Below are positions 1 through 64,000 of a stretch of 64,000 nucleotides of DNA, piece after piece. This DNA is from Prosthecobacter sp. (GTDB taxonomy: Bacteria > Verrucomicrobiota > Verrucomicrobiia > Verrucomicrobiales > Verrucomicrobiaceae), in contig JABARQ010000047.1 of NCBI GenBank assembly GCA_019186985.1, positions 186,001-250,000 of the forward strand, given 5' to 3'. Numbering within the stretch: position 1 is the first letter of the stretch; the number at the start of each line of letters is the position of its first letter. The notes beneath the pieces were generated by a model. The model did not search any database. It was not told the DNA's origin and saw only the letters and a program-made list of their open reading frames with translations. The position numbers and the translations under genes are program-made.

Positions 1-1437
1 GGCCAGGAAAACAGCCCCAAATGGCTGGAGCCGAACTTCCTCTATCCCGACTGGCAGACCAATTCCGACTTCCACGTCGTCGAGGGCATCCACGTCATCG
101 GCACCAACCTGGACGGCCTGCCCATCGCCCAGTCGGTCATCGCCAACAACGACCTTGAGGTCACCCTGCGCTTTGAAATGGTGGACACCGTCACCGGAAC
201 CCCCATGGGCGTGAAGCCCGCCGGCGCGGCGGGCGAGCCGCTCTCCGTCAAAAGCAACCGCTATGTGATGAACCAAACCTTCACGGTGAAAAACATCAGC
301 GGCGCCGCCATCACCAACCTCCAGCTCTTCCACCTGCTGCACGGCTTCATCTCCCAGCGCGGCCAGTTCGACAACCGCAGCTATGTCGGCAACCTCGCCG
401 AATATCAGCACGACATCACCATGTCAGGAGTGGATGCCGGGGCCGCCGGTGCGCAAAGCTCCTCCATCGGCCTTGAGGACCTCATCGGCTTCCACTCCAA
501 GGTCGCCCCCTCCGCCTTCGAAATCGGTCACTACGGCATCGAGGGCAACGGCATCGACGACCACTCCCTCGGCAAGCCGAGTGACGGCGTCCATCTGTCC
601 ATCGAGGACAACTGGACAAACGCGCCTTATCTCGCCCGCAAGAACCGCGACAGCTTCGAACCCGCCAGCCGCTGGATCTCCGGCGCCCAGCGCTGGGAGC
701 TCGGCGGCCTGACTCCAGGCCAGAGCGTCAGCTTCGACATCATGCTGAGCCTGCTTACCGGCACCAAGGTCGTCGTGGACGGCGGCGGCTCCAGCGGCAC
801 CGGCGGCCACGGAAGCTGCAACGGCGGCTCCAGCCATGCCGGCGGCGTCGACTTCGAGTTCGAGGACATCAATCAGGAGGGAACCTTCTTCGGCGAATAT
901 TCCGAGGCCGATGATGACGAGATGCTCGAGCGCGAGAATGAAGGAGAATTCGCCCTGCCTTCCTTTGAAACCCCCAACGGCACGCGCAGGCAGCGCTGGA
1001 ATCTGAAGTACAACGGCAGCCACACCGGCGGCATCAAGCTGAAGTTTGCCTACAACCCCGCCCTCCTGCCCGCCGGTTATGATGAAAACCAGCTCTGCAT
1101 CTATCACTTCAACAACGGCGTCTGGGAAAAACTGGTCGGCAAGGTCAACCCGGCCACCAACACCATCGAGGCCGTCACCCCAAGCCTCTCCCCCTTCATG
1201 CTCGGTGTGAACGACGTGATCGTGAAGCCCGACGTCACCCTTTCCGCCGACACCCCGGGGGCGCTCAGCGTTTCCTGGCCGGACTCCTTCACCGGCTGGA
1301 CGCTTCAGGAAAACACCGACCTCAGCCCCGCAGGCTGGTTCAACTCCACCCGTCCTCTCAGCACCGCGAACGGCACCACCTCGGTCTCCGTGCCGCTCAG
1401 TTCCGGCAGCCGCTTCTTCCGCCTCGTCAGGCCATGA
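1..1437 (+). CDS. Large secreted protein, 3' part only (unknown function)
   Basis: The reading frame is open from the first base, so the gene begins before the window; at least 478 codons are visible and end with TGA at 1435-1437. I do not recognise a named family. The middle holds a beta-rich region, then a short Gly/His/Cys/Ser insertion (bases about 787-842, containing GGHGSCNGG and SSHAGG) that could bind metal, then an acidic stretch. The last about 70 residues form a beta module ending in SRFFRLVRP, a tail type common on secreted proteins of Verrucomicrobia. The next open frame begins with ATG overlapping the stop codon, but that gene probably starts further in. Function is not assigned; an extracellular location is inferred from composition and tail. 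Confidence 0.7.
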   Translation, partial: GQENSPKWLEPNFLYPDWQTNSDFHVVEGIHVIGTNLDGLPIAQSVIANNDLEVTLRFEMVDTVTGTPMGVKPAGAAGEPLSVKSNRYVMNQTFTVKNISGAAITNLQLFHLLHGFISQRGQFDNRSYVGNLAEYQHDITMSGVDAGAAGAQSSSIGLEDLIGFHSKVAPSAFEIGHYGIEGNGIDDHSLGKPSDGVHLSIEDNWTNAPYLARKNRDSFEPASRWISGAQRWELGGLTPGQSVSFDIMLSLLTGTKVVVDGGGSSGTGGHGSCNGGSSHAGGVDFEFEDINQEGTFFGEYSEADDDEMLERENEGEFALPSFETPNGTRRQRWNLKYNGSHTGGIKLKFAYNPALLPAGYDENQLCIYHFNNGVWEKLVGKVNPATNTIEAVTPSLSPFMLGVNDVIVKPDVTLSADTPGALSVSWPDSFTGWTLQENTDLSPAGWFNSTRPLSTANGTTSVSVPLSSGSRFFRLVRP

Positions 1438-1475
1438 CCCCCGAGACAAACACGAGTTCAACCTTCGCAGTCATC

Positions 1476-1877
1476 ATGAAAACTCATTCCGTCCTCCGCC
1501 TCATCACCCTCGCCGCAGCCTTCCTCGTCTCCGGCCTCGGCGGCCTCCAGGCCGCCCCGTCCGCGACCGGCACCTTTGCCACACCCAAAAGCAGCGGAAC
1601 TTTCAAGTTCAGCGCCGTCAAGGCCGTGCGCGTGGTCAGCACCTACGCCTACCAGGGCTATTTCCGCGTCGGGACAAAGACGCAGCCGGGAGTCATCTAC
1701 GGCGTCAGACCCTCCGGCCTCGGTGTCGCCTGGTACTATGGAGTGAGCGGCAACATGGCCGCCAACGCTGTCCTGCAGCCGCAGGCCGACGGCGGCTACT
1801 CCGGCCCGATCACGTTCTTCAACATCAAGGGGCTCCAGACTGACACCGGCACGGCGCGCATGGTGTTCAAGCCATGA
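1476..1877 (+). CDS. Small secreted protein of unknown function
   Basis: This encodes 133 residues from the ATG at 1476. The frame is open back to an ATG at 1434, but the internal start gives a clean signal peptide (MKTHSVLRLITLAAAFLVSG followed by an Ala-rich cleavage region), so I choose it. The mature part is about 107 residues, rich in Gly, Tyr and Val, with no Cys and no motif I know. It lies 38 bp after a large secreted protein and 34 bp before a sigma factor gene on the same strand, which suggests shared transcription. It could be a surface or matrix component; function unknown. Confidence 0.6.
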   Translation: MKTHSVLRLITLAAAFLVSGLGGLQAAPSATGTFATPKSSGTFKFSAVKAVRVVSTYAYQGYFRVGTKTQPGVIYGVRPSGLGVAWYYGVSGNMAANAVLQPQADGGYSGPITFFNIKGLQTDTGTARMVFKP

Positions 1878-1911
1878 CGCCACGTGCTTCCACACCTCAC
1901 CCGCCTTTCTC

Positions 1912-2490
1912 ATGAAAGCCAACATCGACGACTCCGCCTTCGGACAGCAGGCCGATCCCTGCGGCGAATGGTTCGAACGTGCGGTTCACGGCGACGAAGC
2001 CGCAGCCTCCCGGCTCTATGGCCATTGCGTCCCACGGCTGCAGGGCTGGCTGGCCGCACGCATGCCGGACAGCCACGCAGCCGACCTCGCCCATGACGCC
2101 CTTTCCCTCGCCTTCCGCAAGCATCACCTCTTCAGGCCGGGCACCTTCTTCATGTCCTGGCTTCGCACCCTGGCATGGCGCGCCGCCATCAACCAGTCAC
2201 GCAGTCACTCACGCGAAAAAAGGCGCGTCCTCGCCTGGGTGCAGCAGGAGCAGACCGCCGGCTCTGACGATCCCATCCTGGACGAGCTCCGCCTTGGCGC
2301 GCTGGACCGCTGCCTCTGCTCGCTTCCCACCTCCCAGCGCCGTCTCGTGGACCTGCATTACAACCAGGGCCGCACGAGCCAGTCCATCGCCGATGAACTC
2401 GGCCAGAGCCGCAGCGCCGTGGCCGTCGGCCTGATGCGCATCCGTCACAAGTTGCGAACCAACCTCATCTGCATCCAGCATGAAACATGA
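1912..2490 (+). CDS. RNA polymerase sigma factor, ECF / sigma-70 family
   Basis: The product of 192 residues has the two-domain layout of extracytoplasmic-function sigma factors. Residues about 25-105 fit region 2 (helical, with AADLAHDALSLAFRK and the aromatic/basic WLRTLAWRAAINQSR stretch that would melt and contact the -10 element). Residues about 125-185 fit region 4, with the helix-turn-helix SQSIADELGQSRSAVAVGLM that would read the -35 element. No anti-sigma factor is obvious; the next gene overlaps its 3' end by 11 bp and encodes a small putative secreted protein that might be a partner. As first regulator of a long same-strand run containing metal efflux and redox genes, it probably controls that run (inference). 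Confidence 0.85.
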   Translation: MKANIDDSAFGQQADPCGEWFERAVHGDEAAASRLYGHCVPRLQGWLAARMPDSHAADLAHDALSLAFRKHHLFRPGTFFMSWLRTLAWRAAINQSRSHSREKRRVLAWVQQEQTAGSDDPILDELRLGALDRCLCSLPTSQRRLVDLHYNQGRTSQSIADELGQSRSAVAVGLMRIRHKLRTNLICIQHET

Positions 2491-3046
2491 TCATTTGGTA
2501 ATGAACGAACATCCCCTCAAATCGACCGTTCTTACCCATCACAACACTGTCCCCATGCGGCTCGCCTTCGTCCAACGCCTGATCGCCTCCCTGCTCCTGA
2601 TGGCCTACGCCATCACCGGCACGTCGGTCATGCCGGCCGCACTGGCCCTCATGGCCTGCATGGATGGCGGACATTCCGTGATGGTGGTTCAGTCGGAAAC
2701 CGGAACCCGGGTGACGCTTCACCACCGCTCCGATGAATACACCCCGGACATTGAAGATCATCGCTCCCCGCTCGCCAGGGTGCTCGTCAGCATCTGCAGC
2801 GCCTCGGACAGCGGTGATCATCAGATGACCTCATCCAGCATCGAGGCCGGAACCAGGCTTGAACGCGACGAACAGGGGTCCACGGTCAGAAAGGCTCCTG
2901 AACTGAACTTCCCCGCAACCATCCAGCACAGGCTGACGCTCCAGCCCCTGCGCCATGAGGTCCGTCACACGGCCCCAGGACTGGATGGAACGCCGTTGAT
3001 GACGGGCGGCCTGCGCACGCTTTCCACCGTGCGCCTTTTGATCTGA
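2480..3046 (+). CDS. Small putative secreted/membrane protein, unknown
   Basis: This encodes 188 residues if read from the ATG at 2480, which overlaps the 3' end of the sigma factor gene. ATGs at 2501 and 2555 are alternatives; the one at 2555 would start directly with a signal-peptide or membrane-segment-like sequence (MRLAFVQRLIASLLLMAYA). The rest is His-, Ser- and Thr-rich with two Cys and many Met, which could fit metal handling given the efflux genes just downstream, but no known motif is present. The overlap with the sigma gene suggests translational coupling. I do not recognise the family. Confidence 0.55.
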   Translation: MKHDHLVMNEHPLKSTVLTHHNTVPMRLAFVQRLIASLLLMAYAITGTSVMPAALALMACMDGGHSVMVVQSETGTRVTLHHRSDEYTPDIEDHRSPLARVLVSICSASDSGDHQMTSSSIEAGTRLERDEQGSTVRKAPELNFPATIQHRLTLQPLRHEVRHTAPGLDGTPLMTGGLRTLSTVRLLI

Positions 3047-3182
3047 GGACTGGCCGGAGCACGTCTCCGGAAAAGATGCCAGATCAGGCGTGAAGCCGCA
3101 GCCCGATGGCTGCCCGCACCGCCGCCTGACAACGCGCGCCACCATGCGTGCTGATGCAGCCCCATCACCAGCCCCCAGATCC

Positions 3183-4457
3183 ATGAAACTTTCCCCATCC
3201 TCCCTTCTAGCGTCCCTGACCTTCTTCGCCGCCCTTCACCTTCAGGCGGCCTCCAAGCCCGCCCTGACCCCTTCCGACCTCGTCTCCGAAGCCCTTCAGA
3301 AAAACCCCGAAGTCCGCTTTTACGAGGCCGAGATCAACGCCGCCCGCGGTGGTCGCAAGTCCGCCGGGCAGCTCTCCAACCCAGAGTTCAGCGCCACCTA
3401 TGGCGGCATGGCCATCGTCTCCCAGGTCGACGGCATGGCCTGGAGCGCAACCATCTCCCAAACCTTTGACTTCCCCGGCCGCATGTCCCTGCGCAAGGCC
3501 ATCGCCGACCGTGACATCGAGCTTGCCCAGCTTGGCCTGCTTCAGTTCAAGTCCCAGCTGGCCAACGAAGTCCGCGCCCGCGCCGGTGACGTGATCCTGC
3601 TCCGCCGCAAGGAGGACGCGGCGCGCAGCGTGCGCGAACGCCTCGAAGCCCTCGTCGCCGTCCTCGTGCAGCGCGACTCAGGATCCGTCAGCGCGCTGCT
3701 GGAACGGCGCATCCTCGAAGCCTCCCTGCTGAACAGCGACCGCATCCTCACCGACGCCTCCAAGGCGGTCCGCGAAGCCTCGGCCGCCCTCGCCGTCCTC
3801 TGCGGACGCAGCCCTGATGACCAGGTCCGCCTCGGCGGCGCCGTCACCAGCTTCCCCGAGGCCCCGGACCTTGAAAACCTGAAGCAGCAGGCCGCGCGAA
3901 CCAACTTTGACCTTCAGCAGAAGCGCCTGAACGTCGCCAAGCAGGGCCTCAAGGTGGACCTGACAAAGTCCGAGCGCTGGGGCAACATCACCTTCGGCCC
4001 CTACATGGCGGGCCAGACCGCTGGCAACACCCAGATTGAAGCAGGCTTCGTCTTTTCCATCCCCCTGCCGCTCTGGAACAAGAACAAGGGCAATGTCGAG
4101 GCCGAGCAGGCACGCACCCAGCAGGCTGAAGCGCTGCTGAAAGCCACGCTGCGCGACCTCGAACGCGACCTCGCCGTCGAACGCGCCGCCTACCTTGCCG
4201 AACTGGACGCCCTGTCACGCTGGCGGCCGGAAAGCGAAGGCCAGTTCTCGGACGCCGCCAGACAGGCCGATGAACATTTCCGCCTCGGCGCCGTGCCCGC
4301 CGCCACCTATGTGGAGATGCAGCGCGGCTACCTGGACGCGATCGACAGCCTCATCGAGTCACGTCGCAACGCCTGGAGGCACCGCATGGCCGTCGAACGC
4401 CTCACCGGAGCACCGCTCAGCGGCGGCTCCGTCACCCCCCAACTCACCACCCGCTGA
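3183..4457 (+). CDS. TolC-family outer membrane efflux protein (CzcC/CusC-like)
   Basis: The 424-residue product starts at ATG 3183, which gives the signal peptide MKLSPSSLLASLTFFAALH followed by LQAAS; an upstream in-frame ATG at 3090 adds a non-signal-like extension. The rest is long amphipathic helix with duplicated halves, as in TolC-type trimers that form the outer-membrane duct of tripartite pumps. Typical marks are NPEVRFYEAEINAARG near the N terminus and the repeat-equivalent helix starting LQQKRLNVAKQGLKV. The RND pump gene begins 3 bp after the stop, so the two are clearly co-transcribed. It should export metal ions handed over by the pump; the specific metal is not readable from this subunit. 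Confidence 0.88.
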   Translation: MKLSPSSLLASLTFFAALHLQAASKPALTPSDLVSEALQKNPEVRFYEAEINAARGGRKSAGQLSNPEFSATYGGMAIVSQVDGMAWSATISQTFDFPGRMSLRKAIADRDIELAQLGLLQFKSQLANEVRARAGDVILLRRKEDAARSVRERLEALVAVLVQRDSGSVSALLERRILEASLLNSDRILTDASKAVREASAALAVLCGRSPDDQVRLGGAVTSFPEAPDLENLKQQAARTNFDLQQKRLNVAKQGLKVDLTKSERWGNITFGPYMAGQTAGNTQIEAGFVFSIPLPLWNKNKGNVEAEQARTQQAEALLKATLRDLERDLAVERAAYLAELDALSRWRPESEGQFSDAARQADEHFRLGAVPAATYVEMQRGYLDAIDSLIESRRNAWRHRMAVERLTGAPLSGGSVTPQLTTR

Positions 4458-4460
4458 GCC

Positions 4461-7400
4461 ATGATCTCATCCATCATTGAGTTCTCGCTGCGGAACCGCT
4501 TCCTCGTCATCATGGGGGCGCTCCTGCTGCTCGGCGCGGGTGTCTTTTCCGCCCTGCACCTGCCGGTGGACGCCGTGCCTGACATCACCAACACCCAGGT
4601 GCAGGTCAACACCGCCGTCGCCGGCCTCGCCCCTGAGGAGACCGAAAAGCTGGTGACCTATCCGCTGGAGCTCGCCCTGGCGGGCATCCAGGGCGTGGAG
4701 GAGTTCCGCTCCCTCACCAAGTCCGGGCTTTCCCAGGTCACCCTCGTCTTCCGTGACGGCACCGACATCTTCCGCGCCCGCCAGCTTGTCAGCGAACGCC
4801 TCGTGCAGGTGGACCTGCCGCCGGGCATGAATCCGCAGATGTCGCCCATCAGCACCGGCCTTGGCGAGATCCTCTACTACACGCTCGACTTCAAGAAGGA
4901 CGCCGCCGCACGCAGGGAGCCGCGTGAACGGCAGCTCATGGACCTGCGTGACGTCCATGACTATGTCGTGAAGCCCTTCCTGCGCACGGTTCCCGGAGTT
5001 GCCGAGGTCAACAGCAGCGGCGGCTATGAACGCCAGCTCGTCATCCTCCCGAAGCCGGAGGCCCTGACCCGCGCCGGCATGACCTTCGGCGAGCTCGCTG
5101 AAATCATCGGCATGAACGTGGACAACGCCGGAGGCGGCGTCATCGAACGCGGCGCCGACCGCGTGCTCATCCGCGGCGTCAGCAAGGTGTCCAGCGCCGA
5201 GGACATCGCCAACCTTCCCGTGAAGTTCGCCGCAGCCGTGGAGCCGCTCCGCGTCAAGGACCTGGCCGAGGTCGGCATCGGCAGCAACGTCCGCACCGGC
5301 TGCGCCGTCGAAAACGGCGAGGAGGCCGTGCTCGGCACCGTCATGATGCTCGTCGGCGAAAACAGCCGCATCATCAGCAAGCGCGTGGAGGCCAAGCTCG
5401 CCGAACTCCAGAACAAGCTCCCCCCCGGGATGGAAATCCGCACCCAGTATGCCCGCAGTGAAGTGGTGGACCGCACCGTCGACACCGTGAAGCACAACCT
5501 CTTTGAAGGGGCTGTGCTCGTCGTCGTGGTCCTTCTCCTCCTGCTGGGCAACTGGCGTGCGGCCCTCATCGTGGCCATGGCCATCCCGCTCTCCTTCCTC
5601 TTCGCCCTCATCGGCATGACCTTCGGCGGCGTCTCGGGAAACCTCATGTCGCTCGGCGCCGTGGACTTCGGCCTCATCATCGACGGCGCCGTCGTCATGG
5701 TGGAAAACATCGTGCGTGTACTGGGCGATCGTCAGCATGAACTCGGACGCCGTTTGACAGCCAAGGAACGTCTCGCCGCCGTCCGAGAGGCGGGTGAGCA
5801 GGTCGGCAGCCCGATGTTCTTCGGCGTGCTCATCATCACCCTCGTCTACCTGCCCATCCTCGCCCTCACCGGCATTGAAGGGAAGATGTTCCATCCCATG
5901 GCCATCACCGTGATGCTGGCCCTCGGCGGCGCTCTCGTCCTCGCCCTGACCCTCATGCCCGCCCTCTGCTCGCTCCTGCTGCGCGGCGACATCAGCGAAA
6001 AGGACAACTTCCTGATGCGCGCCGCCAAGGCCGCCTATGCACCTCTGCTCGGCCTGGCCTGGCGCATGCGCTGGGGCGTGGTCGTCATCGTCTCGGGCCT
6101 GCTTGCCGGCACCGTCCTGCTCTTCCTCAGCCTCAAGCAGGAGTTCGTCCCCACCCTCAACGAGGGATCCTGGACCGCCATGGTCTACCAGCCCGCCAAC
6201 ACCAGCCTGAAAACCTCGCTCGAACGCTGCATCAAAACCCAGCGGTATCTCCTCGGCAAGGTCCCCGAGGTCACCCGCACCTTCGCACGCATCGGCACCA
6301 GCGAGGTCGCCACCGACCCGATGTCCCCCGGTGAATATGACCTCTACATCTTCTACCGGCCGCAGTCGGAGTGGCGGAAGGAAAACGGCCGCCCGGTCAG
6401 CCGCGACCGCCTCGCGGAGCTCGTGCGCGGGGAGCTCGCCAGGGAGGTGCCTGAGCAGGACTATGACTTCGCCCAGCCCATCCAGATGCGTTTCAACGAA
6501 ATGCTCGAAGGCTCCCGCGCCGACCTGGCCGTGCGCATCTTTGGTGAGGATTATGACACCATGGAAAAGCTCGCAGGCCGTGTGAAAACCATCCTCGAAG
6601 GCCTCGATGGCACCAACAATGCGGAGTTTGAAAGCCAGGGCCGCGTGCCCGTGCTGGAGATCCGCGTGGACCGCTCCGCCATGCTCAGGTACAACGTCGA
6701 GGCCGCCGAGGTGAACGCCGCGATCACCACCGCCATGGCGGGCCACACGGCCGGAACACTGATCGAGCACAACCGCCGCCGCTCCATCGTCGTGCGACTT
6801 CCCGAAAGCCTGCGCAACAATCCGGAGACCATGAAGGCCCTCCCTGTCCGAACCCAGGACGGAGGCTTGATCACCCTTGGCAGGCTCGCCGAGTTTGTCG
6901 AAGTCCCCCAGGTGGACGCCATCGGCCGTGAATCCGGCCACCGCCGCATCGGCTTGAACGTCGACCTTGCCGGCGGCACGGACAGCGAGGCCTATGTGAA
7001 CGCCGCCCGTGAGAAGATCCGCTCCGGCATCGAAATGCCGGAAGGATATCGAGTGGAGTTCGGCGGCCAGTTTGAGCATCTCCAGGAGGCTCGCCAGCGG
7101 CTCGCCATCGTCGTCCCGCTCGCCCTGCTGCTCATCTTTGTGCTCATCCACAGCGCCTTCAAAAGCGTCGGGCAGACCCTCATCATCTACACGGGCATCC
7201 CCCTCGCCATCACCGGCGGTGTCGCCGCGCTCTGGCTGCGCGGACTGCCGTTCAGCATCAGCGCCGCCATCGGTTTCATCGCCCTCTGCGGCGTCGCGGT
7301 GCTGAACGGAGTCGTGCTCATCAGCTGCTTCAACCAGCTCCGCAACGAAGGCCGCAACGCCGCCTCCGCCGTGACCGAAGGCAGCCTGCAGCGCCTGCGC

Positions 7401-7637
7401 CCCGTGCTCATGACGGCCCTCGTCGCCAGCCTCGGCTTCATCCCCATGGCCGTCAGTGAAGGGGCCGGGGCCGAGGTTCAGCGCCCTCTCGCCACGGTCG
7501 TCATCGGCGGCATCGTCAGCAGCACCTTCCTCACCCTCTTCCTCCTGCCTCTGCTCTACCGCTGGCTCATGGCGGCACCCTCCCGTGAGGCCGCCCACGA
7601 ACAGCAGCCTTCCGTCATCACAACCCAGGCCGCCTGA
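4461..7637 (+). CDS. Heavy-metal efflux RND transporter, CzcA/CusA family
   Basis: This is a full-length (1058-residue) RND pump of the inner membrane: one N-terminal transmembrane helix, a large periplasmic loop, a helix bundle around residues 345-535, a second periplasmic loop and a second bundle from about 880 to 1045. The heavy-metal signature DFGLIIDGAVVMVEN is present, with Asp402, Asp408 and Glu415 placed as the proton-relay residues described for CzcA. This DFG form is typical of pumps for divalent cations (Zn, Co, Cd, Ni) rather than the Cu/Ag CusA form, so I favour divalent export. The TolC partner lies just upstream. No membrane-fusion adaptor (CzcB-like) gene occurs in the run, which is unusual. 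Confidence 0.93.
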   Translation: MISSIIEFSLRNRFLVIMGALLLLGAGVFSALHLPVDAVPDITNTQVQVNTAVAGLAPEETEKLVTYPLELALAGIQGVEEFRSLTKSGLSQVTLVFRDGTDIFRARQLVSERLVQVDLPPGMNPQMSPISTGLGEILYYTLDFKKDAAARREPRERQLMDLRDVHDYVVKPFLRTVPGVAEVNSSGGYERQLVILPKPEALTRAGMTFGELAEIIGMNVDNAGGGVIERGADRVLIRGVSKVSSAEDIANLPVKFAAAVEPLRVKDLAEVGIGSNVRTGCAVENGEEAVLGTVMMLVGENSRIISKRVEAKLAELQNKLPPGMEIRTQYARSEVVDRTVDTVKHNLFEGAVLVVVVLLLLLGNWRAALIVAMAIPLSFLFALIGMTFGGVSGNLMSLGAVDFGLIIDGAVVMVENIVRVLGDRQHELGRRLTAKERLAAVREAGEQVGSPMFFGVLIITLVYLPILALTGIEGKMFHPMAITVMLALGGALVLALTLMPALCSLLLRGDISEKDNFLMRAAKAAYAPLLGLAWRMRWGVVVIVSGLLAGTVLLFLSLKQEFVPTLNEGSWTAMVYQPANTSLKTSLERCIKTQRYLLGKVPEVTRTFARIGTSEVATDPMSPGEYDLYIFYRPQSEWRKENGRPVSRDRLAELVRGELAREVPEQDYDFAQPIQMRFNEMLEGSRADLAVRIFGEDYDTMEKLAGRVKTILEGLDGTNNAEFESQGRVPVLEIRVDRSAMLRYNVEAAEVNAAITTAMAGHTAGTLIEHNRRRSIVVRLPESLRNNPETMKALPVRTQDGGLITLGRLAEFVEVPQVDAIGRESGHRRIGLNVDLAGGTDSEAYVNAAREKIRSGIEMPEGYRVEFGGQFEHLQEARQRLAIVVPLALLLIFVLIHSAFKSVGQTLIIYTGIPLAITGGVAALWLRGLPFSISAAIGFIALCGVAVLNGVVLISCFNQLRNEGRNAASAVTEGSLQRLRPVLMTALVASLGFIPMAVSEGAGAEVQRPLATVVIGGIVSSTFLTLFLLPLLYRWLMAAPSREAAHEQQPSVITTQAA

Positions 7638-7660
7638 ACCTCTCCATCCCCACCCCCGCC

Positions 7661-8164
7661 ATGAAAGCCCTCCTCCTCATCATGCTGCCGGCCCTTCTGA
7701 TGCTGGCCACCACCGCCCCGGCCTCCGACAACGTCACCCTCCAGGTGGACATGAACGGACTCCACAAGCCCCATGCCGGCAACGACAGCAGCGAGGAGCA
7801 CCATCGCTGGCTCGAAATCACCGCCTCCGCCATGAGCCTTGACCAGGCAAAGACCGTCACCATCGAATGGCGCTTCTTTGCCGACAACCTCTCCACCGGA
7901 AAGGTCGTCGAGCATGCCCGTGGCTCCGAGGTCCTGGAATTGCAGCCCGGCAGGCCCGCCACGCTGCAAGGCAGGGACACCGTCTTCTCCTATGTTCGCC
8001 AGCATTCGGAACGCAGCGGTGGCGGCCGGAGGCCCATCTACAAGAAGGTGGAGGCCTCCGGATTCCGCTATCACGGCTGGGCGGTCACGGCACGGATCGA
8101 CGGCAAAGTCCTCGGCGAAGCCTACAGCAGCCGTGACATCGTAGACAAAATGAAAGAGAACTGA
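7661..8164 (+). CDS. Small periplasmic protein of unknown function
   Basis: The 167-residue product has a clear signal peptide (MKALLLIMLPALLMLATTAP) and then a beta-strand-rich mature domain of about 145 residues (segments such as KTVTIEWRFFADNL and GWAVTARIDGKVLG), ending in a charged helix. There is no Cys and no metal-binding motif, and it is too short to be the missing adaptor of the efflux pump. It sits 23 bp after the pump gene and 17 bp before the DUF3570 gene, so it bridges the efflux pair and the DUF3570/ApbE cluster. I do not recognise the family. Confidence 0.65.
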   Translation: MKALLLIMLPALLMLATTAPASDNVTLQVDMNGLHKPHAGNDSSEEHHRWLEITASAMSLDQAKTVTIEWRFFADNLSTGKVVEHARGSEVLELQPGRPATLQGRDTVFSYVRQHSERSGGGRRPIYKKVEASGFRYHGWAVTARIDGKVLGEAYSSRDIVDKMKEN

Positions 8165-8181
8165 GCTTCTCCCACCCTGTC

Positions 8182-9375
8182 ATGAGCATCCGCACCCCCA
8201 TCTGTTTTTCATCCGTCGGCCTGACATCGGGAAGGCTACCCCTGCGCCCGTCCTTCGCCGTCGCCCCACTCCTCCTGCCGGCGGTCTCCATGCAGGCCGC
8301 CGAGGCCTTCCGCTTCGACTCCGGCTACCAGACCTACGATGAATCCGGCGGACGCATGTTCATCGAGTCCTACTACTACCGCGGTGAGATGTTCCTCTCC
8401 GAGGACACCAGCTTCCGCTTCCAGATCCTGCGTGACGCCATCAGCGGTTCAACCCCCATCGGCACCCTGCCCGGCGACGCCACCCAGCCCTTCCTCGTCG
8501 AGCTCGAAGACGTTCGCAGCGGGGTGCTCGCCGCACTCTCCCAGCAGATAGGCGACCATCGCCTTGAGCTGGAGGTCTCCGACAGCCGTGAGAGCGACTA
8601 CATCTCCCAGGGCATCTCCCTCAATGACCGCTGGGAGCTGAACCAGAAAAACACCACGCTCAGCATGGGGCTGAACTTCGTCAACGACACCATCACCGTC
8701 CGGGGCACGGATGATCAGAACAAGAAAAGCTACGACGCCTTCCTCGGTGTCTCCCAGCTGCTCGACAAGAACACCGTCCTCTCCGCCAACCTCACCCTGG
8801 GCTATTCCGAAGGCTACCTGAACGACCAGTACAAGGTCATCCAGCGCAACGAGCTTTTCTTCGGCATTCCCGTCACCAACATCTACCGCGAAAACCGCCC
8901 CTCCAGCCGGCTGCGCGCCGTCCTCCAGCTCCAGGGCACGCATTTTTTCCCCAGCGCCAACGCGGCGCTCGACGCCATCCTGCGCCTCACCCAGGACGAC
9001 TACGGCATCTCCTCCCAGAGCCTCCAGCTCGAATGGCGCCAGGGCCTGTTCGACCGCCTGGAACTCACGCCCTTCGTCCGCTACTACCAGCAGACCGCCG
9101 CCGATTTCTACCACAGGACCCTCAACGGCCTCAACGTCGGCACGCCGCAGGACTACCCTGACGGCAGCGGCGTCAACTACTCCGCCGACTACCGCCTCTC
9201 CTCCATGGCGGCCCTCAGCCTCGGGTTGAAGACGCGCCTGCGCCTCACGGAAAACATCTCCCTCTCCGCCACCTACGAACGCTACGAGATGACCGGCGTT
9301 GGCGGCGACCAGGCCCCGGCCCAGGCCTACCCGACCGCCAGCATGTGGACCTTCGGCGTCAGCTTCCTCTTTTAA
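8182..9375 (+). CDS. DUF3570-type outer-membrane beta-barrel protein
   Basis: The 397-residue product has an N-terminal signal region ending near SMQAAEAF, followed by many alternating amphipathic strands (for example TVLSANLTLGYSEGYLNDQY and LRLTENISLSATYERYEM) and a terminal Phe (SFLF), the usual signature of a BAM-inserted barrel. Length, the FRFDSGYQTYDESGGRMFIE start and the company of ApbE, a thioredoxin and DUF4266 match the DUF3570 family as I know it. The role is not established; in this set it could be the outer-membrane port or receptor of a periplasmic redox or maturation system. The next gene starts 8 bp downstream. Confidence 0.8.
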   Translation: MSIRTPICFSSVGLTSGRLPLRPSFAVAPLLLPAVSMQAAEAFRFDSGYQTYDESGGRMFIESYYYRGEMFLSEDTSFRFQILRDAISGSTPIGTLPGDATQPFLVELEDVRSGVLAALSQQIGDHRLELEVSDSRESDYISQGISLNDRWELNQKNTTLSMGLNFVNDTITVRGTDDQNKKSYDAFLGVSQLLDKNTVLSANLTLGYSEGYLNDQYKVIQRNELFFGIPVTNIYRENRPSSRLRAVLQLQGTHFFPSANAALDAILRLTQDDYGISSQSLQLEWRQGLFDRLELTPFVRYYQQTAADFYHRTLNGLNVGTPQDYPDGSGVNYSADYRLSSMAALSLGLKTRLRLTENISLSATYERYEMTGVGGDQAPAQAYPTASMWTFGVSFLF

Positions 9376-9383
9376 CCAAATCC

Positions 9384-10355
9384 ATGTCCAAACCCGTCCA
9401 CCAGGCGCCCATGGAACCCGACGCACGCGGCGTGCGCCAGGTCTCCTTCCGCGCCCTCGGCACCCACTGCGCCATCCAGTTCCGCTGTGAGGACGGGCGC
9501 AGGGCGCTTGAGTTTGTCGCGGACGCACTCGGCTGGCTCGGCGCCTTTGAGGCGAAGTTCTCCCGCTTCAAGCCCGACTCCCTCCTCTCCCGCGTCAACC
9601 AGGCCGCCGGCAGGGAATGGGTGCCCGTCGACCCCGACATGGAGAAGATGCTCGACCTCGCCGACGCCATGCACCGCCTGACCGACGGCGTGCTGGATGC
9701 CGCCATGCTGCCCCTCATCAAGGTCTGGGACTGGAAGGTCGTGCACGAACGCCTGCCTGATCAGGCCGAGATCACGCGGGCCATGTCGCTTTCGAGCTGG
9801 AAGGATGTTCAGCGCAAGCCCGGCCAGGTCTTCCTGTCACGCGAAGGCATGGGCCTCGACTTCGGCGGCTTCGGCAAGGAATACGCCGTCGACCAGGTCA
9901 TCGCCATCGCCCGGAAGCACGGCATCAGCGACGCGCTCGTCGACCTTGGCCGTGACATCTTCGCCATCGGCGGCAACGGCGTCCACCCCTTCTGGCATGT
10001 CGGCATCCAGGACGGCGTTCAAACCGAGCGCTGCACCGGCGGGCTGGCCGTAACCAACTATGCCGTCTGCGCCTCGGGCGACTACGCCCGCCGCTTTGAG
10101 CACAACGGCGTCCGCTACGGCCACATCCTCGACCGCAGGACCGGCTGGCCCGTGCGCCACGGCCTGCGCGCCGTCACCGTCATCGCCCCCGGCTGCCTGC
10201 TTGCCGGCATCTACTCCACCGCCGTCTTCGTGCTCGGACTGCGCGACGGGCTGCGCCTCGTCGAAAACGCCAGGGGCGTCGAGGCCTGCGCCCAGGATGA
10301 CAACGGCGTCCATGTCACCCGCGAGTTCCGCCGCTTCCAGGTCCAGCCCGCCTGA
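9384..10355 (+). CDS. apbE: FAD:protein FMN transferase (ApbE family)
   Basis: The 323-residue product belongs to the ApbE family, which splits FAD and links FMN by a phosphoester bond to Thr/Ser of target proteins in a Mg-dependent reaction. Visible family marks in order: LDFGGFGKEYAVDQ (cf. the DFGGIAKGYAVD loop), LVDLGRDIFAIGG (cf. VNLGGNI), CASGDYARRF, GHILDRRTGWPV (cf. HIIDPRTGxP) and STAVFVLG. I choose ATG 9384, which clears the preceding stop; a start at 9345 would overlap that gene. No signal peptide or lipobox is visible, so this copy may act in the cytoplasm, unlike many exported ApbE proteins. Neighbours are DUF3570, TlpA and DUF4266. Possible targets with a DxxAGAT motif are encoded immediately downstream. 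Confidence 0.9.
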   Translation: MSKPVHQAPMEPDARGVRQVSFRALGTHCAIQFRCEDGRRALEFVADALGWLGAFEAKFSRFKPDSLLSRVNQAAGREWVPVDPDMEKMLDLADAMHRLTDGVLDAAMLPLIKVWDWKVVHERLPDQAEITRAMSLSSWKDVQRKPGQVFLSREGMGLDFGGFGKEYAVDQVIAIARKHGISDALVDLGRDIFAIGGNGVHPFWHVGIQDGVQTERCTGGLAVTNYAVCASGDYARRFEHNGVRYGHILDRRTGWPVRHGLRAVTVIAPGCLLAGIYSTAVFVLGLRDGLRLVENARGVEACAQDDNGVHVTREFRRFQVQPA

Positions 10356-10385
10356 TTTCCCAAACCCAAGACAAAACCTGACATC

Positions 10386-10871
10386 ATGAAACACACCCTG
10401 CTCCTCGCCCTCGCCTGCCTCGGCCTGGGCGCCGCCCACGCCGCTGAACCCAAAACCGGCTCCGCCCTCCCCGCGCTCGGCGGCCTCCTGCCCGGCGCCC
10501 CCCTGCCAAAAACCGCCGGCAAGGTCGTCCTCGTGGACTTCTGGGCCTCCTGGTGCGCACCCTGCAAGGCCTCGTTCGTCACCCTTTCCAGGCTTCACCA
10601 AAAATACGCCTCCAAAGGCCTCGTCATCATCGGCATCGGCGTTGACGACGAAGCCGCCGACCACCAGGCCTTTGCCGCGAAGAACAAGGCGCCCTTCACC
10701 CTCGTGCATGACTCACAGCACAAGGCCGCCGGATTCTTCAATCCGCCCACCATGCCCAGCAGCTACCTCGTCGACCGCAAGGGCGTGATCCGCCACATCC
10801 ACAAGGGCTTCAAGGGCGCGAAGACCGAGGCCGAATACGTGGCCGAGATCGAGGCGCTCCTCGCCGAATGA
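10386..10871 (+). CDS. TlpA/ResA-type periplasmic thioredoxin
   Basis: The 161-residue product has a signal peptide (MKHTLLLALACLGLGAAHA) and then one thioredoxin fold with the active site FWASWCAPCKASF (Cys57 and Cys60) and the cis-Pro region PPTMPSSYLVDRKG. Such proteins reduce or isomerise disulfides in the periplasm, for example for cytochrome c or cupredoxin maturation. The downstream gene overlaps it by 4 bp (ATGA) and encodes a small Cys-containing lipoprotein with a GGGCGCN tail, which is an obvious candidate substrate for this thioredoxin (inference). No CcdA/DsbD-type electron donor gene is nearby. Confidence 0.9.
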   Translation: MKHTLLLALACLGLGAAHAAEPKTGSALPALGGLLPGAPLPKTAGKVVLVDFWASWCAPCKASFVTLSRLHQKYASKGLVIIGIGVDDEAADHQAFAAKNKAPFTLVHDSQHKAAGFFNPPTMPSSYLVDRKGVIRHIHKGFKGAKTEAEYVAEIEALLAE

Positions 10872-11122
10872 ACTTTGCAACCCCGCGCGCCATCATGAAC
10901 CTCCGCCTCCTCGCCTCCGCAGCCTGCGCTTCGCTTCTGCTTTGCAGCTGCTCCGACAGCCTCGTCAGGGTGAAGCCCTATGAACGCGGCAACCTGGCCA
11001 ATCCGCTCATGGACAACGGCCGTGACCCCCTTCTGCTCGCCATGACGCAGCACGCCTACTTCTCCCGCGAGGCCGCCTTTGGCGGCGGCGGGGTCGGCGG
11101 CGGCGGCTGCGGCTGCAACTGA
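10868..11122 (+). CDS. DUF4266-family small lipoprotein with Gly/Cys-rich tail
   Basis: This encodes 84 residues from the ATG overlapping the thioredoxin stop (ATGA); an in-frame ATG at 10895 (MNLRLLASAACASLLL) is an alternative that starts directly at the signal peptide. A lipobox-like LLCSC follows, then the family core VKPYERGNLANPLMDNGRD and QHAYFSREAAFGGGG, ending in GGGGCGCN. This matches the DUF4266 family, which I recall travelling with DUF3570, ApbE and thioredoxin genes. Function is unknown; the invariant-looking C-terminal CxC could be a metal ligand, a redox site or a modification site. Coupled translation with the thioredoxin suggests they work together. Confidence 0.85.
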   Translation: MNFATPRAIMNLRLLASAACASLLLCSCSDSLVRVKPYERGNLANPLMDNGRDPLLLAMTQHAYFSREAAFGGGGVGGGGCGCN

Positions 11123-11176
11123 TTCCAAAGACCGTCTTCAAAACAATCCGATCCGAAACTCCATCCGTCCATCATC

Positions 11177-14128
11177 ATGAATGTCCTTAACTTACTGAAA
11201 GTTCTGAAAAAATTTGGCAAAAGGGCCAGCTCTCTGCTCATGCTCTTCCAGCGCACTCCGGCCGCCCAGGTGCTGCTGCCCGCCGAGTTCAACCTCGCCT
11301 CCTCCTCGGTGCTCCTTGACGCCTCCAGGCTGCTCATCACCAGCGTCGTCGGCCTCGGCGCCTACGACAGCGTCGCCGGCGCCACCACGCTGACACAGGT
11401 CAGCGGCTCCCTGAACGGCACGACCGGACAGCCGTTCTCCGCCACCTTCCAGGTTTCTGGCAGCCCCAGCACGCCCAAGTCCTGGCGCATCATCAACGGG
11501 CCCATGCAGGCGGGCCTCAGCCTGCCCAACACCACGGGCAGCACCAACACGATCTCAGGAACGCCGACGGAATCCGGCAGCAAGACCGTCACGATCCAGG
11601 CCTGGGAGAAATCAGGATTCTCCGGAGGTGTCGTGCAAAAAAGCATCACCATCACCATCAGCGCCCCCCCGGCTGCGGCCATCGTGACCCAGCCCTCCTC
11701 CACCACCATCAACAGCGGACAATCGACGACGCTGACCGTGACCGCCTCGGGTGCCACGCCCATCACCTATCAATGGTACCGCGGCAGCAGCGGCGACACC
11801 TCCAACCCGGTCGGCACAAACTCCGCTTCCTTCACCACGCCGGTGCTGACAAGCACCACCAGCTACTGGGTGAACGTCTCCAACGCCGAAAATTTAACGG
11901 GACAAAACTCCAGCACGGCCACCGTCACCGTCCGCCAGCCCGCCGCCATCACCACGCATCCGGCATCAACCTCAGTCGCAGGCGGCCAGTCCGCCACGCT
12001 CTCCGTGGTGGCGACAGGAGATGCGCCGCTGACTTATCAATGGTATCAAGGCTCCTCCGGCGACACCTCAACCCCTGTGGGTTCCAACCAGGCCTCCTTT
12101 ACCACGCCCCCGCTGGCTGCCGAAACCAGCTACTGGGTGAAGGTGACCAACATCGCCAACAGCTCGGGCGCCTTGTCCAACACGGCCACGGTTTCAATCC
12201 TTGCAGCAGCCGCTCCCACGGTCTTCACCCTGTCACCCCTGCCCACCGCAAGAACAGGCCTGAGCTACTCCACAACCCTGGTCGCCACAGGAGGCACGAC
12301 TCCCTACAACTGGTCGCTCAAGACAGGCAGTCTTCCCAACGGCCTCACCCTCAGCCCTGACGGCGTCCTCTCCGGCACTCCCTCCGGCTTCGGCTCCTTC
12401 ACCTTCACCCTCGAGGTCGCCGACCAGGAACTCGACACCGACTCCCGCGAGTTCTCTCTCGTCGTCAGCAACCTCGCCATCTCCACCTCCTCCCTCCCCA
12501 CCGCCGTCAAGGGCACCCCCTTCTCCTTCTCTCTCGCTGCCTCCGGCTCCAATCCCGTCCAGTCCTGGGCCGTCCATGCCGGTGTCCTACCCGCCGGCAT
12601 CTCCCTCAACTCCTCCACAGGTGTCCTCTCCGGCACTCCCACCACTCCCGGCTCCTCTTCCCTCACCTTCCGCGTCACCGACTCCTCCGGCTTCTCCGTC
12701 ACCCGCGCTCTCCTGCTCACGGTCTCCGCCAAGTTCATCAAGCCGGTCCTCGACCCCGTCACCTTCCCCACCATCACCGTCGGCGAAACCTTCCTCCACA
12801 GGCTCTCCGCACAGAACTATCCCAAGACCTTCTCCGTCACCGGCCTGCCCAAGGGCCTCAAGCTCAACGCGGCCTCCGGTGAAATCACCGGCGTCCCCGA
12901 CGTCTCTGGCCTCTTCATCCTCCAGATCCGCGCCTCCAACTCCGCCGGGGCCAGCCTCATCCTCAAGGCCCCCCTCACCATCAAGTCCCTGCCCAAAAAC
13001 CTCGTCGGCTCCTTCGGCGGCACCCTCCAGCGCCTCCCCGCCGTCAACCAGAACCTCGGCGGCATGTTCTCCCTCTCCGTCACCTCCAACGGCTTCTACT
13101 CCCTCAAGCTCACCAGCGCCCTCGCCTCCGTCACCAAGTCCAACGCCGCCTCCTCCTTCTCCTCCACCGGCAGGCTCGCTCCCTCCCCTCCCCACATCTC
13201 CATCCCCCTTGCCGGACAGCCCCTCTCCCTCTCCATCAACCCCGCCTCCGGCGCCGTCTCCGGGTTCCTCGGCGCCGCCTCCCTCTCCGGATGGCGCGCC
13301 GCCTGGAACGCCGCCACCAACCCCGCTGAAAACCTCGTCGGCTACTACAGCTTCGCCATCGACCTCAGCGATCCCGCCGATGACGGCATGGCCGGCATCC
13401 CCCAGGGCTCCGGCTTCGCCACCTTCTCCGTCTCCAACTCGGGAGCCATCAGCATCGTCGGCAAGTCCGCCGACGGCGAACCCCTCACCAGCTCCCCCCT
13501 GCTCGGCTCCAGCGGCGAGTTCTGGCTCTACTCGCCCCTCTACAAAAGCCTCGGCTCCCTCCAGGGCTCCCTCACCCTCACCGAGGATCCCGCCGGCCTC
13601 TTCTCCGCCAACTCCATCGCAGGTCTGCTCTCCTGGTCCAAGCCCAACACCACCTCACGCGCCTACCCCGCCTTCGGCCCCATCAACCTCAAGGCCGAGG
13701 GCGCCTACCTCGCTCCCGCCAGCAAGGGCAACCCCGCTCTCGGCCTGCCGGACACCGGCACCGTCGGCCTGCGCTTCACCGACGGCGGCCTCGCCGACTC
13801 CGACACCGACCCAGATGTCGACTTCACCTTCACCGACGAGGACAAGGTCCTGCTCTCCAAGGACCCCCTCGTCAACAAGGGCCAGGCCGCCCTGAGCCTC
13901 AACCCGGCCAGCGGGGCCATCAGCGGCACCTTCACCCTGGTGGAGACCACGCCTGCGCCCTTCACCCGCGCCAAGGTGCCCTTCCAGGCCCAGGTCGTGC
14001 GCCTCGCCGACGGCCAGGTCAGGGCCGCCGGCTTCTTCCTCCTGCCCCAGGTCCCCGCTGGCGCCCAGAAGCCCGCGGACACCCCCATCCTTTCCGGCGG
14101 CGTCCAGCTCATCCAGCCAGTGCCGTGA
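11177..14128 (+). CDS. Giant putative-Ig-repeat surface protein, copy 1
   Basis: The 983-residue product has an N-terminal module (residues 1-75) with a basic start, RASSLLMLFQRTPAAQVLLP and GLGAYDSVAGATTL. Then come a putative-Ig (He_PIG-like) domain, two Ig-like repeats of about 85 residues (both with TYQWY.GSSGDTS.PVG and TSYWV), three more He_PIG-like domains (LPxGLxL...G.LSGTP signature) and a C-terminal beta region (from about 620) with VGSFGGTLQRLP and LVGYYSFAIDL. It is probably exported and surface bound. Residues 389-983 are identical to the next gene's product. The motif DSVAGATTL (Asp64 to Leu72) resembles the ApbE flavinylation site of NqrB/RnfD. It lies 54 bp after the DUF4266 gene. 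Confidence 0.85.
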   Translation: MNVLNLLKVLKKFGKRASSLLMLFQRTPAAQVLLPAEFNLASSSVLLDASRLLITSVVGLGAYDSVAGATTLTQVSGSLNGTTGQPFSATFQVSGSPSTPKSWRIINGPMQAGLSLPNTTGSTNTISGTPTESGSKTVTIQAWEKSGFSGGVVQKSITITISAPPAAAIVTQPSSTTINSGQSTTLTVTASGATPITYQWYRGSSGDTSNPVGTNSASFTTPVLTSTTSYWVNVSNAENLTGQNSSTATVTVRQPAAITTHPASTSVAGGQSATLSVVATGDAPLTYQWYQGSSGDTSTPVGSNQASFTTPPLAAETSYWVKVTNIANSSGALSNTATVSILAAAAPTVFTLSPLPTARTGLSYSTTLVATGGTTPYNWSLKTGSLPNGLTLSPDGVLSGTPSGFGSFTFTLEVADQELDTDSREFSLVVSNLAISTSSLPTAVKGTPFSFSLAASGSNPVQSWAVHAGVLPAGISLNSSTGVLSGTPTTPGSSSLTFRVTDSSGFSVTRALLLTVSAKFIKPVLDPVTFPTITVGETFLHRLSAQNYPKTFSVTGLPKGLKLNAASGEITGVPDVSGLFILQIRASNSAGASLILKAPLTIKSLPKNLVGSFGGTLQRLPAVNQNLGGMFSLSVTSNGFYSLKLTSALASVTKSNAASSFSSTGRLAPSPPHISIPLAGQPLSLSINPASGAVSGFLGAASLSGWRAAWNAATNPAENLVGYYSFAIDLSDPADDGMAGIPQGSGFATFSVSNSGAISIVGKSADGEPLTSSPLLGSSGEFWLYSPLYKSLGSLQGSLTLTEDPAGLFSANSIAGLLSWSKPNTTSRAYPAFGPINLKAEGAYLAPASKGNPALGLPDTGTVGLRFTDGGLADSDTDPDVDFTFTDEDKVLLSKDPLVNKGQAALSLNPASGAISGTFTLVETTPAPFTRAKVPFQAQVVRLADGQVRAAGFFLLPQVPAGAQKPADTPILSGGVQLIQPVP
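11366..11392 (+). other. Candidate ApbE flavinylation motif (copy 1)
   Basis: These codons encode DSVAGATTL (residues 64-72 of the Ig-repeat protein). The ApbE target consensus in NqrB, NqrC and Rnf subunits is D..(S/T)GA(T/S), often followed by x-L. The match is complete except that Ala replaces the first Ser/Thr; Thr70 would be the FMN acceptor. The identical motif at the same position occurs in the paralogue. Functional flavinylation is inference. Confidence 0.35.
12341..14128 (+). repeat. 1.8-kb direct repeat, unit 1
   Basis: These 1788 bp recur at 15570-17357 with a constant offset of 3229 bp and no indels. By eye I found a single difference, G at 14071 against A at 17300, a synonymous Lys codon change. 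The repeat covers the 3' 595 codons and stop of both Ig-repeat genes. A shorter shared stretch with the same offset lies just upstream (from 12241), separated by about 65 diverged bases. Third-position identity on this scale indicates recent gene conversion or duplication. Confidence 0.95.
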
Positions 14129-14195
14129 AGCTGGATGACACTGTCCTTCAGCCGGTGAAAAACACGGCCTGAAGGGCACTTGATGAAGAATTGAA

Positions 14196-14231
14196 GCCGT
14201 GTCCCGGTGCATTCCGAGACACGGCCTTTTT
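14196..14231 (+). terminator. Rho-independent terminator
   Basis: GCCGTGTC (14196-14203) pairs with GACACGGC (14218-14225), extended by CGG/CCG across one mismatch, with a TGCATT loop and followed by CTTTTT. It lies 68 bp after the first Ig-repeat gene and should end the transcript before the second copy. Confidence 0.75.
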
Positions 14232-14387
14232 GCGTGCATGTCAGTCGAATCGTTTGTTCGGCAGCCATGCATGCGGCCGAGGGGAGGCCAGGAGCGAAGT
14301 TTCACAACTTTTGGATGCCGACAGGCTTTCAATGGCGCCCCGGTCGTCATTAAATGCCGCCGAACCCATCCCCCCGACAGGCCCTTC

Positions 14388-17357
14388 ATGAAAACTGCCG
14401 CCCTCTTCCAGAAACTGAAAAGCCTCCTCAAGCGCGCCAGCTCGCTGCTCATGCTCTTCCAGCGCACGCCTGCCGCCCAGGTGCTGCTGCCCGCCGAGTT
14501 CAACCTGGCCTCCTCATCCGCCATGATGGACGCCTCCAGGCTGCTCATCACCACCGTTGCAGGCCTTGGCGCCTACGACAGCGTGGCCGGAGCCACCACG
14601 CTTGCACAGCTTTCTCCCACGCCCAACTCAACCATCGTGCCAGTCAGGGCAGGCGTTGAGTTCACAGGCGCCTTCCAGGTCACCGGCAGCCCGGCCCCGC
14701 CTCAATACTGGGAGGTCATCGGAACCCTTCCCAACGGACTGAGCCTGGACAGTTCACCCGGATCCGTCGCCCTGCTCACCGGCACCACCCTGGAGATGGG
14801 GGACAAAAACGTCATCATCAAAGCCTACCAGTATGCAGGTGCGGGAGCTGGCGGCGGCAGCATCGAAAAAAGCTTCACGATTCGTGTCACGGCTCCACCG
14901 GAGGCCTTTATCGCCTCCCATCCAGCCTCCACGGAAATCAATCTGGGACAGACCGCCACCCTCATGGTCGCCGCCACGGGCACGGCCCCGATCAACTATC
15001 AATGGTACCAGGGCAGCAGCGGTGACACATCGACGCCCGTCGGTGAAAACGATCCCAGCTTCACCACGCCCATGCTGACAGGCACCACCAGCTACTGGGT
15101 GAAGGTCTCCAATTCCGTCACGCCCTCAGGCGTCAGTTCCAACACGGCCACGGTCACCGTGCGAACCCCCGCCGCCATCACCCAGCAGCCTGAATCCATC
15201 TCCATTTTCTCCGGCCTGAACACCACGCTCACGGTCATGGCCACCGGTTCATCACCTTTAACCTACCAATGGTATCAGGGCGAGTCAGGCGACACCTCAA
15301 CTCCTGTGGGTTCCAATCAGGACTCCTTCACGACCCCCCGGCTTTCAGAAACCACCAGCTACTGGGTGCGGGTGTCCAACATTGTCCTCCCTGAAGGTGT
15401 GGACTCCAACACGGCCGTGGTCACGGTCGAGCCCACCGAGATCCCCTCGATCTTGACGCCGTCGCCCCTGCCCACCGCAAGAACAGGCCTGAGCTACTCC
15501 ACGACCTTCGAGGCGTTTGGCGGCACAACTCCCTATAGCTGGTCAGTCTCCTCGGGTTCCCTGCCACAAGGCCTCACCCTCAGCCCTGACGGCGTCCTCT
15601 CCGGCACTCCCTCCGGCTTCGGCTCCTTCACCTTCACCCTCGAGGTCGCCGACCAGGAACTCGACACCGACTCCCGCGAGTTCTCTCTCGTCGTCAGCAA
15701 CCTCGCCATCTCCACCTCCTCCCTCCCCACCGCCGTCAAGGGCACCCCCTTCTCCTTCTCTCTCGCTGCCTCCGGCTCCAATCCCGTCCAGTCCTGGGCC
15801 GTCCATGCCGGTGTCCTACCCGCCGGCATCTCCCTCAACTCCTCCACAGGTGTCCTCTCCGGCACTCCCACCACTCCCGGCTCCTCTTCCCTCACCTTCC
15901 GCGTCACCGACTCCTCCGGCTTCTCCGTCACCCGCGCTCTCCTGCTCACGGTCTCCGCCAAGTTCATCAAGCCGGTCCTCGACCCCGTCACCTTCCCCAC
16001 CATCACCGTCGGCGAAACCTTCCTCCACAGGCTCTCCGCACAGAACTATCCCAAGACCTTCTCCGTCACCGGCCTGCCCAAGGGCCTCAAGCTCAACGCG
16101 GCCTCCGGTGAAATCACCGGCGTCCCCGACGTCTCTGGCCTCTTCATCCTCCAGATCCGCGCCTCCAACTCCGCCGGGGCCAGCCTCATCCTCAAGGCCC
16201 CCCTCACCATCAAGTCCCTGCCCAAAAACCTCGTCGGCTCCTTCGGCGGCACCCTCCAGCGCCTCCCCGCCGTCAACCAGAACCTCGGCGGCATGTTCTC
16301 CCTCTCCGTCACCTCCAACGGCTTCTACTCCCTCAAGCTCACCAGCGCCCTCGCCTCCGTCACCAAGTCCAACGCCGCCTCCTCCTTCTCCTCCACCGGC
16401 AGGCTCGCTCCCTCCCCTCCCCACATCTCCATCCCCCTTGCCGGACAGCCCCTCTCCCTCTCCATCAACCCCGCCTCCGGCGCCGTCTCCGGGTTCCTCG
16501 GCGCCGCCTCCCTCTCCGGATGGCGCGCCGCCTGGAACGCCGCCACCAACCCCGCTGAAAACCTCGTCGGCTACTACAGCTTCGCCATCGACCTCAGCGA
16601 TCCCGCCGATGACGGCATGGCCGGCATCCCCCAGGGCTCCGGCTTCGCCACCTTCTCCGTCTCCAACTCGGGAGCCATCAGCATCGTCGGCAAGTCCGCC
16701 GACGGCGAACCCCTCACCAGCTCCCCCCTGCTCGGCTCCAGCGGCGAGTTCTGGCTCTACTCGCCCCTCTACAAAAGCCTCGGCTCCCTCCAGGGCTCCC
16801 TCACCCTCACCGAGGATCCCGCCGGCCTCTTCTCCGCCAACTCCATCGCAGGTCTGCTCTCCTGGTCCAAGCCCAACACCACCTCACGCGCCTACCCCGC
16901 CTTCGGCCCCATCAACCTCAAGGCCGAGGGCGCCTACCTCGCTCCCGCCAGCAAGGGCAACCCCGCTCTCGGCCTGCCGGACACCGGCACCGTCGGCCTG
17001 CGCTTCACCGACGGCGGCCTCGCCGACTCCGACACCGACCCAGATGTCGACTTCACCTTCACCGACGAGGACAAGGTCCTGCTCTCCAAGGACCCCCTCG
17101 TCAACAAGGGCCAGGCCGCCCTGAGCCTCAACCCGGCCAGCGGGGCCATCAGCGGCACCTTCACCCTGGTGGAGACCACGCCTGCGCCCTTCACCCGCGC
17201 CAAGGTGCCCTTCCAGGCCCAGGTCGTGCGCCTCGCCGACGGCCAGGTCAGGGCCGCCGGCTTCTTCCTCCTGCCCCAGGTCCCCGCTGGCGCCCAGAAA
17301 CCCGCGGACACCCCCATCCTTTCCGGCGGCGTCCAGCTCATCCAGCCAGTGCCGTGA
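14388..17357 (+). CDS. Giant putative-Ig-repeat surface protein, copy 2
   Basis: The 989-residue product starts at ATG 14388, whose first 75 codons align without gaps to the first copy (RASSLLMLFQRTPAAQVLLP and GLGAYDSVAGATTL at the same residue numbers). The frame is open to an upstream ATG at 14199, but that extension overlaps the terminator hairpin and resembles no signal. Domain order is the same as copy 1: one He_PIG-like domain, two Ig-like repeats with YQWYQG and TSYWV, then He_PIG-like domains and the C-terminal beta region. Residues 395-989 are identical to copy 1, whereas residues 76-394 are clearly diverged. So the two differ mainly in the Ig-like repeats that would face outward or bind partners (inference). 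No similarity to a characterised protein is known to me. Confidence 0.85.
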   Translation: MKTAALFQKLKSLLKRASSLLMLFQRTPAAQVLLPAEFNLASSSAMMDASRLLITTVAGLGAYDSVAGATTLAQLSPTPNSTIVPVRAGVEFTGAFQVTGSPAPPQYWEVIGTLPNGLSLDSSPGSVALLTGTTLEMGDKNVIIKAYQYAGAGAGGGSIEKSFTIRVTAPPEAFIASHPASTEINLGQTATLMVAATGTAPINYQWYQGSSGDTSTPVGENDPSFTTPMLTGTTSYWVKVSNSVTPSGVSSNTATVTVRTPAAITQQPESISIFSGLNTTLTVMATGSSPLTYQWYQGESGDTSTPVGSNQDSFTTPRLSETTSYWVRVSNIVLPEGVDSNTAVVTVEPTEIPSILTPSPLPTARTGLSYSTTFEAFGGTTPYSWSVSSGSLPQGLTLSPDGVLSGTPSGFGSFTFTLEVADQELDTDSREFSLVVSNLAISTSSLPTAVKGTPFSFSLAASGSNPVQSWAVHAGVLPAGISLNSSTGVLSGTPTTPGSSSLTFRVTDSSGFSVTRALLLTVSAKFIKPVLDPVTFPTITVGETFLHRLSAQNYPKTFSVTGLPKGLKLNAASGEITGVPDVSGLFILQIRASNSAGASLILKAPLTIKSLPKNLVGSFGGTLQRLPAVNQNLGGMFSLSVTSNGFYSLKLTSALASVTKSNAASSFSSTGRLAPSPPHISIPLAGQPLSLSINPASGAVSGFLGAASLSGWRAAWNAATNPAENLVGYYSFAIDLSDPADDGMAGIPQGSGFATFSVSNSGAISIVGKSADGEPLTSSPLLGSSGEFWLYSPLYKSLGSLQGSLTLTEDPAGLFSANSIAGLLSWSKPNTTSRAYPAFGPINLKAEGAYLAPASKGNPALGLPDTGTVGLRFTDGGLADSDTDPDVDFTFTDEDKVLLSKDPLVNKGQAALSLNPASGAISGTFTLVETTPAPFTRAKVPFQAQVVRLADGQVRAAGFFLLPQVPAGAQKPADTPILSGGVQLIQPVP
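14577..14603 (+). other. Candidate ApbE flavinylation motif (copy 2)
   Basis: The same nine residues (DSVAGATTL, residues 64-72) as in copy 1, outside the gene-converted 3' repeat. Conservation in the N-terminal module, while the following Ig domains diverge, suggests selection on this module. The flavinylation role is inference. Confidence 0.35.
15570..17357 (+). repeat. 1.8-kb direct repeat, unit 2
   Basis: Second unit of the near-identical direct repeat (offset 3229 bp from 12341-14128), covering the 3' 595 codons and stop of the second Ig-repeat gene. Homologous recombination between the units would delete about 3.2 kb and leave one chimeric gene. Confidence 0.95.
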
Positions 17358-17502
17358 GTCAGACAGGCTCAAAAACAGCCGCGAAAACGGCGCGAAAAAC
17401 AGGGCTTAAAAAGCACCGCAACCGTGTCTCATTTGCAACGCGGACAATTAACTAAAAACATCGCAAATTGATTGAGCGCACCCCCTTGGTGAGTGTCACA
17501 GG

Positions 17503-17868
17503 ATGCTCGGTTCCACCTTCGTACGGCGGCTCCTGATTCATCCCGTGAACTTCGCCAGACTGATCCTTTTCATGCTCACCCTTCTTGCCGTCGGCGGCGA
17601 GGCGGCGACTTTCGGGATCGGCCTCTTTCACAATGACCTGGACCAGGTGCATGACCGTTCGGAAACCGAGGTGGAGCACCAGGTTCGTCCTGAGCGGATC
17701 AGCCAGGATGAGGACTCGGACCCGCCCTGCCATCTCATGTTCGGGGCCGTCTGCGGCTTCGCCCGCACGCTTCTGGCGGAGCTGGCCGGAAACATGCGTG
17801 ACCTTCCGGGCATGCACCCGCGCCCCACCGTTCGTCTTCATCGTTTGTTAGGCGTCAGCCTGACCTGA
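17503..17868 (+). CDS. Small membrane/secreted protein, unknown
   Basis: This encodes 121 residues with a hydrophobic segment near the N terminus (FARLILFMLTLLAVGGEA) that could be a signal peptide or anchor, then an acidic, His-containing region and two Cys (DPPCHLMFG, AVCGFARTL). No family is recognised. The roughly 145 bp upstream are locally AT-richer (ATTAACTAAAAAC), consistent with a promoter after the Ig-repeat gene. It precedes the YceI-polyketide synthase operon by about 120 bp and might or might not belong to it. Confidence 0.5.
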   Translation: MLGSTFVRRLLIHPVNFARLILFMLTLLAVGGEAATFGIGLFHNDLDQVHDRSETEVEHQVRPERISQDEDSDPPCHLMFGAVCGFARTLLAELAGNMRDLPGMHPRPTVRLHRLLGVSLT

Positions 17869-17987
17869 AGTCCGGCCTCACGCCGAAGCCGTCCCGTGCC
17901 CGCCTTGGCATCGCCGGGAGTCATCATTCCGCCGTCGGAACAATCATGGACGGCATCCTTTTGTCAAAGCCTGACCCTGCAGCCCCC

Positions 17988-18593
17988 ATGCTCCGTTTCA
18001 CATCCTCCTTTTCCTCCCTCGCATCCGCCCTCCTGCTCGTCGCACCGCTTGTCCTGCCTCTGCAATCCAGCTCCCTGGCCGGGGAGGTGCAGGCCTGGAA
18101 AGGCCGGGCGGACATCACCTTCAGCGGCACCTCCACCCTTCATGACTGGTCCGGCAGGGTTGCCGCCCAACCCTTCATCACCCGCGTCACCACCGATTCA
18201 GGCGGCAGGCCGGCGCGTGTCCAGTCCTCCGTGAAGATCGAGGCCGCAGGCATGGACACCGACGAGCCCAGGCGTGATGAAAACATGCACAAGGCCATGA
18301 AGGCCGCCGAGCATCCGCTCATCACCGCCGAAATCGACGTGCCCGCCGGCAGGATCGCCTCTGACCTGAAGACGCCGACACAGCTGCCGATGACGCTCAC
18401 GCTGCTCGGCAGGCCCCTGCAGGTCACAGCCGTCGTCAGCAGCTTCAAGCAGCAGGACGGCGGCATCACCTTCGACCTCGACTTTCCCCTCTCGATGAAG
18501 GCCGGCGGCATCAGCGTGCCCTCCGTCCTCTATTTCATCCGGGTCGGCGATGTCGTGAAGATCCACGCATCCGTCACCCTCACCCAGAACTGA
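17988..18593 (+). CDS. YceI-family periplasmic lipid-binding-type protein
   Basis: The 201-residue product starts at ATG 17988, which opens a signal peptide (MLRFTSSFSSLASALLLVAP); ATG 17946 would add a non-signal extension. The mature part has the YceI layout: ITFSGTSTLHDWSGRV at the start (cf. the F..ST..H...G strand pair), KIEAAGMDTDEPRRDENMHKAM in two parts, HPLITAEID, and a long beta barrel ending in VKIHASVTL. YceI proteins are lipocalin-like barrels that bind isoprenoid or amphiphilic molecules. The polyketide synthase gene starts 17 bp downstream, so this protein may carry or sequester its lipid product (inference). Confidence 0.82.
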   Translation: MLRFTSSFSSLASALLLVAPLVLPLQSSSLAGEVQAWKGRADITFSGTSTLHDWSGRVAAQPFITRVTTDSGGRPARVQSSVKIEAAGMDTDEPRRDENMHKAMKAAEHPLITAEIDVPAGRIASDLKTPTQLPMTLTLLGRPLQVTAVVSSFKQQDGGITFDLDFPLSMKAGGISVPSVLYFIRVGDVVKIHASVTLTQN

Positions 18594-18610
18594 GCCCCCC
18601 TTTCATCCCC

Positions 18611-19762
18611 ATGTCCGCCTACATTCACCATCTCGCCACCCTCACTCCGCCCTACACCTACGCACAGACCTACACCCGCGATCGCATCAAGGACTGGGCG
18701 AATGATCCCAAGACCCGGCGGATCATCCACGCCATCTACAACCGCAGCGGCATCGAGACACGCAACAGCGTCACCGGCGACTTCATCGTCGGCTCTGACG
18801 CCACCCTCTACCGCACCGACGCCCAGGGCGCCCTCATCCCTCCGTCCACGGCGGAGCGCAACCGCGTCTACGGCCACTGGTCCAGACAGCTCGCCGTCGA
18901 GCTTGCGCGCCGCGCCATCAACGACGCGCCCGGCTTCGACAAGGAGGACATCACCCATGTCATCTTCACCTCCTGCACCGGCTTCACCAACCCCGGGCCC
19001 GACTACCACATCATCAAGGAGCTCGGCCTGCGTACCGATGTCGAACGCTACACGCTTGGCTTCATGGGCTGCTACGCCGCCTTCCCTTCGCTGCGCATGG
19101 CGGCGCAGTTCTGCCAGGCCAGGCCCGACGCCGTGGTGCTCGTCATCTGCCTGGAGCTGTGCACCCTGCACATGCAGGTCAATGACCATCCGGACAGCAT
19201 CCTTGCCAACTCCCTGTTCGCAGATGGCGCCGCCGCCGCCATCGTCAGCGCCCGTGAACCCCGGCAGGGTCGCCCGGCCTACAGGCTCGACGGCTTCGAA
19301 AGCGCCCTCGTCCCCGCCAGCGAGTCCGAAATGGCCTGGGAGATCGGCGACGAAGGCTTCAATATCGTCCTCTCCAGCTATGTCCCCGACATCATCGGCG
19401 GCAACATCCGCCAGCTCATGAGCGACATCCTCAAACGCCATGACATGACCCCGGAGGACATCGCGGAATGGGCCGTGCATCCCGGCGGCCGCGCCATCCT
19501 CGACAAGGTTCAGGAAAGCCTGCGGCTCGCCCCCGACACCCTGGAGGCCAGCCGCAGCGTCCTGCGCGACTACGGCAACATGAGCAGCGCGACCATCCTC
19601 TTCGTCCTGAAGGAGATGCTCGACAGCGCCGAAAGCGAAAGCGCCTCGCTCTGCGCCATGGCCTTCGGCCCTGGACTCACCGTGGAAACCGCCGTCATGC
19701 AGAGGATCGGCGGCCCCGTCATGAGTGAATCACAAAAACGCACGGCACTCCAGGCGTCATGA
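18611..19762 (+). CDS. Type III polyketide synthase (chalcone/stilbene synthase superfamily)
   Basis: The 383-residue product is of normal length for a type III PKS. The catalytic triad is visible: Cys154 in TLGFMGCYAAFP, His290 in EWAVHPGGRAI, and Asn323 in DYGNMSSATI. These enzymes extend a fatty acyl or other starter with malonyl-CoA and cyclise the product to resorcinols, pyrones or chalcones. The linked methyltransferase-monooxygenase gene starts inside its stop codon (ATGA, 19759-19762). This pairing matches the phenolic-lipid operon srsABC of Streptomyces griseus, so an alkylresorcinol or alkylpyrone product is the best guess. Starter and ring type cannot be read from sequence alone. 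Confidence 0.92.
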   Translation: MSAYIHHLATLTPPYTYAQTYTRDRIKDWANDPKTRRIIHAIYNRSGIETRNSVTGDFIVGSDATLYRTDAQGALIPPSTAERNRVYGHWSRQLAVELARRAINDAPGFDKEDITHVIFTSCTGFTNPGPDYHIIKELGLRTDVERYTLGFMGCYAAFPSLRMAAQFCQARPDAVVLVICLELCTLHMQVNDHPDSILANSLFADGAAAAIVSAREPRQGRPAYRLDGFESALVPASESEMAWEIGDEGFNIVLSSYVPDIIGGNIRQLMSDILKRHDMTPEDIAEWAVHPGGRAILDKVQESLRLAPDTLEASRSVLRDYGNMSSATILFVLKEMLDSAESESASLCAMAFGPGLTVETAVMQRIGGPVMSESQKRTALQAS

Positions 19763-21729
19763 ACACCCGCGCCGAACTGACCTACAGCCCGGCCCAGCGC
19801 TTCACGGCGCTGGGCTACGGACTCGCCAGCCACACGCTCTTCCTGGCCTCCGTCGCAGCCATGTTCTGGAGCCTCTACAACGGCCTTCACCTCAGCCTGC
19901 TGCACCTCCATGGCGGAGCCGCCGCGCTCGTGAACCTCCTGCTGCTGCTCCAGTTTGCCCTGGGCCACACGCTGCTGCTCTCCAGCCGCGGCCGCAGGTT
20001 CATGACACGCCTCGCCCCCCTTGGCCTTGGCCCAGCCCTGTCCACCACCATCTTCGCAGGCCTCGCCTCCCTGCAGCTGCTGGCGACCTTCCTGTTCTGG
20101 TCCTCCAGCGACACCGTCTGGTGGGCTCCCGAGGGCGGCGTCAAGCTCACGCTCAGCCTGCTCTATGGCATCTCCTGGCTTCTGCTCGCCAAATCCATGG
20201 GCGACGCAGGCCTCGACACCCAGGTCGGCATCCTCGGCTGGCGCTCCATCTGGCGGGGTGAAAAGCCCGTCTACCGGCCCTTCGCGCGCACCGGCATGTT
20301 CCGCTACAGCCGCCAGCCGATCTATTCCTCCTTCACCCTCATCCTCTGGACAGCCCCCGTCTGGACCCCCGACCACCTCGCCGTCGCCCTGCTCTGGTCG
20401 GCCTACTGCGTGCTCGCACCTCTGCTCAAGGAAAAGCGCTACCGCCAGTGGTATGGAGCCGCCTTCGAACGTTACCAGCAGCGCGTGCCGTACTGGTTCC
20501 CTGCCAGGATGCGTCCCTCCATCACCCACAGTTCACAGCCGGTCACCGCCGACCACGATGTCGCCATCGTCGGCGCCGGGCCCGTCGGCCTCATGCTCGC
20601 CGGCCTTCTCGGCCAGAAGGGCCTGAACGTGCTGGTCGTGGACAAGCGCACCGAACCCCTCCGGCATTCCCAGGCCATCGGCATCACGCCGCCCTCCCTG
20701 GAAATCCTCGCACGCCTCGGCCTTGCCGAAGAGTTTGTCAGGCGCGGCGTCCAGATCCGTGACTGCCATGTCCATGGCCAGACCGGCTGGCTCGGCTGCG
20801 CCAGCTTCCGTGACATCCCCGGCCCCCACCGCTGCATCCTCTCGCTGCCCCAGCAGCAGACACTCGACCTTCTTGAAGCCAGGGTGGCCGCCATGCCCAA
20901 TGTGCGGCTGCTGCGTGGTGTCGAAATCTCCAACATCGAACAGGACGCCTCCTCCGTCACCCTGCATGGCGGCTCGCTCACGGCCACCGCCCGCTGGCTC
21001 GTCGGATGCGACGGCAGCCGCAGCCAGGTGCGCGAAACCCTCCGGATGCGCACACGCGGAGGCAGCTACGGCTGCCACTTCCTCATGGGCGACTTCATCG
21101 ACCGCTCCGGCTTGAAGGACGAGGCGCATCTTTGGTTCACACGCGACGGCGCCGTGGAGGCCTTCCCGCTTCCGGACGGACGCCGCCGCTGGATCGTCCA
21201 GACCTCCGAATCCGTCACCGACGGCAGGCACGGCCTCATCAGCAGGCTCGTCCGTGAGCGCGCCGGACTCGACATTGCCGTCGAAGACCAGCTTAACCAG
21301 AGCCCGTTCTCGCCACGCTGGATGCAGTCCGAGCAATATCATGACGGCCGTGTCATCCTGTGCGGCGACGCCGCCCATCTCATGAGCCCCATCGGCGGCC
21401 AGGGCATGAACACCGGCTGGGCGGACGCCGAGTTCCTCGCCGAGTCGCTCATCGCCATCGAGCAGCACGGCCGCGAACCCCGGCCCCTGCTGGAGGCCTA
21501 CGACCGCTGCCGGCATCGTGCCTCCGACGTGGCCATCGCCCGTGCCGCACGCGGCATGTGGCTGGGCACCCGCCAGGGCCTCGTCTCCTCCTGGCTGCGC
21601 GACCTGTTCATGCGCGAGGCCCTGTTCAAAGGGCCGCTTTCACGATGCATCGGCCCCTATTTCGCCATGCTCACCATTCCCTACAACACGGTGAAGGCCG
21701 TGCCGGAGAAGGTGTTCGCCCTGCGCTGA
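19759..21729 (+). CDS. Fusion: isoprenylcysteine-methyltransferase-like domain + FAD-dependent monooxygenase
   Basis: This is one uninterrupted 656-residue frame. Residues about 1-250 are a multi-helix membrane domain with the ICMT/PEMT-like ending [12 protein letters not shown] and [20 protein letters not shown], typical of SAM-dependent methyltransferases acting on lipid-like substrates. Residues about 266-656 are a class A flavoprotein monooxygenase: [15 protein letters not shown] (FAD Rossmann), a DG-type motif in [11 protein letters not shown], and [18 protein letters not shown]. In srsABC, SrsB (methyltransferase) and SrsC (monooxygenase) act on SrsA-made alkylresorcinols to give methyl ethers and quinones; here both activities sit in one membrane-tethered chain. 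Start overlaps the PKS stop. It ends 4 bp before the convergent clpX. Confidence 0.88.
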
Positions 21730-21733
21730 TCCG

Positions 21734-23014
21734 TCAGGCCGCGTTGCGCTCGATCCGTTTCTTCAGGATCGGCGCGCGCTCGCCCTTCACCACGGCCTCG
21801 TTGATCGACACCGATCGTACGTCCGACCTGCTGGGAACCTCGTACATCACGTCCAGCATGATGCGCTCGAAGATGCTGCGCAGGCCCCGCGCGCCGGTGC
21901 CGCGCTTGACGGCCTCCCGGGCCATCGCCAGCAGCCCCTCCTTGTTCACGTTCAGGTCCACGCCCTCCATGCCGAGCAGCTTCGCATACTGCTTGAGCAG
22001 CGCGTTCTTCGGCTCGGTCAGGATGCGCACCAGCTCCGCCTCCGTCAGCTCACGAAGCGCACAGAGCACCGGCAGACGGCCGATGAACTCGGGGATCAGG
22101 CCGAAGCCGATCAGGTCCTCCGGCTCCACCTCCCTGAGCAGCGCGTCCTTGTCATCCCCCTTCTCCACCACCCCGCCGACAAAGCCCATGGTCCGGTGCC
22201 CCTTGCGCCGCTTGACGATCTGGTCCAGGCCGACAAAGGCGCCGCCGCAGATGAACAGGATGTTCTCCGTGTTCACCTGGATGTACTCCTGCTGCGGATG
22301 CTTGCGCCCGCCCTGCGGCGGCACGTTGCAGATCGTACCCTCGATGATCTTCAGCAGCGCCTGCTGGACACCCTCGCCCGAGACATCGCGGGTGATGCTC
22401 ACATTGCCCGTGGTGCGTCCGATCTTGTCGATCTCGTCGATGTAAATGATGCCGATCTCCGCGCGGGCCACGTCAAAATCCGCCGCCTGCAGCAGGCGCA
22501 GGATGATGTTCTCCACGTCCTCGCCCACATAGCCGGCCTCCGTCAGCGTCGTCGCGTCGGCGATGCTGAAGGGCACGTTCAGGATCCTCGCCAGCGTGCG
22601 CGCCAGCAGCGTCTTGCCGCAGCCCGTGGGGCCGAGAAGCAGCACGTTGCTCTTCTCGATGTCCACGTCGTTCGGGTCGTTGATCCTGCGGGGCGCCTCC
22701 TTCCGCATCGCCTGCTGCCGTGCGTGCAGGATGCGCTTGTAATGGTTGTGCACCGCCACGCTGAGCACCTTCTTCGCATGCTCCTGGCCGATCACATGCT
22801 GGTCCAGCGTCGCCCGGATCTCCGCCGGACGGGGGACGATCAGGCCGCCCGAGGCGTTGTCCGCCTCCTGCGTGGCCTCGCGGTCCAGGATGCTCTTGCA
22901 GACTCCGATGCAGTTGTCGCAGATGTACACTCCCGGCCCGGCGACCAGCTTGCGTACCTCCGCATGGCTTTTGCCGCAGAAGGAGCAGAGCGTGACTGTG
23001 GATGAGCGTGGCAT
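21734..23014 (-). CDS. clpX: ATP-dependent Clp protease ATP-binding subunit ClpX
   Basis: The 426-residue product is ClpX, the AAA+ unfoldase that feeds tagged proteins to ClpP. It starts with the zinc-binding domain ([17 protein letters not shown]), then the Walker [16 protein letters not shown], Walker [13 protein letters not shown], the pore-loop region [11 protein letters not shown], and the RKGHRTMGF segment typical of ClpX. I choose ATG 23014 ([16 protein letters not shown]), the normal family start; a TTG at 23059 would add 15 residues. No clpP or tig is adjacent in the window; it follows two unknown secreted or membrane protein genes on the same strand. Confidence 0.97.
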
Positions 23015-23078
23015 GGGGGGGGTGTCGTCTATCTCGCACGTTTCTGCTTCAAGCGTCAAGCACCGGCTTGCGGCCGCC

Positions 23079-24995
23079 TCAGGGCGCTGCGGCTCCCGCA
23101 GGCGGGGCTTCGTCCTCCTTCAGCGCGGCCACCACGCGTTCGATGCCCGTCTTGGCAAAGTCGCTCGGCGGATACATGTGCCTGGCCTTGAGGTACCAGC
23201 CGAGGGCCGAGCCTGACTGCCTGCGCTGCTCATGCTGCTTCGCCTTCTCGATCGCGCTGACATACTCGCTGGCCTTCACGCTGAGCTCGGAGCGCATCTT
23301 CGTCACCTCCGGGTCCTCCGGAAACCGGGCATACACCCGCTCCACGGCCTCCCAGGCGCCGAAGGCGTTGCCGGCCTTGCCCTGCTCCTCCGCCATCTTC
23401 ACCACCATCGTCACCTCGGTCACGTCCGTGATCACCTTCTTGATCTGCTCCTGCCGCGCCGGGTCATTGATGGAGGCCGCCAGGAATCGCCCCTGCTCGT
23501 TGAAGATCTGACGGAAGGCCCGCTGGCTGAGCAGGCGGTCCAGGTCCAGCAGCGCCTGCGCCTGCACGTCGCTGTTCTGACCCACCATCTCGGACAGGTT
23601 GCGCAGCTTGGGGTTGGTGGGCCAGATCTCGGCCGCGCCCTTCATCTCGGACGCATAGATGTTCTGGTCGCCCTTCAGGATCGCGGCCTTCGCCGCCGTC
23701 AGCCTCATGTCGGAAAGCGCACGCGCCGTCTCGATCGCCGCCATCGGCTTGGAAAAGTCGAAGTCCTTCGAGTTCTTCCTCATCTTGGTCACCAGCTCCT
23801 CCGCCAGCGTGAAGTCCTTCATCTCCAGCGCGTTCACCAGCTGGTTCCCGTCACGCACGTAGTCGAGGACCTTCAGCTTCTCGGCAAGCGGCAGCCGGCG
23901 CACGCGCGGCAGGTACTCGCCGATGGCAAAGGCCTCCATCAGCCGGTTGCTCGCGCTTTGATAATCCTGGCGCATGACCAGCTGCTCAAACGCCACCACC
24001 GCCTCGTCCACGCCCCGGATGGCCTCGGACGAAAGGCTGTCAATCAGGCTCACCGTCGGCGGCACGCCCAGGCCTGCGGAAAAGGCCTTCTTCATGTCCG
24101 AGTTGTCGTCCAGCTGCAGCACGCTGTCACCATCCTTGAACATGTGCGGATACAGGCGGCAGGCGATCAGGGCGTGCTCAAACCGGCGCTGCAGGAACAT
24201 CTGCAGGATCAGCGCCTGGAACTGCACCTTGCTGGTCACCTCCGACAGCCCGGCCGCCGTCTCGTTGAGCTTCTTGCGCGCCTCGATCTCGGCGATCTCC
24301 TTGATGTAGCCGGAGACCCTGCCGATGCTGGCCGTCGTCGCCTGCTTCTGCACATTCCCCGCAGCGCCGCCTCCCTTCGCGCCACCGCCGCTGCCCGCCT
24401 GGGGCGACAGCTCGGCGTTCGACATGGCGACCTCGTTGTTCCACTCCAGCTGCCGCCGCCTCTTGTTCATGGCGTCGTTGGCAAGGCGCAGGTTGTTCAC
24501 CTTGCGCTGCGCCAGCCAGACGTCATACACGCCGTTCGCCATCGTGTTGCAAAGGCCGGCGTCGATCTTGAACGCTCCGGCCTCCGGCAGCATGGCAAAG
24601 GCCGAGGACACATCCGGTCCGTCCTTCCGGGTCGGCGCAAGCAGCAGGATGATCTGCGCGATCAGGTCACGGTAGGCCTGGTCCTCGGCGCCGTTCGCCT
24701 CCGGCGTCGCCAGGTAGATCTCAAACTTCGAGCGCACCAGCCGGTTGTTGTTCACCTGCCACATCTTGCCGTCCCAGGTGACCATCTCGTTGCCGCTGTC
24801 CACATGCGGCAGCACCCCGCCCATCATGGAGTTGTTCGAACCGGAGGAGGACTGCCCGCCGCCGCCGGAGGACGGGTGCGCGTTCGCCGGCGGCGGCGAG
24901 GACTGGGCGGGCCCCGGCGCGGGCAGCACCTGGGCGGACGAAGTGACGGCCGCAAGCACGGCACCCAGAGGCAGGAGGATCTTCATCGTCTTCAT
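23079..24995 (-). CDS. Secreted helical repeat-like protein, unknown
   Basis: The 638-residue product has a signal peptide ([19 protein letters not shown]), then a low-complexity Pro/Ser/Gly linker, and then a mostly helical body with TPR-like helix pairs near the C terminus ([20 protein letters not shown]). A second Gly-rich stretch ([14 protein letters not shown]) interrupts the helices near residue 205. No catalytic motif is seen. It may be a periplasmic scaffold or envelope protein restricted to this phylum. The upstream gene ends 10 bp before its start, and clpX follows with a 64-bp gap, so the three are probably co-transcribed. Confidence 0.7.
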
Positions 24996-25005
24996 AAGGT
25001 TCAGG

Positions 25006-25401
25006 TCAGGCTTTCAACAGCTGGATCACTTCAAGCACGCCGTTTTCAAGGACGCGCACCTTGAAGACATAGCGCTGCCCCCTCTGGATGTTCGCCTCCA
25101 GCTTCGACGGCACCAGCACCGGCACAAAGCTGCCCCCCTCGCTCACCTGCACCGAAAACAACCGGTCGCTGCCCTTCCAGGAATCCAGCCGGTTGTCGAT
25201 GGTTCCCTCAACCTTGTAGGTGTTCCCCGACAGGGCGTTCGAGCTGTCCAGATACTCCTCCGTGCTCAGCTCGGTCAAACCCGTCATCGGGTCCGTACCA
25301 CGATGCAGGAGGGAGTATCCACCGCCAATGGCACCTGCAAGCAGGGCCATGACGGCAATGAGATGGGCGGGCTTGATCCCGGATTGAGCACGGCGGGCCA
25401 T
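25006..25401 (-). CDS. Small membrane-anchored protein, OB-fold-like, unknown
   Basis: The 131-residue product has one N-terminal transmembrane helix (PAHLIAVMALLAGAIGGGYS) and an exported domain of about 95 residues with alternating strands (GNTYKVEGTIDNRL, RLFSVQVSEGGSFVPVLVP, RGQRYVFKVRVLENG). That strand pattern resembles an OB-fold like those in CcmE-type or tRNA_anti-like small domains; this fold guess is weak. It is the first gene of the run leading to the 638-residue secreted protein and clpX, and is divergent from ahcY with a 210-bp intergenic region. Confidence 0.6.
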   Translation of the reverse strand: MARRAQSGIKPAHLIAVMALLAGAIGGGYSLLHRGTDPMTGLTELSTEEYLDSSNALSGNTYKVEGTIDNRLDSWKGSDRLFSVQVSEGGSFVPVLVPSKLEANIQRGQRYVFKVRVLENGVLEVIQLLKA

Positions 25402-25411
25402 GGAGAAATAA

Positions 25412-25488
25412 GGGGGGAATTAACCCGAAGTCTAACGGCTGGCCTTCCGCCCGGCAACACCTGCCTGTGAAGGATAAACCCGCCCCCC
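25412..25488 (+). other. Possible structured leader RNA in the ahcY intergenic region
   Basis: GGGGGG (25412-25417) can pair with CCCCCC (25483-25488), enclosing CCTTC (25443-25447) / GAAGG (25469-25473) and GGCA/TGCC. The core ACGGCTGGCC, CCCGGCAACACC and GAAGGATAAACCCGC resembles part of a SAM-I-type aptamer (CUGGCCC, CCCGGCAACC, GGUGCUAAUUCC), and the downstream gene is ahcY. However, a possible promoter lies downstream of it, and several conserved SAM-I positions are missing. Treat as a candidate only. Confidence 0.2.
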
Positions 25489-25512
25489 GGCCTGCCATCC
25501 CCAAATCCCTGT

Positions 25513-25541
25513 TTGACTCGCAGGCTGTCCTGGAACATATC
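25513..25541 (+). promoter_or_regulatory. Possible sigma-70 promoter for ahcY
   Basis: TTGACT (25513-25518) is followed after 17 bp by CATATC (25536-25541). The -35 match is good and the -10 match is weak. It lies about 70 bp before the ahcY start. Confidence 0.3.
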
Positions 25542-25611
25542 AACACATCCTGATACGTTGATTTGACGATTCCCAATCCCCAAACCTGAACCCACCACCC
25601 ACCGCATCCCC

Positions 25612-27015
25612 ATGAGCGACTACAAAGTCAAAGACATCGCCCTCGCCGACTTCGGCCGCAAGGAACTCACCATCGCCGAGAGCGAAATGCCCGGCCTCAT
25701 GGCCACCCGTGAAAAATACGGCCCGAAAAAGCCCCTCGCCGGCGTCCGCATCACCGGCTCCCTGCACATGACCATCCAGACCGGCGTGCTCATCGAGACG
25801 CTGAAGGAACTCGGCGCCGACGTCCGCTGGGCCTCCTGCAACATTTTCTCCACCCAGGACCACGCCGCCGCAGGCATCGCCGCCACCGGCACGCCCGTCT
25901 TTGCCTGGAAGGGCGAAACCCTCGAGGAATACTGGTGGTGCACCTGGCAGGCCATCATGTTCCCCGGCAACAAGGGCCCTCAGCTCATCGTCGATGACGG
26001 CGGTGACGTGACCCTCCTCATCCACAAGGGCTACGAGATGGAAAACGGCGACAAGTGGGTCGACACCCCCTCCGACAACCATGAGGTCAAGGTCATCAAG
26101 GACCTCCTCAAGGACATCGCCAAGAAGCAGCCCGGCATCTTCCACGAGATCGTCAAGGACCTCAAGGGCGTCTCCGAAGAGACCACCACCGGCGTGCACC
26201 GCCTCTATGAAATGGCCAAGGCCGGCAAGCTGCTCTTCCCCGCCATCAACGTGAACGACAGCGTCACGAAGTCCAAGTTCGACAACCTCTACGGCTGCCG
26301 CGAATCCCTCCTCGACGGCATCAAGCGCGCCACCGACGTCATGATCGCCGGCAAGGTCGGCGTCGTCTGCGGCTATGGCGACGTCGGCAAGGGCTGCGCC
26401 TTCGCCCTCCGCGGCATGGGCGCCCAGGTCGTCGTCACCGAAATCGACCCCGTGTGCGCCCTCCAGGCCGCCATGGAAGGCTTCCGCGTCATGCCCATCG
26501 AGGACACCCTCGGCTGGGGCGACATCTACGTCACCACCACCGGCAACAAGGACATCATCCGCCTTGAGCACATGGAGAAGATGAAGGACCAGGCCATCGT
26601 CTGCAACATCGGCCACTTCGACAACGAGATCCAGGTCGACAAGCTCAACGCCCGCACGGACGTGAAGCGCCTCAACATCAAGCCGCAGGTGGACAAGTAC
26701 ACCTTCCCGGCCGGCAACAGCATCTTCATGCTCGCCGAAGGCCGCCTCGTGAACCTCGGCTGCGCCACCGGCCACCCGAGCTTCGTGATGTCCAACAGCT
26801 TCACCAACCAGTGCCTCGCACAGATGGAGCTCTGGGCCACCAAGGACAGCCGCGAGATCGGCGTCACCGTCCTGCCGAAGAAGCTCGACGAGGAGGTCGC
26901 CCGCCTCCACCTCGCCAAGATCGGCGTGAAACTCACCGTCCTCACGCAGGACCAGGCCGACTACATCGGCGTGCCCGTCGAAGGCCCCTACAAGACGGAT
27001 CACTACCGCTATTGA
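25612..27015 (+). CDS. ahcY: Adenosylhomocysteinase (S-adenosyl-L-homocysteine hydrolase)
   Basis: The 467-residue product reversibly splits S-adenosylhomocysteine into adenosine and homocysteine using bound NAD, keeping methylation reactions running. Family marks: [20 protein letters not shown] near the N terminus, [15 protein letters not shown], the NAD loop [18 protein letters not shown] (from about residue 254), [35 protein letters not shown] and the C-terminal DHYRY. It includes the insertion typical of the long bacterial form. It is followed by a strong terminator and appears monocistronic. The cytoplasmic recycling enzyme would also serve the SAM-dependent methyltransferases encoded nearby. 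Confidence 0.98.
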
Positions 27016-27068
27016 TGGGGCGCGGACACTCCTGTCCGCTTCTTTAAATCACCCCCCGAAACCCGAAG

Positions 27069-27098
27069 CGCGTCCGGACGAAAGTCCGGGCGCGTTTT
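27069..27098 (+). terminator. Rho-independent terminator of ahcY
   Basis: An 11-bp stem (27069-27079 with 27084-27094, one G-T pair) with a GAAA tetraloop, followed by TTTT. It lies 54 bp after the ahcY stop codon. Confidence 0.9.
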
Positions 27099-27265
27099 GC
27101 CTTGTCGTCTTGAAGTTGGCGCAGGCTTCCAGCTTGCGTCCCTGCAACCAGCACGGCTGAACCTGCCTCCCCAAGGCAGTCATGAGCTTCAGTTCTCGCC
27201 CCCACGCGGCCCCGCACGTCCAATCCGCCGCAAGACCCCGCGCTCAGCCGCGTTCATGCGCGGCC

Positions 27266-28678
27266 ATGATGATGAGCCTCCTTTCCGTCCTCCTTTCCGC
27301 CGCGACCCTGGTCCAGGCCGCAGATTCCAGGCCTAACATCGTTTTCATGCTCGCCGACGACCTCGGCCGGGCCGACTGCGGATTCATGGGTGGCACGGTG
27401 ATCCGGACGCCCCACCTGGACAGGCTCGCCAAGGCGGGCGCCATCCTGGACCAGTTCTACGTCCAGCCGGTCTGCTCACCCACCCGTGCCGCGCTGATGA
27501 CCGGACGCTACCCCATGCGCCACGGCCTTCAGGTCGGCGTCGTCAGGCCCTGGGCGCAGTACGGCCTGCCCCTGGAGGAGCGCACCCTGCCCCAGGCCCT
27601 CAGGGAAGGCGGCTACGAGACCGCGATCGTCGGCAAATGGCACCTCGGCACCTTCCAGCCCGCCTACCTGCCGATGCAGCGCGGCTTTGACCATCAATAC
27701 GGACACTACAACGGCGCCATCGACTACTTCACCCATGAACGCGACGGCGGCTTTGACTGGCACCGGGATGACCTGGAAAACCGTGACGAAGGTTATTCCA
27801 CCCATCTGCTGGCCCGCGAATCCGAACGCCTGATCCGTGAACGTGACAGGTCGAAGCCCTTGTTCCTGTATGTCCCCTTCAACGCCGTGCACGGCCCCTT
27901 CCAGGTGCCGGACGACTACCTGAAACCCTATGCGAGCCTCAAGGGCAACCGCCAGAAGTATGCAGGCATGCTGGAAGCCATGGACGAGGCGGTCGGGCGC
28001 ATCGTCGCCGCCATCGACGCCGAAGGCATGCGTCAGAACACGCTTTTTGTTTTCTCCAGCGACAACGGCGGCCCCAGCCCGGGCACCATCACCGACAACG
28101 GCCCGCTGCGCGCCGGCAAGGGCACGCTCTATGAGGGCGGCACCCGCGTCGTCGCCTTCGCCACCTGGGAGGGAAAGATTCCCGCTGGCAGCAAGGTCAG
28201 CGCCCCCCTGCACATGGTGGACTGGCATCCCACCCTGTTGAAGCTCGGTGGTGTCTCCCTGGAGCAGAAGCTCCCTCTCGACGGACGTGACGCATGGCCC
28301 GCCATCACGGGAAAGGCCGGCTCTCCCCATGAATTCATCCTGCTCAACACCGCTCCTGGCAAAGGCGCCATCCGCATGGGTGACTGGAAGCTCGTCATCG
28401 GAGGCAACATGCCCGACAGCGCAGACGGACCGGAAACCGGAGCCGCTCCAAAGAAGGGCAGGGGCAAAGGAAAGAAGAAGGCTGCCGAAGCCGCGCTGGA
28501 GCTGTTCAACCTCGCCGACGATCCTAACGAAAAGAACAACCTTGCCGCAGCTCAACCGGAGAAGGTCGCTGAACTTAGAAAAAAGCTGGATGAACTCGCC
28601 GCCCAGGCCGTGCCGCCGAAAAGCGCGCCCAAGGCGCCGGGCTTCAAGACACCCCGCATCTGGGGCCAGGCGGACTGA
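27266..28678 (+). CDS. Secreted sulfatase (arylsulfatase family, formylglycine type)
   Basis: The 470-residue product, read from ATG 27266, has a signal peptide (MMMSLLSVLLSAATLVQA); the frame is open to ATG 27182, but that gives a long unlikely leader. It belongs to the alkaline-phosphatase-fold sulfatases: metal ligands in NIVFMLADDLG, the active-site motif CSPTRAALMTGRYP whose Cys would become formylglycine, GKWHLG, and FSSDNGG. It should remove sulfate esters from polysaccharides or related substrates in the periplasm. Near residues 395-410 there is an unusual Lys/Arg-rich insertion (APKKGRGKGKKKAAEA). No sulfatase-maturating enzyme is in the window. The specific substrate cannot be inferred. 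Confidence 0.93.
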   Translation: MMMSLLSVLLSAATLVQAADSRPNIVFMLADDLGRADCGFMGGTVIRTPHLDRLAKAGAILDQFYVQPVCSPTRAALMTGRYPMRHGLQVGVVRPWAQYGLPLEERTLPQALREGGYETAIVGKWHLGTFQPAYLPMQRGFDHQYGHYNGAIDYFTHERDGGFDWHRDDLENRDEGYSTHLLARESERLIRERDRSKPLFLYVPFNAVHGPFQVPDDYLKPYASLKGNRQKYAGMLEAMDEAVGRIVAAIDAEGMRQNTLFVFSSDNGGPSPGTITDNGPLRAGKGTLYEGGTRVVAFATWEGKIPAGSKVSAPLHMVDWHPTLLKLGGVSLEQKLPLDGRDAWPAITGKAGSPHEFILLNTAPGKGAIRMGDWKLVIGGNMPDSADGPETGAAPKKGRGKGKKKAAEAALELFNLADDPNEKNNLAAAQPEKVAELRKKLDELAAQAVPPKSAPKAPGFKTPRIWGQAD

Positions 28679-28719
28679 ACAGGGAACCTCTCCCTGTCGG
28701 CGCAGGCCATTCATGACGA

Positions 28720-31353
28720 ATGGCGCCCCCTCATCGCATCAATCCCGGATCTCGGCCGCGCATTCTCTTGCCGCCGGGGCGTCTGCTTCGTATTCACAGG
28801 GACACCTTTTTCTCCGCCGTGCTGCCCCCGCTCAACACGCTCAAGCTTCCCGACACCTGGCAGCACCAGGCGGTGAACCTGCTGCGTGAAGGCTGCGATG
28901 TCGTGGTCAGCGCTCCCACCGGCGCCGGCAAGACCTACATCTTCGAACTGCTCCACCAGTCGCGCTCCATCCAGGGCCAGGCGGTTTACACGGTGCCGAC
29001 CCGCGCGCTGGCCAATGACAAGTACGCCGAGTGGAAGGATGCACGCTGGGACGTCGGCATCGCCACCGGCGACGTTTCGGAAAACGTCGGCGCCCCCGTC
29101 CTGGTGGCCACGTTGGAAACGCAGCTGGAGAGGCTCGTGCGCGGCGAAGGCCCCGCGCTGCTGGTGATCGACGAATATCAGATGATCGGCGACGGCCAGC
29201 GCGGCTCGCACTACGAGGCCGCCATCGCCCTGGCGCCCAAGGACACCCGGCTGCTCCTGCTCAGCGGGTCCGTGGCCAATCCCGAGGACGTGGCCTCATG
29301 GATGCAGAGGCTAGGCCGCCGCGCCGAGGTCGTGATGACCCAGGAACGTCCCGTCCCCCTGGATGAAACACCCTGGGAAGCCCTGCCGCAGCGCATGGCC
29401 CGGCACTTCGAGCAGTTCTGGCCCAAGTTCGCCGCCGCCGTGATGCTGGCCGACCTCGCCCCGCTGCTCATCTTCTCCCCGCGTCGCAAGGAGGCGGAAA
29501 ACATCGCCCGCCGCCTCGCCGCCGATCTCCCTCCCGGCGATCCGCTGGAGCTCACCCACGAACAACGCACCGTCTGCGGCAAGGACCTCGCCGGCCTGCT
29601 GGAAAAGCGCATCGCCTATCATCACAGCGGCCTGAGCTACGCCGCACGCGCCGGCGTCATCGAGCCCCTGGCCAAGGCGGGCCAGCTGCGTGTGGTCACG
29701 GCCACCATGGGGCTTGCGGCGGGCATCAACTTCTCCGTCCGCAGCGTGCATGTCGCGGCGACCACCTTCCATGACGGACGCAGCGAGCACAAGCTGGCGC
29801 CTGACGAGCTGCTGCAGATGTACGGCCGGGCCGGCAGACGCGGGCTGGATGAGCGCGGCTATGTGGTCACCACCCGCCAGAGCCCGTCGCTGCATGACGC
29901 CCGGCCCGCACGGCTGCACCGCAGCAACCAGCTCGCCTGGCCGGTCTTCCTTCGCGTCATGAAGCATGCCGCGCAGGTCGGTCAGAACCCGTTCGCCGAG
30001 GCGGAGAAATTCGCACAAAGATTGTTCGCCAAGGCGCCGCCGCTGCTCGGGCTTGAGGAGGAGGTTCCCGAAGGCGCGCTGCAAAACGGCCTGGAGGAGG
30101 CACGGGCGCTGTTCGGCCTGGAGGCCGTGGAAAGGCAGATGCTGAACTCGCGCGGCGAATGGGAGCGCAGGCCCGGCACGCCGCCGGAATGGCTGCCGCT
30201 CGGCCAGGCCTGGACCTCCGGCCCGGACAAGACCGCCCCCGCCCTCGGCATTCCCGCGTTCGTCGCCCGTTTCGCCCACGGCATCGGCCGCGTCGGCAGG
30301 CTGGCGAAGGACCGGTACGGCGTCGAGATCCCGCTCGGCTCATGCATCGGGGACCAGCCCGGCGTCATCCGCCCAACCAAAAGTCTGCGCAAATTGCTGC
30401 GGCTGCCGAAGAAGCTCGAGGCCCTGCCCGTGGAGGAGGTGGAGATCCTGCACGGCGCGGCCCTCTCCGAAGCCCTGCATGACTCCTGCCTGGACGGCTT
30501 TGAAGAACCTCCCCGGGGCCTGCCGGCACTCGTCCGCACCCTGGAGAAGGAGGGCCTGGCCTTCGCCGTCTTTGACCTCTCCGAACTGTCCGTGCCGGTG
30601 CATCGCGACTCCCTGGGCGTGCCGCTGTTCCGCGCCCAGGAACGCAGCCAGGTCGTCAGACGCGACACCACCGTGCACGACCAGTCCGCCAACGGACACG
30701 AAGCCCGCCCCGCAGACCGCCAGCCCCGTGCAGGCTCACCCATCCATGCCTGGCGCTCCCTGGGGCTCATGGATGAAAACGGCGTGCCGACCCGGCGCGG
30801 CGAAATCTTCTCCTTCTTCCAGGGCGGCGAGGGCCTGACCATCGCCGCAGCCCTCGAGGATGAAGGCTATCCGGTCGATGACCTCGTCCGCCACCTCGCC
30901 AACCTGCGCGGAGGCACCCGGTTCGACCTGCCGATGACCTGCGGCTCCGAACGGCTTGGCGCGGTGTCCCGGAACACCTACGGATTCATCAACCATCACG
31001 GCTATCTCGAGCACGGCCTGCCACCTGACTATGGCGAGGGCACGGCCGAACTGCTTGACGTCATGCTGCATCCGGAAAAGGGCGGCGACCGCGACCTGCG
31101 GCCGGCGGATGTGGCCGAGGGCGACATCTCACGCGCCTACATTGAATGGCTGAGCCTGCTCCGCCACGTCGTCCATGCACCGCAGCATCCCTGGCGGCGC
31201 TGGCAGGCCCTGCAGGAGGAATGCGGCCGCATGCTGAAGCAGCATGGCAAGGCGCTCCGCCATCTCTTTTACCTGGACCTGCCCCAGCTCACCAACAAGC
31301 AGCGCCACGGCAAAACACGGCACTGGCTCATGCCTGACAAAGCTTTTCGTTAG
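28720..31353 (+). CDS. Superfamily 2 DExH helicase, Ski2/Mtr4-like
   Basis: The product is up to 877 residues. Helicase motifs in order: Q-like region and motif I (VVSAPTGAGKTYIFELL), Ia (VPTRALANDKYAEW), motif II DEYQ (LLVIDEYQMIG, a variant of the DEVH/DEAH of Ski2-like enzymes), motif III LLSGSVANPEDVA, and in the second RecA domain YHHSGLSYAARAGVIEPL, TATMGLAAGINF and motif VI QMYGRAGRRGLDERG. The roughly 450 C-terminal residues are of unknown fold. It probably unwinds RNA or DNA with ATP. The first 30 residues look unstructured; a GTG at 28819 (VLPPLNTLKLPD) is a possible alternative start. A strong hairpin terminator follows at 31460. Confidence 0.88.
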   Translation: MAPPHRINPGSRPRILLPPGRLLRIHRDTFFSAVLPPLNTLKLPDTWQHQAVNLLREGCDVVVSAPTGAGKTYIFELLHQSRSIQGQAVYTVPTRALANDKYAEWKDARWDVGIATGDVSENVGAPVLVATLETQLERLVRGEGPALLVIDEYQMIGDGQRGSHYEAAIALAPKDTRLLLLSGSVANPEDVASWMQRLGRRAEVVMTQERPVPLDETPWEALPQRMARHFEQFWPKFAAAVMLADLAPLLIFSPRRKEAENIARRLAADLPPGDPLELTHEQRTVCGKDLAGLLEKRIAYHHSGLSYAARAGVIEPLAKAGQLRVVTATMGLAAGINFSVRSVHVAATTFHDGRSEHKLAPDELLQMYGRAGRRGLDERGYVVTTRQSPSLHDARPARLHRSNQLAWPVFLRVMKHAAQVGQNPFAEAEKFAQRLFAKAPPLLGLEEEVPEGALQNGLEEARALFGLEAVERQMLNSRGEWERRPGTPPEWLPLGQAWTSGPDKTAPALGIPAFVARFAHGIGRVGRLAKDRYGVEIPLGSCIGDQPGVIRPTKSLRKLLRLPKKLEALPVEEVEILHGAALSEALHDSCLDGFEEPPRGLPALVRTLEKEGLAFAVFDLSELSVPVHRDSLGVPLFRAQERSQVVRRDTTVHDQSANGHEARPADRQPRAGSPIHAWRSLGLMDENGVPTRRGEIFSFFQGGEGLTIAAALEDEGYPVDDLVRHLANLRGGTRFDLPMTCGSERLGAVSRNTYGFINHHGYLEHGLPPDYGEGTAELLDVMLHPEKGGDRDLRPADVAEGDISRAYIEWLSLLRHVVHAPQHPWRRWQALQEECGRMLKQHGKALRHLFYLDLPQLTNKQRHGKTRHWLMPDKAFR

Positions 31354-31390
31354 ACCGGTCCGCGAAGATCGGAATGCAGGGTTCATCGAG

Positions 31391-31880
31391 CCGGAGGTGA
31401 AGCGAGGCTTGGCGAGCGAGATCCACCGGTTACGCGAGGAAGGAGGGGGGAATGCAACGGCAAAGCAGCCATCTCGCTCCGCGAGATGGCTGCTTTGCTT
31501 CGCCCCTGCGCACCGAAGATGCCGCCAGGGTTTCTTGGACATGGGTCATTCATTCCCTGGTATTCTGACACGAAGCCGACGAACATTCGGACGCTTCTCG
31601 CGTCCCTCCAGGACGCGGTGAAGGTGAAAGTGGGGGTGGGCTGGATTGCGGTGGTTTTCGGCCGCTTCGCGTCCTGCACCACCGGCTTATTTCTCTCGAG
31701 CCTCCGGCTCGGCCTTGCTGATTGGGCGGCACGGGTTGTTAGGTCGTCCGTGAACGCATGCCGGAGGCATGTCAGAAATAAGCCGGAGGTGAAGCGAGGC
31801 TTGGCGAGCGAGAACCACCGGATCCACGCAGCCTAACCATCACCGGCCCCAGGCAGCGCCCTGGAGGGGCGCGAGAAGGC
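31391..31880 (+). repeat. Interspersed modular repeat, copy A (rearranged)
   Basis: Modules in order: CCGGAGG...CCACCGG unit (31391-31429), the CGCGTCC...GGACGCG hairpin (around 31599-31617), a degenerate CGGTGGTT...ACCACCGG unit (about 31649-31686), the short hairpin CGAGCC-TCC-GGCTCG (31697-31711), a second CCGGAGG...CCACCGG unit (31783-31821) and GCGCCCTGGAGGGGCGC (from 31856). The same modules recur at 51648-51927 and 59738-59983. Copy A looks like two overlapping partial elements interrupted by a terminator. Confidence 0.85.
31460..31500. terminator. Strong hairpin, probably bidirectional terminator
   Basis: An 18-bp perfect stem (31460-31477 with 31481-31498) with a 3-nt TCC loop. AAA flanks the 5' arm and TTT the 3' arm, giving U-rich ends in both directions. 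It lies about 105 bp after the helicase stop and about 480 bp after the alaS stop on the other strand. Confidence 0.7.
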
Positions 31881-31976
31881 GGCGTTCGCTCCTGGCCTTT
31901 GCGCAGGATTCGGAAATCCAAACCCCGGCGCTAATGCAAGAAATCGGAACCCACCCAAAATCCACGCCTGAACGAA

Positions 31977-34853
31977 TCACCCCACCAGCTTGCGGGCTTC
32001 GGCCAGCGCGGCTTCGACCTTGGAGACATCCTTGCCGCCGCCGCGGGCGAAGTCGGGCTTGCCGCCGCCTTTGCCGCCGACGATCGGCGCGATGGCCTGG
32101 ATGATCTTGCCGGCCTGCACCCTGGCCTGATGCTCCTTGCCGACATTCGCCATCAGGGTGACGCTGCCGCCGCCGGTCGCCGCGAGGACAATGACGCCGC
32201 CGAACTGGCCCTTGAGGGCGTCGTTCACGGCCATGGCATAGTCGGCATCGACTTCGCCAAGGTTGGCGATGAGAACATTGTTGTCGGCGGTGGCGAGGAG
32301 GTCTTTGGCTTTGCCGCTGGCCTCCCGCTGCTGGGCGGCCTTGAGGGTTTTTTCCAGCTCCTTCTGCTGGGTAAGGATCTGGTCGAGCTTCTTCTCAAGG
32401 TCGGCCGCCCCCTGGGCGCTGACCTTGCCAGCGAGCAGCTTCAGCAGGTCGGCGTCGGCCTTGGCGGCGTTGTAGGCTTCAAGGCCCGCAATGGCCTCGA
32501 TGCGCCGCACGCCGGCGGCGACGGCTCCTTCAGCGACGAGGCGGAAGAGGCCGATTTCGCCGGTGTATCGGGTGTGGGTGCCGCCGCAGAGCTCCATGCT
32601 CCAGCCATCGAGCTTGTGCGGCTGGCCGCCGATCTGCACGACGCGGACGAGGTCGCCGTATTTTTCACCGAAGAGGGCCATGATGCCGTTGTTGGCCTTC
32701 GCCTCGACATAGGGAACTTCGCTCCACGAAACGGGATCATTCGCGACGATGCGCTCGTTCACGAGGCGCTCGATGTCGGCGAGCTGCTGGGCGGTGAGCG
32801 CGGCGCTGTTGAAGTCGAAGGTGAGCTTGTCCGGCGTGACGCTGGAGCCTTTCTGCGTGGCGTCCTTGCTGACGACTTCATGCAAGGCCCAGTGCAGGAT
32901 GTGTGTGACGGTGTGATGCCGCTCGATGGCGTGACGACGCGGTGCGTCCACGACGAGCTTCACGGTGGCATCGACAGGCGGGGCTTCGTCGCCGCCGAGG
33001 AAGTGCAGCCAGGTGTTGCCGACCTTGGTGGTGGCGGTGATCGGGAAGGTGTTCGCGCCGAGGATGATCTGACCCGCGTCACCGATCTGGCCGCCCATTT
33101 CGGCATAGCAGGTGGAGACATCGAGCACGACGGCGGTCTTGTCCTTCATCTCGACGACTTCGAGCACCTTCACATCGGCTTCGAGGTTGTCGTAACCGAT
33201 GAATTTGGTCGGGGCCTTGGTTTCGATCTCGGAGACGGAGACGACGTTTTTCTTCATCGCAGCACGAGCACGGGCGCGCTGCTCTTCCATATGCGTTTCA
33301 AAGCCTGCGGTGTCCACGGTGAAGCCGCGCTCGCGGGCGAGGAGCTCGGTGAGATCGAGTGGGAAGCCGTAGGTGTCGTAAAGTTTGAAAGCAAATGCTC
33401 CAGTAATCTCCTTCAGATAACTGCCGTCTTCATTTAGACGGACATGATAGCCTTGGTATGGCAATTCCCCAACTCTGACATAGCTTTCGTGTTCACTATC
33501 GCCAACCAAGATGATCAGCGCAGATTCCAAAAGTCGGGCATTTTCTTCAAAAAGCTCCATCCCCCGATCCAGCGTCCGGTTAAACGCCTCCTCCTCGATC
33601 TTCAGCACGCTCTTGATCTGCTCTTTCTTCACGCGCAGCTCGGGGAACACATCGCCCATCTGCGCGGCGAGGACATCGACGAGCTTGTAGAAGAAGGGCT
33701 CTTTAAAATCGAGCGTGCGACCGTATTTCACGGCGCGGCGGAGGATACGGCGCAGGGTGTAGTTGCGGTCGCTGTTGCCGGGCTGGATGCCGTCGGCGAT
33801 GGCGAAGCTGAGCGTGCGGATGTGGTCGGCGATGACGCGGAAGGCGACGTCGATCTTTTCCTGCTCGGTGACGGGGATGACATGACCCTGCTCATTCGCC
33901 TTCGGCAGCGTGCTCTGGTAGGTCTTGCCGGACATCTTCGTCAGCTCATCGAAGATCGGCTTGAAGACATCCGTGTCGTAGTTGCTGATCTTCGCGTTCT
34001 CGAAGTCGGTGAAGTTCTTCGTGCCCTGGATGATGGAGCAGACGCGCTCGAAGCCCATGCCGGTGTCGACATGCTTCGCGGGCAGCGGCTCGAAGGTGCC
34101 CTCGGGGGTGGCGTTGTATTGAATGAAGACGTTGTTCCAGATCTCGATGCAGCTGGCGTCGCTGCCATTGACGAGCTTGCGACCTTCACGCTGGCGGTCC
34201 TCGTCGAGGTCGCGCGGGCCGGGGGTGAGGTCGATGTGGATCTCGGTGCAGGGGCCGCAGGGGCCGGTGTCGCCCATCATCCAGAAGTTGTCCTTCTTGT
34301 TGCCGTTGACGATGTGGATCTCGGGATCGAGGCCGATGCTGCGGAATTTTTCGGCCCAGATCTCCCAGGCCTCCTGGTCGCGGTCGGCGGGGTCGCCCTT
34401 GGATTTGTCGGGCTGATAAATCGTGGCGTAAACGCGGGTGGGCGGGAACTTCCAGCGCTCGATGACCAGCTCCCAGGCCCAGGCGATGGCCTCCTTCTTG
34501 AAGTAGTCGCCGAAGGACCAGTTCCCCAGCATCTCGAAGAGCGTGTGGTGGTAGGTGTCGAGGCCGACGTCTTCGAGGTCGTTGTGCTTGCCGCCGGCGC
34601 GGATGCACTTCTGCGTGTCCGCAGCGCGGGTGGGCAGGCCCTTGTGCAGGACGCCGGGCCAGGTGTCCACGTCCGCGCTGCGCTCGCCGAGGAAGATGGG
34701 CACGAACTGGTTCATGCCGGCATTGGTGAAGATGCGGGCGCCGTCGCGGCTGGTGTAGCCGACGTTGTCGCTGGGCACGATGGTGTGCTGCTTTTCCTTG
34801 AAGAAGTCGAGGAAGCTCTGGCGGATCTGGGCGGCGGTCGGGATGGCGGACAT
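31977..34853 (-). CDS. alaS: Alanyl-tRNA synthetase
   Basis: The 958-residue product charges tRNA-Ala with alanine. Catalytic-domain marks: the start SAIPTAAQIRQSFLDFF, NAGMNQFVPIFLGE, RAADTQKCIRAGGKHNDLEDVG, HHTLFEMLGNWSFGDYFK. The editing domain shows HHTVTHILHWALHE and ELCGGTHTRYTGEIG, and the C-Ala region has a DHHA1-type tail (GGGGKPDFARGGG). Between RGMELFEE and AFKLYDTYGFP there are about 49 residues where E. coli has about 14; the extra DNA (about 33400-33540) is near 48 percent GC against clearly higher flanks. The enzyme otherwise looks intact. Confidence 0.98.
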   Translation of the reverse strand: MSAIPTAAQIRQSFLDFFKEKQHTIVPSDNVGYTSRDGARIFTNAGMNQFVPIFLGERSADVDTWPGVLHKGLPTRAADTQKCIRAGGKHNDLEDVGLDTYHHTLFEMLGNWSFGDYFKKEAIAWAWELVIERWKFPPTRVYATIYQPDKSKGDPADRDQEAWEIWAEKFRSIGLDPEIHIVNGNKKDNFWMMGDTGPCGPCTEIHIDLTPGPRDLDEDRQREGRKLVNGSDASCIEIWNNVFIQYNATPEGTFEPLPAKHVDTGMGFERVCSIIQGTKNFTDFENAKISNYDTDVFKPIFDELTKMSGKTYQSTLPKANEQGHVIPVTEQEKIDVAFRVIADHIRTLSFAIADGIQPGNSDRNYTLRRILRRAVKYGRTLDFKEPFFYKLVDVLAAQMGDVFPELRVKKEQIKSVLKIEEEAFNRTLDRGMELFEENARLLESALIILVGDSEHESYVRVGELPYQGYHVRLNEDGSYLKEITGAFAFKLYDTYGFPLDLTELLARERGFTVDTAGFETHMEEQRARARAAMKKNVVSVSEIETKAPTKFIGYDNLEADVKVLEVVEMKDKTAVVLDVSTCYAEMGGQIGDAGQIILGANTFPITATTKVGNTWLHFLGGDEAPPVDATVKLVVDAPRRHAIERHHTVTHILHWALHEVVSKDATQKGSSVTPDKLTFDFNSAALTAQQLADIERLVNERIVANDPVSWSEVPYVEAKANNGIMALFGEKYGDLVRVVQIGGQPHKLDGWSMELCGGTHTRYTGEIGLFRLVAEGAVAAGVRRIEAIAGLEAYNAAKADADLLKLLAGKVSAQGAADLEKKLDQILTQQKELEKTLKAAQQREASGKAKDLLATADNNVLIANLGEVDADYAMAVNDALKGQFGGVIVLAATGGGSVTLMANVGKEHQARVQAGKIIQAIAPIVGGKGGGKPDFARGGGKDVSKVEAALAEARKLVG

Positions 34854-35045
34854 GGGAAAGAGGGCGCGGAGTATGGGCTGGGAGGGCGGAGGGTCAAGGA
34901 GCCAGGAAGGGCTGGACGTGGCGGGGACCCCCTAGGGGAGGAAAATCGGCGGCGGGACGGGGCGCGGATTCCCAAATCCGCAGCCGGGCACGAGCGCCGG
35001 GCACGCCCATCCCCGGTCCTCGCCTGCCAGAAGCCTTCCCGCCCG

Positions 35046-36593
35046 TCAGTCCAGCGAACGCTTCGGCGCGGCAATGCGTACGGCGTTCGGGGTGCTGCCC
35101 CGGGCCGTTGCCGTGACGGCAAAACGCTGCACCTCGTAACCGGTGACGTTGGTGGTCAGGTCGAGCCTGGCCAGGAACTCCCAGGTGGCCGGAATGCCGA
35201 TGTCATCGGCGATCTTGCGGGCGTCGATGTAGGTGTTGAAGGCGTCGGCCATGACCTGGTAGATGGCCACGCCCTTGGGATCGAGCTTCATCTGGCGAAG
35301 CAATCTTTGGTAGGCGCTGCCCTGGGCCTTGATCTGCTCCAGGGTTTCACCGCCGCCCGCCTTGGGCGTGAGCTCAAGCTGCACGAACGCGTTGCCGGGC
35401 CTGATGACGGGCTTGAAGGTGTAGGAGGAGCTGTTCATCATCGGGCTGGAGGCCGCGCGCTCCAGCACCGCCACGAGCTTGAAGGCATCGTAGATGACGC
35501 GGCTGTCGCTGAGCTTCTTGATGCCGTCCAGGCCGCCCAGGTCCTTGGTGAAGTAGTCCACGATGTCCTTCGGCGTGTTTTTGACGCTGACCTGGCTGGC
35601 GCCCCAGCCAAAGTTGATCTTGCCGCCGGCGCTGCCGATGCTGATGACCGGCTTGGTCGGATCACGGCTGGGATCCAGCGCCTTCCATTTGGTCAGGTCA
35701 CCCTTGGCCGTGGCGACGATGGCCTCGGCGACGGCCGGCATGGCACTGCGGGTGGCGAGGGAAAGGTTGCCGATGGCGGCGAGGGTCTGGCGGCTCACCG
35801 GCAGGCCGCCGGCGGCCAGGGCCTTGTAGGCCTGCGCGACCTGGTCGAGCTGGAAGGTGTTGACCAGGGGCGCGATCTCCGGCCAGGCGGCACGGGCGGC
35901 GTTGGGGTTGCCAAAGACAGCCTCAAGCATCTTCAGGAAGGGGTCGATCTTGACCTCCTTGTATTCAAACTGGCTGCGGATCTTGTCGAGGCCGTCGGTG
36001 ACCGGCTTGATGAACTCCTTTTCGTTCAGGAAGAGCACGCCCTGCTTGGCGACGAGGATGCGTGTTTCATTCGGATTCTCCGGGAACGGACGCGGGTTGG
36101 GCAGGCGGACGTAGGTGGGCGGATCGGGCTTGAAGACAGGGGTCTGGTCAAGCAGGGTCTTGAGGCGCTCCACCTCGGCCAGCAGCCGCTCCACCTCCTT
36201 GCGCTGGGATTCACGCTGCTTTTTCGCCTCCTCCAACTTCTTGCGGAAGCTGTCGAGGTCCATGAACTTCATGCGTGACTGGGCCTCGCTGGTGTCCACG
36301 GTCTGGAGCTGGTCGATCGCCTTCTTGAGGTCCTGCTCGGCCTTTTTCTTCTCCTCCTCGACCGTCTTGGGATCAGCGGGAGGCGGGGGCATCTCGTCCA
36401 CCTTCTTCTTCAGCTCCTCATGCTGCTCCTTGGTGACGGGCGGCAGGTCGGAGAGGATCTTCTGCAACGTCCGCGCCGTGTTCAGGCTCATCATCACAAA
36501 CACGATCATGAGCACGCCGACCACGTTCGTGACCGCGTCCATGAGCGAGTCAAGATTGAGTTCGGAATCACCACCGTTGTTGCGCCTGGCCAT
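35046..36593 (-). CDS. ExbD/TolR-like protein with coiled coil (Asp-containing)
   Basis: The 515-residue product has a single N-terminal transmembrane helix written LNLDSLMDAVTNVVGVLMIV, which aligns with the ExbD/TolR motif I-N-x-x-P-L-x-D; the proton-relay Asp is retained. A long charged coiled coil follows (about residues 55-150, Lys/Glu-rich), then a periplasmic beta/alpha domain of about 340 residues of unknown fold. It is the third gene of a set with an ExbB/TolQ-like channel and a second ExbD-like protein (17-bp gap). I infer a stator-type unit that converts ion flow into force on the periplasm or wall. ExbD proper is much shorter, about 140 residues. Confidence 0.72.
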   Translation of the reverse strand: MARRNNGGDSELNLDSLMDAVTNVVGVLMIVFVMMSLNTARTLQKILSDLPPVTKEQHEELKKKVDEMPPPPADPKTVEEEKKKAEQDLKKAIDQLQTVDTSEAQSRMKFMDLDSFRKKLEEAKKQRESQRKEVERLLAEVERLKTLLDQTPVFKPDPPTYVRLPNPRPFPENPNETRILVAKQGVLFLNEKEFIKPVTDGLDKIRSQFEYKEVKIDPFLKMLEAVFGNPNAARAAWPEIAPLVNTFQLDQVAQAYKALAAGGLPVSRQTLAAIGNLSLATRSAMPAVAEAIVATAKGDLTKWKALDPSRDPTKPVISIGSAGGKINFGWGASQVSVKNTPKDIVDYFTKDLGGLDGIKKLSDSRVIYDAFKLVAVLERAASSPMMNSSSYTFKPVIRPGNAFVQLELTPKAGGGETLEQIKAQGSAYQRLLRQMKLDPKGVAIYQVMADAFNTYIDARKIADDIGIPATWEFLARLDLTTNVTGYEVQRFAVTATARGSTPNAVRIAAPKRSLD

Positions 36594-36610
36594 GTCAGTG
36601 AGGGGAGAAT

Positions 36611-37507
36611 TCAGCTCTTGGGTTTATCAGGCGCGGGCCCGGGGGCTGCCTTGGGCGGCGGGGGCACCTTGCCGCGGAACTTGTCAAAAAGGGCAAGGTC
36701 GAGCTGTCCGCGACCTGGGATGGGCAGCTTGCCGACACGCACCTTGTAGTCACCTTCGGCGCGCCCGGCCCCGTTGTTGAAGGCGCCCTGGCCGTCATCG
36801 CGGATGAGGTAGAGGATGAGGGAGTTCTTGTCCTTGGCCACCTCGGTGAGGAAGTGGTTGTAGACCGGATCGGCCACCACCACCTCGGCCGTGGCGCTGA
36901 GCCGGTAGTCGCCCTCGCCCCAGCCGTTGAGGATTTTCAGCGCGCCCGTGGAGCATTCCACAAAGTACACCCGGGTGGTCTCCGGCATGCCGCTGCCTGA
37001 AGGCTGCACCACCACGGGAGGAACCTTCTTGTCCTCGGGCACCTGGCGTTTCTTGATCTCCGCCATCAGTTCGGCGATGAGCTTCCTGCTCTCCTCCTGC
37101 TGGGCCTTCAGGCCGTCGATCTCGGTCAGCAGGTCGTCCAGCTGCTTCTGCAGGCTGGTGGCGATCTGCTGGTTCTGCTGCTGAACCTCCTTGGAGGAGT
37201 CGAGCAGCTTGCGCAGCTTGAGGTAGCGCTGCTGGCGGTCCTCGACCTCGGACTTCAGCTTTTCAAGCTCGGCCAGCTTCTCCTTGAGCACGACGTCCAG
37301 CTTCTTGCGCTCCTCGATCTCCTTGAGCATTCGCTGGTATTCCTGCGCCATCTTGATCTCCTCGGGCGTGCGGCCCTCGGCCTTGCCCGCCTGGGCGATG
37401 ACCAGCACGACGATGATCAGCACCAGCGCGCCGATGAGGCACGCCAGGATGCTGAGGAAGGGAAAGAGGGAGACCTCGCTTCCGGATGACTCGCGTCGCT
37501 GGGCCAT
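36611..37507 (-). CDS. ExbD/TolR-like protein with coiled coil (Asp missing)
   Basis: The 298-residue product has an N-terminal helix EVSLFPFLSILACLIGALVL that aligns with the ExbD signature around its conserved Pro, but Ser stands where ExbD/TolR have the essential Asp. A coiled coil follows (about residues 45-150, many Leu/Lys/Glu heptads), then a domain of about 110 residues with TTRVYFVECSTGALKIL, and a Pro-rich end (VPPPPKAAPGPAP). It sits between the ExbB-like gene and the Asp-containing ExbD-like gene, 36 bp and 17 bp away. It could form a heterodimer with the latter inside the channel; that is inference from the gene set. Confidence 0.68.
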   Translation of the reverse strand: MAQRRESSGSEVSLFPFLSILACLIGALVLIIVVLVIAQAGKAEGRTPEEIKMAQEYQRMLKEIEERKKLDVVLKEKLAELEKLKSEVEDRQQRYLKLRKLLDSSKEVQQQNQQIATSLQKQLDDLLTEIDGLKAQQEESRKLIAELMAEIKKRQVPEDKKVPPVVVQPSGSGMPETTRVYFVECSTGALKILNGWGEGDYRLSATAEVVVADPVYNHFLTEVAKDKNSLILYLIRDDGQGAFNNGAGRAEGDYKVRVGKLPIPGRGQLDLALFDKFRGKVPPPPKAAPGPAPDKPKS

Positions 37508-37543
37508 TTGAGCTTGGGGCGGGCTGGATGGGCTTTGGAAAGG

Positions 37544-39004
37544 CTACTCGCTGCGGCTGAACCAGCCCTTCTTCTTCACCTGATGAATGAGGATCTGCTT
37601 GGTGCCGAGCTCCTTGAGGACGTTGTTCAGGCCCTGGATGCCGCTGGCGAGGGCGCGGTTGTATTCCGTGCTCTGCCTGACCGCGTCGGTGATGGCGTTG
37701 GTGAAGTCCTCGCGCATCCGGTTCACGGCCTGGCCGAACTGGGCGTCCACATGCTCCTGGTGGGCGGCGGCGCGCTTGTCGAGGTTGTCGGCGTAGTCCT
37801 TGATCTTGGCGGAAAGCGCGTTGAGGTCGGTGAGGAACTCCTTCTGTGAACCGGCAAGCCCCTTGATCATGGCGTCCACCAGGTTTCCGGCGTCCCCGGC
37901 GATCGAGGCCGAGCCGGCGCCGCCGTCGTTGAGGCGGGGCAGCAGCACCTCGTTGCAGAAGGCGTCGATGTTGTTGAGGTTGTCGTCCTCGGCCTTGGCC
38001 AGGACGTTCATCGGGAAGTTCAGGAACATCGCCAGCACCAGGCCGAGCAGGGTGGTGTCGAAGGCGGTGCCGAGGCCGCTGGTGACGTTGCCGATGGAGC
38101 CCATGATCTTGTCCATGTCCGAGACGTTGCTCAGGTCCATGCTGCCGATGGCCTGGGAGAGGCCGAGCACGGTTCCGATGAAGCCGAGGATCGGAATGGC
38201 CCAGAGGAACACCTTGGTGAGCGCGTAGCTGCCCCCGATGCGGGCGCCGTCGATGTTGCTCTGGGCGCTGAGCATGTTGCTCACGTCGGCGTTGCTCTGG
38301 CGGATCTCGAAAAGCTCGAGCCCCTTGCGGATGCGGTTCACCATCATGCTGTCACGCAGCCTGGCGGGCAGGCCGTAGAGATGGTCGATGAACTGGCCGA
38401 CGTTTTCCGAATTGACCTCCTGGCTGATGTCCGTGGGCAGGACGTCGAGGTACATGGCGGCCTGCTGGTGGCGCAGCTTCTGCACCTTGAGGTAGAGGAT
38501 GCCGACGGCCCAGAAGAAGAAGAAGGTCTCCGTGTAGTTCACCCAGGTGCGCTCGTAGAAGAGGTCATGGATGTAGTCCATGGCGTTCACGGCCGGCTTG
38601 TTGTACTCGCCCATGCCAAAGGGGAAGAGGATGCCGTACCAGGCCAGGGTCGCCACGGCGCCGATCGCGACGGCAAGCAGGGCGCTCGGGTTGGCGGGAT
38701 CCTTCTCCTCCCAGCCGCCGCGGGCGGCACGATGCTCCTCGTAGGAGGTCTGGCTGTAGTGAGCCGGCGGCATGGGCTCTTCAGGAGCCGAGGATTCACC
38801 ATCACGCCCCCAGGAATCACCACCTGCGGCCGGCGGCGTGATGCCGCTGGGCGGCGGCAGTCCGGAGGGAGGCGGCAGGGCTCCTGCTCCAAGATCGGCA
38901 GGCACCGAGATCTTGGAGTTACAACCGGGGCAGCGGACAACCTTGCCGGCCATTTCAGGCTCGGCCTTGAGCTGCATGTCACAGGAGGGGCACTTGAATT
39001 TCAC
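37544..39004 (-). CDS. MotA/TolQ/ExbB proton-channel protein with N-terminal zinc ribbon
   Basis: The 486-residue product starts with a GTG codon (39004). Residues 1-30 form a zinc ribbon (Cys5, Cys8, Cys25, Cys28: CPSC and CPGC), followed by a Pro/Gly linker and two membrane helices (about 110-190). Then comes a cytoplasmic helical part and the MotA/TolQ/ExbB core: VFLWAIPILGFIGTVLGLSQ and GTAFDTTLLGLVLAMFLNFP. These helices form the pentameric ring that conducts protons in Ton, Tol and flagellar stators. Two ExbD-like genes follow directly, so the three probably make one complex. The zinc ribbon on the cytoplasmic face is not part of ordinary ExbB. Confidence 0.85.
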   Translation of the reverse strand: MKFKCPSCDMQLKAEPEMAGKVVRCPGCNSKISVPADLGAGALPPPSGLPPPSGITPPAAGGDSWGRDGESSAPEEPMPPAHYSQTSYEEHRAARGGWEEKDPANPSALLAVAIGAVATLAWYGILFPFGMGEYNKPAVNAMDYIHDLFYERTWVNYTETFFFFWAVGILYLKVQKLRHQQAAMYLDVLPTDISQEVNSENVGQFIDHLYGLPARLRDSMMVNRIRKGLELFEIRQSNADVSNMLSAQSNIDGARIGGSYALTKVFLWAIPILGFIGTVLGLSQAIGSMDLSNVSDMDKIMGSIGNVTSGLGTAFDTTLLGLVLAMFLNFPMNVLAKAEDDNLNNIDAFCNEVLLPRLNDGGAGSASIAGDAGNLVDAMIKGLAGSQKEFLTDLNALSAKIKDYADNLDKRAAAHQEHVDAQFGQAVNRMREDFTNAITDAVRQSTEYNRALASGIQGLNNVLKELGTKQILIHQVKKKGWFSRSE

Positions 39005-39203
39005 GCGATGTTCCGTCGGGTTGAAGTTGGGGGGAAGCTAAAAAAACGAGCCTGGAGGAATGCTCATTCAAACGGACGACACCGGCCTGAACAAGCGCTT
39101 TTCTGTCCAGTGTACGGGCTTTTGGGACATTTGTTGGGAGACGAGGCACAATTCATCCCCTGGATCCGTCAGCAGGCCGCTTTTTGCCCCTCGGCCGGGC
39201 CGC

Positions 39204-40658
39204 TCAGCCGTGGTGCTTCAAGCGGCTGTGATGGCGTCCGTAGGCGAAGTAGATGACGATGCCGAGGGCCATCCAGATGAGGAGCCGGAGCCAGGTGTCT
39301 GCGGGCAGCAGAAGAGTCTGTCCGATGCAGATGAGCGCCCCCATGACCGGCACAAACGGAACCCAGGGCGTGCGATACGGACGCGGCATGTCGGGACGTG
39401 TCCTGCGCAGCACCAGGATGCCGACACAGACGACGGTAAAGGCCAGCAAGGTGCCGATGGACACCAGCTCGCCGAGCAGGTTCAAGGGCAGGAATCCGGC
39501 GAGCAGCGAACAAACGGCGCCCGTGACCAGGGTGGTGATGTGGGGCGTGCCGTACTTGGGATGCACCCGGGCGAAGGCCTGTGGCAGCAGGCCGTCACGC
39601 GCCATGCTGAAGAACACCCTGGGCTGCCCCATCAGCATGACAAGGATCACGGAGCTCAGCCCGGCAAGCACCGCAATCTCCACGCTCATGCGCAGCCACT
39701 TCAGGCTGTCGCCGGCGACCTTTTCCAGGGCGTAGACCACCGGGGCGTCCACATGCAGCTCCTTGTAGCTGACCATGCCGCAGAGGACGATGGAGACGCC
39801 CACAAAAAGCACGGCGCAGACCCCGAGCGAGCCGATCATGCCCCAGAACATGTCCTTCTGCGGGTTCCGCGTCTCCTGGGCGGCTGTGGAGACGGCGTCA
39901 AAGCCGATGTAGGCGAAGAAGATCACCGCCGCGCCCTTGCCGACGCCGCTCCAGCCAAACTTGCCGATCTCACCGGTGTTTTCAGGAATGAAGGGCGTGA
40001 GGTTGTCCCAGTTGATGTAGCCCCAGCCGAGCCCGATGATGAGCAGGATGATGGTGACCTTGACGGCGACCATGACATTGTTGAAGCGGGCGCTCTCCTT
40101 CATGCCGACGATGAGCAGGGCGCAGATCACCCACACGAGCAGGATGGCGGGCACGTTGACGAAGTGTTCGGTCTGCACGATTTTTCCGTCCACATAATCA
40201 AGCGGTGCGCGGCACCACTGCTCCGGCAGGGCGACGCCGAAGAAGTCCTTCATGAAGGGGATGAAATGCTTCGACCAGCCGACGGCGACCGTGGCGGCGG
40301 CGAAGAGGTACTCAAGGATCAGGTCCCAGCCGATGATCCAGGCCATGAACTCGCCCAGCGTGGCATAGGTGTAGGTGTAGGCGCTGCCGGCGATGGGGAT
40401 CGAGGCGGCATACTCGGCATAACAAAGTCCGGCGAAAAGACAGCCCAGGCCGGAGAGCACGTAGGACAGCGCCACGGCCGGCCCCGCATAATCCGCGGCG
40501 GCATGGCCGGTGAGGACGAAGATGCCCGTGCCGATGACCGCGCCGATGCCGAGCGAGACCAGGCTCATCCGGCTGAGCACCCGCTTCAGGCCATGGGAGT
40601 CGTCGGCGGCTTCGGCATGGAGGTGTTCAACGGGCTTGGTGCGGAAAAGTCGTTTCAT
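39204..40658 (-). CDS. Amino acid permease, APC superfamily (cationic amino acid transporter-like)
   Basis: The 484-residue product has about 12-14 membrane helices with the APC start motif LGIGAVIGTGIFVLTG, then IPIAGSAYTYTYATLGEFMAW, and IFFAYIGFDAVSTAAQETRNP, which is the conserved region of the CAT/YfnA group. The loop containing EHFVNVPAILL and the long C-terminal bundle fit the family length. It should import amino acids with protons or by exchange; the substrate is not certain from sequence. On its downstream side (39065-39040, minus strand) a weak GAGC/GCTC hairpin with seven T may end its transcript before the ExbB-like gene. Confidence 0.9.
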   Translation of the reverse strand: MKRLFRTKPVEHLHAEAADDSHGLKRVLSRMSLVSLGIGAVIGTGIFVLTGHAAADYAGPAVALSYVLSGLGCLFAGLCYAEYAASIPIAGSAYTYTYATLGEFMAWIIGWDLILEYLFAAATVAVGWSKHFIPFMKDFFGVALPEQWCRAPLDYVDGKIVQTEHFVNVPAILLVWVICALLIVGMKESARFNNVMVAVKVTIILLIIGLGWGYINWDNLTPFIPENTGEIGKFGWSGVGKGAAVIFFAYIGFDAVSTAAQETRNPQKDMFWGMIGSLGVCAVLFVGVSIVLCGMVSYKELHVDAPVVYALEKVAGDSLKWLRMSVEIAVLAGLSSVILVMLMGQPRVFFSMARDGLLPQAFARVHPKYGTPHITTLVTGAVCSLLAGFLPLNLLGELVSIGTLLAFTVVCVGILVLRRTRPDMPRPYRTPWVPFVPVMGALICIGQTLLLPADTWLRLLIWMALGIVIYFAYGRHHSRLKHHG

Positions 40659-40731
40659 GAGGACGGAGGGCGGCGGAGGCTAACGGGAGCCCGGAGGCAT
40701 GGGAAGCATCATTTTTCGCCGTGGCGTCGCC

Positions 40732-43377
40732 TCAATCCCCGGCCAGGGCGCGCATGTCCAGCCTCACCAGGTCCAGCAGCTCATCGTCGCCCATTCCCGC
40801 AATCGTTTGTTCGGCACCCGACGCCTCCCCGACCAGGTCGCGGGCCAGCGCAAGCTTGTCATCGATGAGCGCGTCGATGCGCTGCTCAAGGGTGCCCTGG
40901 CAGATGAACTTGTGCACGATGACGTTCCTTCTCTGGCCGATGCGGAAGGCGCGGTCCGTGGCCTGGTTCTCGACCGCAGGGTTCCACCAGCGGTCGAAAT
41001 GGATCACCTGGCTAGCCGCCGTCAGGTTCAGCCCGGTGCCGCCGGCCTTGACGCTGATGACCATGAAGGGCGGGCCGCCGGGCTTCTGGAAGGCCTCGAC
41101 CAGGTGCGGCCGTCTTGCCACCGGCGTGGCTCCGTGCAGCACCAGCCCTTCTCGCCCGAACACGCCGGCCAGGAAGCGGGCCACCGGTTCACAGACCTCC
41201 TGGAACTGGGTGAAGACGAGCACGCGCTCACGCTTCGCGGCAATCTCCGCGGCGATCTCGGCCAGACGCGTGAACTTGCCGCTGTCGGCGGCGTTCCAGG
41301 CGCCGTCTCCGTTCCAATGGCTGGGATGATTGCAGACCTGCTTGAACTTCAGCAGGAAGCCGAGCACCAGACCCTGGCGCTGCACGGGCTCCATGTTCGG
41401 ATCGTTCAGCATCTTCGCCAGCTGGTCGGCGAGCTTGGCATAAATCGTCGCCTGCCGTTTCGTCAGGCCGCAGAACGCCTTCAGCTCGATCTTCTCCGGC
41501 AGGTCGCTGATGATGCTGCGGTCGGTCTTCATCCGCCGCAGGATGAAAGGCTGCACCAGGCGGCGCAGCGGCGCATAGCCCTCCTTCGACCCGGCGCAGC
41601 GCTTCACGGCCTCGGCAAAGGCGGTCGCGCCGCCGAGCAGGCCTGGATTGAGAAAATCGAAGAGGCTCCACAGGTCGCCGGGCCTGTTCTCGACCGGCGT
41701 GCCGGTGAGTGCGACGCGGGCCGGCGCCTTGAGTCGCTTCACCGCCTTCGCCGCAGCGCTGCCGCTGTTCTTCACGGCCTGCGCCTCATCCAGCACGACC
41801 AGGCTCCATCCGTGCTCCAGCCAGGCTTCCGTGCGCTGCAGCATCTGATAGGTGGTGAGCATGACGTCCTGTCCGCGCAAGGCCTCGGCGGGATGGCTGG
41901 CGGCAAGCTCCAGCGTCTCGCGCGGCTGCACGGAGGGATGCGCGATGAACATCCGCAGGTCCGGCGCGAAACGTGCGGCCTCGGCGCGCCAGTTGCCGAT
42001 CAGCGAGGCGGGCACGACCAGCAGTGCGGGTGCCGCCGCCGCCATCCGCCGCGCCAGAAGCAGCGCGATCACCTGCAGCGTCTTGCCCAGCCCCATGTCG
42101 TCGGCCAGGCAGGCGCCAAGCCCGGCTCGGGTCATGAAACGCAGCCAGGCATAGCCGCGCAGCTGGTAGGGGCGCAGCACGGCGCACAGCCCCTCGGGCG
42201 GCGGCTCCTCCTGCGGCTCGCGCAGCTTCTGCAGCACTTCAGCCAGCTTCTCCCCGGCCTTCACGCTGCTCCACTCCGCCACCCTCGCCCCCCCCTCGTC
42301 CGCCACCGCCGCCCTTGCCTCGTCGAATCCGGCCAGCAGGCGCATGCCCTGAAGAAAACCGAGCCCGCCCTCCCCCGCCGCCTCCTGCACGCGCTGCCAG
42401 TGCGCCATCACCTGCCGCAGCTTCTCCCCGTCCACCTCCACCCAGCGGCCGCGCAGCGACACCAGCCCGGTCTCGGCGCTCATCAGCCTCCGCCACTCGT
42501 CCTCGCCCAGGGGCTCGCCGTCCAGGCTCCGGCTGATGCTGAAGCCTAACAAAGAATGAGCATTAAGCGTGGCCTTCCCCGGCGCCTCCAGCGTGACCTG
42601 CACCAGCGGCCTGGCCGTGCGCCCCTGGCGCCACCAGTCGGGCAGCTTCATGATGATGCCGCACTCCTGAAGCAGCGCCGCCTCACGCAGCACGCGCCAG
42701 GCCTCCTGCGGCGTCATCGCCACGGCCTGGAACAGCCGTTTTGACTCCAGCCATTCACGCACCAGCGGCGACTTCTCCGCCGCCAGCCTCACGGGTTCAA
42801 GCAGGGCGTTCAGGGCCGTCGGATCCTTCTGGCCGGCATAAAGCTGCAGCGCCCTCGCCAGCGGCAGGTGCTGCGGCCGCCCGCCCTCTCCCAGCTTCTC
42901 CGTGAAGGTCGCCAGGAAGGCGAATGGCCGCAGCGTGTCCGCCTTGTTTTCCGCCAGATGAAACGTCACGCGCCCGACCGCATGCCAGTGCGGCGCATGC
43001 ACGCCCAGCCAGCCCCCGACATCCCCGCCCGCCTCCGCCTCGATGTGTTCCGCGAGTTCACGCCACCAGCGCTCCAGCACCTCCGCCGACAGGTGCTCGG
43101 CGCCGGGAAACGGCGGCGCGCAGGCCAGCAGGGCGGCTGTTTCCTCCCCGGTCAGCGGCGCCATCCTGGTTGCATCCTTGGTTTGGCAAAGGCGGATGAA
43201 GAACTGGCGGCCCAGCTCGCGCAGCCAGCGCAGCGAGGGCTCCAGCTCGGCCGTGAGCAGCTCTCCGGCCAGCGTGCAGGGCGGCGATGCAGACTGCAGC
43301 AGCAGCCGCTCCGCCGCCGAGCCGGCCTCGCCCTCGAAGACGGCAACGCCTTCAGGGGTGAGGGCCAGGGAGAGCAT
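40732..43377 (-). CDS. SNF2-family DNA-dependent ATPase/helicase
   Basis: The 881-residue product has an N-terminal region of about 400 residues typical of bacterial SNF2 proteins, then the ATPase: RAGLGACLADDMGLGKTLQV (motif I), LVVPASLIGNW, LVVLDEAQAVKN (DEAQ), ALTGTPVENRPGDLWSLFDF, and in the second lobe RVLVFTQFQEV, VISVKAGGTGLNL, and DRAFRIGQRRNVIVHKFI (motif VI). Such proteins move along duplex DNA and remodel protein-DNA complexes, and the bacterial forms are linked to transcription or repair. The xylulokinase gene is 30 bp upstream on the same strand. No methylase or nuclease gene suggests a defence role here. Confidence 0.92.
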   Translation of the reverse strand: MLSLALTPEGVAVFEGEAGSAAERLLLQSASPPCTLAGELLTAELEPSLRWLRELGRQFFIRLCQTKDATRMAPLTGEETAALLACAPPFPGAEHLSAEVLERWWRELAEHIEAEAGGDVGGWLGVHAPHWHAVGRVTFHLAENKADTLRPFAFLATFTEKLGEGGRPQHLPLARALQLYAGQKDPTALNALLEPVRLAAEKSPLVREWLESKRLFQAVAMTPQEAWRVLREAALLQECGIIMKLPDWWRQGRTARPLVQVTLEAPGKATLNAHSLLGFSISRSLDGEPLGEDEWRRLMSAETGLVSLRGRWVEVDGEKLRQVMAHWQRVQEAAGEGGLGFLQGMRLLAGFDEARAAVADEGGARVAEWSSVKAGEKLAEVLQKLREPQEEPPPEGLCAVLRPYQLRGYAWLRFMTRAGLGACLADDMGLGKTLQVIALLLARRMAAAAPALLVVPASLIGNWRAEAARFAPDLRMFIAHPSVQPRETLELAASHPAEALRGQDVMLTTYQMLQRTEAWLEHGWSLVVLDEAQAVKNSGSAAAKAVKRLKAPARVALTGTPVENRPGDLWSLFDFLNPGLLGGATAFAEAVKRCAGSKEGYAPLRRLVQPFILRRMKTDRSIISDLPEKIELKAFCGLTKRQATIYAKLADQLAKMLNDPNMEPVQRQGLVLGFLLKFKQVCNHPSHWNGDGAWNAADSGKFTRLAEIAAEIAAKRERVLVFTQFQEVCEPVARFLAGVFGREGLVLHGATPVARRPHLVEAFQKPGGPPFMVISVKAGGTGLNLTAASQVIHFDRWWNPAVENQATDRAFRIGQRRNVIVHKFICQGTLEQRIDALIDDKLALARDLVGEASGAEQTIAGMGDDELLDLVRLDMRALAGD

Positions 43378-43407
43378 GGGGACGGAAGTTCGCGCTCCGC
43401 ATCCGGA

Positions 43408-44913
43408 TCAGAGCCAGCCTGTCTGCTGAAGCCTGCCCGTGAGCTCCATCTGGCGCCCGAGCTGCTCCGCATACTGGGCCGCACGGCCTGCATCGGGCCT
43501 GCAGCGCGTGCCTTCATCCAGCGCCACCAGCTTCGCACAAAGCTCCTCATAGCCGACCTTCTCGGCGCCGGAGCCTTCGTTGGCCTGCGCATACGCGGCC
43601 TGGATGGCGCCGCCCAGGGCGGCCCCCTCGCTGGTGCCCAGCGTGACGACCTCGGCGTTGAAGCAGTCCGCGGCGATCTGACGCCACACGGCGCTCTTGC
43701 TGCCACCTCCGGTCAGCCGGATCTCGGTCGGGTTCATGCCAAGCTCGCGGAAGCGCTTCAGGCCGTAGGCCAGGCCGAGCGTCGCGCCCTCGACTGCGGC
43801 CCGCGCGATGTTCGCCGGGGTCATGTTGCCGGGCCTCAGGCCATGCAGCACGCCGGTGCCGTTCGGCAGGTTCGGCGTGCGTTCACCGTTCAGGTAAGGC
43901 AGGAAAAGCAGGCCCTCGGCCCCGGCCGGCGCGGACGCCACGGCCGCCTCCAGCTGCTTCAGATCCCAGCCGTACATCTCACGAACCTGTTCGGTGACCA
44001 CGGTCACGTTCATCGTGCAGACCAGCGGCAGCCACTGGTCCGTGCTGTCGCAGAAGGCGGCAACCTCGCCCTGGCCGTCCACGACGGGGGAGGCGGCGAC
44101 CCCATACAGCGTGCCGCTGGTGCCGAAGCTGGCCGTCACGACACCGGGCTTGATGTTGCCGGTGCCGATGGCGCCCATCATGTTGTCACCGCCGCCGGCG
44201 GAGATGATGACATTGTCACCCAGGCCCCAGGCTTTGGCGAGCTCGGGCCGGAGGCGGCCGTGCACGGCGCGGCTTGAGCCCAGCTCGGGAAGCATGGAGC
44301 GCACGCGCGGGTCGATGTAGTCACACAATTCGTACGACCACTGGCGCGTCCTCACATTGAGGATGCCCATGCCCGAGGCGTCGCCGTACTCCATGCGCTT
44401 CACGCCGCTCAGCCAGAAGTTCAGGTAGTCATGCGGCAGCAGGATGGAGGTGGTCTTCGCAAAGTTCGCCGGCTCGTTCTGCTTCATCCAGAGAAGCTTT
44501 GGAATGGTGTAGCCGGGCAGCATGGCGTTGCCGGCCAGGGCGATCACGCCGGGCTGGCCGCCGAACTCATGGGCGATCTCCGCGCACTGCGCCTGGGTGG
44601 AGGTGTCGCACCAGAGCTTGGCGGGGCGCACGGGCTGGTCGTCCGCGCCCAGCGCCACCAGGCCGTGCTGCTGGCCGCTGACGCCGATGCCCGCGATCTT
44701 CACGCGGTCGGCGCCCAGTTTTTCCAGGCACTGGCGCACGCAGGCGTCCGCCGCATCGACCCAGGTCTGCGGATGCTGCTCCAGATGCCCGGGAGGCAGT
44801 CCTCCGATCAGTTCATAGGTGCTGTGGCCGGAGGCCAGGATCCTGCCGGTGTCGAGGTCGAGCACGATGGCCTTCGAACTCTGGGTGCCGCTGTCGATGC
44901 CGAGAAAATACAT
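43408..44913 (-). CDS. xylB: Xylulokinase-like FGGY-family sugar kinase
   Basis: The 501-residue product starts at ATG 44913 (MYFLGIDSGTQSSKAIVLD); the frame is open to 44985, but the extra residues lack a family counterpart. FGGY kinase marks include the phosphate-1 loop DSGTQSSK, GIGVSGQQHGLVAL, LWCDTSTQAQCAEI, GDASGMGILNVRTRQW, SAGGGDNMMGAIGTG and RLTGGGSKSAVWRQIAAD. The GQQHG and WCD patterns are those of D-xylulose kinases, which make xylulose 5-phosphate for the pentose phosphate pathway. Xylose isomerase and transporter genes are absent from the window, so the physiological substrate may be another ketose. Confidence 0.88.
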   Translation of the reverse strand: MYFLGIDSGTQSSKAIVLDLDTGRILASGHSTYELIGGLPPGHLEQHPQTWVDAADACVRQCLEKLGADRVKIAGIGVSGQQHGLVALGADDQPVRPAKLWCDTSTQAQCAEIAHEFGGQPGVIALAGNAMLPGYTIPKLLWMKQNEPANFAKTTSILLPHDYLNFWLSGVKRMEYGDASGMGILNVRTRQWSYELCDYIDPRVRSMLPELGSSRAVHGRLRPELAKAWGLGDNVIISAGGGDNMMGAIGTGNIKPGVVTASFGTSGTLYGVAASPVVDGQGEVAAFCDSTDQWLPLVCTMNVTVVTEQVREMYGWDLKQLEAAVASAPAGAEGLLFLPYLNGERTPNLPNGTGVLHGLRPGNMTPANIARAAVEGATLGLAYGLKRFRELGMNPTEIRLTGGGSKSAVWRQIAADCFNAEVVTLGTSEGAALGGAIQAAYAQANEGSGAEKVGYEELCAKLVALDEGTRCRPDAGRAAQYAEQLGRQMELTGRLQQTGWL

Positions 44914-45018
44914 GGTGGTTGGGTCGTGTGGATGAAGAGGCCCGATGATGGCGGGCGCGGTTGATTTCGGCAAATGCAATCGCACCTGCCGCAGGGCGGG
45001 GCCGCCGCCCGGTCTTCG

Positions 45019-46338
45019 TTATTTGACGAACAGCCAGCCGACCAGCACCAGGATGGGCAGCAGCACCGGGATGGAGAACTGCCACATGTAGCGCAGGAAG
45101 TCGGGCGTGTGGACCTTCGCCTTGTCGGCGATGGCCTTGACCATGAAGTTCGGCCCGTTGCCGATGTAGCTGCCCGCGCCGAAGAACACGGCCCCGAGCG
45201 AGATGGCGGCCAGATGGGAGGCATGGCTGCCGGCAAAGCCCAGGACATCCGCCGACGAATCCACCGACAGATGAGCGGTGCCCATGGCGGCGGCGAGGAA
45301 GCTCAGGTAGGTCGGCGCGTTGTCGAGGAAGGCGGAGAGCGATCCCGTGGCGAAGTAATAACCGAGCGGCGTGGTGATCTTCACGGCCTCACCGCTCTGC
45401 AGGATCTGCAGCGCCGGGATCATGGTGAGGAAGATGCCGATGAACAGGTAGCCGACCTCCTTCACCGGACCGAAGCTGAAGTCATTCGCCTCATGCACCT
45501 CGGGTTTGGAGGTGAACCAGGAGCCCGCACCGGCGGCGATCATCACCAGGGCGGGCACGCTGAACACACCGCCCAGAACCATCTCCTGCACGTTTTTCGG
45601 CAGGAACACCGCTCCGAGCACCAGCGCCAGGAAGCCCAGGTTTGGCAGGCCCCGGAAATAGAAGTGCTCCTCCGCCGTCTCCTTCTCACGCACCGGGGCC
45701 GGGGCGCGGCGGAAGTTGACCAAGTCGACGATGAAAAAAACCGCCAGCAGCAGCGCGACGCAGAGAAGCCAGCCCGCCCAGGCGTGCTCCACCATCCACC
45801 AGAAAGGCACGCCGCGCAGGAAGCCGAGAAAGAGCGGCGGGTCGCCGATGGGCGTCAGGGCTCCGCCGCAGTTGCTGACGATGAAGATGAAGAAGACCAC
45901 ATGCAGCCCGGTGATGCGGTACTTGTTCATCCGTATCCAGGGCCGGATCAGCAGCATCGACGCGCCGGTGGTGCCGATGAAGTTGGAGAGCACCGCGCCG
46001 ATGGCGAGGAAGACGACGTTGCGCAGCGGCGTGGCCTCACCCCTGACGCGGATGTTGATGCCTCCGGAGATGACGAAGAGCGAACCGACCAGGGCCATGA
46101 AGCTGACGTACTCGTGCGCCGCATGCTGCAGCGGATGCCAGTCATGACGGACGAACAAATAATAGGCCGCCGTGACGAGCCCGAGACCGATGGAGACCTT
46201 GGGATAATGGTGCTCCCAGAAGTGTCCCGCAAACAGCGGCATGAGGGCGATGCAGAGCAGCAGGGCGGCGAACGGGAGGATCATCCCAAAGGAGGGCAGC
46301 GCGGCATGGGCGTCCGAGGCGGCGAGCAGGAAGGTCAT
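45019..46338 (-). CDS. Sodium:proton antiporter of the NhaD/ArsB permease group
   Basis: The 439-residue product has about 11-12 membrane helices. The region VVFLAIGAVLSNFIGTTGAS and the FIVSNCGGALTPIGDPPLFLG loop are typical of the NhaD/CitM/ArsB ion-transporter superfamily, and LGAVFFGAGSYIGNGPNFMV is the repeat-equivalent near the C terminus. These proteins exchange Na+ or Li+ for protons or carry dicarboxylates; the best fit is a NhaD-like or putative citrate transporter. It lies 105 bp upstream of the sugar kinase gene on the same strand and 123 bp after the DUF255 gene. Substrate remains uncertain. Confidence 0.85.
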   Translation of the reverse strand: MTFLLAASDAHAALPSFGMILPFAALLLCIALMPLFAGHFWEHHYPKVSIGLGLVTAAYYLFVRHDWHPLQHAAHEYVSFMALVGSLFVISGGINIRVRGEATPLRNVVFLAIGAVLSNFIGTTGASMLLIRPWIRMNKYRITGLHVVFFIFIVSNCGGALTPIGDPPLFLGFLRGVPFWWMVEHAWAGWLLCVALLLAVFFIVDLVNFRRAPAPVREKETAEEHFYFRGLPNLGFLALVLGAVFLPKNVQEMVLGGVFSVPALVMIAAGAGSWFTSKPEVHEANDFSFGPVKEVGYLFIGIFLTMIPALQILQSGEAVKITTPLGYYFATGSLSAFLDNAPTYLSFLAAAMGTAHLSVDSSADVLGFAGSHASHLAAISLGAVFFGAGSYIGNGPNFMVKAIADKAKVHTPDFLRYMWQFSIPVLLPILVLVGWLFVK

Positions 46339-46461
46339 GGGGCAGGATGGGGAAAGCCCCCTCCTATCCTGCGCCCGAGCGGCTTGTCCATGCCGGATTC
46401 TGCCTCACGCACACCATTCGCCCCAAGGGACAGGCTTCGTCCTCAAGCCAGGCCCCTTCAT

Positions 46462-48624
46462 TCAACCAAGCAGCTTCTCCAGGGCCGCAGGCTCGGTGAC
46501 CGGCGCCTGGCAGGTGTAGTTCCGGCAGACATAGGCGGCGGGCTTTCCGGACACCGGTTTCATCTCCGCCAGCGCGGCGTTGTGCTTCGCCAGGAAGGCC
46601 TGGCCCTCGCCTCCGTCGGCATGAAGGATCACGGCCCATGGCAGGAAGCGTGACTGAACCACCTTGCGCAGCGCCTGGAACTCCGGCGACATGCGGTCAC
46701 CGGCGATCACGACCTGCTGCTTGCCATGCGCGAGGAAGTCGGCGGCGGTGACCAGCACCGGCACGGCTCCCGGGCTGTCCTGCAGGGTCTTGCCAAACAG
46801 CGTGATGATCCGCCGGGCCTGTTCGGCATGGGCCTCGCTGTCCAGCACCGCCGCCAGACGTCCGAGGTTCAGCGCCGCCAGTGAGTTCGGCGAAGGCTCG
46901 GCGCCGTCGTAGTCCTCCTTGATGCGCAGCACGGCGTGCGACATGTCGGTGTGGACGCTGTAGTAGCCGCCTTTTTCCCTGTCGAGGAAAAGGCTGTCCA
47001 TCTCCGCCTGCAGGGCGGCGGCCCATTGCAGCCAGCGGCTGTCAAAACCCGCCTGATAGAGGTCCAGCAGCCCATGAATCAGGCAGGCGTAGTCGATGGC
47101 GAAGGCCTTCGGCCCAAGGCCGCCGTCGCGCCAGCTCCGGTGCAGTCCGCGCCCGGGGTTTTCACAGACCCTGTCGTGGATGAACTGCGCCGCCTGCGCG
47201 CCGAGCTGGATGAACTCCTCGCTGCCGGTGGCCGCTCCGGCACGCGCCAGGCCGCTGATCATGAGGCCGTTCCAGGCGGTGATGACCTTGTCGTCCAGAT
47301 GCGGACGCGGCCGCTTCCGGCGCGCTTCAAACAGGGCCTTGATGCCGCGGTCGAGCACCGCCTGCACCTCCTCGGGCGTCTTCTTGAAGAACTCGGCGGT
47401 CTTCCTGGCCGAATACGCGCGGAACAGGGTGTTCGTGCCCTTCAGCTCGCCATGGGGATCGCTCTCAGGCCGGGCGTTGCCGTCGCGGCGCGCGCCGTAG
47501 GCATAACGAAAGATGCTTCCATCATCCCTGCCCAGCAGCGCGTCGACCTCGGCGGCGGTCCAGACGTAGAACGCGCCCTCCTTCTTGTGGTCGTCACCTT
47601 CGATGGCGAGGCTGTCGGCGTCCTCGGCCGAGAAGAAGCCGCCTTCGGGATGGCGCAGGTCGCGCTTCACATAACCGACGATCTGGCGTGCGATCTCGGC
47701 CAGGAAGGCCGAGCCGGTGACCTGGTGGCCCTCGGCGTAGGCCCAGAGCAGCTGCCCCTGGTCGTAGAGCATCTTTTCATAGTGCGGGATGTGCCAGTAG
47801 CCGTCGACGCTGTAGCGGTGGAAGCCGCCGCCGACATGGTCCCAGATGCCGCCCGCCGCCATGGCGCGCAGGGTGCGCACGCTCATCTCCCCCGCCCAGT
47901 CGGCCTCGCTTTTATGCGCCTCCTGGTTCTTCCACGACTGCTGGATGCGCAGCAGCAGGTTGATCGACGAGGAGCGCGGGAACTTCGGCGCGCCGCTGAA
48001 GCCGCCCTCGTGATAGTCATAGCTGGACGCGAGGTCGTCGTAGGCCTTGCGCAGCACGGCCTCCGCCTGCACCTCGGCCGCTTCGTTTTCGCCGTCCAGA
48101 TGCTCCTGCAGCTTGTCGATGCTTCGGTTCGAGCTCTGCAGCACCTTCTCCCGGTCCTCCTTCCAGGCCTTCACCAGCTCCAGCAGCAGGTTCTTGAAGC
48201 CGATGCGCCCGCCCTTGTTGTCCGGAGGAAAGTAGGTGCCGCCAAAGAAGGGCTTCAGGTCCGGCGTGAGGAAGACGCTCATCGGCCAGCCGCCGCCGCC
48301 CGTCGCCGCCTGCACATAGGTCATGTAGGTCAGGTCCACGTCCGGCCGCTCCTCGCGGTCCACCTTCACCGGCACGAAGTTCTCGTTGATGACCGCGGCG
48401 ATCTCCTCGTTTTCAAACGACTCGCGCTCCATCACATGACACCAGTGGCAGGTGGAATAACCGCTGGAGAGGAAGATGGGCCTGTCCTCAGCCTTCGCCT
48501 TCGCGATGGCCTCGTCACCCCAGGGCAGCCAGTTCACCGGGTTGTGCGCATGCTGGAGGAGGTACGGGGACTTTTCCTTCGCGAGGGCGTTGGTGTACTT
48601 CGGCGGTGTCTTGATGTCGCTCAT
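46462..48624 (-). CDS. DUF255 thioredoxin-domain protein (YyaL/SSP411 family)
   Basis: The 720-residue product starts at ATG 48624 ([20 protein letters not shown]); upstream residues in the open frame look unrelated. Residues about 15-180 are the DUF255 thioredoxin fold: [41 protein letters not shown] (CxxC = CHWC), [14 protein letters not shown]. The rest is an (alpha/alpha)6 barrel-like domain with [20 protein letters not shown] and [17 protein letters not shown], as in the N-acyl-glucosamine epimerase fold. Function in bacteria is not firmly known; a redox or carbohydrate-linked role has been suggested from the two folds. It heads the minus-strand run. Confidence 0.93.
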
Positions 48625-49074
48625 GGTGGGGGTGAAGGAGAACGTGGCGGATGCGCCGCGGGTTGCAAGCCGTGTCCGGGGCCGGCAGGACTGCTTCAGC
48701 TCAGCACCGGGTTGACGCATCCGGATGCGGCGAGGTTTTGAAGGCAGTATTCACAGGAATGGCAGAAGGGCTGGACCTCTTGTTCGGCGGCCTCTGAAAG
48801 CCTGTCTTTTCATCAGGGCCTGGAACCCTCCCTGAATTGCACCATGCATGGGCAACCCACGGCTCAAAGCCGGCCGAACACATGACGGCACGGCCTGAAA
48901 TCAGGAGATGTGAATGATGATTGAGCAGCGATTTTTCATGGCTCCTGATCATTCGCAAAGCCTGGAATCCAGGGGGTTTTGTAAGTCTTTTGTAGCAAAG
49001 TTGGTCAGGCCACAAACAGCGTTGCCATAATTTCCATAAATCATTAGCATCCCGCTGGAATCCGGTTCTTCACC
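48625..49074. other. Intergenic region between DUF255 gene and prepilin-like gene
   Basis: This 450-bp gap separates divergently transcribed genes. It contains the palindromes CGCATCCGGATGCG (48716-48729) and CCTGGAATCCAGG (48961-48973), then AT-rich DNA (TTTTGTAAGTCTTTTGTAG, CCATAATTTCCATAAATC) that may hold the promoter for the prepilin-like gene. No coding signal was seen. Confidence 0.6.
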
Positions 49075-49455
49075 ATGACTCCCTCCCCCACATCCCGGCG
49101 CAGCGACGGCTTTTCGCTGATGGAACTCCTGCTGGTCATCGCCCTGATCGGCATCCTGTCGAACATCGCCCTCTTTGCCCTCAGCGGCACCAGCAGCAAG
49201 GTGGACATCGTGAAGAACAAGCGCAATGCGCAGACCATTGCATCACTCGCCGCAGCCGCCAGCGCAGCGGGGGCCTCCTTCGTGGTTTCCGGTGATGTCC
49301 GGGCCACCGTCACCAACCTGCAAAATGGCACCGCCCCGACCTCCGGCGCCTTCAAGGGCAGGGTGTTCAAGCTCCAGCCCATGACCGACGACCAGATCGA
49401 CGGAGCGCTTCCCTATCTCAGCGCACCGGACACGGAGCTGCTTTACAAACGCTGA
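49075..49455 (+). CDS. Prepilin-type N-terminal cleavage/methylation protein (pseudopilin-like)
   Basis: The 126-residue product has a type IV prepilin signal: a short basic leader MTPSPTSRRSDG, then the cleavage site G|FSLMELLLVIALIGILSN with Glu at mature position 5 and a hydrophobic helix, followed by a small globular head. A PilD-type peptidase would cut after Gly12 and methylate the new Phe. The head is short, as in the minor pseudopilins and many Verrucomicrobia/Planctomycetes single-gene pseudopilins. No other pilus or type II secretion genes are nearby, so it works with distant machinery. It is convergent with the DUF3500 gene (16-bp gap). Confidence 0.85.
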   Translation: MTPSPTSRRSDGFSLMELLLVIALIGILSNIALFALSGTSSKVDIVKNKRNAQTIASLAAAASAAGASFVVSGDVRATVTNLQNGTAPTSGAFKGRVFKLQPMTDDQIDGALPYLSAPDTELLYKR

Positions 49456-49471
49456 GGCCCGGCGCTGCGGA

Positions 49472-50515
49472 TCAGTGCGACTTCTTGTAATGCTCGGCCA
49501 GGATGTCGCGGCCGAAGTCGCCCTCAAAGCTGCGGAACACGCTGTGCGGATGGTTGGCCTCGTTCTGGACGTTGTCGTACTCGATCAGGAAGGTCTTGCC
49601 CTGGACGCGGTAGTAATGCGGCTCGCCGCGCTCCTTGCCGCCGGCCCAGGCGAAGAAGACCGGGTTCTTTTCAATGTCGGCCCAAAGCTCGGCGGCGATC
49701 TCAGGACGCACGCGGTCGGTGTACTCGGTGATGATCTCCCTGAGCTTCGCCTTCTGGGCGTCGTTCAGCTCGGCGTTGGAGAGGCCTTCGGGCTGCAGCA
49801 TGTTCACGCGCTTCTCGGCGGCGGTGATCATCTCCTTCGGGGCCACGGCGTCGAACAGCGCCTTCTTGAACTGCTCCTCGCTCAGGCTCTTCACCAGCTC
49901 ACGGCCCAGGTCCTCCTCCTTGCCCAGCACACGCAGTCCCATGAGGTTGCCCTGGCGGACTTCCCCGGGGTTGGTGCCGAAGAAGGTTGGCGTGGCGCGC
50001 AGCAGCTGGCCGTCCTTGATGGTGAAGTTGAGGGACAGGTGATGGCCCTCGATGCGCCAGCCCCAGGAGCCCTTCATGTCAGGCGAACCAAAAATGCTGA
50101 CAAAATACTGCTCGGGGTCGCGCTTGGCGCGCACGGCGGCCTTCGCGGCCTCGTCCGCCGCCTTGGCGCCCTCCATCTGCCAGAGCACCTCCTCCAGGGA
50201 CATGATGGTCGCCGCCTTGGCCGCGCCGCGGAAGCCGAGGCCGGTGTTCAGCAGGGCATGGGCCAGCAGCTCCTGCTGCGGGGTCATCTCCTTCATGGGC
50301 AGCCCCTTGCGTTCACGCGGGATGAAATGCCAGTTGATGCGCTCCTCGTCCTCAAAGGCAAAGGTGGCCTTGGCCTTCTGTTCAGGCGTCAGGATGGAAA
50401 GGAACAGGTTCGCCACCTCGGCCATCTGCTTCCCCGCCTCATGGGCGCGGACGGTGAGGGCGGAAAAGGCGAGCAGGCTGGTGCAGAGCAGGGCGGAAAG
50501 AGGACGACGGATCAT
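49472..50515 (-). CDS. DUF3500 family secreted protein
   Basis: The 347-residue product starts at ATG 50515 and has a signal peptide (MIRRPLSALLCTSLLAFSAL) followed by the DUF3500 domain: LTPEQKAKATFAFEDEERINW, HFIPRERKGLPMKEM, GSWGWRIEGHHLSLNFTI, TPTFFGTNPGEVRQG, HYYRVQGKTFLIEYDNVQNE and HPHSVFRSFEGDFG. The reading frame continues open 5' but overlaps the divergent neighbour and lacks a family match. Function of the family is unknown; the His-, Glu- and Trp-rich conserved segments suggest a periplasmic enzyme. It is divergent from the MYG1-like gene (117-bp gap). Confidence 0.9.
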   Translation of the reverse strand: MIRRPLSALLCTSLLAFSALTVRAHEAGKQMAEVANLFLSILTPEQKAKATFAFEDEERINWHFIPRERKGLPMKEMTPQQELLAHALLNTGLGFRGAAKAATIMSLEEVLWQMEGAKAADEAAKAAVRAKRDPEQYFVSIFGSPDMKGSWGWRIEGHHLSLNFTIKDGQLLRATPTFFGTNPGEVRQGNLMGLRVLGKEEDLGRELVKSLSEEQFKKALFDAVAPKEMITAAEKRVNMLQPEGLSNAELNDAQKAKLREIITEYTDRVRPEIAAELWADIEKNPVFFAWAGGKERGEPHYYRVQGKTFLIEYDNVQNEANHPHSVFRSFEGDFGRDILAEHYKKSH

Positions 50516-50632
50516 GGGTGAAGGGGAACGTGGCGCGGGTTGAAGGCCTTGCAGCCGTAAAATGCACGTCAGCCGGGGGAAAACACCGCCCGGCTTGTCT
50601 TCGCCGGTCCCTGGGCTAAAGGCAGCGCCCCG

Positions 50633-51481
50633 ATGCTTTCCCTCATCCTCACCCATCCCGGCGGCGCTCATAAGGACGAACTGCTCGCCTGCGCCCTGCT
50701 GGCCGCCGTGCACCGCGTGCCCATCGTCCGCCGTGAACCCACCCCCGAGGACCTGGCCGACCCCTCCATCGCCGTGGTTGATGTCGGGGGCGTGCACGCC
50801 CCCGAACGGCATAACTTCGACCATCACCAGTTCCCGGCCGGCCACCCGCCCGTCTGCGCCCTCAGCCTCGTGCTCCAGCACCTCGGGCTGTACGAGGACG
50901 CCCGCCGTTTTTGCGACTGGCTCGAACCCGCCGAATGGTTCGACACCCGTGGCCCTAACGTCACCGCGCAATGGCTCGGTCTCGACCGGCCGACCCTGAA
51001 CAAGCTCAGCTCGCCCGTCGATGTCACGGTGCTGCGCCGCTTTGCCAGGGCCGCGCGCCTGGAGCCCGGCGAACCTTTGTGGGAGCTGCTCGGCTACATC
51101 GGCCAGGACTTGATCGACTACCTGCGCGACCTGCGTTCGCGCATCGACGCCGTCGCGCAAAGCGCCGAATTCTGGAGCTTTGAGGATCACGAGGTGCTTT
51201 TCCTGCCGCGCACCGAGCCGGTCTCCGACGATCCCGGTGCCGGCATCGTTCGTTATCTGGAAAGCGTCGGCAAGGACGGCAGCGTCGCCGCCCTCATCTA
51301 TCCGGACCGCCGCGGCGGCGGCTACGGCCTGTCACGTCACAACGATCATCCGCGCTACGACTTCACCCGCATCGAAAAGCAGCCCGACGTCCACTTCGCC
51401 CACGCCCGCGGCTTCGTCGCCAAGACCAGCGCCGTCGAGATCCAGCGCGTGCGGGAGCTGCTGCTGCTGGCGAGGGTGTGA
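50633..51481 (+). CDS. MYG1-family (UPF0160) DHH-like phosphoesterase/exonuclease
   Basis: The 282-residue product begins with LILTHPGGAHKDELLACALL and continues AVVDVGGVHAPERHNFDHHQF, the Asp/His-rich metal-binding motifs of the MYG1/UPF0160 group, which is related to DHH phosphoesterases; eukaryotic MYG1 is an RNA exonuclease. The rest fits, with LWELLGYIGQDLIDYL and the Arg-rich end. The bacterial role is not established. It is divergent from the DUF3500 gene; downstream lies a 592-bp gap with the interspersed repeat. No signal peptide, so cytoplasmic. Confidence 0.82.
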   Translation: MLSLILTHPGGAHKDELLACALLAAVHRVPIVRREPTPEDLADPSIAVVDVGGVHAPERHNFDHHQFPAGHPPVCALSLVLQHLGLYEDARRFCDWLEPAEWFDTRGPNVTAQWLGLDRPTLNKLSSPVDVTVLRRFARAARLEPGEPLWELLGYIGQDLIDYLRDLRSRIDAVAQSAEFWSFEDHEVLFLPRTEPVSDDPGAGIVRYLESVGKDGSVAALIYPDRRGGGYGLSRHNDHPRYDFTRIEKQPDVHFAHARGFVAKTSAVEIQRVRELLLLARV

Positions 51482-52073
51482 GGGCGTTAGGAATGAACCC
51501 GGCCTGATGATAAACCACAGGATCCATCCGTTTCACGGCTGAGGCGGATGCGCTTTTCAAGTGCCGGCTGCCTCCTCGATCCAGACGTCATACTCCTGTG
51601 CATCGAGCCGTTTCACTTGGCTGCAATCAAGCACACATCCGGTTCCTCCGAGCCGGAGGCTCGGAAGAATGGAGCCGGTGGTGAAACGAGCGCAGCGAGT
51701 GTGAACCACCGGACCCCAGCACACCCAGGTTGCACGTTCACCGCGTCCTGGCAGGACGCGAGAAGCCATCGCCAGCCTGTGCATCCGTCATGCCCTGACC
51801 GTCCCCTTCTTGCGCCCCTCCAGGGCGCGCCCAAGGTTCAGTGATGGTTAGGTCACATGGATCCGGTGGTTCTCGCTCGCCAAGCCTCGCTTCACCTCCG
51901 GCTAAGCTCCCACGAGCCTCCGGCTCGGCCCGACGCATCCCGTCCATCGTGGTCGACACACAGGCCGGCCTGATCCGGTTTGACCGCTCTTTTCTTGCGC
52001 TTCATGGCTCGGCTGCAAGATCATGGGCCCTTGCCTTGTTCCCTGATCACCCTTTTCCCTCCAAACCCTGACC
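51482..52073. other. Gene-free gap containing repeat copy B
   Basis: This 592-bp gap between the MYG1-like gene and the FG-GAP gene has no credible coding sequence. The repeat occupies 51648-51927. The remaining flanks show nothing I can name. Confidence 0.75.
51648..51927 (-). repeat. Interspersed modular repeat, copy B (inverted relative to C)
   Basis: Order on the + strand: hairpin CCGAGCC-GGA-GGCTCGG (51648-51664); CCGGTGGT...ACCACCGG unit (51675-51712); palindrome CGCGTCCTG-G-CAGGACGCG (51742-51760); GCGCCCCTCCAGGGCGC (51812-51828); the CCGGTGG...CCTCCGG unit (51863-51901); hairpin CGAGCC/GGCTCG (51913-51927). Read on the - strand it has the same module order as copy C. Confidence 0.9.
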
Positions 52074-53300
52074 ATGAGACTGCTTCTGCCCACCCTCCTC
52101 GCCCTGGCCGCCGGTGTTTCCTCCGCCGCCGACCTCAAGTTCAAGAAGATCACCCTCACCAACGAGTTCGTCGCCGAGGGTGCGCACTTCGCGGACTTCG
52201 ACCACGACGGCGACAACGATGTCTGCGCCGGGCGCTTCATCTGGCAGGGGCCCGACTTCAAGGAGCGCATCAGCTTCGCGCCGAAGTTCGAAAAGGAGCC
52301 CTATGATCCCGCCAAGGGCTACAGCGACTTCTTCCTGACCTACACCTACGACTTCAACGGCGACGGCTGGCACGACATCCTGGCCTTCTCCTGGCCGGGC
52401 AAGGAGACCTGGGTCTTTGAAAACCCGCAGGGCAAGGGCGGCGACTGGCCGCGCCACACCATCTTCGACATCACCGACAACGAGTCCCCGACCCTGGGCG
52501 ACATGAACGGCGACGGCAGGCCGGAGCTGATCTGCCACACCAGCAACGGCACGCAGCCCTCCAAGGGCGGCCGCCTCGGCTATGCCGAGATCGACTGGAA
52601 GAACCCCTTCGGCAAGGCGCGTTTCCGCCCCATCACCCCGGTGAGCGAGGAGAATGACAAGAAGTACTTCCGCTACACTCATGGTTATGGCTTCGGCGAC
52701 GTCAACGGCGACGGCCGCGCGGACATCCTCGACAAGGAGGGCTGGCGCGAGCAGCCGGCCGACATGAGCCAGGACAGCGACTGGAAGTTCCACCCGAACC
52801 TGTTCACCAAGGAAGGCATGCGCGGCGGCAGCTTCATCCTCGTCTACGACGTCAACGGCGACGGCATCAACGACGTCATCACCGGCTACGACGCGCACGG
52901 CTACGGCCTCGGCTGGTTTGAGCAGAAGAAGGACGGCAGCTTCGTGCGCCACGACCTCATGGGCGCCACCGTGGAGGACAGCAAGGTCGGCGTGAAGTTC
53001 AGCCAGCTTCACGCCATGCAGCTCGCCGACATGAACGGCGACGGCGTGCTGGACCTGGTCACCGGCAAGCGCCGCTGGGCGCACGGCCCGCTCAAGGATG
53101 ACGAGCCCATGGCAGCCCCGGTGCTTTACTGGTTTGAAATCAAACGCGACGGCAAGGGCGGCGCTGAATTCATCCCGCATCTGATCGACGACGCCAGCGG
53201 CGTGGGCACCGAGATCACGCCCGGCGACGTCAACAAGGACGGCAGGCTCGACGTCGTGGTCGGCAACAAGATGGGCGTGTTTGTCCTGCTTCAGGAATAG
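52074..53300 (+). CDS. Secreted FG-GAP/VCBS-repeat protein
   Basis: The 408-residue product has a signal peptide (MRLLLPTLLALAAGVSSA) and at least seven calcium-binding FG-GAP-like repeats: DFDHDGDND, DFNGDGWHD, DMNGDGRPE, DVNGDGRAD, DVNGDGIND, DMNGDGVLD and DVNKDGRLD. Such repeats fold into a beta propeller like the integrin alpha head, with calcium in the D.N.DG..D loops. It is likely extracellular or surface bound; many Planctomycetes and Verrucomicrobia carry large families of these with unknown ligands. It is convergent with the metalloprotease gene (9-bp gap). Confidence 0.88.
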   Translation: MRLLLPTLLALAAGVSSAADLKFKKITLTNEFVAEGAHFADFDHDGDNDVCAGRFIWQGPDFKERISFAPKFEKEPYDPAKGYSDFFLTYTYDFNGDGWHDILAFSWPGKETWVFENPQGKGGDWPRHTIFDITDNESPTLGDMNGDGRPELICHTSNGTQPSKGGRLGYAEIDWKNPFGKARFRPITPVSEENDKKYFRYTHGYGFGDVNGDGRADILDKEGWREQPADMSQDSDWKFHPNLFTKEGMRGGSFILVYDVNGDGINDVITGYDAHGYGLGWFEQKKDGSFVRHDLMGATVEDSKVGVKFSQLHAMQLADMNGDGVLDLVTGKRRWAHGPLKDDEPMAAPVLYWFEIKRDGKGGAEFIPHLIDDASGVGTEITPGDVNKDGRLDVVVGNKMGVFVLLQE

Positions 53301-53309
53301 ACCTCATGA

Positions 53310-56300
53310 TCAGGGGCGGGTGACTTTCAGGCGAAGGAACTTGTCGATGCCGTTCATCGGCAGACGCGCCTGCCTTGTCTCCAGGCTGCCCGCCGTGCCG
53401 ACAAGCGTGTCGCTGATGCCCGACCAGCCGCCGAGGGCGATGGAGGACTCGACCTGATAGACAATGTCCGCCTTGGTCAGGTCCTTCACATAGGTCAGGG
53501 TCAGATAGCCCGTGCCGGCATCGAACTCCATGCCTGACACCGGCAGTCCGGCCAGGCCGGAGACCTTCGGATCCAGGCCGAATGCGTACTCGACGAGGTT
53601 CAGCACGCCGTCACCATCCGCATCCTCCCCGTCACCACTGAGAGGCGGATTGCCCCCGAAGTATTGAAACCGCCATGCATCCACGGGCTTGTCAGCAATC
53701 GTTGCCGAAGCCGCAGCAGGCGTGTCGACCGAGTACGCGGCGTCCGCATGGACCCCAAGCACGAGGGTCTCGGTCCCCTCGGCGGACGAATCGGCGACGG
53801 GCGTGACGTCCACCGTCACCGAAGCTGTGAGGGCGGGGATCGTGACGCTGGGGGCCAGCGTTGTGTAATCGACCCCGTTTGCCGCCGTGCCGGAAACGCC
53901 GAGCTGCACGACCAGGGGATCATTCAGGGGGCCCATGCGGCTGATCATGAACTGGGCCGTGTCGGAGACGTTGGATTCGGAGGCGCTGGTGTCCACGCCC
54001 GCGATGGAGACGACGGCGCCGGCGCTCAGCGTGTAGGCGTTCACGGCACCCGCGACACCAAAGACGCGCATGCGGTAGACACCGCCGCCGCTGGCGAGGC
54101 TCTGGGCGGAGGTGAGGGTCATCGTCTCGTTGTCGGTCGTGGAGTTCGCGGTGAGCAGCGGCGTGGACTCCTCCCCCGGCGCGTAGAGCTCCATGTCCAG
54201 GTTGCCGGCGGCATGCGTGAAAAGCGCGTTGAAAACCACCTCATCCCCGGGCTTGACGATGAATCCGTACCAGTCGCTGTCCGTGCCTGAGGGCAGGCTG
54301 CTGACACGCACGCCCTTGAGAAGGGAGACCGGGCCGAAGATCCGGCAGCGGCGTGGCTGGTCGTTGTTCTCCCAGGGATCGGTGTTGTTGTCGCGGCCGA
54401 TGGCGCTGGCGGGCATGGTGGTGGAGGAAGGGGCAAGGCCGAAAGACGTGCGGAAAAGCGCGGTGGACTCCGCCCGGGAGAGGGTGAAGCCGGAGGCTGG
54501 AGACTGAAGCTGGGGCGGCATCCAGGCCCCTCCCGTGCCCAGAGGCGTGGAATGAGTCGAATGCGGCGAGGTGATGACCCGGAGGAAATCCACATTCCTG
54601 CCACCATCGTCGAGAAGGCTGGCATCGGCGACACCGCCCGCCGACCAGGGGAAGTTCACCGTGTTGCTCGTGTCAAACAGGTTCACCGCCGTGTTCGTGC
54701 CACCGGATTCACTGACCACCACCGTGGCACCGGCGCCGAGCGTGAAAGCCGGGAAGGTGTAGGTGGAAACCCCGGGCTGGGAGCTGCGGATCTGCCAGCC
54801 GGTGAGCGTGGCCGACACGGTGCCGAGGTTTTTGACCTCGACGAGGCCGCTGGGAAAGTTCACCTCCGTGATCATCACGGGCGGCTGGGCGGCGGCGCTC
54901 ACCTCAAAGGCGGATGCCAGCGTTCCCGCGCTGCCGGACGGGTTGGTGACGGAGAGCGAATAGACGCCGTCCGCCACGGAGGCGGAGGGCGCAAGCGTCA
55001 CGACAAGCGCGGTCGGGGAGATCCATTCCACCGCCGTGACCGCCACGCCGGGCGCGCTCGTCGTCACCATCGCCCCCCGTGAGAAGTTCGTGCCGACGAC
55101 AAGCGCCTGATAGCTCTGTCCCTGGAGCATGAGCTGCTCGGAGACGATCGACACGGTCGGCACGGGCACGGTGAGGCTGCGCACGCGGAGGTTGTAGGTG
55201 CCGTAGCGTCCGAGGAGGTTCCGCTCCTGTGAGGCGTGGCGGAGGTAGACATAGTATTCGGCCGAGGCCGGGGCCCGCCACAGGATGGACGGCACGGTCT
55301 CAACCATGTCATGCGAGCTGCCAGACGCCTGCGTGTTCAGCGTCGAGTCATAAGGGTCGTCGTTGAAGGCGAGCACGCGCGAGAGGTCTGCATCGATGAG
55401 CCACATCTCGGGATCAGGCCTGCCAAAGATGCTGTTCGCGGCTCCGTTGACCTCGATGGAATAGTAGGTGCCGGCCGTGGCGGCGAACCGGAACCAGTCC
55501 TCATCCCCGCCCGCCGCCGCTCCCTGGCGGTAGAAGCTGTTGCGCTGGTAGGTCGTGCCGACGGTGAGCAGCGTGCTGGTGGCGGGCGTGTTGTTAGGCT
55601 CCTGCGCATCCGGGGCGAAGTCGATGTTGTGCGAGGCGAAGACCGCCGCCATGCCGGCGGCGTTCCCCAGGCTGAGCGAAAACCAGATGTCCCAGAAGTC
55701 CTCCATCTGTGTCGTGGCGGGGTTGATGGCACGCATCTGCTCCACCACCTGCCAGACCGAGGCATGAAGGCCGCTGAGCGGGTCGTCGTCCGTGCCCGGC
55801 GTGTCATCCGCCGTGGCGGCGTCATCAATCAGGTCGTACATCGCCGCCGTCACGGCCTGCTCATTCGTCGCGCCGCCCACCGTGCCTGCTTCATAAGCAT
55901 AGGAAAAGCCGCCTCCTGAACCCGCCACAAAGCTGCCCCTGTCCTGATAAAGGTCAGGGCGTGCGCGGCCTCCATGCTGCAGCACGGCGGCGCTGACAAA
56001 GGTGGCAAAGCCCTCGCTGTAGGCCAGCCGCGGATCCTGGTCATCATCGCCGATCGTGTGGCTGCCGCCGGTGTTCCGTGAACGGCCGAACTCGTCCTCG
56101 ATGTAATGCCCGATCTCATGCAGGATGTTCGGGTCGTCGTAGGCGTCATCATCGGCCAGCGAGAGCCGGTTCGTGCCGCCCGAGTAAAACGAGCCCGTGC
56201 GGAGGTTCGTCGGATTCCAGAGAATGGTGTAAAAAACCGCCGGCCTGGCGCCGTCCACGCTGGCGATCCAGTCCGCCACCAGCACCCCCATGTCATAGGT

Positions 56301-56768
56301 GTTGAAGACCTGGGAGGACCAGTCCGTCGTGGCCACGTCACCAATCGAGACCGGCATCGTCATGACGCCAAAGTTCACGTCGTCCCCGGGAAGGTGGGCC
56401 GTCAGGTCTGCGGCGGCGTCATGGTAGGAGTGGATGGCGTCGCTGTTCTTGTCATCCACCACGCTGAAGTTCAGGCTGGCGACCTGCACGTTGCTGGACA
56501 GCACCCGCACGCCCACGTTCCGTGTTTCCGCATCCGTGATGACGATGTTGAAGTTCCCTGCGGAGTCCGTCGCCCCCGAGGCCAGCACCGCCAGCGTCGT
56601 GGTGTCATAGACCTGCACGTCAGCCTCCCGCACCGGGCGCACCAGCGTGCCGGTGAAGCCGCTGAGGTCATAGAGACGGTCCGTGTAGTTGAACTGCCCC
56701 GTGGCGGTCCAGTCCGCCGAAGCCGTGCAGGTCATCGCGGCCCAGCTCAGAAGAATCATCCGTTTCAT
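53310..56768 (-). CDS. Large secreted multidomain HExxH metalloprotease-like protein
   Basis: The 1152-residue product has a signal peptide (MKRMILLSWAAMTCTASA), a beta domain (to about 140), then a catalytic-looking region with HEIGHYIEDEFG (His217, Glu218, His221) and a downstream Glu in AYSEGFATF (Glu252), the zinc-binding pattern of gluzincin-type proteases. It continues with a pre-peptidase-C-like domain (about 395-520), an IPT/Ig-like domain, a lamin-tail-like domain (MITEVNFPSGLVEVKNLG), a second pre-peptidase-C-like domain and a Calx-beta domain (GVDYTTLAPSVTIPALTASV). The C terminus has a VEYAFGLDP tail and a short FLRLKVTRP end. It probably degrades extracellular protein; substrate unknown. 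Confidence 0.82.
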   Translation of the reverse strand: MKRMILLSWAAMTCTASADWTATGQFNYTDRLYDLSGFTGTLVRPVREADVQVYDTTTLAVLASGATDSAGNFNIVITDAETRNVGVRVLSSNVQVASLNFSVVDDKNSDAIHSYHDAAADLTAHLPGDDVNFGVMTMPVSIGDVATTDWSSQVFNTYDMGVLVADWIASVDGARPAVFYTILWNPTNLRTGSFYSGGTNRLSLADDDAYDDPNILHEIGHYIEDEFGRSRNTGGSHTIGDDDQDPRLAYSEGFATFVSAAVLQHGGRARPDLYQDRGSFVAGSGGGFSYAYEAGTVGGATNEQAVTAAMYDLIDDAATADDTPGTDDDPLSGLHASVWQVVEQMRAINPATTQMEDFWDIWFSLSLGNAAGMAAVFASHNIDFAPDAQEPNNTPATSTLLTVGTTYQRNSFYRQGAAAGGDEDWFRFAATAGTYYSIEVNGAANSIFGRPDPEMWLIDADLSRVLAFNDDPYDSTLNTQASGSSHDMVETVPSILWRAPASAEYYVYLRHASQERNLLGRYGTYNLRVRSLTVPVPTVSIVSEQLMLQGQSYQALVVGTNFSRGAMVTTSAPGVAVTAVEWISPTALVVTLAPSASVADGVYSLSVTNPSGSAGTLASAFEVSAAAQPPVMITEVNFPSGLVEVKNLGTVSATLTGWQIRSSQPGVSTYTFPAFTLGAGATVVVSESGGTNTAVNLFDTSNTVNFPWSAGGVADASLLDDGGRNVDFLRVITSPHSTHSTPLGTGGAWMPPQLQSPASGFTLSRAESTALFRTSFGLAPSSTTMPASAIGRDNNTDPWENNDQPRRCRIFGPVSLLKGVRVSSLPSGTDSDWYGFIVKPGDEVVFNALFTHAAGNLDMELYAPGEESTPLLTANSTTDNETMTLTSAQSLASGGGVYRMRVFGVAGAVNAYTLSAGAVVSIAGVDTSASESNVSDTAQFMISRMGPLNDPLVVQLGVSGTAANGVDYTTLAPSVTIPALTASVTVDVTPVADSSAEGTETLVLGVHADAAYSVDTPAAASATIADKPVDAWRFQYFGGNPPLSGDGEDADGDGVLNLVEYAFGLDPKVSGLAGLPVSGMEFDAGTGYLTLTYVKDLTKADIVYQVESSIALGGWSGISDTLVGTAGSLETRQARLPMNGIDKFLRLKVTRP

Positions 56769-56788
56769 GAGGTGCTGGGGGATGCGGC

Positions 56789-57433
56789 TCAGGGCTTCTT
56801 GGCGGCAGGCTGGCCGTTCATGGGGATCCGGCGGAAGGAGGTCGCGGGCACCCCGTTCTCCGGCAGGCCGCGCTCCCGGGCCTCACGCCGGGTCATTCGT
56901 TCCACGACCTTCGTGCCATCCGGCAGCGTCCGGACCACCGGCACCCGCTCATCGTCTGACATGGCCGGGGTGGAAGCCGCGGCGCCCGGTTTCCTGACCT
57001 GCACCTCGCGTTCGATGACCATCCAGGCCTTTCCCTCGGCATTCAGCAGCCGCAGCTTCACCTTCACCGTCCGCGCCTTGCCGTCGGCGATGTTGACCTC
57101 CATCCTCTCACGCTGCTCCGCCGCGCCACGCTTCAAGGTCAACGGCTTCCTTCGCCCGCCGGCCATCAGCCGCGCACCGCTCGCGGCTTCCACCTCCAGT
57201 TCCGCCTCTGAATCCACGTTTGGCTTCAGGACGGCCTCCACGTTCATCCAGTCCGCCGTTTTCCCCGCACCCAGGATGACGAGGTCAAAAACATCCGGAG
57301 GCTGGGGCTCGTTGATGGCAGGTTCATCCGCGATTGCCAGGCCGGCGCTCAACACAAGCATCAGCCACAGGCTCCGGAGGACGGAGGACGGAAGGCGGGG
57401 CGGAAGAGGTCCTCTCGTGTCTTTTTTCGTCAT
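56789..57433 (-). CDS. Secreted protein of unknown function
   Basis: The 214-residue product has a basic start and signal-peptide-like helix (SLWLMLVLSAGLAIA), then a beta domain with many Lys/Arg/Glu and an end rich in Arg, Pro and Ala. It has no Cys and no known motif. It lies 20 bp upstream of the metalloprotease gene on the same strand and is therefore probably co-transcribed; it could be a pro-region, inhibitor or chaperone of the protease (inference only). It is divergent from the sensor kinase gene. Confidence 0.6.
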   Translation of the reverse strand: MTKKDTRGPLPPRLPSSVLRSLWLMLVLSAGLAIADEPAINEPQPPDVFDLVILGAGKTADWMNVEAVLKPNVDSEAELEVEAASGARLMAGGRRKPLTLKRGAAEQRERMEVNIADGKARTVKVKLRLLNAEGKAWMVIEREVQVRKPGAAASTPAMSDDERVPVVRTLPDGTKVVERMTRREARERGLPENGVPATSFRRIPMNGQPAAKKP

Positions 57434-57464
57434 GATTTTCCTCCGAAGCGGCGGCCAGCATGAT

Positions 57465-57508
57465 GAAAAGCCCGCTGAACGTCAATCCTGGAACCCTCCG
57501 GGCTTTTC
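57465..57508. promoter_or_regulatory. Inverted repeat in divergent promoter region
   Basis: GAAAAGCCCG (57465-57474) and CGGGCTTTTC (57499-57508) form perfect 10-bp arms separated by 24 bp, midway between the divergently transcribed genes at 57433 (-) and 57551 (+). It could be an operator for both genes or a hairpin; the function is not known. Confidence 0.35.
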
Positions 57509-57550
57509 GTCTCGCCATCACGTCGGCATCAACTAGCATTCCCGAGCCTC

Positions 57551-59107
57551 ATGCCCCGCCGCTTCTTCAACCTCTACGCCCGCATCCTGCTCTGGCTGCT
57601 GGTCAACGTCCTGGTCCTGGGCGCCGGGTCCTGGGTCGTGCTGCAATGGCAGTTCCGCGAAGGCCTGCAGGGGGCGCTGGGCGGCATCGTCGGCGACCGC
57701 CTCCAGGCCATCGGCCGGGAAATCCACGGCCAGCTGGTGACCCGGCCCCGGGACGAATGGGGCCGGCTTTTCCACGACTTCAGCGACAGGCACAACGTCA
57801 AGGCCGCCCTGGTGACCCTGCCCGACCGGGTCATCGCAGGCGCCCAGGTGAAACTGCCGGACGAGCTGAAGCGCGTGCTTCAGGACATGCACCCGGAGCT
57901 CAGCCGCCGCCCGCCCCCCCCGGGCTCCGGAGACGGACGCCCGCCGCCTCCCCGGGACGAATTGGAGCGTCTTTTGTTCGGCGACGACTTCCTTTCCGGC
58001 CCGCCGCGCGACGGTCCGCCGCCCAGGCCGGATGGCGGTCCGGCCTTTGACGAGACCAGCGCCGCCATGCCCATCAAGCTCGGCACCTTCATGCTGCCGC
58101 TGGGCGCACCGCCGGTCTACTACACCGGCATCCGCCTGCCCCTGGTGCCCGGCTGGAACCGTCGCGACGGCCCCCTCATCTTCATGATCGTCACCCACCG
58201 CATCACCGGCGCCGGGCTGTTCTTTGACGTCAAGCCCTGGCTCTGGGGCCTGTTTGGCGCCATGGCCGCCTCCGCCCTGCTCTGGCTGCCCTTCGTCAGC
58301 GGCATCACCCGCAGCGTGCGCGCCAACATGAACGCCACCGAGCAGATCGCCCGCGGCCGCTTTGACGTCCGGGTGCCGGAAACCCGCAGCGATGAACTCG
58401 GCCGCCTCTCCCACGCGGTCAACCAGATGGCCTCCCAGCTCGACGGCATCGTGCGCGGCCAGAAACGTTTCCTGGGCGACATCGCCCACGAGCTCTGCAG
58501 CCCCATGGCACGCATGGAGATAAGCCTCGGCATCCTGGAGGAACGGCTCACCGACAACGACGCCCTGCGCCTTGCCGATGCGCGTGAGGAGCTGCGCCAG
58601 ATGTCCGCGCTGGTCCATGAGCTGCTCTCCTTTTCCAGAAGCACCCTCGCCTCCGCGTCCAAGCCGGCGGAAAACGTGCCCCTGGTCACCCTCATCGACG
58701 ACGTGGCAGGCATGGAGGCCATCCCGCCGCAGAAGCTGCGGGTCGACGTCCCCGCCGACCTCGTCATCCGCTGCATTCCCGACCTGCTGCGCCGCGCCAT
58801 CGGCAACATCCTGCGCAACGCCTGCATCCACGCACCGGACAGCCTCATTGAAGTCAGCGCCGCACGCCGGGGTGATCTCATTCGCCTTCGAATCGCCGAC
58901 AACGGCCCCGGCGTGCCGCCGGAAAGCCTGGCACGGCTGTTCGAACCGTTTTACCGGGTGGACACCAGCCGCGACCGCCAGACGGGTGGCAGCGGGCTCG
59001 GCCTGGCCATCGTCAAAACCTGCATCGAAACCTGCGGCGGCAGCGTCAGCCTTTCCGCCAACAGCCCGCAGGGACTTGTTTTCGAGATCGAACTTCCTCG
59101 CGCTTGA
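57551..59107 (+). CDS. Membrane sensor histidine kinase (CpxA-like layout)
   Basis: The 518-residue product has two transmembrane helices (about 11-32 and 231-252) around a periplasmic sensor of about 200 residues that contains an odd Pro-rich stretch (RRPPPPGSGDGRPPPPRDE). HAMP follows (RSVRANMNATEQIARGRFDV), then the H-box GDIAHELCSPMARMEISLG (phospho-acceptor His313), an N-box IGNILRNACIHA, a G1 box IADNGPGVPPE and G2 GGSGLGLAIVKTC. It should autophosphorylate in response to an envelope signal. No response-regulator gene is adjacent in the window, so its partner is elsewhere or upstream genes were rearranged. A cytochrome gene follows 40 bp downstream. Confidence 0.93.
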   Translation: MPRRFFNLYARILLWLLVNVLVLGAGSWVVLQWQFREGLQGALGGIVGDRLQAIGREIHGQLVTRPRDEWGRLFHDFSDRHNVKAALVTLPDRVIAGAQVKLPDELKRVLQDMHPELSRRPPPPGSGDGRPPPPRDELERLLFGDDFLSGPPRDGPPPRPDGGPAFDETSAAMPIKLGTFMLPLGAPPVYYTGIRLPLVPGWNRRDGPLIFMIVTHRITGAGLFFDVKPWLWGLFGAMAASALLWLPFVSGITRSVRANMNATEQIARGRFDVRVPETRSDELGRLSHAVNQMASQLDGIVRGQKRFLGDIAHELCSPMARMEISLGILEERLTDNDALRLADAREELRQMSALVHELLSFSRSTLASASKPAENVPLVTLIDDVAGMEAIPPQKLRVDVPADLVIRCIPDLLRRAIGNILRNACIHAPDSLIEVSAARRGDLIRLRIADNGPGVPPESLARLFEPFYRVDTSRDRQTGGSGLGLAIVKTCIETCGGSVSLSANSPQGLVFEIELPRA

Positions 59108-59147
59108 CCAATCCGCACGCAGAGAACACCATTCCTCACCCACCCCA

Positions 59148-59567
59148 ATGAAGACCCACCTCACCCTCGCTGCCATCGTCGCCGCCTTCTCCGTGAACAC
59201 CGCCTCCGCCCAGGACGGCGCCGTTGATTTCGAAAAGCAGATCCTGCCCGTCCTCAAGGAAAGCTGCTTCAAGTGCCATGAGAAGGAGCACGAGGAGAAC
59301 GGCAAGATCAAGAAGCCCAAGGGCGGCCTCCGCCTCGACAGCGCCGCCGCAATCCTGAAGGGCGGCAAGGAGTACCCGGATGAAAACGTCGTCGCCGGCA
59401 AGCCCGACGCCTCCTGGCTGCTCAAGACCATGGCGCTTCCTGAGTCCGACGACCTCGCCATGCCCCCTGAAGGCAAGGGCGACCGCGTCAGCGCCGCCAA
59501 CCAGGCCCTGATCAAGAAGTGGATCGAATCCGGCGCCAGCTTCGGCGCCTGGAAGGGCGTCGAATAA
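59148..59567 (+). CDS. Small secreted c-type cytochrome (PSCyt1-like)
   Basis: The 139-residue product has a signal peptide (MKTHLTLAAIVAAFSVNTAS) and one CxxCH haem motif (KESCFKCHEKEHEEN) in the DFEKQILPVLKESC setting of Planctomycete PSCyt1 domains. A candidate axial Met lies in LAMPPEGKGDR. It should carry electrons in the periplasm. The highly charged insert after the haem motif (KEHEENGKIKKPKGG) is unusual. It follows the sensor kinase by 40 bp and ends at a strong terminator, so the two may be co-transcribed; a functional link is inference. Confidence 0.88.
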   Translation: MKTHLTLAAIVAAFSVNTASAQDGAVDFEKQILPVLKESCFKCHEKEHEENGKIKKPKGGLRLDSAAAILKGGKEYPDENVVAGKPDASWLLKTMALPESDDLAMPPEGKGDRVSAANQALIKKWIESGASFGAWKGVE

Positions 59568-59588
59568 TTCAGCCCCTCTTTTATTCGC

Positions 59589-59622
59589 AGACGGCGTGGC
59601 CAGACCCACGCCGTCTTTTTTT
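59589..59622 (+). terminator. Rho-independent terminator
   Basis: An 11-bp perfect stem (59589-59599 with 59606-59616), a 6-nt loop and seven T (59616-59622). It lies 21 bp after the cytochrome stop. Confidence 0.95.
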
Positions 59623-59737
59623 GCCAACGACCAAGGCCAAAAATCCGAAAGCATTCATCCGGCACCTTGAAAGCGCATCCATCTCTCCCGAAAACGGTCG
59701 GGTTGGGTGTGCTGTCAGGATGCTGGATTCCTTGGGT

Positions 59738-59983
59738 CGAGCCGGAGGCTCGGCGAGCGAGAACCACCGGATCGGTGCGGAACGACGATCACCGAATCTG
59801 GGAAGCGCCCTGAAAGGGCGCGAGAAGGGGCGTTTGGCCATCACGGTTGCGCGGGTTGGCGATGGCTTCTCGCGTCCTGCCAGGACGCGGTGAAGGTGCA
59901 ACCTGGATGTGCTGGCGTCCGGTGGTTCACACTCGCCGCGCTCGTTTCACCACCGGCTCATGTCTCTCGATCCTTCGGCTCGG
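59738..59983 (+). repeat. Interspersed modular repeat, copy C
   Basis: Order: hairpin CGAGCC-GGA-GGCTCG merged with the GAGCGAGAACCACCGG unit (59738-59770); GCGCCCTGAAAGGGCGC (59805-59821); palindrome CGCGTCCTG-C-CAGGACGCG (59871-59889); CCGGTGGTT...ACCACCGG unit (59919-59956); degenerate GGCTCGG end (to 59983). Same order as the reverse complement of copy B, with a 10-bp shorter first unit. Confidence 0.9.
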
Positions 59984-60123
59984 AAGAAAACTTCGGATCG
60001 GACTTCGGACTTCCGATTTCCCCCAGTCAAGGTTGACCATCCCCCGGTCAGCTTCATGCTGCGCGGCTCCACGCATCCCCCGGCGTCAGTCCAGTCATGC
60101 CGCGGACCGTCAAGGCAGCCCCC

Positions 60124-61200
60124 ATGGATTACAGCAGCATCATCACCAGCAAACGCGCCCGCTTTCAGCTTCTTGAGGAGCTCATGGGCCAGGAAGGTTT
60201 CTTTGACGACCCGAAGAAGGCTGGGGAACTGACCCGCGAGCACCGCCTGCTCGACATGCTGCTGCAGAACTGGGACATCTACCAGAAGCAGCTCACCGAG
60301 CTTGCCGACAGCCGCGAGATGGCCAACTCAGGCGACGCCGACTTCGCCGCCCTGGCCCTGGCGGAGATCCCACAGATCGAAGCGCGGCTGGTCGACCTCG
60401 AAAAGGCCGTGCAGGTCGCCATCCTGCCGCCCGACCCGCTGGAAGGACGCGATGCGCTGGTCGAAGTGCGCGCCGGCACGGGAGGTGATGAGGCCTCGCT
60501 CTTCGCCGCGGATCTGGTGCGCATGTACTCCCGCTACGCCGAAGCCCAGGGCTGGCGCGTCGAGACCCTGGAATCCAGCCCCTCCGAGGTCGGCGGCTTC
60601 AAGGAAATCGTCATGAAGGTCAGCGGCGAGGCCGTGTTCCGCCGGCTGCGTTATGAAAGCGGCGTGCATCGTGTCCAGCGCGTGCCCGCCACCGAGGCCC
60701 AGGGCCGCATCCACACCTCCACCGCCACCGTCGCCGTGCTGCCCGAGGCCGAGGAGGTGGACTTTGAACTCAGGCCCGACGAGGTCCGCATCGAGGTCTG
60801 CCGCTCCTCCGGGGCCGGCGGCCAGGGCGTCAACACCACCGACTCCGCCGTGCAGGTCCTGCACCTGCCCACCGGCATCATCGTCCGCTGCCAGGACGGA
60901 CGCAGCCAGATCAAGAACAAGGAGAAGGCTCTCAACATCCTGCGTGCACGCCTCCTGGAAAAGAAGCAGCAGGAGGAGGCCGCGAAGTACTCCGCCCACC
61001 GCCGCTCCCTCATCGGCAGCGGCGGCCGCGAGGAGAAAATCCGCACCTACAACTACCCGCAGAACCGCGTCACCGACCACCGCATCGACCTGACGCTCTA
61101 CAGCCTCGACACCTTCATGGAAGGCCGCATCGGCGACATGATCGACAGGCTGCTGGCCAGCGACCTCGAAGAGCGCCTGGCGGAGGCCGGCCTGAAGTAA
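60124..61200 (+). CDS. prfA: Peptide chain release factor 1
   Basis: The 358-residue product starts at ATG 60124 (MDYSSIITSKRARFQLLEEL); an earlier ATG at 60097 adds nine residues without family counterpart. It recognises UAA/UAG stop codons through the PAT motif (QRVPATEAQGRIHTSTATV) and triggers peptide release by the GGQ motif (SSGAGGQGVNTTDSAV), whose Gln is the methylation target of PrmC, encoded 18 bp downstream. RF1 rather than RF2 is indicated by PAT instead of SPF and by the absence of a programmed frameshift. Other conserved parts: RAGTGGDEASLFA and RTYNYPQNRVTDHR. Confidence 0.97.
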   Translation: MDYSSIITSKRARFQLLEELMGQEGFFDDPKKAGELTREHRLLDMLLQNWDIYQKQLTELADSREMANSGDADFAALALAEIPQIEARLVDLEKAVQVAILPPDPLEGRDALVEVRAGTGGDEASLFAADLVRMYSRYAEAQGWRVETLESSPSEVGGFKEIVMKVSGEAVFRRLRYESGVHRVQRVPATEAQGRIHTSTATVAVLPEAEEVDFELRPDEVRIEVCRSSGAGGQGVNTTDSAVQVLHLPTGIIVRCQDGRSQIKNKEKALNILRARLLEKKQQEEAAKYSAHRRSLIGSGGREEKIRTYNYPQNRVTDHRIDLTLYSLDTFMEGRIGDMIDRLLASDLEERLAEAGLK

Positions 61201-61218
61201 GGCAAGCACGGCATCCTG

Positions 61219-62106
61219 ATGAAAACCCTCCTCGAAGTCCTTACCTCCGGCACCACCTACCTCCAGAAGCATGGCGTCGACGAGGCGCGCCTCAACATGG
61301 AGCACCTGCTCGCCCATGTCCTCGGCTGCCGCCGCCTGGACCTGTACCTGCGCTTTGGCGAGAAGCTGCTTGAGCCCGACCTGCAGACACTGCGCGACCT
61401 CCTGCGCCGCCGCGGCGAGGGAACGCCTCTGCAACACTTGTTAGGCACGGTGGACTTCCTCGGCCATGAGCTGGTCAGCGACGGCCGCGCCCTCGTACCC
61501 CGGCCCGAGACCGAGCACCTTGTGGACGTGCTGATCCGCGATGCCGGCGCCGCCCGGATGCCGGCCCCGAAGACCGTGCTCGACGTCGGCACCGGCTCCG
61601 GCTGCATCGGGCTGACGCTCGCCGCCGCCTGGCCCGAGGCCCGCGTCACGCTCGCCGACATCTCCGAGGAGGCCCTCGACCTGGCACGCCTGAACGCCTC
61701 GCGCATCCAGGCCGGCAACGTGCAGTTCATGCGCAGCGACCTCTTTGAAAAGCTGCCCGGACGCTGGGACCTCATCGTCGCCAACCTGCCCTACATTCCC
61801 GCCGGCGAAATCCCCTCCCTCAGCCGTGAAGTCAGGCAGGATCCCGTGCTGGCGCTCGACGGAGGACCGGACGGGCTCGACATCGTCCGCCGCCTGATCG
61901 AAGCCGCCCCGGCCCACCTCGCTCCCGACGGCCTCCTGGTGCTCGAGGTCGGCCACGACCAGGGGCCGGAAACCGCCCGCCTCATGGAGCGGCAGGGTTT
62001 CACCGGCGTCCGACTCATGGCCGACCTCGCGGGCATCGAACGTTTCGTGCTCGGCCGCCATGCCGGCACCGCCACACCTGCGCTTGAAGAAACTGGCGCC
62101 GAATAA
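61219..62106 (+). CDS. prmC: Peptide chain release factor N5-glutamine methyltransferase
   Basis: The 295-residue product methylates the GGQ glutamine of release factors with SAM. It has the small N-terminal helical domain and then a Rossmann fold: VPRPETEHLVDVL, VLDVGTGSGCIGLTLA (SAM motif I), LADISEEALDLARLNA, and the catalytic NLPYIPAGE, where most homologues have NPPY. The family context is clear since prfA is 18 bp upstream. ALDGGPDGLDIVRRLI and LLVLEVGHDQGPET are the typical C-terminal segments. The Leu in the NLPY motif is known in several bacterial groups and should not abolish activity. Confidence 0.96.
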   Translation: MKTLLEVLTSGTTYLQKHGVDEARLNMEHLLAHVLGCRRLDLYLRFGEKLLEPDLQTLRDLLRRRGEGTPLQHLLGTVDFLGHELVSDGRALVPRPETEHLVDVLIRDAGAARMPAPKTVLDVGTGSGCIGLTLAAAWPEARVTLADISEEALDLARLNASRIQAGNVQFMRSDLFEKLPGRWDLIVANLPYIPAGEIPSLSREVRQDPVLALDGGPDGLDIVRRLIEAAPAHLAPDGLLVLEVGHDQGPETARLMERQGFTGVRLMADLAGIERFVLGRHAGTATPALEETGAE

Positions 62107-62159
62107 TCCAGGCCCGCGAACGACAAGATCGGGCGGTGCGGGGCGTTTTTCCTCGCGAC

Positions 62160-64000
62160 ATGCTCCGCCGTCTCGCCCTTCCCCTTCTCGCCCTCACGGC
62201 TCATGCCGCCGACTACTCGCGCGACATCCAGCCGCTTCTGGCCGAGCATTGCCTGGAGTGCCACGGCCCCGATGACAGCAAGGGCGGGCTGGTCCTCACC
62301 ACGCTGGCAGGAGCCGCGAAGGAGCTGAAAAGCGGCGCGCAGGGCATCGTGCCCGGCAGGCCGGAGGCCAGCGAGGTCATCGCGCGCATCACCACCGGCG
62401 ACCTGGAGGAGCGCATGCCGCCCAGGGCCAAGAAACCGCTGAAGCCGGCGGAGGTCGAGCTTCTGAAGGCCTGGGTCCGCGAAGGCGCGAAGTTTGAGGC
62501 GCACTGGGCCTACCAGCCGCTTCGGCACTCCGCCGTCCCCCAGGGAGCCCACCCCGTCGACCACTTCATCCGCACCCGGCTTGCCAAACAAAAAATCGCA
62601 CCATCGCCCGAGGCGGACCGCCACACCCTCATCAAGCGCGTCCACTATGACCTGACCGGCCTGCCGCCTTCACCGGAGGAGGTGCGCCAGTTCATCGGGG
62701 ACGGCTCCCCGCGCGCCTATGAGGCGATGCTTGACCGTGCGCTGGCCAGCCCGCACTACGGCGAGCGCTGGGGCCGCCACTGGCTGGATGCGGCTCGTTA
62801 CGCCGACTCCGACGGCTATGAGAAGGACCGCCCCCGGCCGGATGCCTGGCGCTACCGCGACTGGGTCATCCGCGCCGTGAACGACGACATGCCGTTTGAC
62901 CGCTTCACCATCGAGCAGATCGCCGGCGACCTCCTGCCCGACGCCGATGACGAACAGGTCGTCGCCACCGCCTTTCATCGTCAGACCCTCACCAACACCG
63001 AGGGCGGCACCGACCAGGAGCAGTTCCGCATCGAGGCCGTCATGGACCGCACCGAGACCACCGGCACCGTCTGGCTCGGCCTGACCGTCGGCTGCGCCCG
63101 CTGCCACACCCACAAGTATGACTCGATCACGCAGAAGGAGTACTACCAGCTCTTCGCCTTCTACAACAACGGTGACGAGGTCACCCGCCAGGTGCCCGTC
63201 TCCCCGGAGGCCTGGAGCAGCTATGCAAAGGCCAACGGCGACGCCGCCAGGAGGCTGCTGCCGCTGCAGAAGCGTCTGGACGCGGCCAAGGCGGCCCTTC
63301 CCGCCAGGCTTCCCGAATGGGAGAAGGGCGTGCAGGCCAGGCTCGCCGAAGCCCGCAGGCTTAACCAAAAACCTGTCTTCACCGCGCTGGATGTCGTCAA
63401 GGTCGAGGCCGGTTCCAAGACAGGCTTTCAGAAGCTTGCCGACGGCTCCCAGCTTGCCTCCGGCCCCACATTGGCGACCGACACCTACACCGTACAGCTC
63501 GCCCCGCTGAAGCAGGGCCTGACCGCGCTCCGGCTCGAGGTGCTGCCGGACGACAGCCTGCCTGGCAAAGGCCCGGGCAGGTCAGCTGGAAACGGCAACT
63601 TTGTGCTGAGCGAATTCAAGCTCCTGCGCGGCTCCTCGGCGGCCACCGCCCGTGAGGTGCTGCTCCACTCCCCCGCCGCGGACCATGAGCAGAAGGGATT
63701 CAGCGCCGCCGCGACCCTGGATGGCGATGGCTCCACCGGCTGGGCCGTGGGCGGGCAGGTGGGCAGGGCGCATCAGATCACCTTCCAGCTCGCCAGCCCG
63801 CTGAAGGCCGGTGAAACACTTTTTGTCAGGCTTGGCCAGGACTACCGGAAGGCCGCCGGCCACACGCTGGGCCGCTTCCGCCTGCTTGGCAGCGCCGAGG
63901 TCACCGAGGCAAGCATCGCCCCGGCCGAGGTGGTGAAGATTCTCGGAGAGGAGCCCAAGCGCCGCAATCCGGTGGTCATCAAGCCGCTCTGGGACTGGCT
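62160..64000 (+). CDS. PSCyt1/DUF1549-domain cytochrome protein (Planctomycete type), 5' part
   Basis: The frame starts at ATG 62160 with a signal peptide (MLRRLALPLLALTAHA) and stays open to the window end (613 codons seen), so the gene is 3' truncated here. A PSCyt1 haem domain comes first (IQPLLAEHCLECHGPDDSKGG, CxxCH), then PSCyt2/DUF1549 (LAKQKIAPSPEADRHTLIKR, YDLTGLPPSPEEV, YGERWGRHWLDAARYADSDG) with a second CxxCH-type motif, VGCARCHTHKYD. A PSD1/DUF1553 domain would be expected downstream. These proteins are abundant in Planctomycetes and Verrucomicrobia and are thought to be secreted redox proteins. Function not proven. Confidence 0.92.
   Translation, partial: MLRRLALPLLALTAHAADYSRDIQPLLAEHCLECHGPDDSKGGLVLTTLAGAAKELKSGAQGIVPGRPEASEVIARITTGDLEERMPPRAKKPLKPAEVELLKAWVREGAKFEAHWAYQPLRHSAVPQGAHPVDHFIRTRLAKQKIAPSPEADRHTLIKRVHYDLTGLPPSPEEVRQFIGDGSPRAYEAMLDRALASPHYGERWGRHWLDAARYADSDGYEKDRPRPDAWRYRDWVIRAVNDDMPFDRFTIEQIAGDLLPDADDEQVVATAFHRQTLTNTEGGTDQEQFRIEAVMDRTETTGTVWLGLTVGCARCHTHKYDSITQKEYYQLFAFYNNGDEVTRQVPVSPEAWSSYAKANGDAARRLLPLQKRLDAAKAALPARLPEWEKGVQARLAEARRLNQKPVFTALDVVKVEAGSKTGFQKLADGSQLASGPTLATDTYTVQLAPLKQGLTALRLEVLPDDSLPGKGPGRSAGNGNFVLSEFKLLRGSSAATAREVLLHSPAADHEQKGFSAAATLDGDGSTGWAVGGQVGRAHQITFQLASPLKAGETLFVRLGQDYRKAAGHTLGRFRLLGSAEVTEASIAPAEVVKILGEEPKRRNPVVIKPLWDW

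Follow-up and report, generated by a model that had tools for sequence, protein, structure and literature searches.

Ig-repeat proteins of a Prosthecobacter genome share an N-terminal module that is co-inherited with a DUF3570-ApbE-TlpA-DUF4266 operon and may be flavinylated

Substrates of the flavin transferase ApbE, among them NqrC, RnfG, DUF2271 and DUF3570 proteins, carry the motif D-x-x-[S/T]-G-A-[S/T], and NqrB and RnfD are substrates of the same type. Clusters of the DsbD type that combine DUF3570, DUF4266, ApbE and thioredoxin-like proteins were described by Meheust et al. (2021; PMC8238504); the DUF3570 proteins of these clusters have sites of the [S/T]GA[S/T] type, the DUF4266 proteins terminate in CxC and a DUF3570 relative from C. 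luteolum is a proven, flavinylated ApbE substrate. The same four kinds of gene, with the same kinds of site, are present in the window (the whole stretch of 64,000 nucleotides that was analysed), where one motif was recognized in the DUF3570 protein compared with the two per DUF3570 protein reported by Meheust et al. The locus differs from the described clusters in that its ApbE has no visible signal peptide, has a glycine in place of the triad aspartate and is followed by genes for large Ig-repeat proteins. The accessible part of PMC8238504 makes no mention of such a protein or of its N-terminal module; our search of the open-licence literature returned no paper on either, and DUF3570 and DUF4266 were named in this one paper only. 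The four genes form one cluster on the same strand upstream of the Ig genes, as assigned with Pfam.

8182–9375, + strand: DUF3570 protein, predicted outer-membrane barrel (PF12094, E 2e-65; AlphaFold2 and Foldseek)
9384–10355, + strand: ApbE-family flavin transferase (PF02424, E 5e-71; alignment to FmnB, 7esa)
10386–10871, + strand: TlpA-like thioredoxin with a signal peptide-like N-terminus and WCAPC (PF00578/PF08534)
10895–11122, + strand: small lipoprotein-like DUF4266 protein with a C-terminal CGCN (CxC) (PF14086, E 2e-20)

The AlphaFold2 model of the DUF3570 protein has about 16 barrel strands and is matched by Foldseek to OmpG and other outer-membrane barrels. Its ApbE-type motif, DAISGST (Asp85–Thr91, positions 8434–8454), has Ser rather than Ala at position 6; the usual form in related loci is D-[AST]-[IV]-[ASTV]-G-[AS]-[ST]. 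An earlier note on this DNA had cast DUF3570, with TlpA and DUF4266, as export or redox partners of the Ig proteins. From the model, the Foldseek matches and the available text of PMC8238504, it is more likely to be a flavin-carrying outer-membrane barrel, and a partner in that capacity, than an export helper. The true start of ApbE is probably ATG 9384, judging from the N-termini of its homologues. The TlpA-like protein also has ResA/DsbE-like NCBIfam matches, which are below the cut-offs. The two Ig-repeat proteins follow downstream.

11177–14128, + strand: first Ig-repeat protein, 983 residues (Pfam He_PIG, Ig_7 and Ig_3)
11177–11386, + strand: N-terminal module of the first copy (residues 1–70), ending in D64-S-V-A-G-A-T70 at 11366–11386
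12341–14125, + strand: C-terminal 595 residues of the first copy, identical to those encoded by 15570–17354 of the second
14388–17357, + strand: second Ig-repeat protein, 989 residues from ATG 14388
14388–14597, + strand: N-terminal module of the second copy, with DSVAGAT (Asp64–Thr70) at 14577–14597

The apbE gene does lie upstream of the first copy in the same strand run, as the note had it, with 0.8 kb between its stop codon and the first Ig gene. Translation likewise bears out a shared N-terminal module with DSVAGATTL at residues 64–72 of both proteins, provided that the second starts at ATG 14388; the alternative start, GTG 14199, would add 63 residues that are absent from the relatives seen. 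A scan of the window DNA with a degenerate pattern of the motif, allowing up to two mismatches, gave two matches, both exact, compared with 0.17 expected, and two matches were obtained in none of 100 shuffles. As the last 595 residues are identical in the two proteins, only the N-terminal parts count as separate observations. In the two Ig proteins (P0001 and P0002) no named NCBIfam family scored above its cut-off and Pfam gave no match to the FMN-binding domain PF04205 at E ≤ 0.001. No autotransporter barrel domain was found by Pfam in the scanned proteins, and a PDB profile search with the module returned nothing at E ≤ 10.

The 70-residue module has relatives across several families, all of one verrucomicrobial class, and in most cases they directly follow DUF3570-ApbE-TlpA-DUF4266. 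Of the 50 module loci with flanking sequence, 47 have two or more of the operon's four genes on the same stretch. With DUF4266 taken as the operon marker, module and operon are both present in 17 genomes of the window's genus and both absent from 31, with no discordant genome (Fisher p = 2e-13); in a second family, both are present in 136 genomes, the module only in four, DUF4266 only in four and neither in 106 (p = 6e-60). The operon without the module was seen in seven genomes from other genera of the window's family and in 16 genomes from other classes, which counts against the explanation favored below. The proposed link between the Ig proteins and the four upstream genes holds, by synteny and co-inheritance, across several families of the class. 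An extension of the module to the whole phylum was considered and dropped, all genuine matches being within the window's class. Matches in G000 C36 (locus L003; E 0.11, no motif), in G050 and G016-C59 (weak, E 0.07) and in G351 (L054; E 0.004, not resembling the module in sequence) were not counted as modules. The modules of G165 and G350 were missed by a profile search that scored part of the candidates and were found by reading the operons. Plasmid records gave no match to the module or to this DUF3570 protein, and 502 matches to the window's ApbE, all below 60% identity.

The earlier note would have taken the presence of the module in many genomes devoid of apbE as evidence against flavinylation. 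This was not the case in the genomes searched: ApbE is present in the 17 module genomes among the 68 searched in the window's family and in four of the four discordant genomes that have the module. ApbE presence alone proves little, because none of these 68 family genomes is without one; what the module follows is the DUF3570/DUF4266 operon and not ApbE in general. That ApbE is so common and that short motifs recur are the grounds for regarding the resemblance as fortuitous and the module as functionally unconnected with the redox operon. The synteny, the co-inheritance with this particular operon and the constancy of GA[T/S] argue against a coincidence, which the second-family counts contradict and which we consider extremely improbable. 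A partnership of the Ig protein with this redox operon is very probable.

Among 128 distinct modules, the last three positions of the motif are Gly (127), Ala (128) and Thr or Ser (124 and 4) and are among the columns of lowest entropy. The other conserved features of the module are LLxLLQR[T/S]P upstream of the motif and Gly61. Bias from including the motif in the search profile was checked with a profile of residues 1–57 only, cut before the motif. In the collected loci, [ASTV]GA[ST] follows just after the match in 149 of 149 ORFs, which come largely from loci gathered with motif-containing profiles; in 30 loci returned by the shortened profile, three of them in the set already and most of the others at places collected before, it follows in 32 of 32 ORFs. 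No copy lacking [ASTV]GA[ST] was found among those read with this profile, and 54 of the 57 genomes that it matched have DUF4266.

The module resembles the ApbE substrates in that the candidate acceptor Thr/Ser is preceded by G-A and in that an apbE gene is encoded alongside. Asp at position 1 is found in both window copies but not family-wide (Asp in 52 of the 128 modules, His in 56, Asn in 15 and Gln in five); in one ApbE substrate, replacement of this Asp by Ala had only a minor effect, according to the available portion of a review (PMC12052999). Position 4, Ser/Thr in known substrates, is Ala in the window and in 105 of the 128 modules, with Ser in 16 and Thr in one. The earlier note had counted this alanine as evidence against flavinylation. 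The alanine is there, but it weighs less than feared, because DUF3570, which has a proven substrate among its relatives, itself has Ala in 33 and Val in four of 120 motifs at this position. The residue set {A, S, T, V} is common to the module and DUF3570, and some modules fit the whole ApbE consensus (DSVSGAT, DTVTGAT and DTVSGAS). DSVSGAT is the form in the module of Brevifollis gellanilyticus (locus L025). In pairs of module and DUF3570 from the same operon, some operons being counted twice, the DUF3570 Asp is present in 107 of 107, and this contrast with the module counts against flavinylation of the latter. In raw counts, Ser at position 4 of the module is always paired with Ser in DUF3570 (16 of 16) and Val in DUF3570 occurs with Val in the module in three of four cases. 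After collapsing by genus, which was performed for the second family only and reduced 75 pairs to 34 combinations, the p values were 0.03 and 0.05, so the covariation between the two proteins is weak and at most suggestive. The chances that Thr70 of the module carries FMN appear about even. If it does, the recognition motif of ApbE would be wider than thought, with Asp not required and with Ala or Val accepted at position 4.

The same residues can be read as a signal-peptidase site, as A67-G68-A69|T70 fits the −3/−1 rule, and cleavage at A69|T70 is a serious alternative to flavinylation. The module would then be a long dedicated signal peptide, with an amphipathic N-terminal extension, a basic residue at position 51, a short hydrophobic core and a signal peptidase I cut, and the mature Ig protein would be a non-flavin partner of DUF3570 (a scaffold or adhesin) whose likeness to an ApbE site is incidental. 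Residue −3 is Ala, Ser, Val or Thr and −1 is Ala in 128 of 128 modules, position 51 is Lys or Arg in 115 of 128 and a polar residue (Asp, His, Asn or Gln) is at −6. The predicted structure is unstructured over residues 43–70 and an Ig fold begins at residue 71. Ala at position 4 is no less suitable for signal peptidase than for flavinylation, and signal sequences of exceptional length have been described in autotransporters (PMC2805444, in the text available). Signal peptidase alone, however, requires neither the Gly at −2 (127 of 128) nor Thr/Ser at +1 (128 of 128), and the module is rarely found without the redox operon (four of 110 in the second family). A strongly hydrophobic 11-residue segment is present in the core of only 65% of 151 modules, by a cut-off that we set ourselves. 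We regard a plain signal peptide as a real but lesser possibility.

The conservation of LLxLLQR[T/S]P is not explained by flavinylation of Thr70 and counts against it. Together with Gly61, it would suit a module that stays uncleaved and acts as an anchor or plug inside or next to the DUF3570 barrel, with the GAT core serving as an unmodified protein-contact motif; that the module goes with the DUF3570/DUF4266 operon and not with ApbE generally is in keeping with such a role. The restriction of position 70 to Thr or Ser is, on the other hand, what is predicted for an acceptor site, and we consider an anchor of this kind very unlikely.

The operon ApbE is itself unusual. The N-terminus could be inspected in 101 of the 133 operon ApbE frames; 94 of these have no hydrophobic stretch ahead of the core, so the missing signal peptide remarked on in the window's copy is genuine and usual for the group. 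Alignment to FmnB (7esa) shows that the window's ApbE retains the triad Ser and His and the FmnB-type Arg, with the triad Asp replaced by Gly; Gly is at this position in 129 of the 133 frames. Of 12 ApbE genes from elsewhere, 11 have Asp and the remaining one is operon-type. A DUF3570/DUF4266 system would be expected to encode a catalytically complete, exported ApbE, and the operon ApbE does not correspond to this description; its activity is putative, given the Gly at the triad position and the general lack of a signal peptide. The subgroup offers a direct test of the proposed ApbE mechanism. Modification and cleavage could also be combined: a cytosolic ApbE would place FMN on Thr70 of the unfolded precursor, and cutting at A69|T70 would leave a surface protein that starts with FMN-threonine. 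The N-termini of the operon ApbEs and the coincidence of the flavinylation core with the possible cleavage site are consistent with this sequence of events, and in K. pneumoniae an ApbE is known to modify a soluble enzyme in the cytosol (PMC12052999, in the portion available). The DUF3570 barrel, however, would face the same export problem, which makes the combination unlikely. A further point against it is that flavinylated chains are not known to be exported through Sec.

Loci L131 and L150, from two sister-genus genomes, differ in the gene after DUF4266, which encodes CITCH, a c-type heme site, and lacks the module. Both proteins have the same C-terminal domain as the Ig proteins (E 3.5e-46 for L131, with a profile built without it, and E 2e-62 for L150), and this domain is part of the 595 residues that are identical in the window copies. 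The Pfam cytochrome c match of L131 is weak (E 0.003–0.004), and the two replacements may represent one event. These relatives, which occupy the same operon slot as the Ig proteins, have an ordinary-looking signal peptide, which speaks against the module being simply a signal peptide. Absence of TlpA was considered as a special trait of the heme-bearing operons and was dropped, because three module operons (L025, L026 and L073) are also without a detected TlpA. The shared C-terminal domain is also present in other proteins, seen without their N-termini (L150, positions 3–3728; L089, positions 6231–8621); like the possible single origin of the replacements, this counts against the favored explanation.

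In the explanation that we favor, at about even odds, DUF3570-ApbE-TlpA-DUF4266 encode an outer-membrane redox system whose part at the cell surface is formed by the Ig-repeat proteins, which carry an N-terminal FMN on Thr70. The analysis establishes the synteny, the co-inheritance, the constancy of the motif, the exchange of module for heme and the barrel prediction; FMN on Thr70, the flow of electrons with its direction and the location at the surface are inferences. The thiol proteins TlpA and the CxC lipoprotein-like DUF4266 would pass electrons to or from the flavinylated DUF3570 barrel. ApbE would load Thr70 of the module ([ASV]-G-A-[T/S]) with FMN and so create a further redox center at the N-terminus of the Ig protein, which the helical and hydrophobic part of the module would target to the envelope; in the two sister-genus genomes, a c-type heme domain takes the place of the module. 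The co-inherited large Ig protein and the heme-replaceable module suggest that electrons are exchanged at the surface of the cell, and the Ig proteins are probably part of an unstudied machine that moves electrons there. More tentatively, the whole may be a flavin-based outer-membrane electron conduit in which a new type of ApbE, with Gly and no signal peptide, flavinylates both DUF3570 and the export module of the Ig protein, and in which a c-type heme domain can stand in for this module. The Ig surface protein would in that case represent a new class of covalent flavoprotein.

Compared with known ApbE substrates, the module shares the constant G-A-T/S core and differs in that position 1 is often His, Asn or Gln and position 4 is mostly Ala, in that it has no match to an FMN-binding domain and in that its site ends a signal-like segment. 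The long signals of autotransporters, as described in the available text of PMC2805444, also have a long basic and hydrophobic N-terminus and a possible A-x-A end; unlike them, the module has a conserved Gly and Thr flanking the possible cut and is tied to a redox operon. Porin-multiheme cytochrome conduits, of which putative examples are present in Verrucomicrobia (PMC5615132, as far as its text was available), combine an outer-membrane barrel with a redox protein, sometimes together with an extracellular redox protein, as is proposed here; the likeness considered is one of components. In contrast to these conduits, the present system would rely on FMN and thiols as cofactors or, where the module is replaced, on a single heme.

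Two Ig-repeat proteins of the window share a conserved N-terminal module of about 70 residues, and the motif resembling an ApbE-type flavinylation site that the earlier note had claimed for both was found in each, at the module end:

11177–14128, Ig-repeat protein, first copy, module ending in D64-S-V-A-G-A-T70
14388–17357, Ig-repeat protein, second copy, module ending in D64-S-V-A-G-A-T70

Upstream, on the same strand, lie genes for DUF3570, ApbE, a TlpA-like thioredoxin and DUF4266, and the Ig-repeat proteins very probably belong functionally with this operon. The two proteins share one sequence in their final 595 residues and diverge ahead of it; at the DNA level, 12341–14125 and 15570–17354 are ∼99–100% identical across about 1.8 kb. 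This identity suggests recent gene conversion or duplication. Genes for an outer-membrane efflux protein and an AcrB-family RND pump (3090–7637) are located immediately upstream of the operon. Downstream of the second Ig gene come a YceI-like protein (17946–18593) and then, at 18611–21729, a type III polyketide synthase (chalcone/stilbene synthase family) and, immediately after it, a protein whose domain is of the FAD-binding monooxygenase type.

At least two of the four operon genes are present on the same stretch in 47 of the 50 module loci with flanks, and none of the four was found on the stretches of the other three (L078, L080 and L085). The commonest gene order is DUF3570–ApbE–TlpA–DUF4266–module protein; in L158, L032 and L254 the order differs or one gene is absent, with linkage nonetheless kept. 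In L132, ∼4.7 kb (3910–8569) containing a response regulator gene among others separates DUF4266 from the module gene, and the spacing is similar in L091 and L098.

A single-sequence search of 68 genomes from the window's family identified strong module relatives in 17, every one of them a member of the window's genus; an 18th genome (E 0.07) was discarded. Searching with the single sequence also gave ten named loci, from Verrucomicrobiaceae, Akkermansiaceae and related MAGs, Brevifollis gellanilyticus among them. A profile of 24 sequences matched 24 of 387 genomes sampled across the phylum; the match in G351 looks spurious, and the other 23 are all inside the window's class, mostly in one second family, which we take to be Opitutaceae and in which a wider profile detected the module in 140 of 250 genomes. 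One locus (L055 1695–2717, minus strand) holds a second module copy with the motif DAYSAAT, the other copy in the same genome reading DAVSGAT.

The presence of ApbE alone is uninformative on the link between module and operon, because all 68 family genomes have one, and DUF4266 serves as the operon marker. Of the 48 genomes of the window's genus, 17 carry DUF4266, and precisely these carry the module (Fisher p 2e-13), and in the second family 136 of the 250 genomes have both, four the module only, four DUF4266 only and 106 neither (Fisher p 6e-60); these tests were run on related genomes and the p values overstate independence. Among the eight discordant genomes, the contig stops immediately after DUF4266 in G593, continues for 1.1 kb past it with no module there in G467 and extends only ∼0.6 kb beyond the module frame on its upstream side in G464; G595 has DUF3570–ApbE–module without a DUF4266 match, G520 has an operon-type ApbE (Gly for the triad Asp) at the contig end, and in G456 and G477 the DUF4266 matches are weaker and ApbE is absent. 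The eighth discordant genome is G455. DUF4266 occurs in 42 genomes of the phylum sample: in the window's class 25 of 26 such genomes carry the module (23 by the 24-sequence profile and, through inspection of their operons, G165 and G350), and for the 16 outside the class the stretches examined contain no significant match to the module. In the remaining 20 genomes of the window's family, DUF4266 is present in seven and the module in none (single-sequence query). Since DUF4266 genomes from other genera of the family and from other classes gave no module match, the operon can do without it, and the module is a class-specific companion.

In G002 (locus L131) and G003 (locus L150), the gene after DUF4266 is an open frame of 1564 or 1689 codons, whose product has an ordinary-looking signal peptide and a CITCH heme site where the module would be:

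L131 3328–8019, heme-bearing slot protein
L150 5133–10199, minus strand, heme-bearing slot protein

The C-terminal domain is homologous to that of the window Ig proteins in both L131 (E 3.5e-46, profile without L131) and L150 (E 2e-62), and Pfam gives a weak cytochrome c match (E 0.003–0.004) and Ig-type repeats for L131. Both heme cases may represent one event. The same domain is also present in L150 3–3728 and L089 6231–8621, frames whose N-termini were not seen, so it is not exclusive to the slot after DUF4266. The module and C-terminal-domain profiles were unmatched in the examined stretches of L151–L157, other DUF4266 loci from the family's non-module genomes, the L157 stretch covering just 0.4 kb downstream.

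The motif ends in Gly (127), Ala (128) and Thr (124) or Ser (4) across 128 distinct module sequences drawn from 152 frames; position 4, the first Ser/Thr site of the consensus, is Ala in 105, Ser in 16, Val in six and Thr in one, and position 1 is His in 56, Asp in 52, Asn in 15 and Gln in five. Further near-constant columns are Gln, Arg and Pro of LLxLLQR[T/S]P, and Gly61. A motif-free control profile (module residues 1–57) matched 149 frames in the collected loci, with [ASTV]GA[ST] within 25 residues in all 149, and 57 of 120 genomes, 54 of them with DUF4266; in the 30 loci that it returned, the motif is present in 32 of 32 frames. From these column counts and this profile, G-A-T/S is under strong selection in the modules and the Asp of the ApbE consensus is not. 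In the predicted structure of the module (mean pLDDT 73.3), residues 3–42 form helices of low confidence, 43–70 are without structure and a confident Ig fold begins at residue 71, which would suit a leader that is cleaved off as well as a segment that stays anchored and flexible. The main alternative to flavinylation, a long signal peptide cleaved between Ala69 and Thr70, we regard as possible but less likely. That the candidate acceptor Thr70 carries FMN attached by ApbE has about an even chance in this form, and FMN on Thr70 becomes slightly more likely than not if attachment in the cytosol before export and cleavage is also counted. No description of the module was found in the open-licence papers searched.

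In an alignment to Listeria FmnB, the triad Ser, the His and the FmnB-type Arg are each kept in all 133 operon ApbE frames (including some overlapping loci), and the triad Asp (FmnB Asp301, V. cholerae Asp285) is replaced by Gly in 129 of the 133, comprising the window gene (9384–10355) and its relatives; the four with Asp (L145, L146, L147 and L149) belong to divergent operons of other classes. Asp is present in 11 of 12 ApbE genes from elsewhere, the twelfth being operon-type. No hydrophobic N-terminal stretch was seen in 94 of the 101 operon ApbE frames with an examinable N-terminus. Conservation of the DUF3570 motif argues that the subgroup with Gly would be active. In DUF3570, the other candidate substrate in the operon, position 1 is Asp in 107 of 107 DUF3570–module pairs (some operons counted twice), and position 4 is Ser in 59, Ala in 33, Thr in 24 and Val in four of 120 DUF3570 motifs, so that an Ala there is frequent within the lineage. 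The position-4 correlation between DUF3570 and module motifs, after collapsing by genus, is only suggestive.

The DUF3570 model (mean pLDDT 74.5) is a barrel; of its 18 strand elements we count about 16 as barrel strands, with long loops after the odd strands by our reading of the strand positions. On the same reading, Asp85–Thr91 is located at the end of strand 3, adjoining loop 90–107, and probably lies on the outer side. By Foldseek the model is closest to the porin OmpG and to further outer-membrane barrels, with modest TM-scores for the leading matches (0.4–0.5 by query length). The DUF3570 protein of Chlorobium luteolum is, according to PMC8238504, flavinylated by its ApbE.
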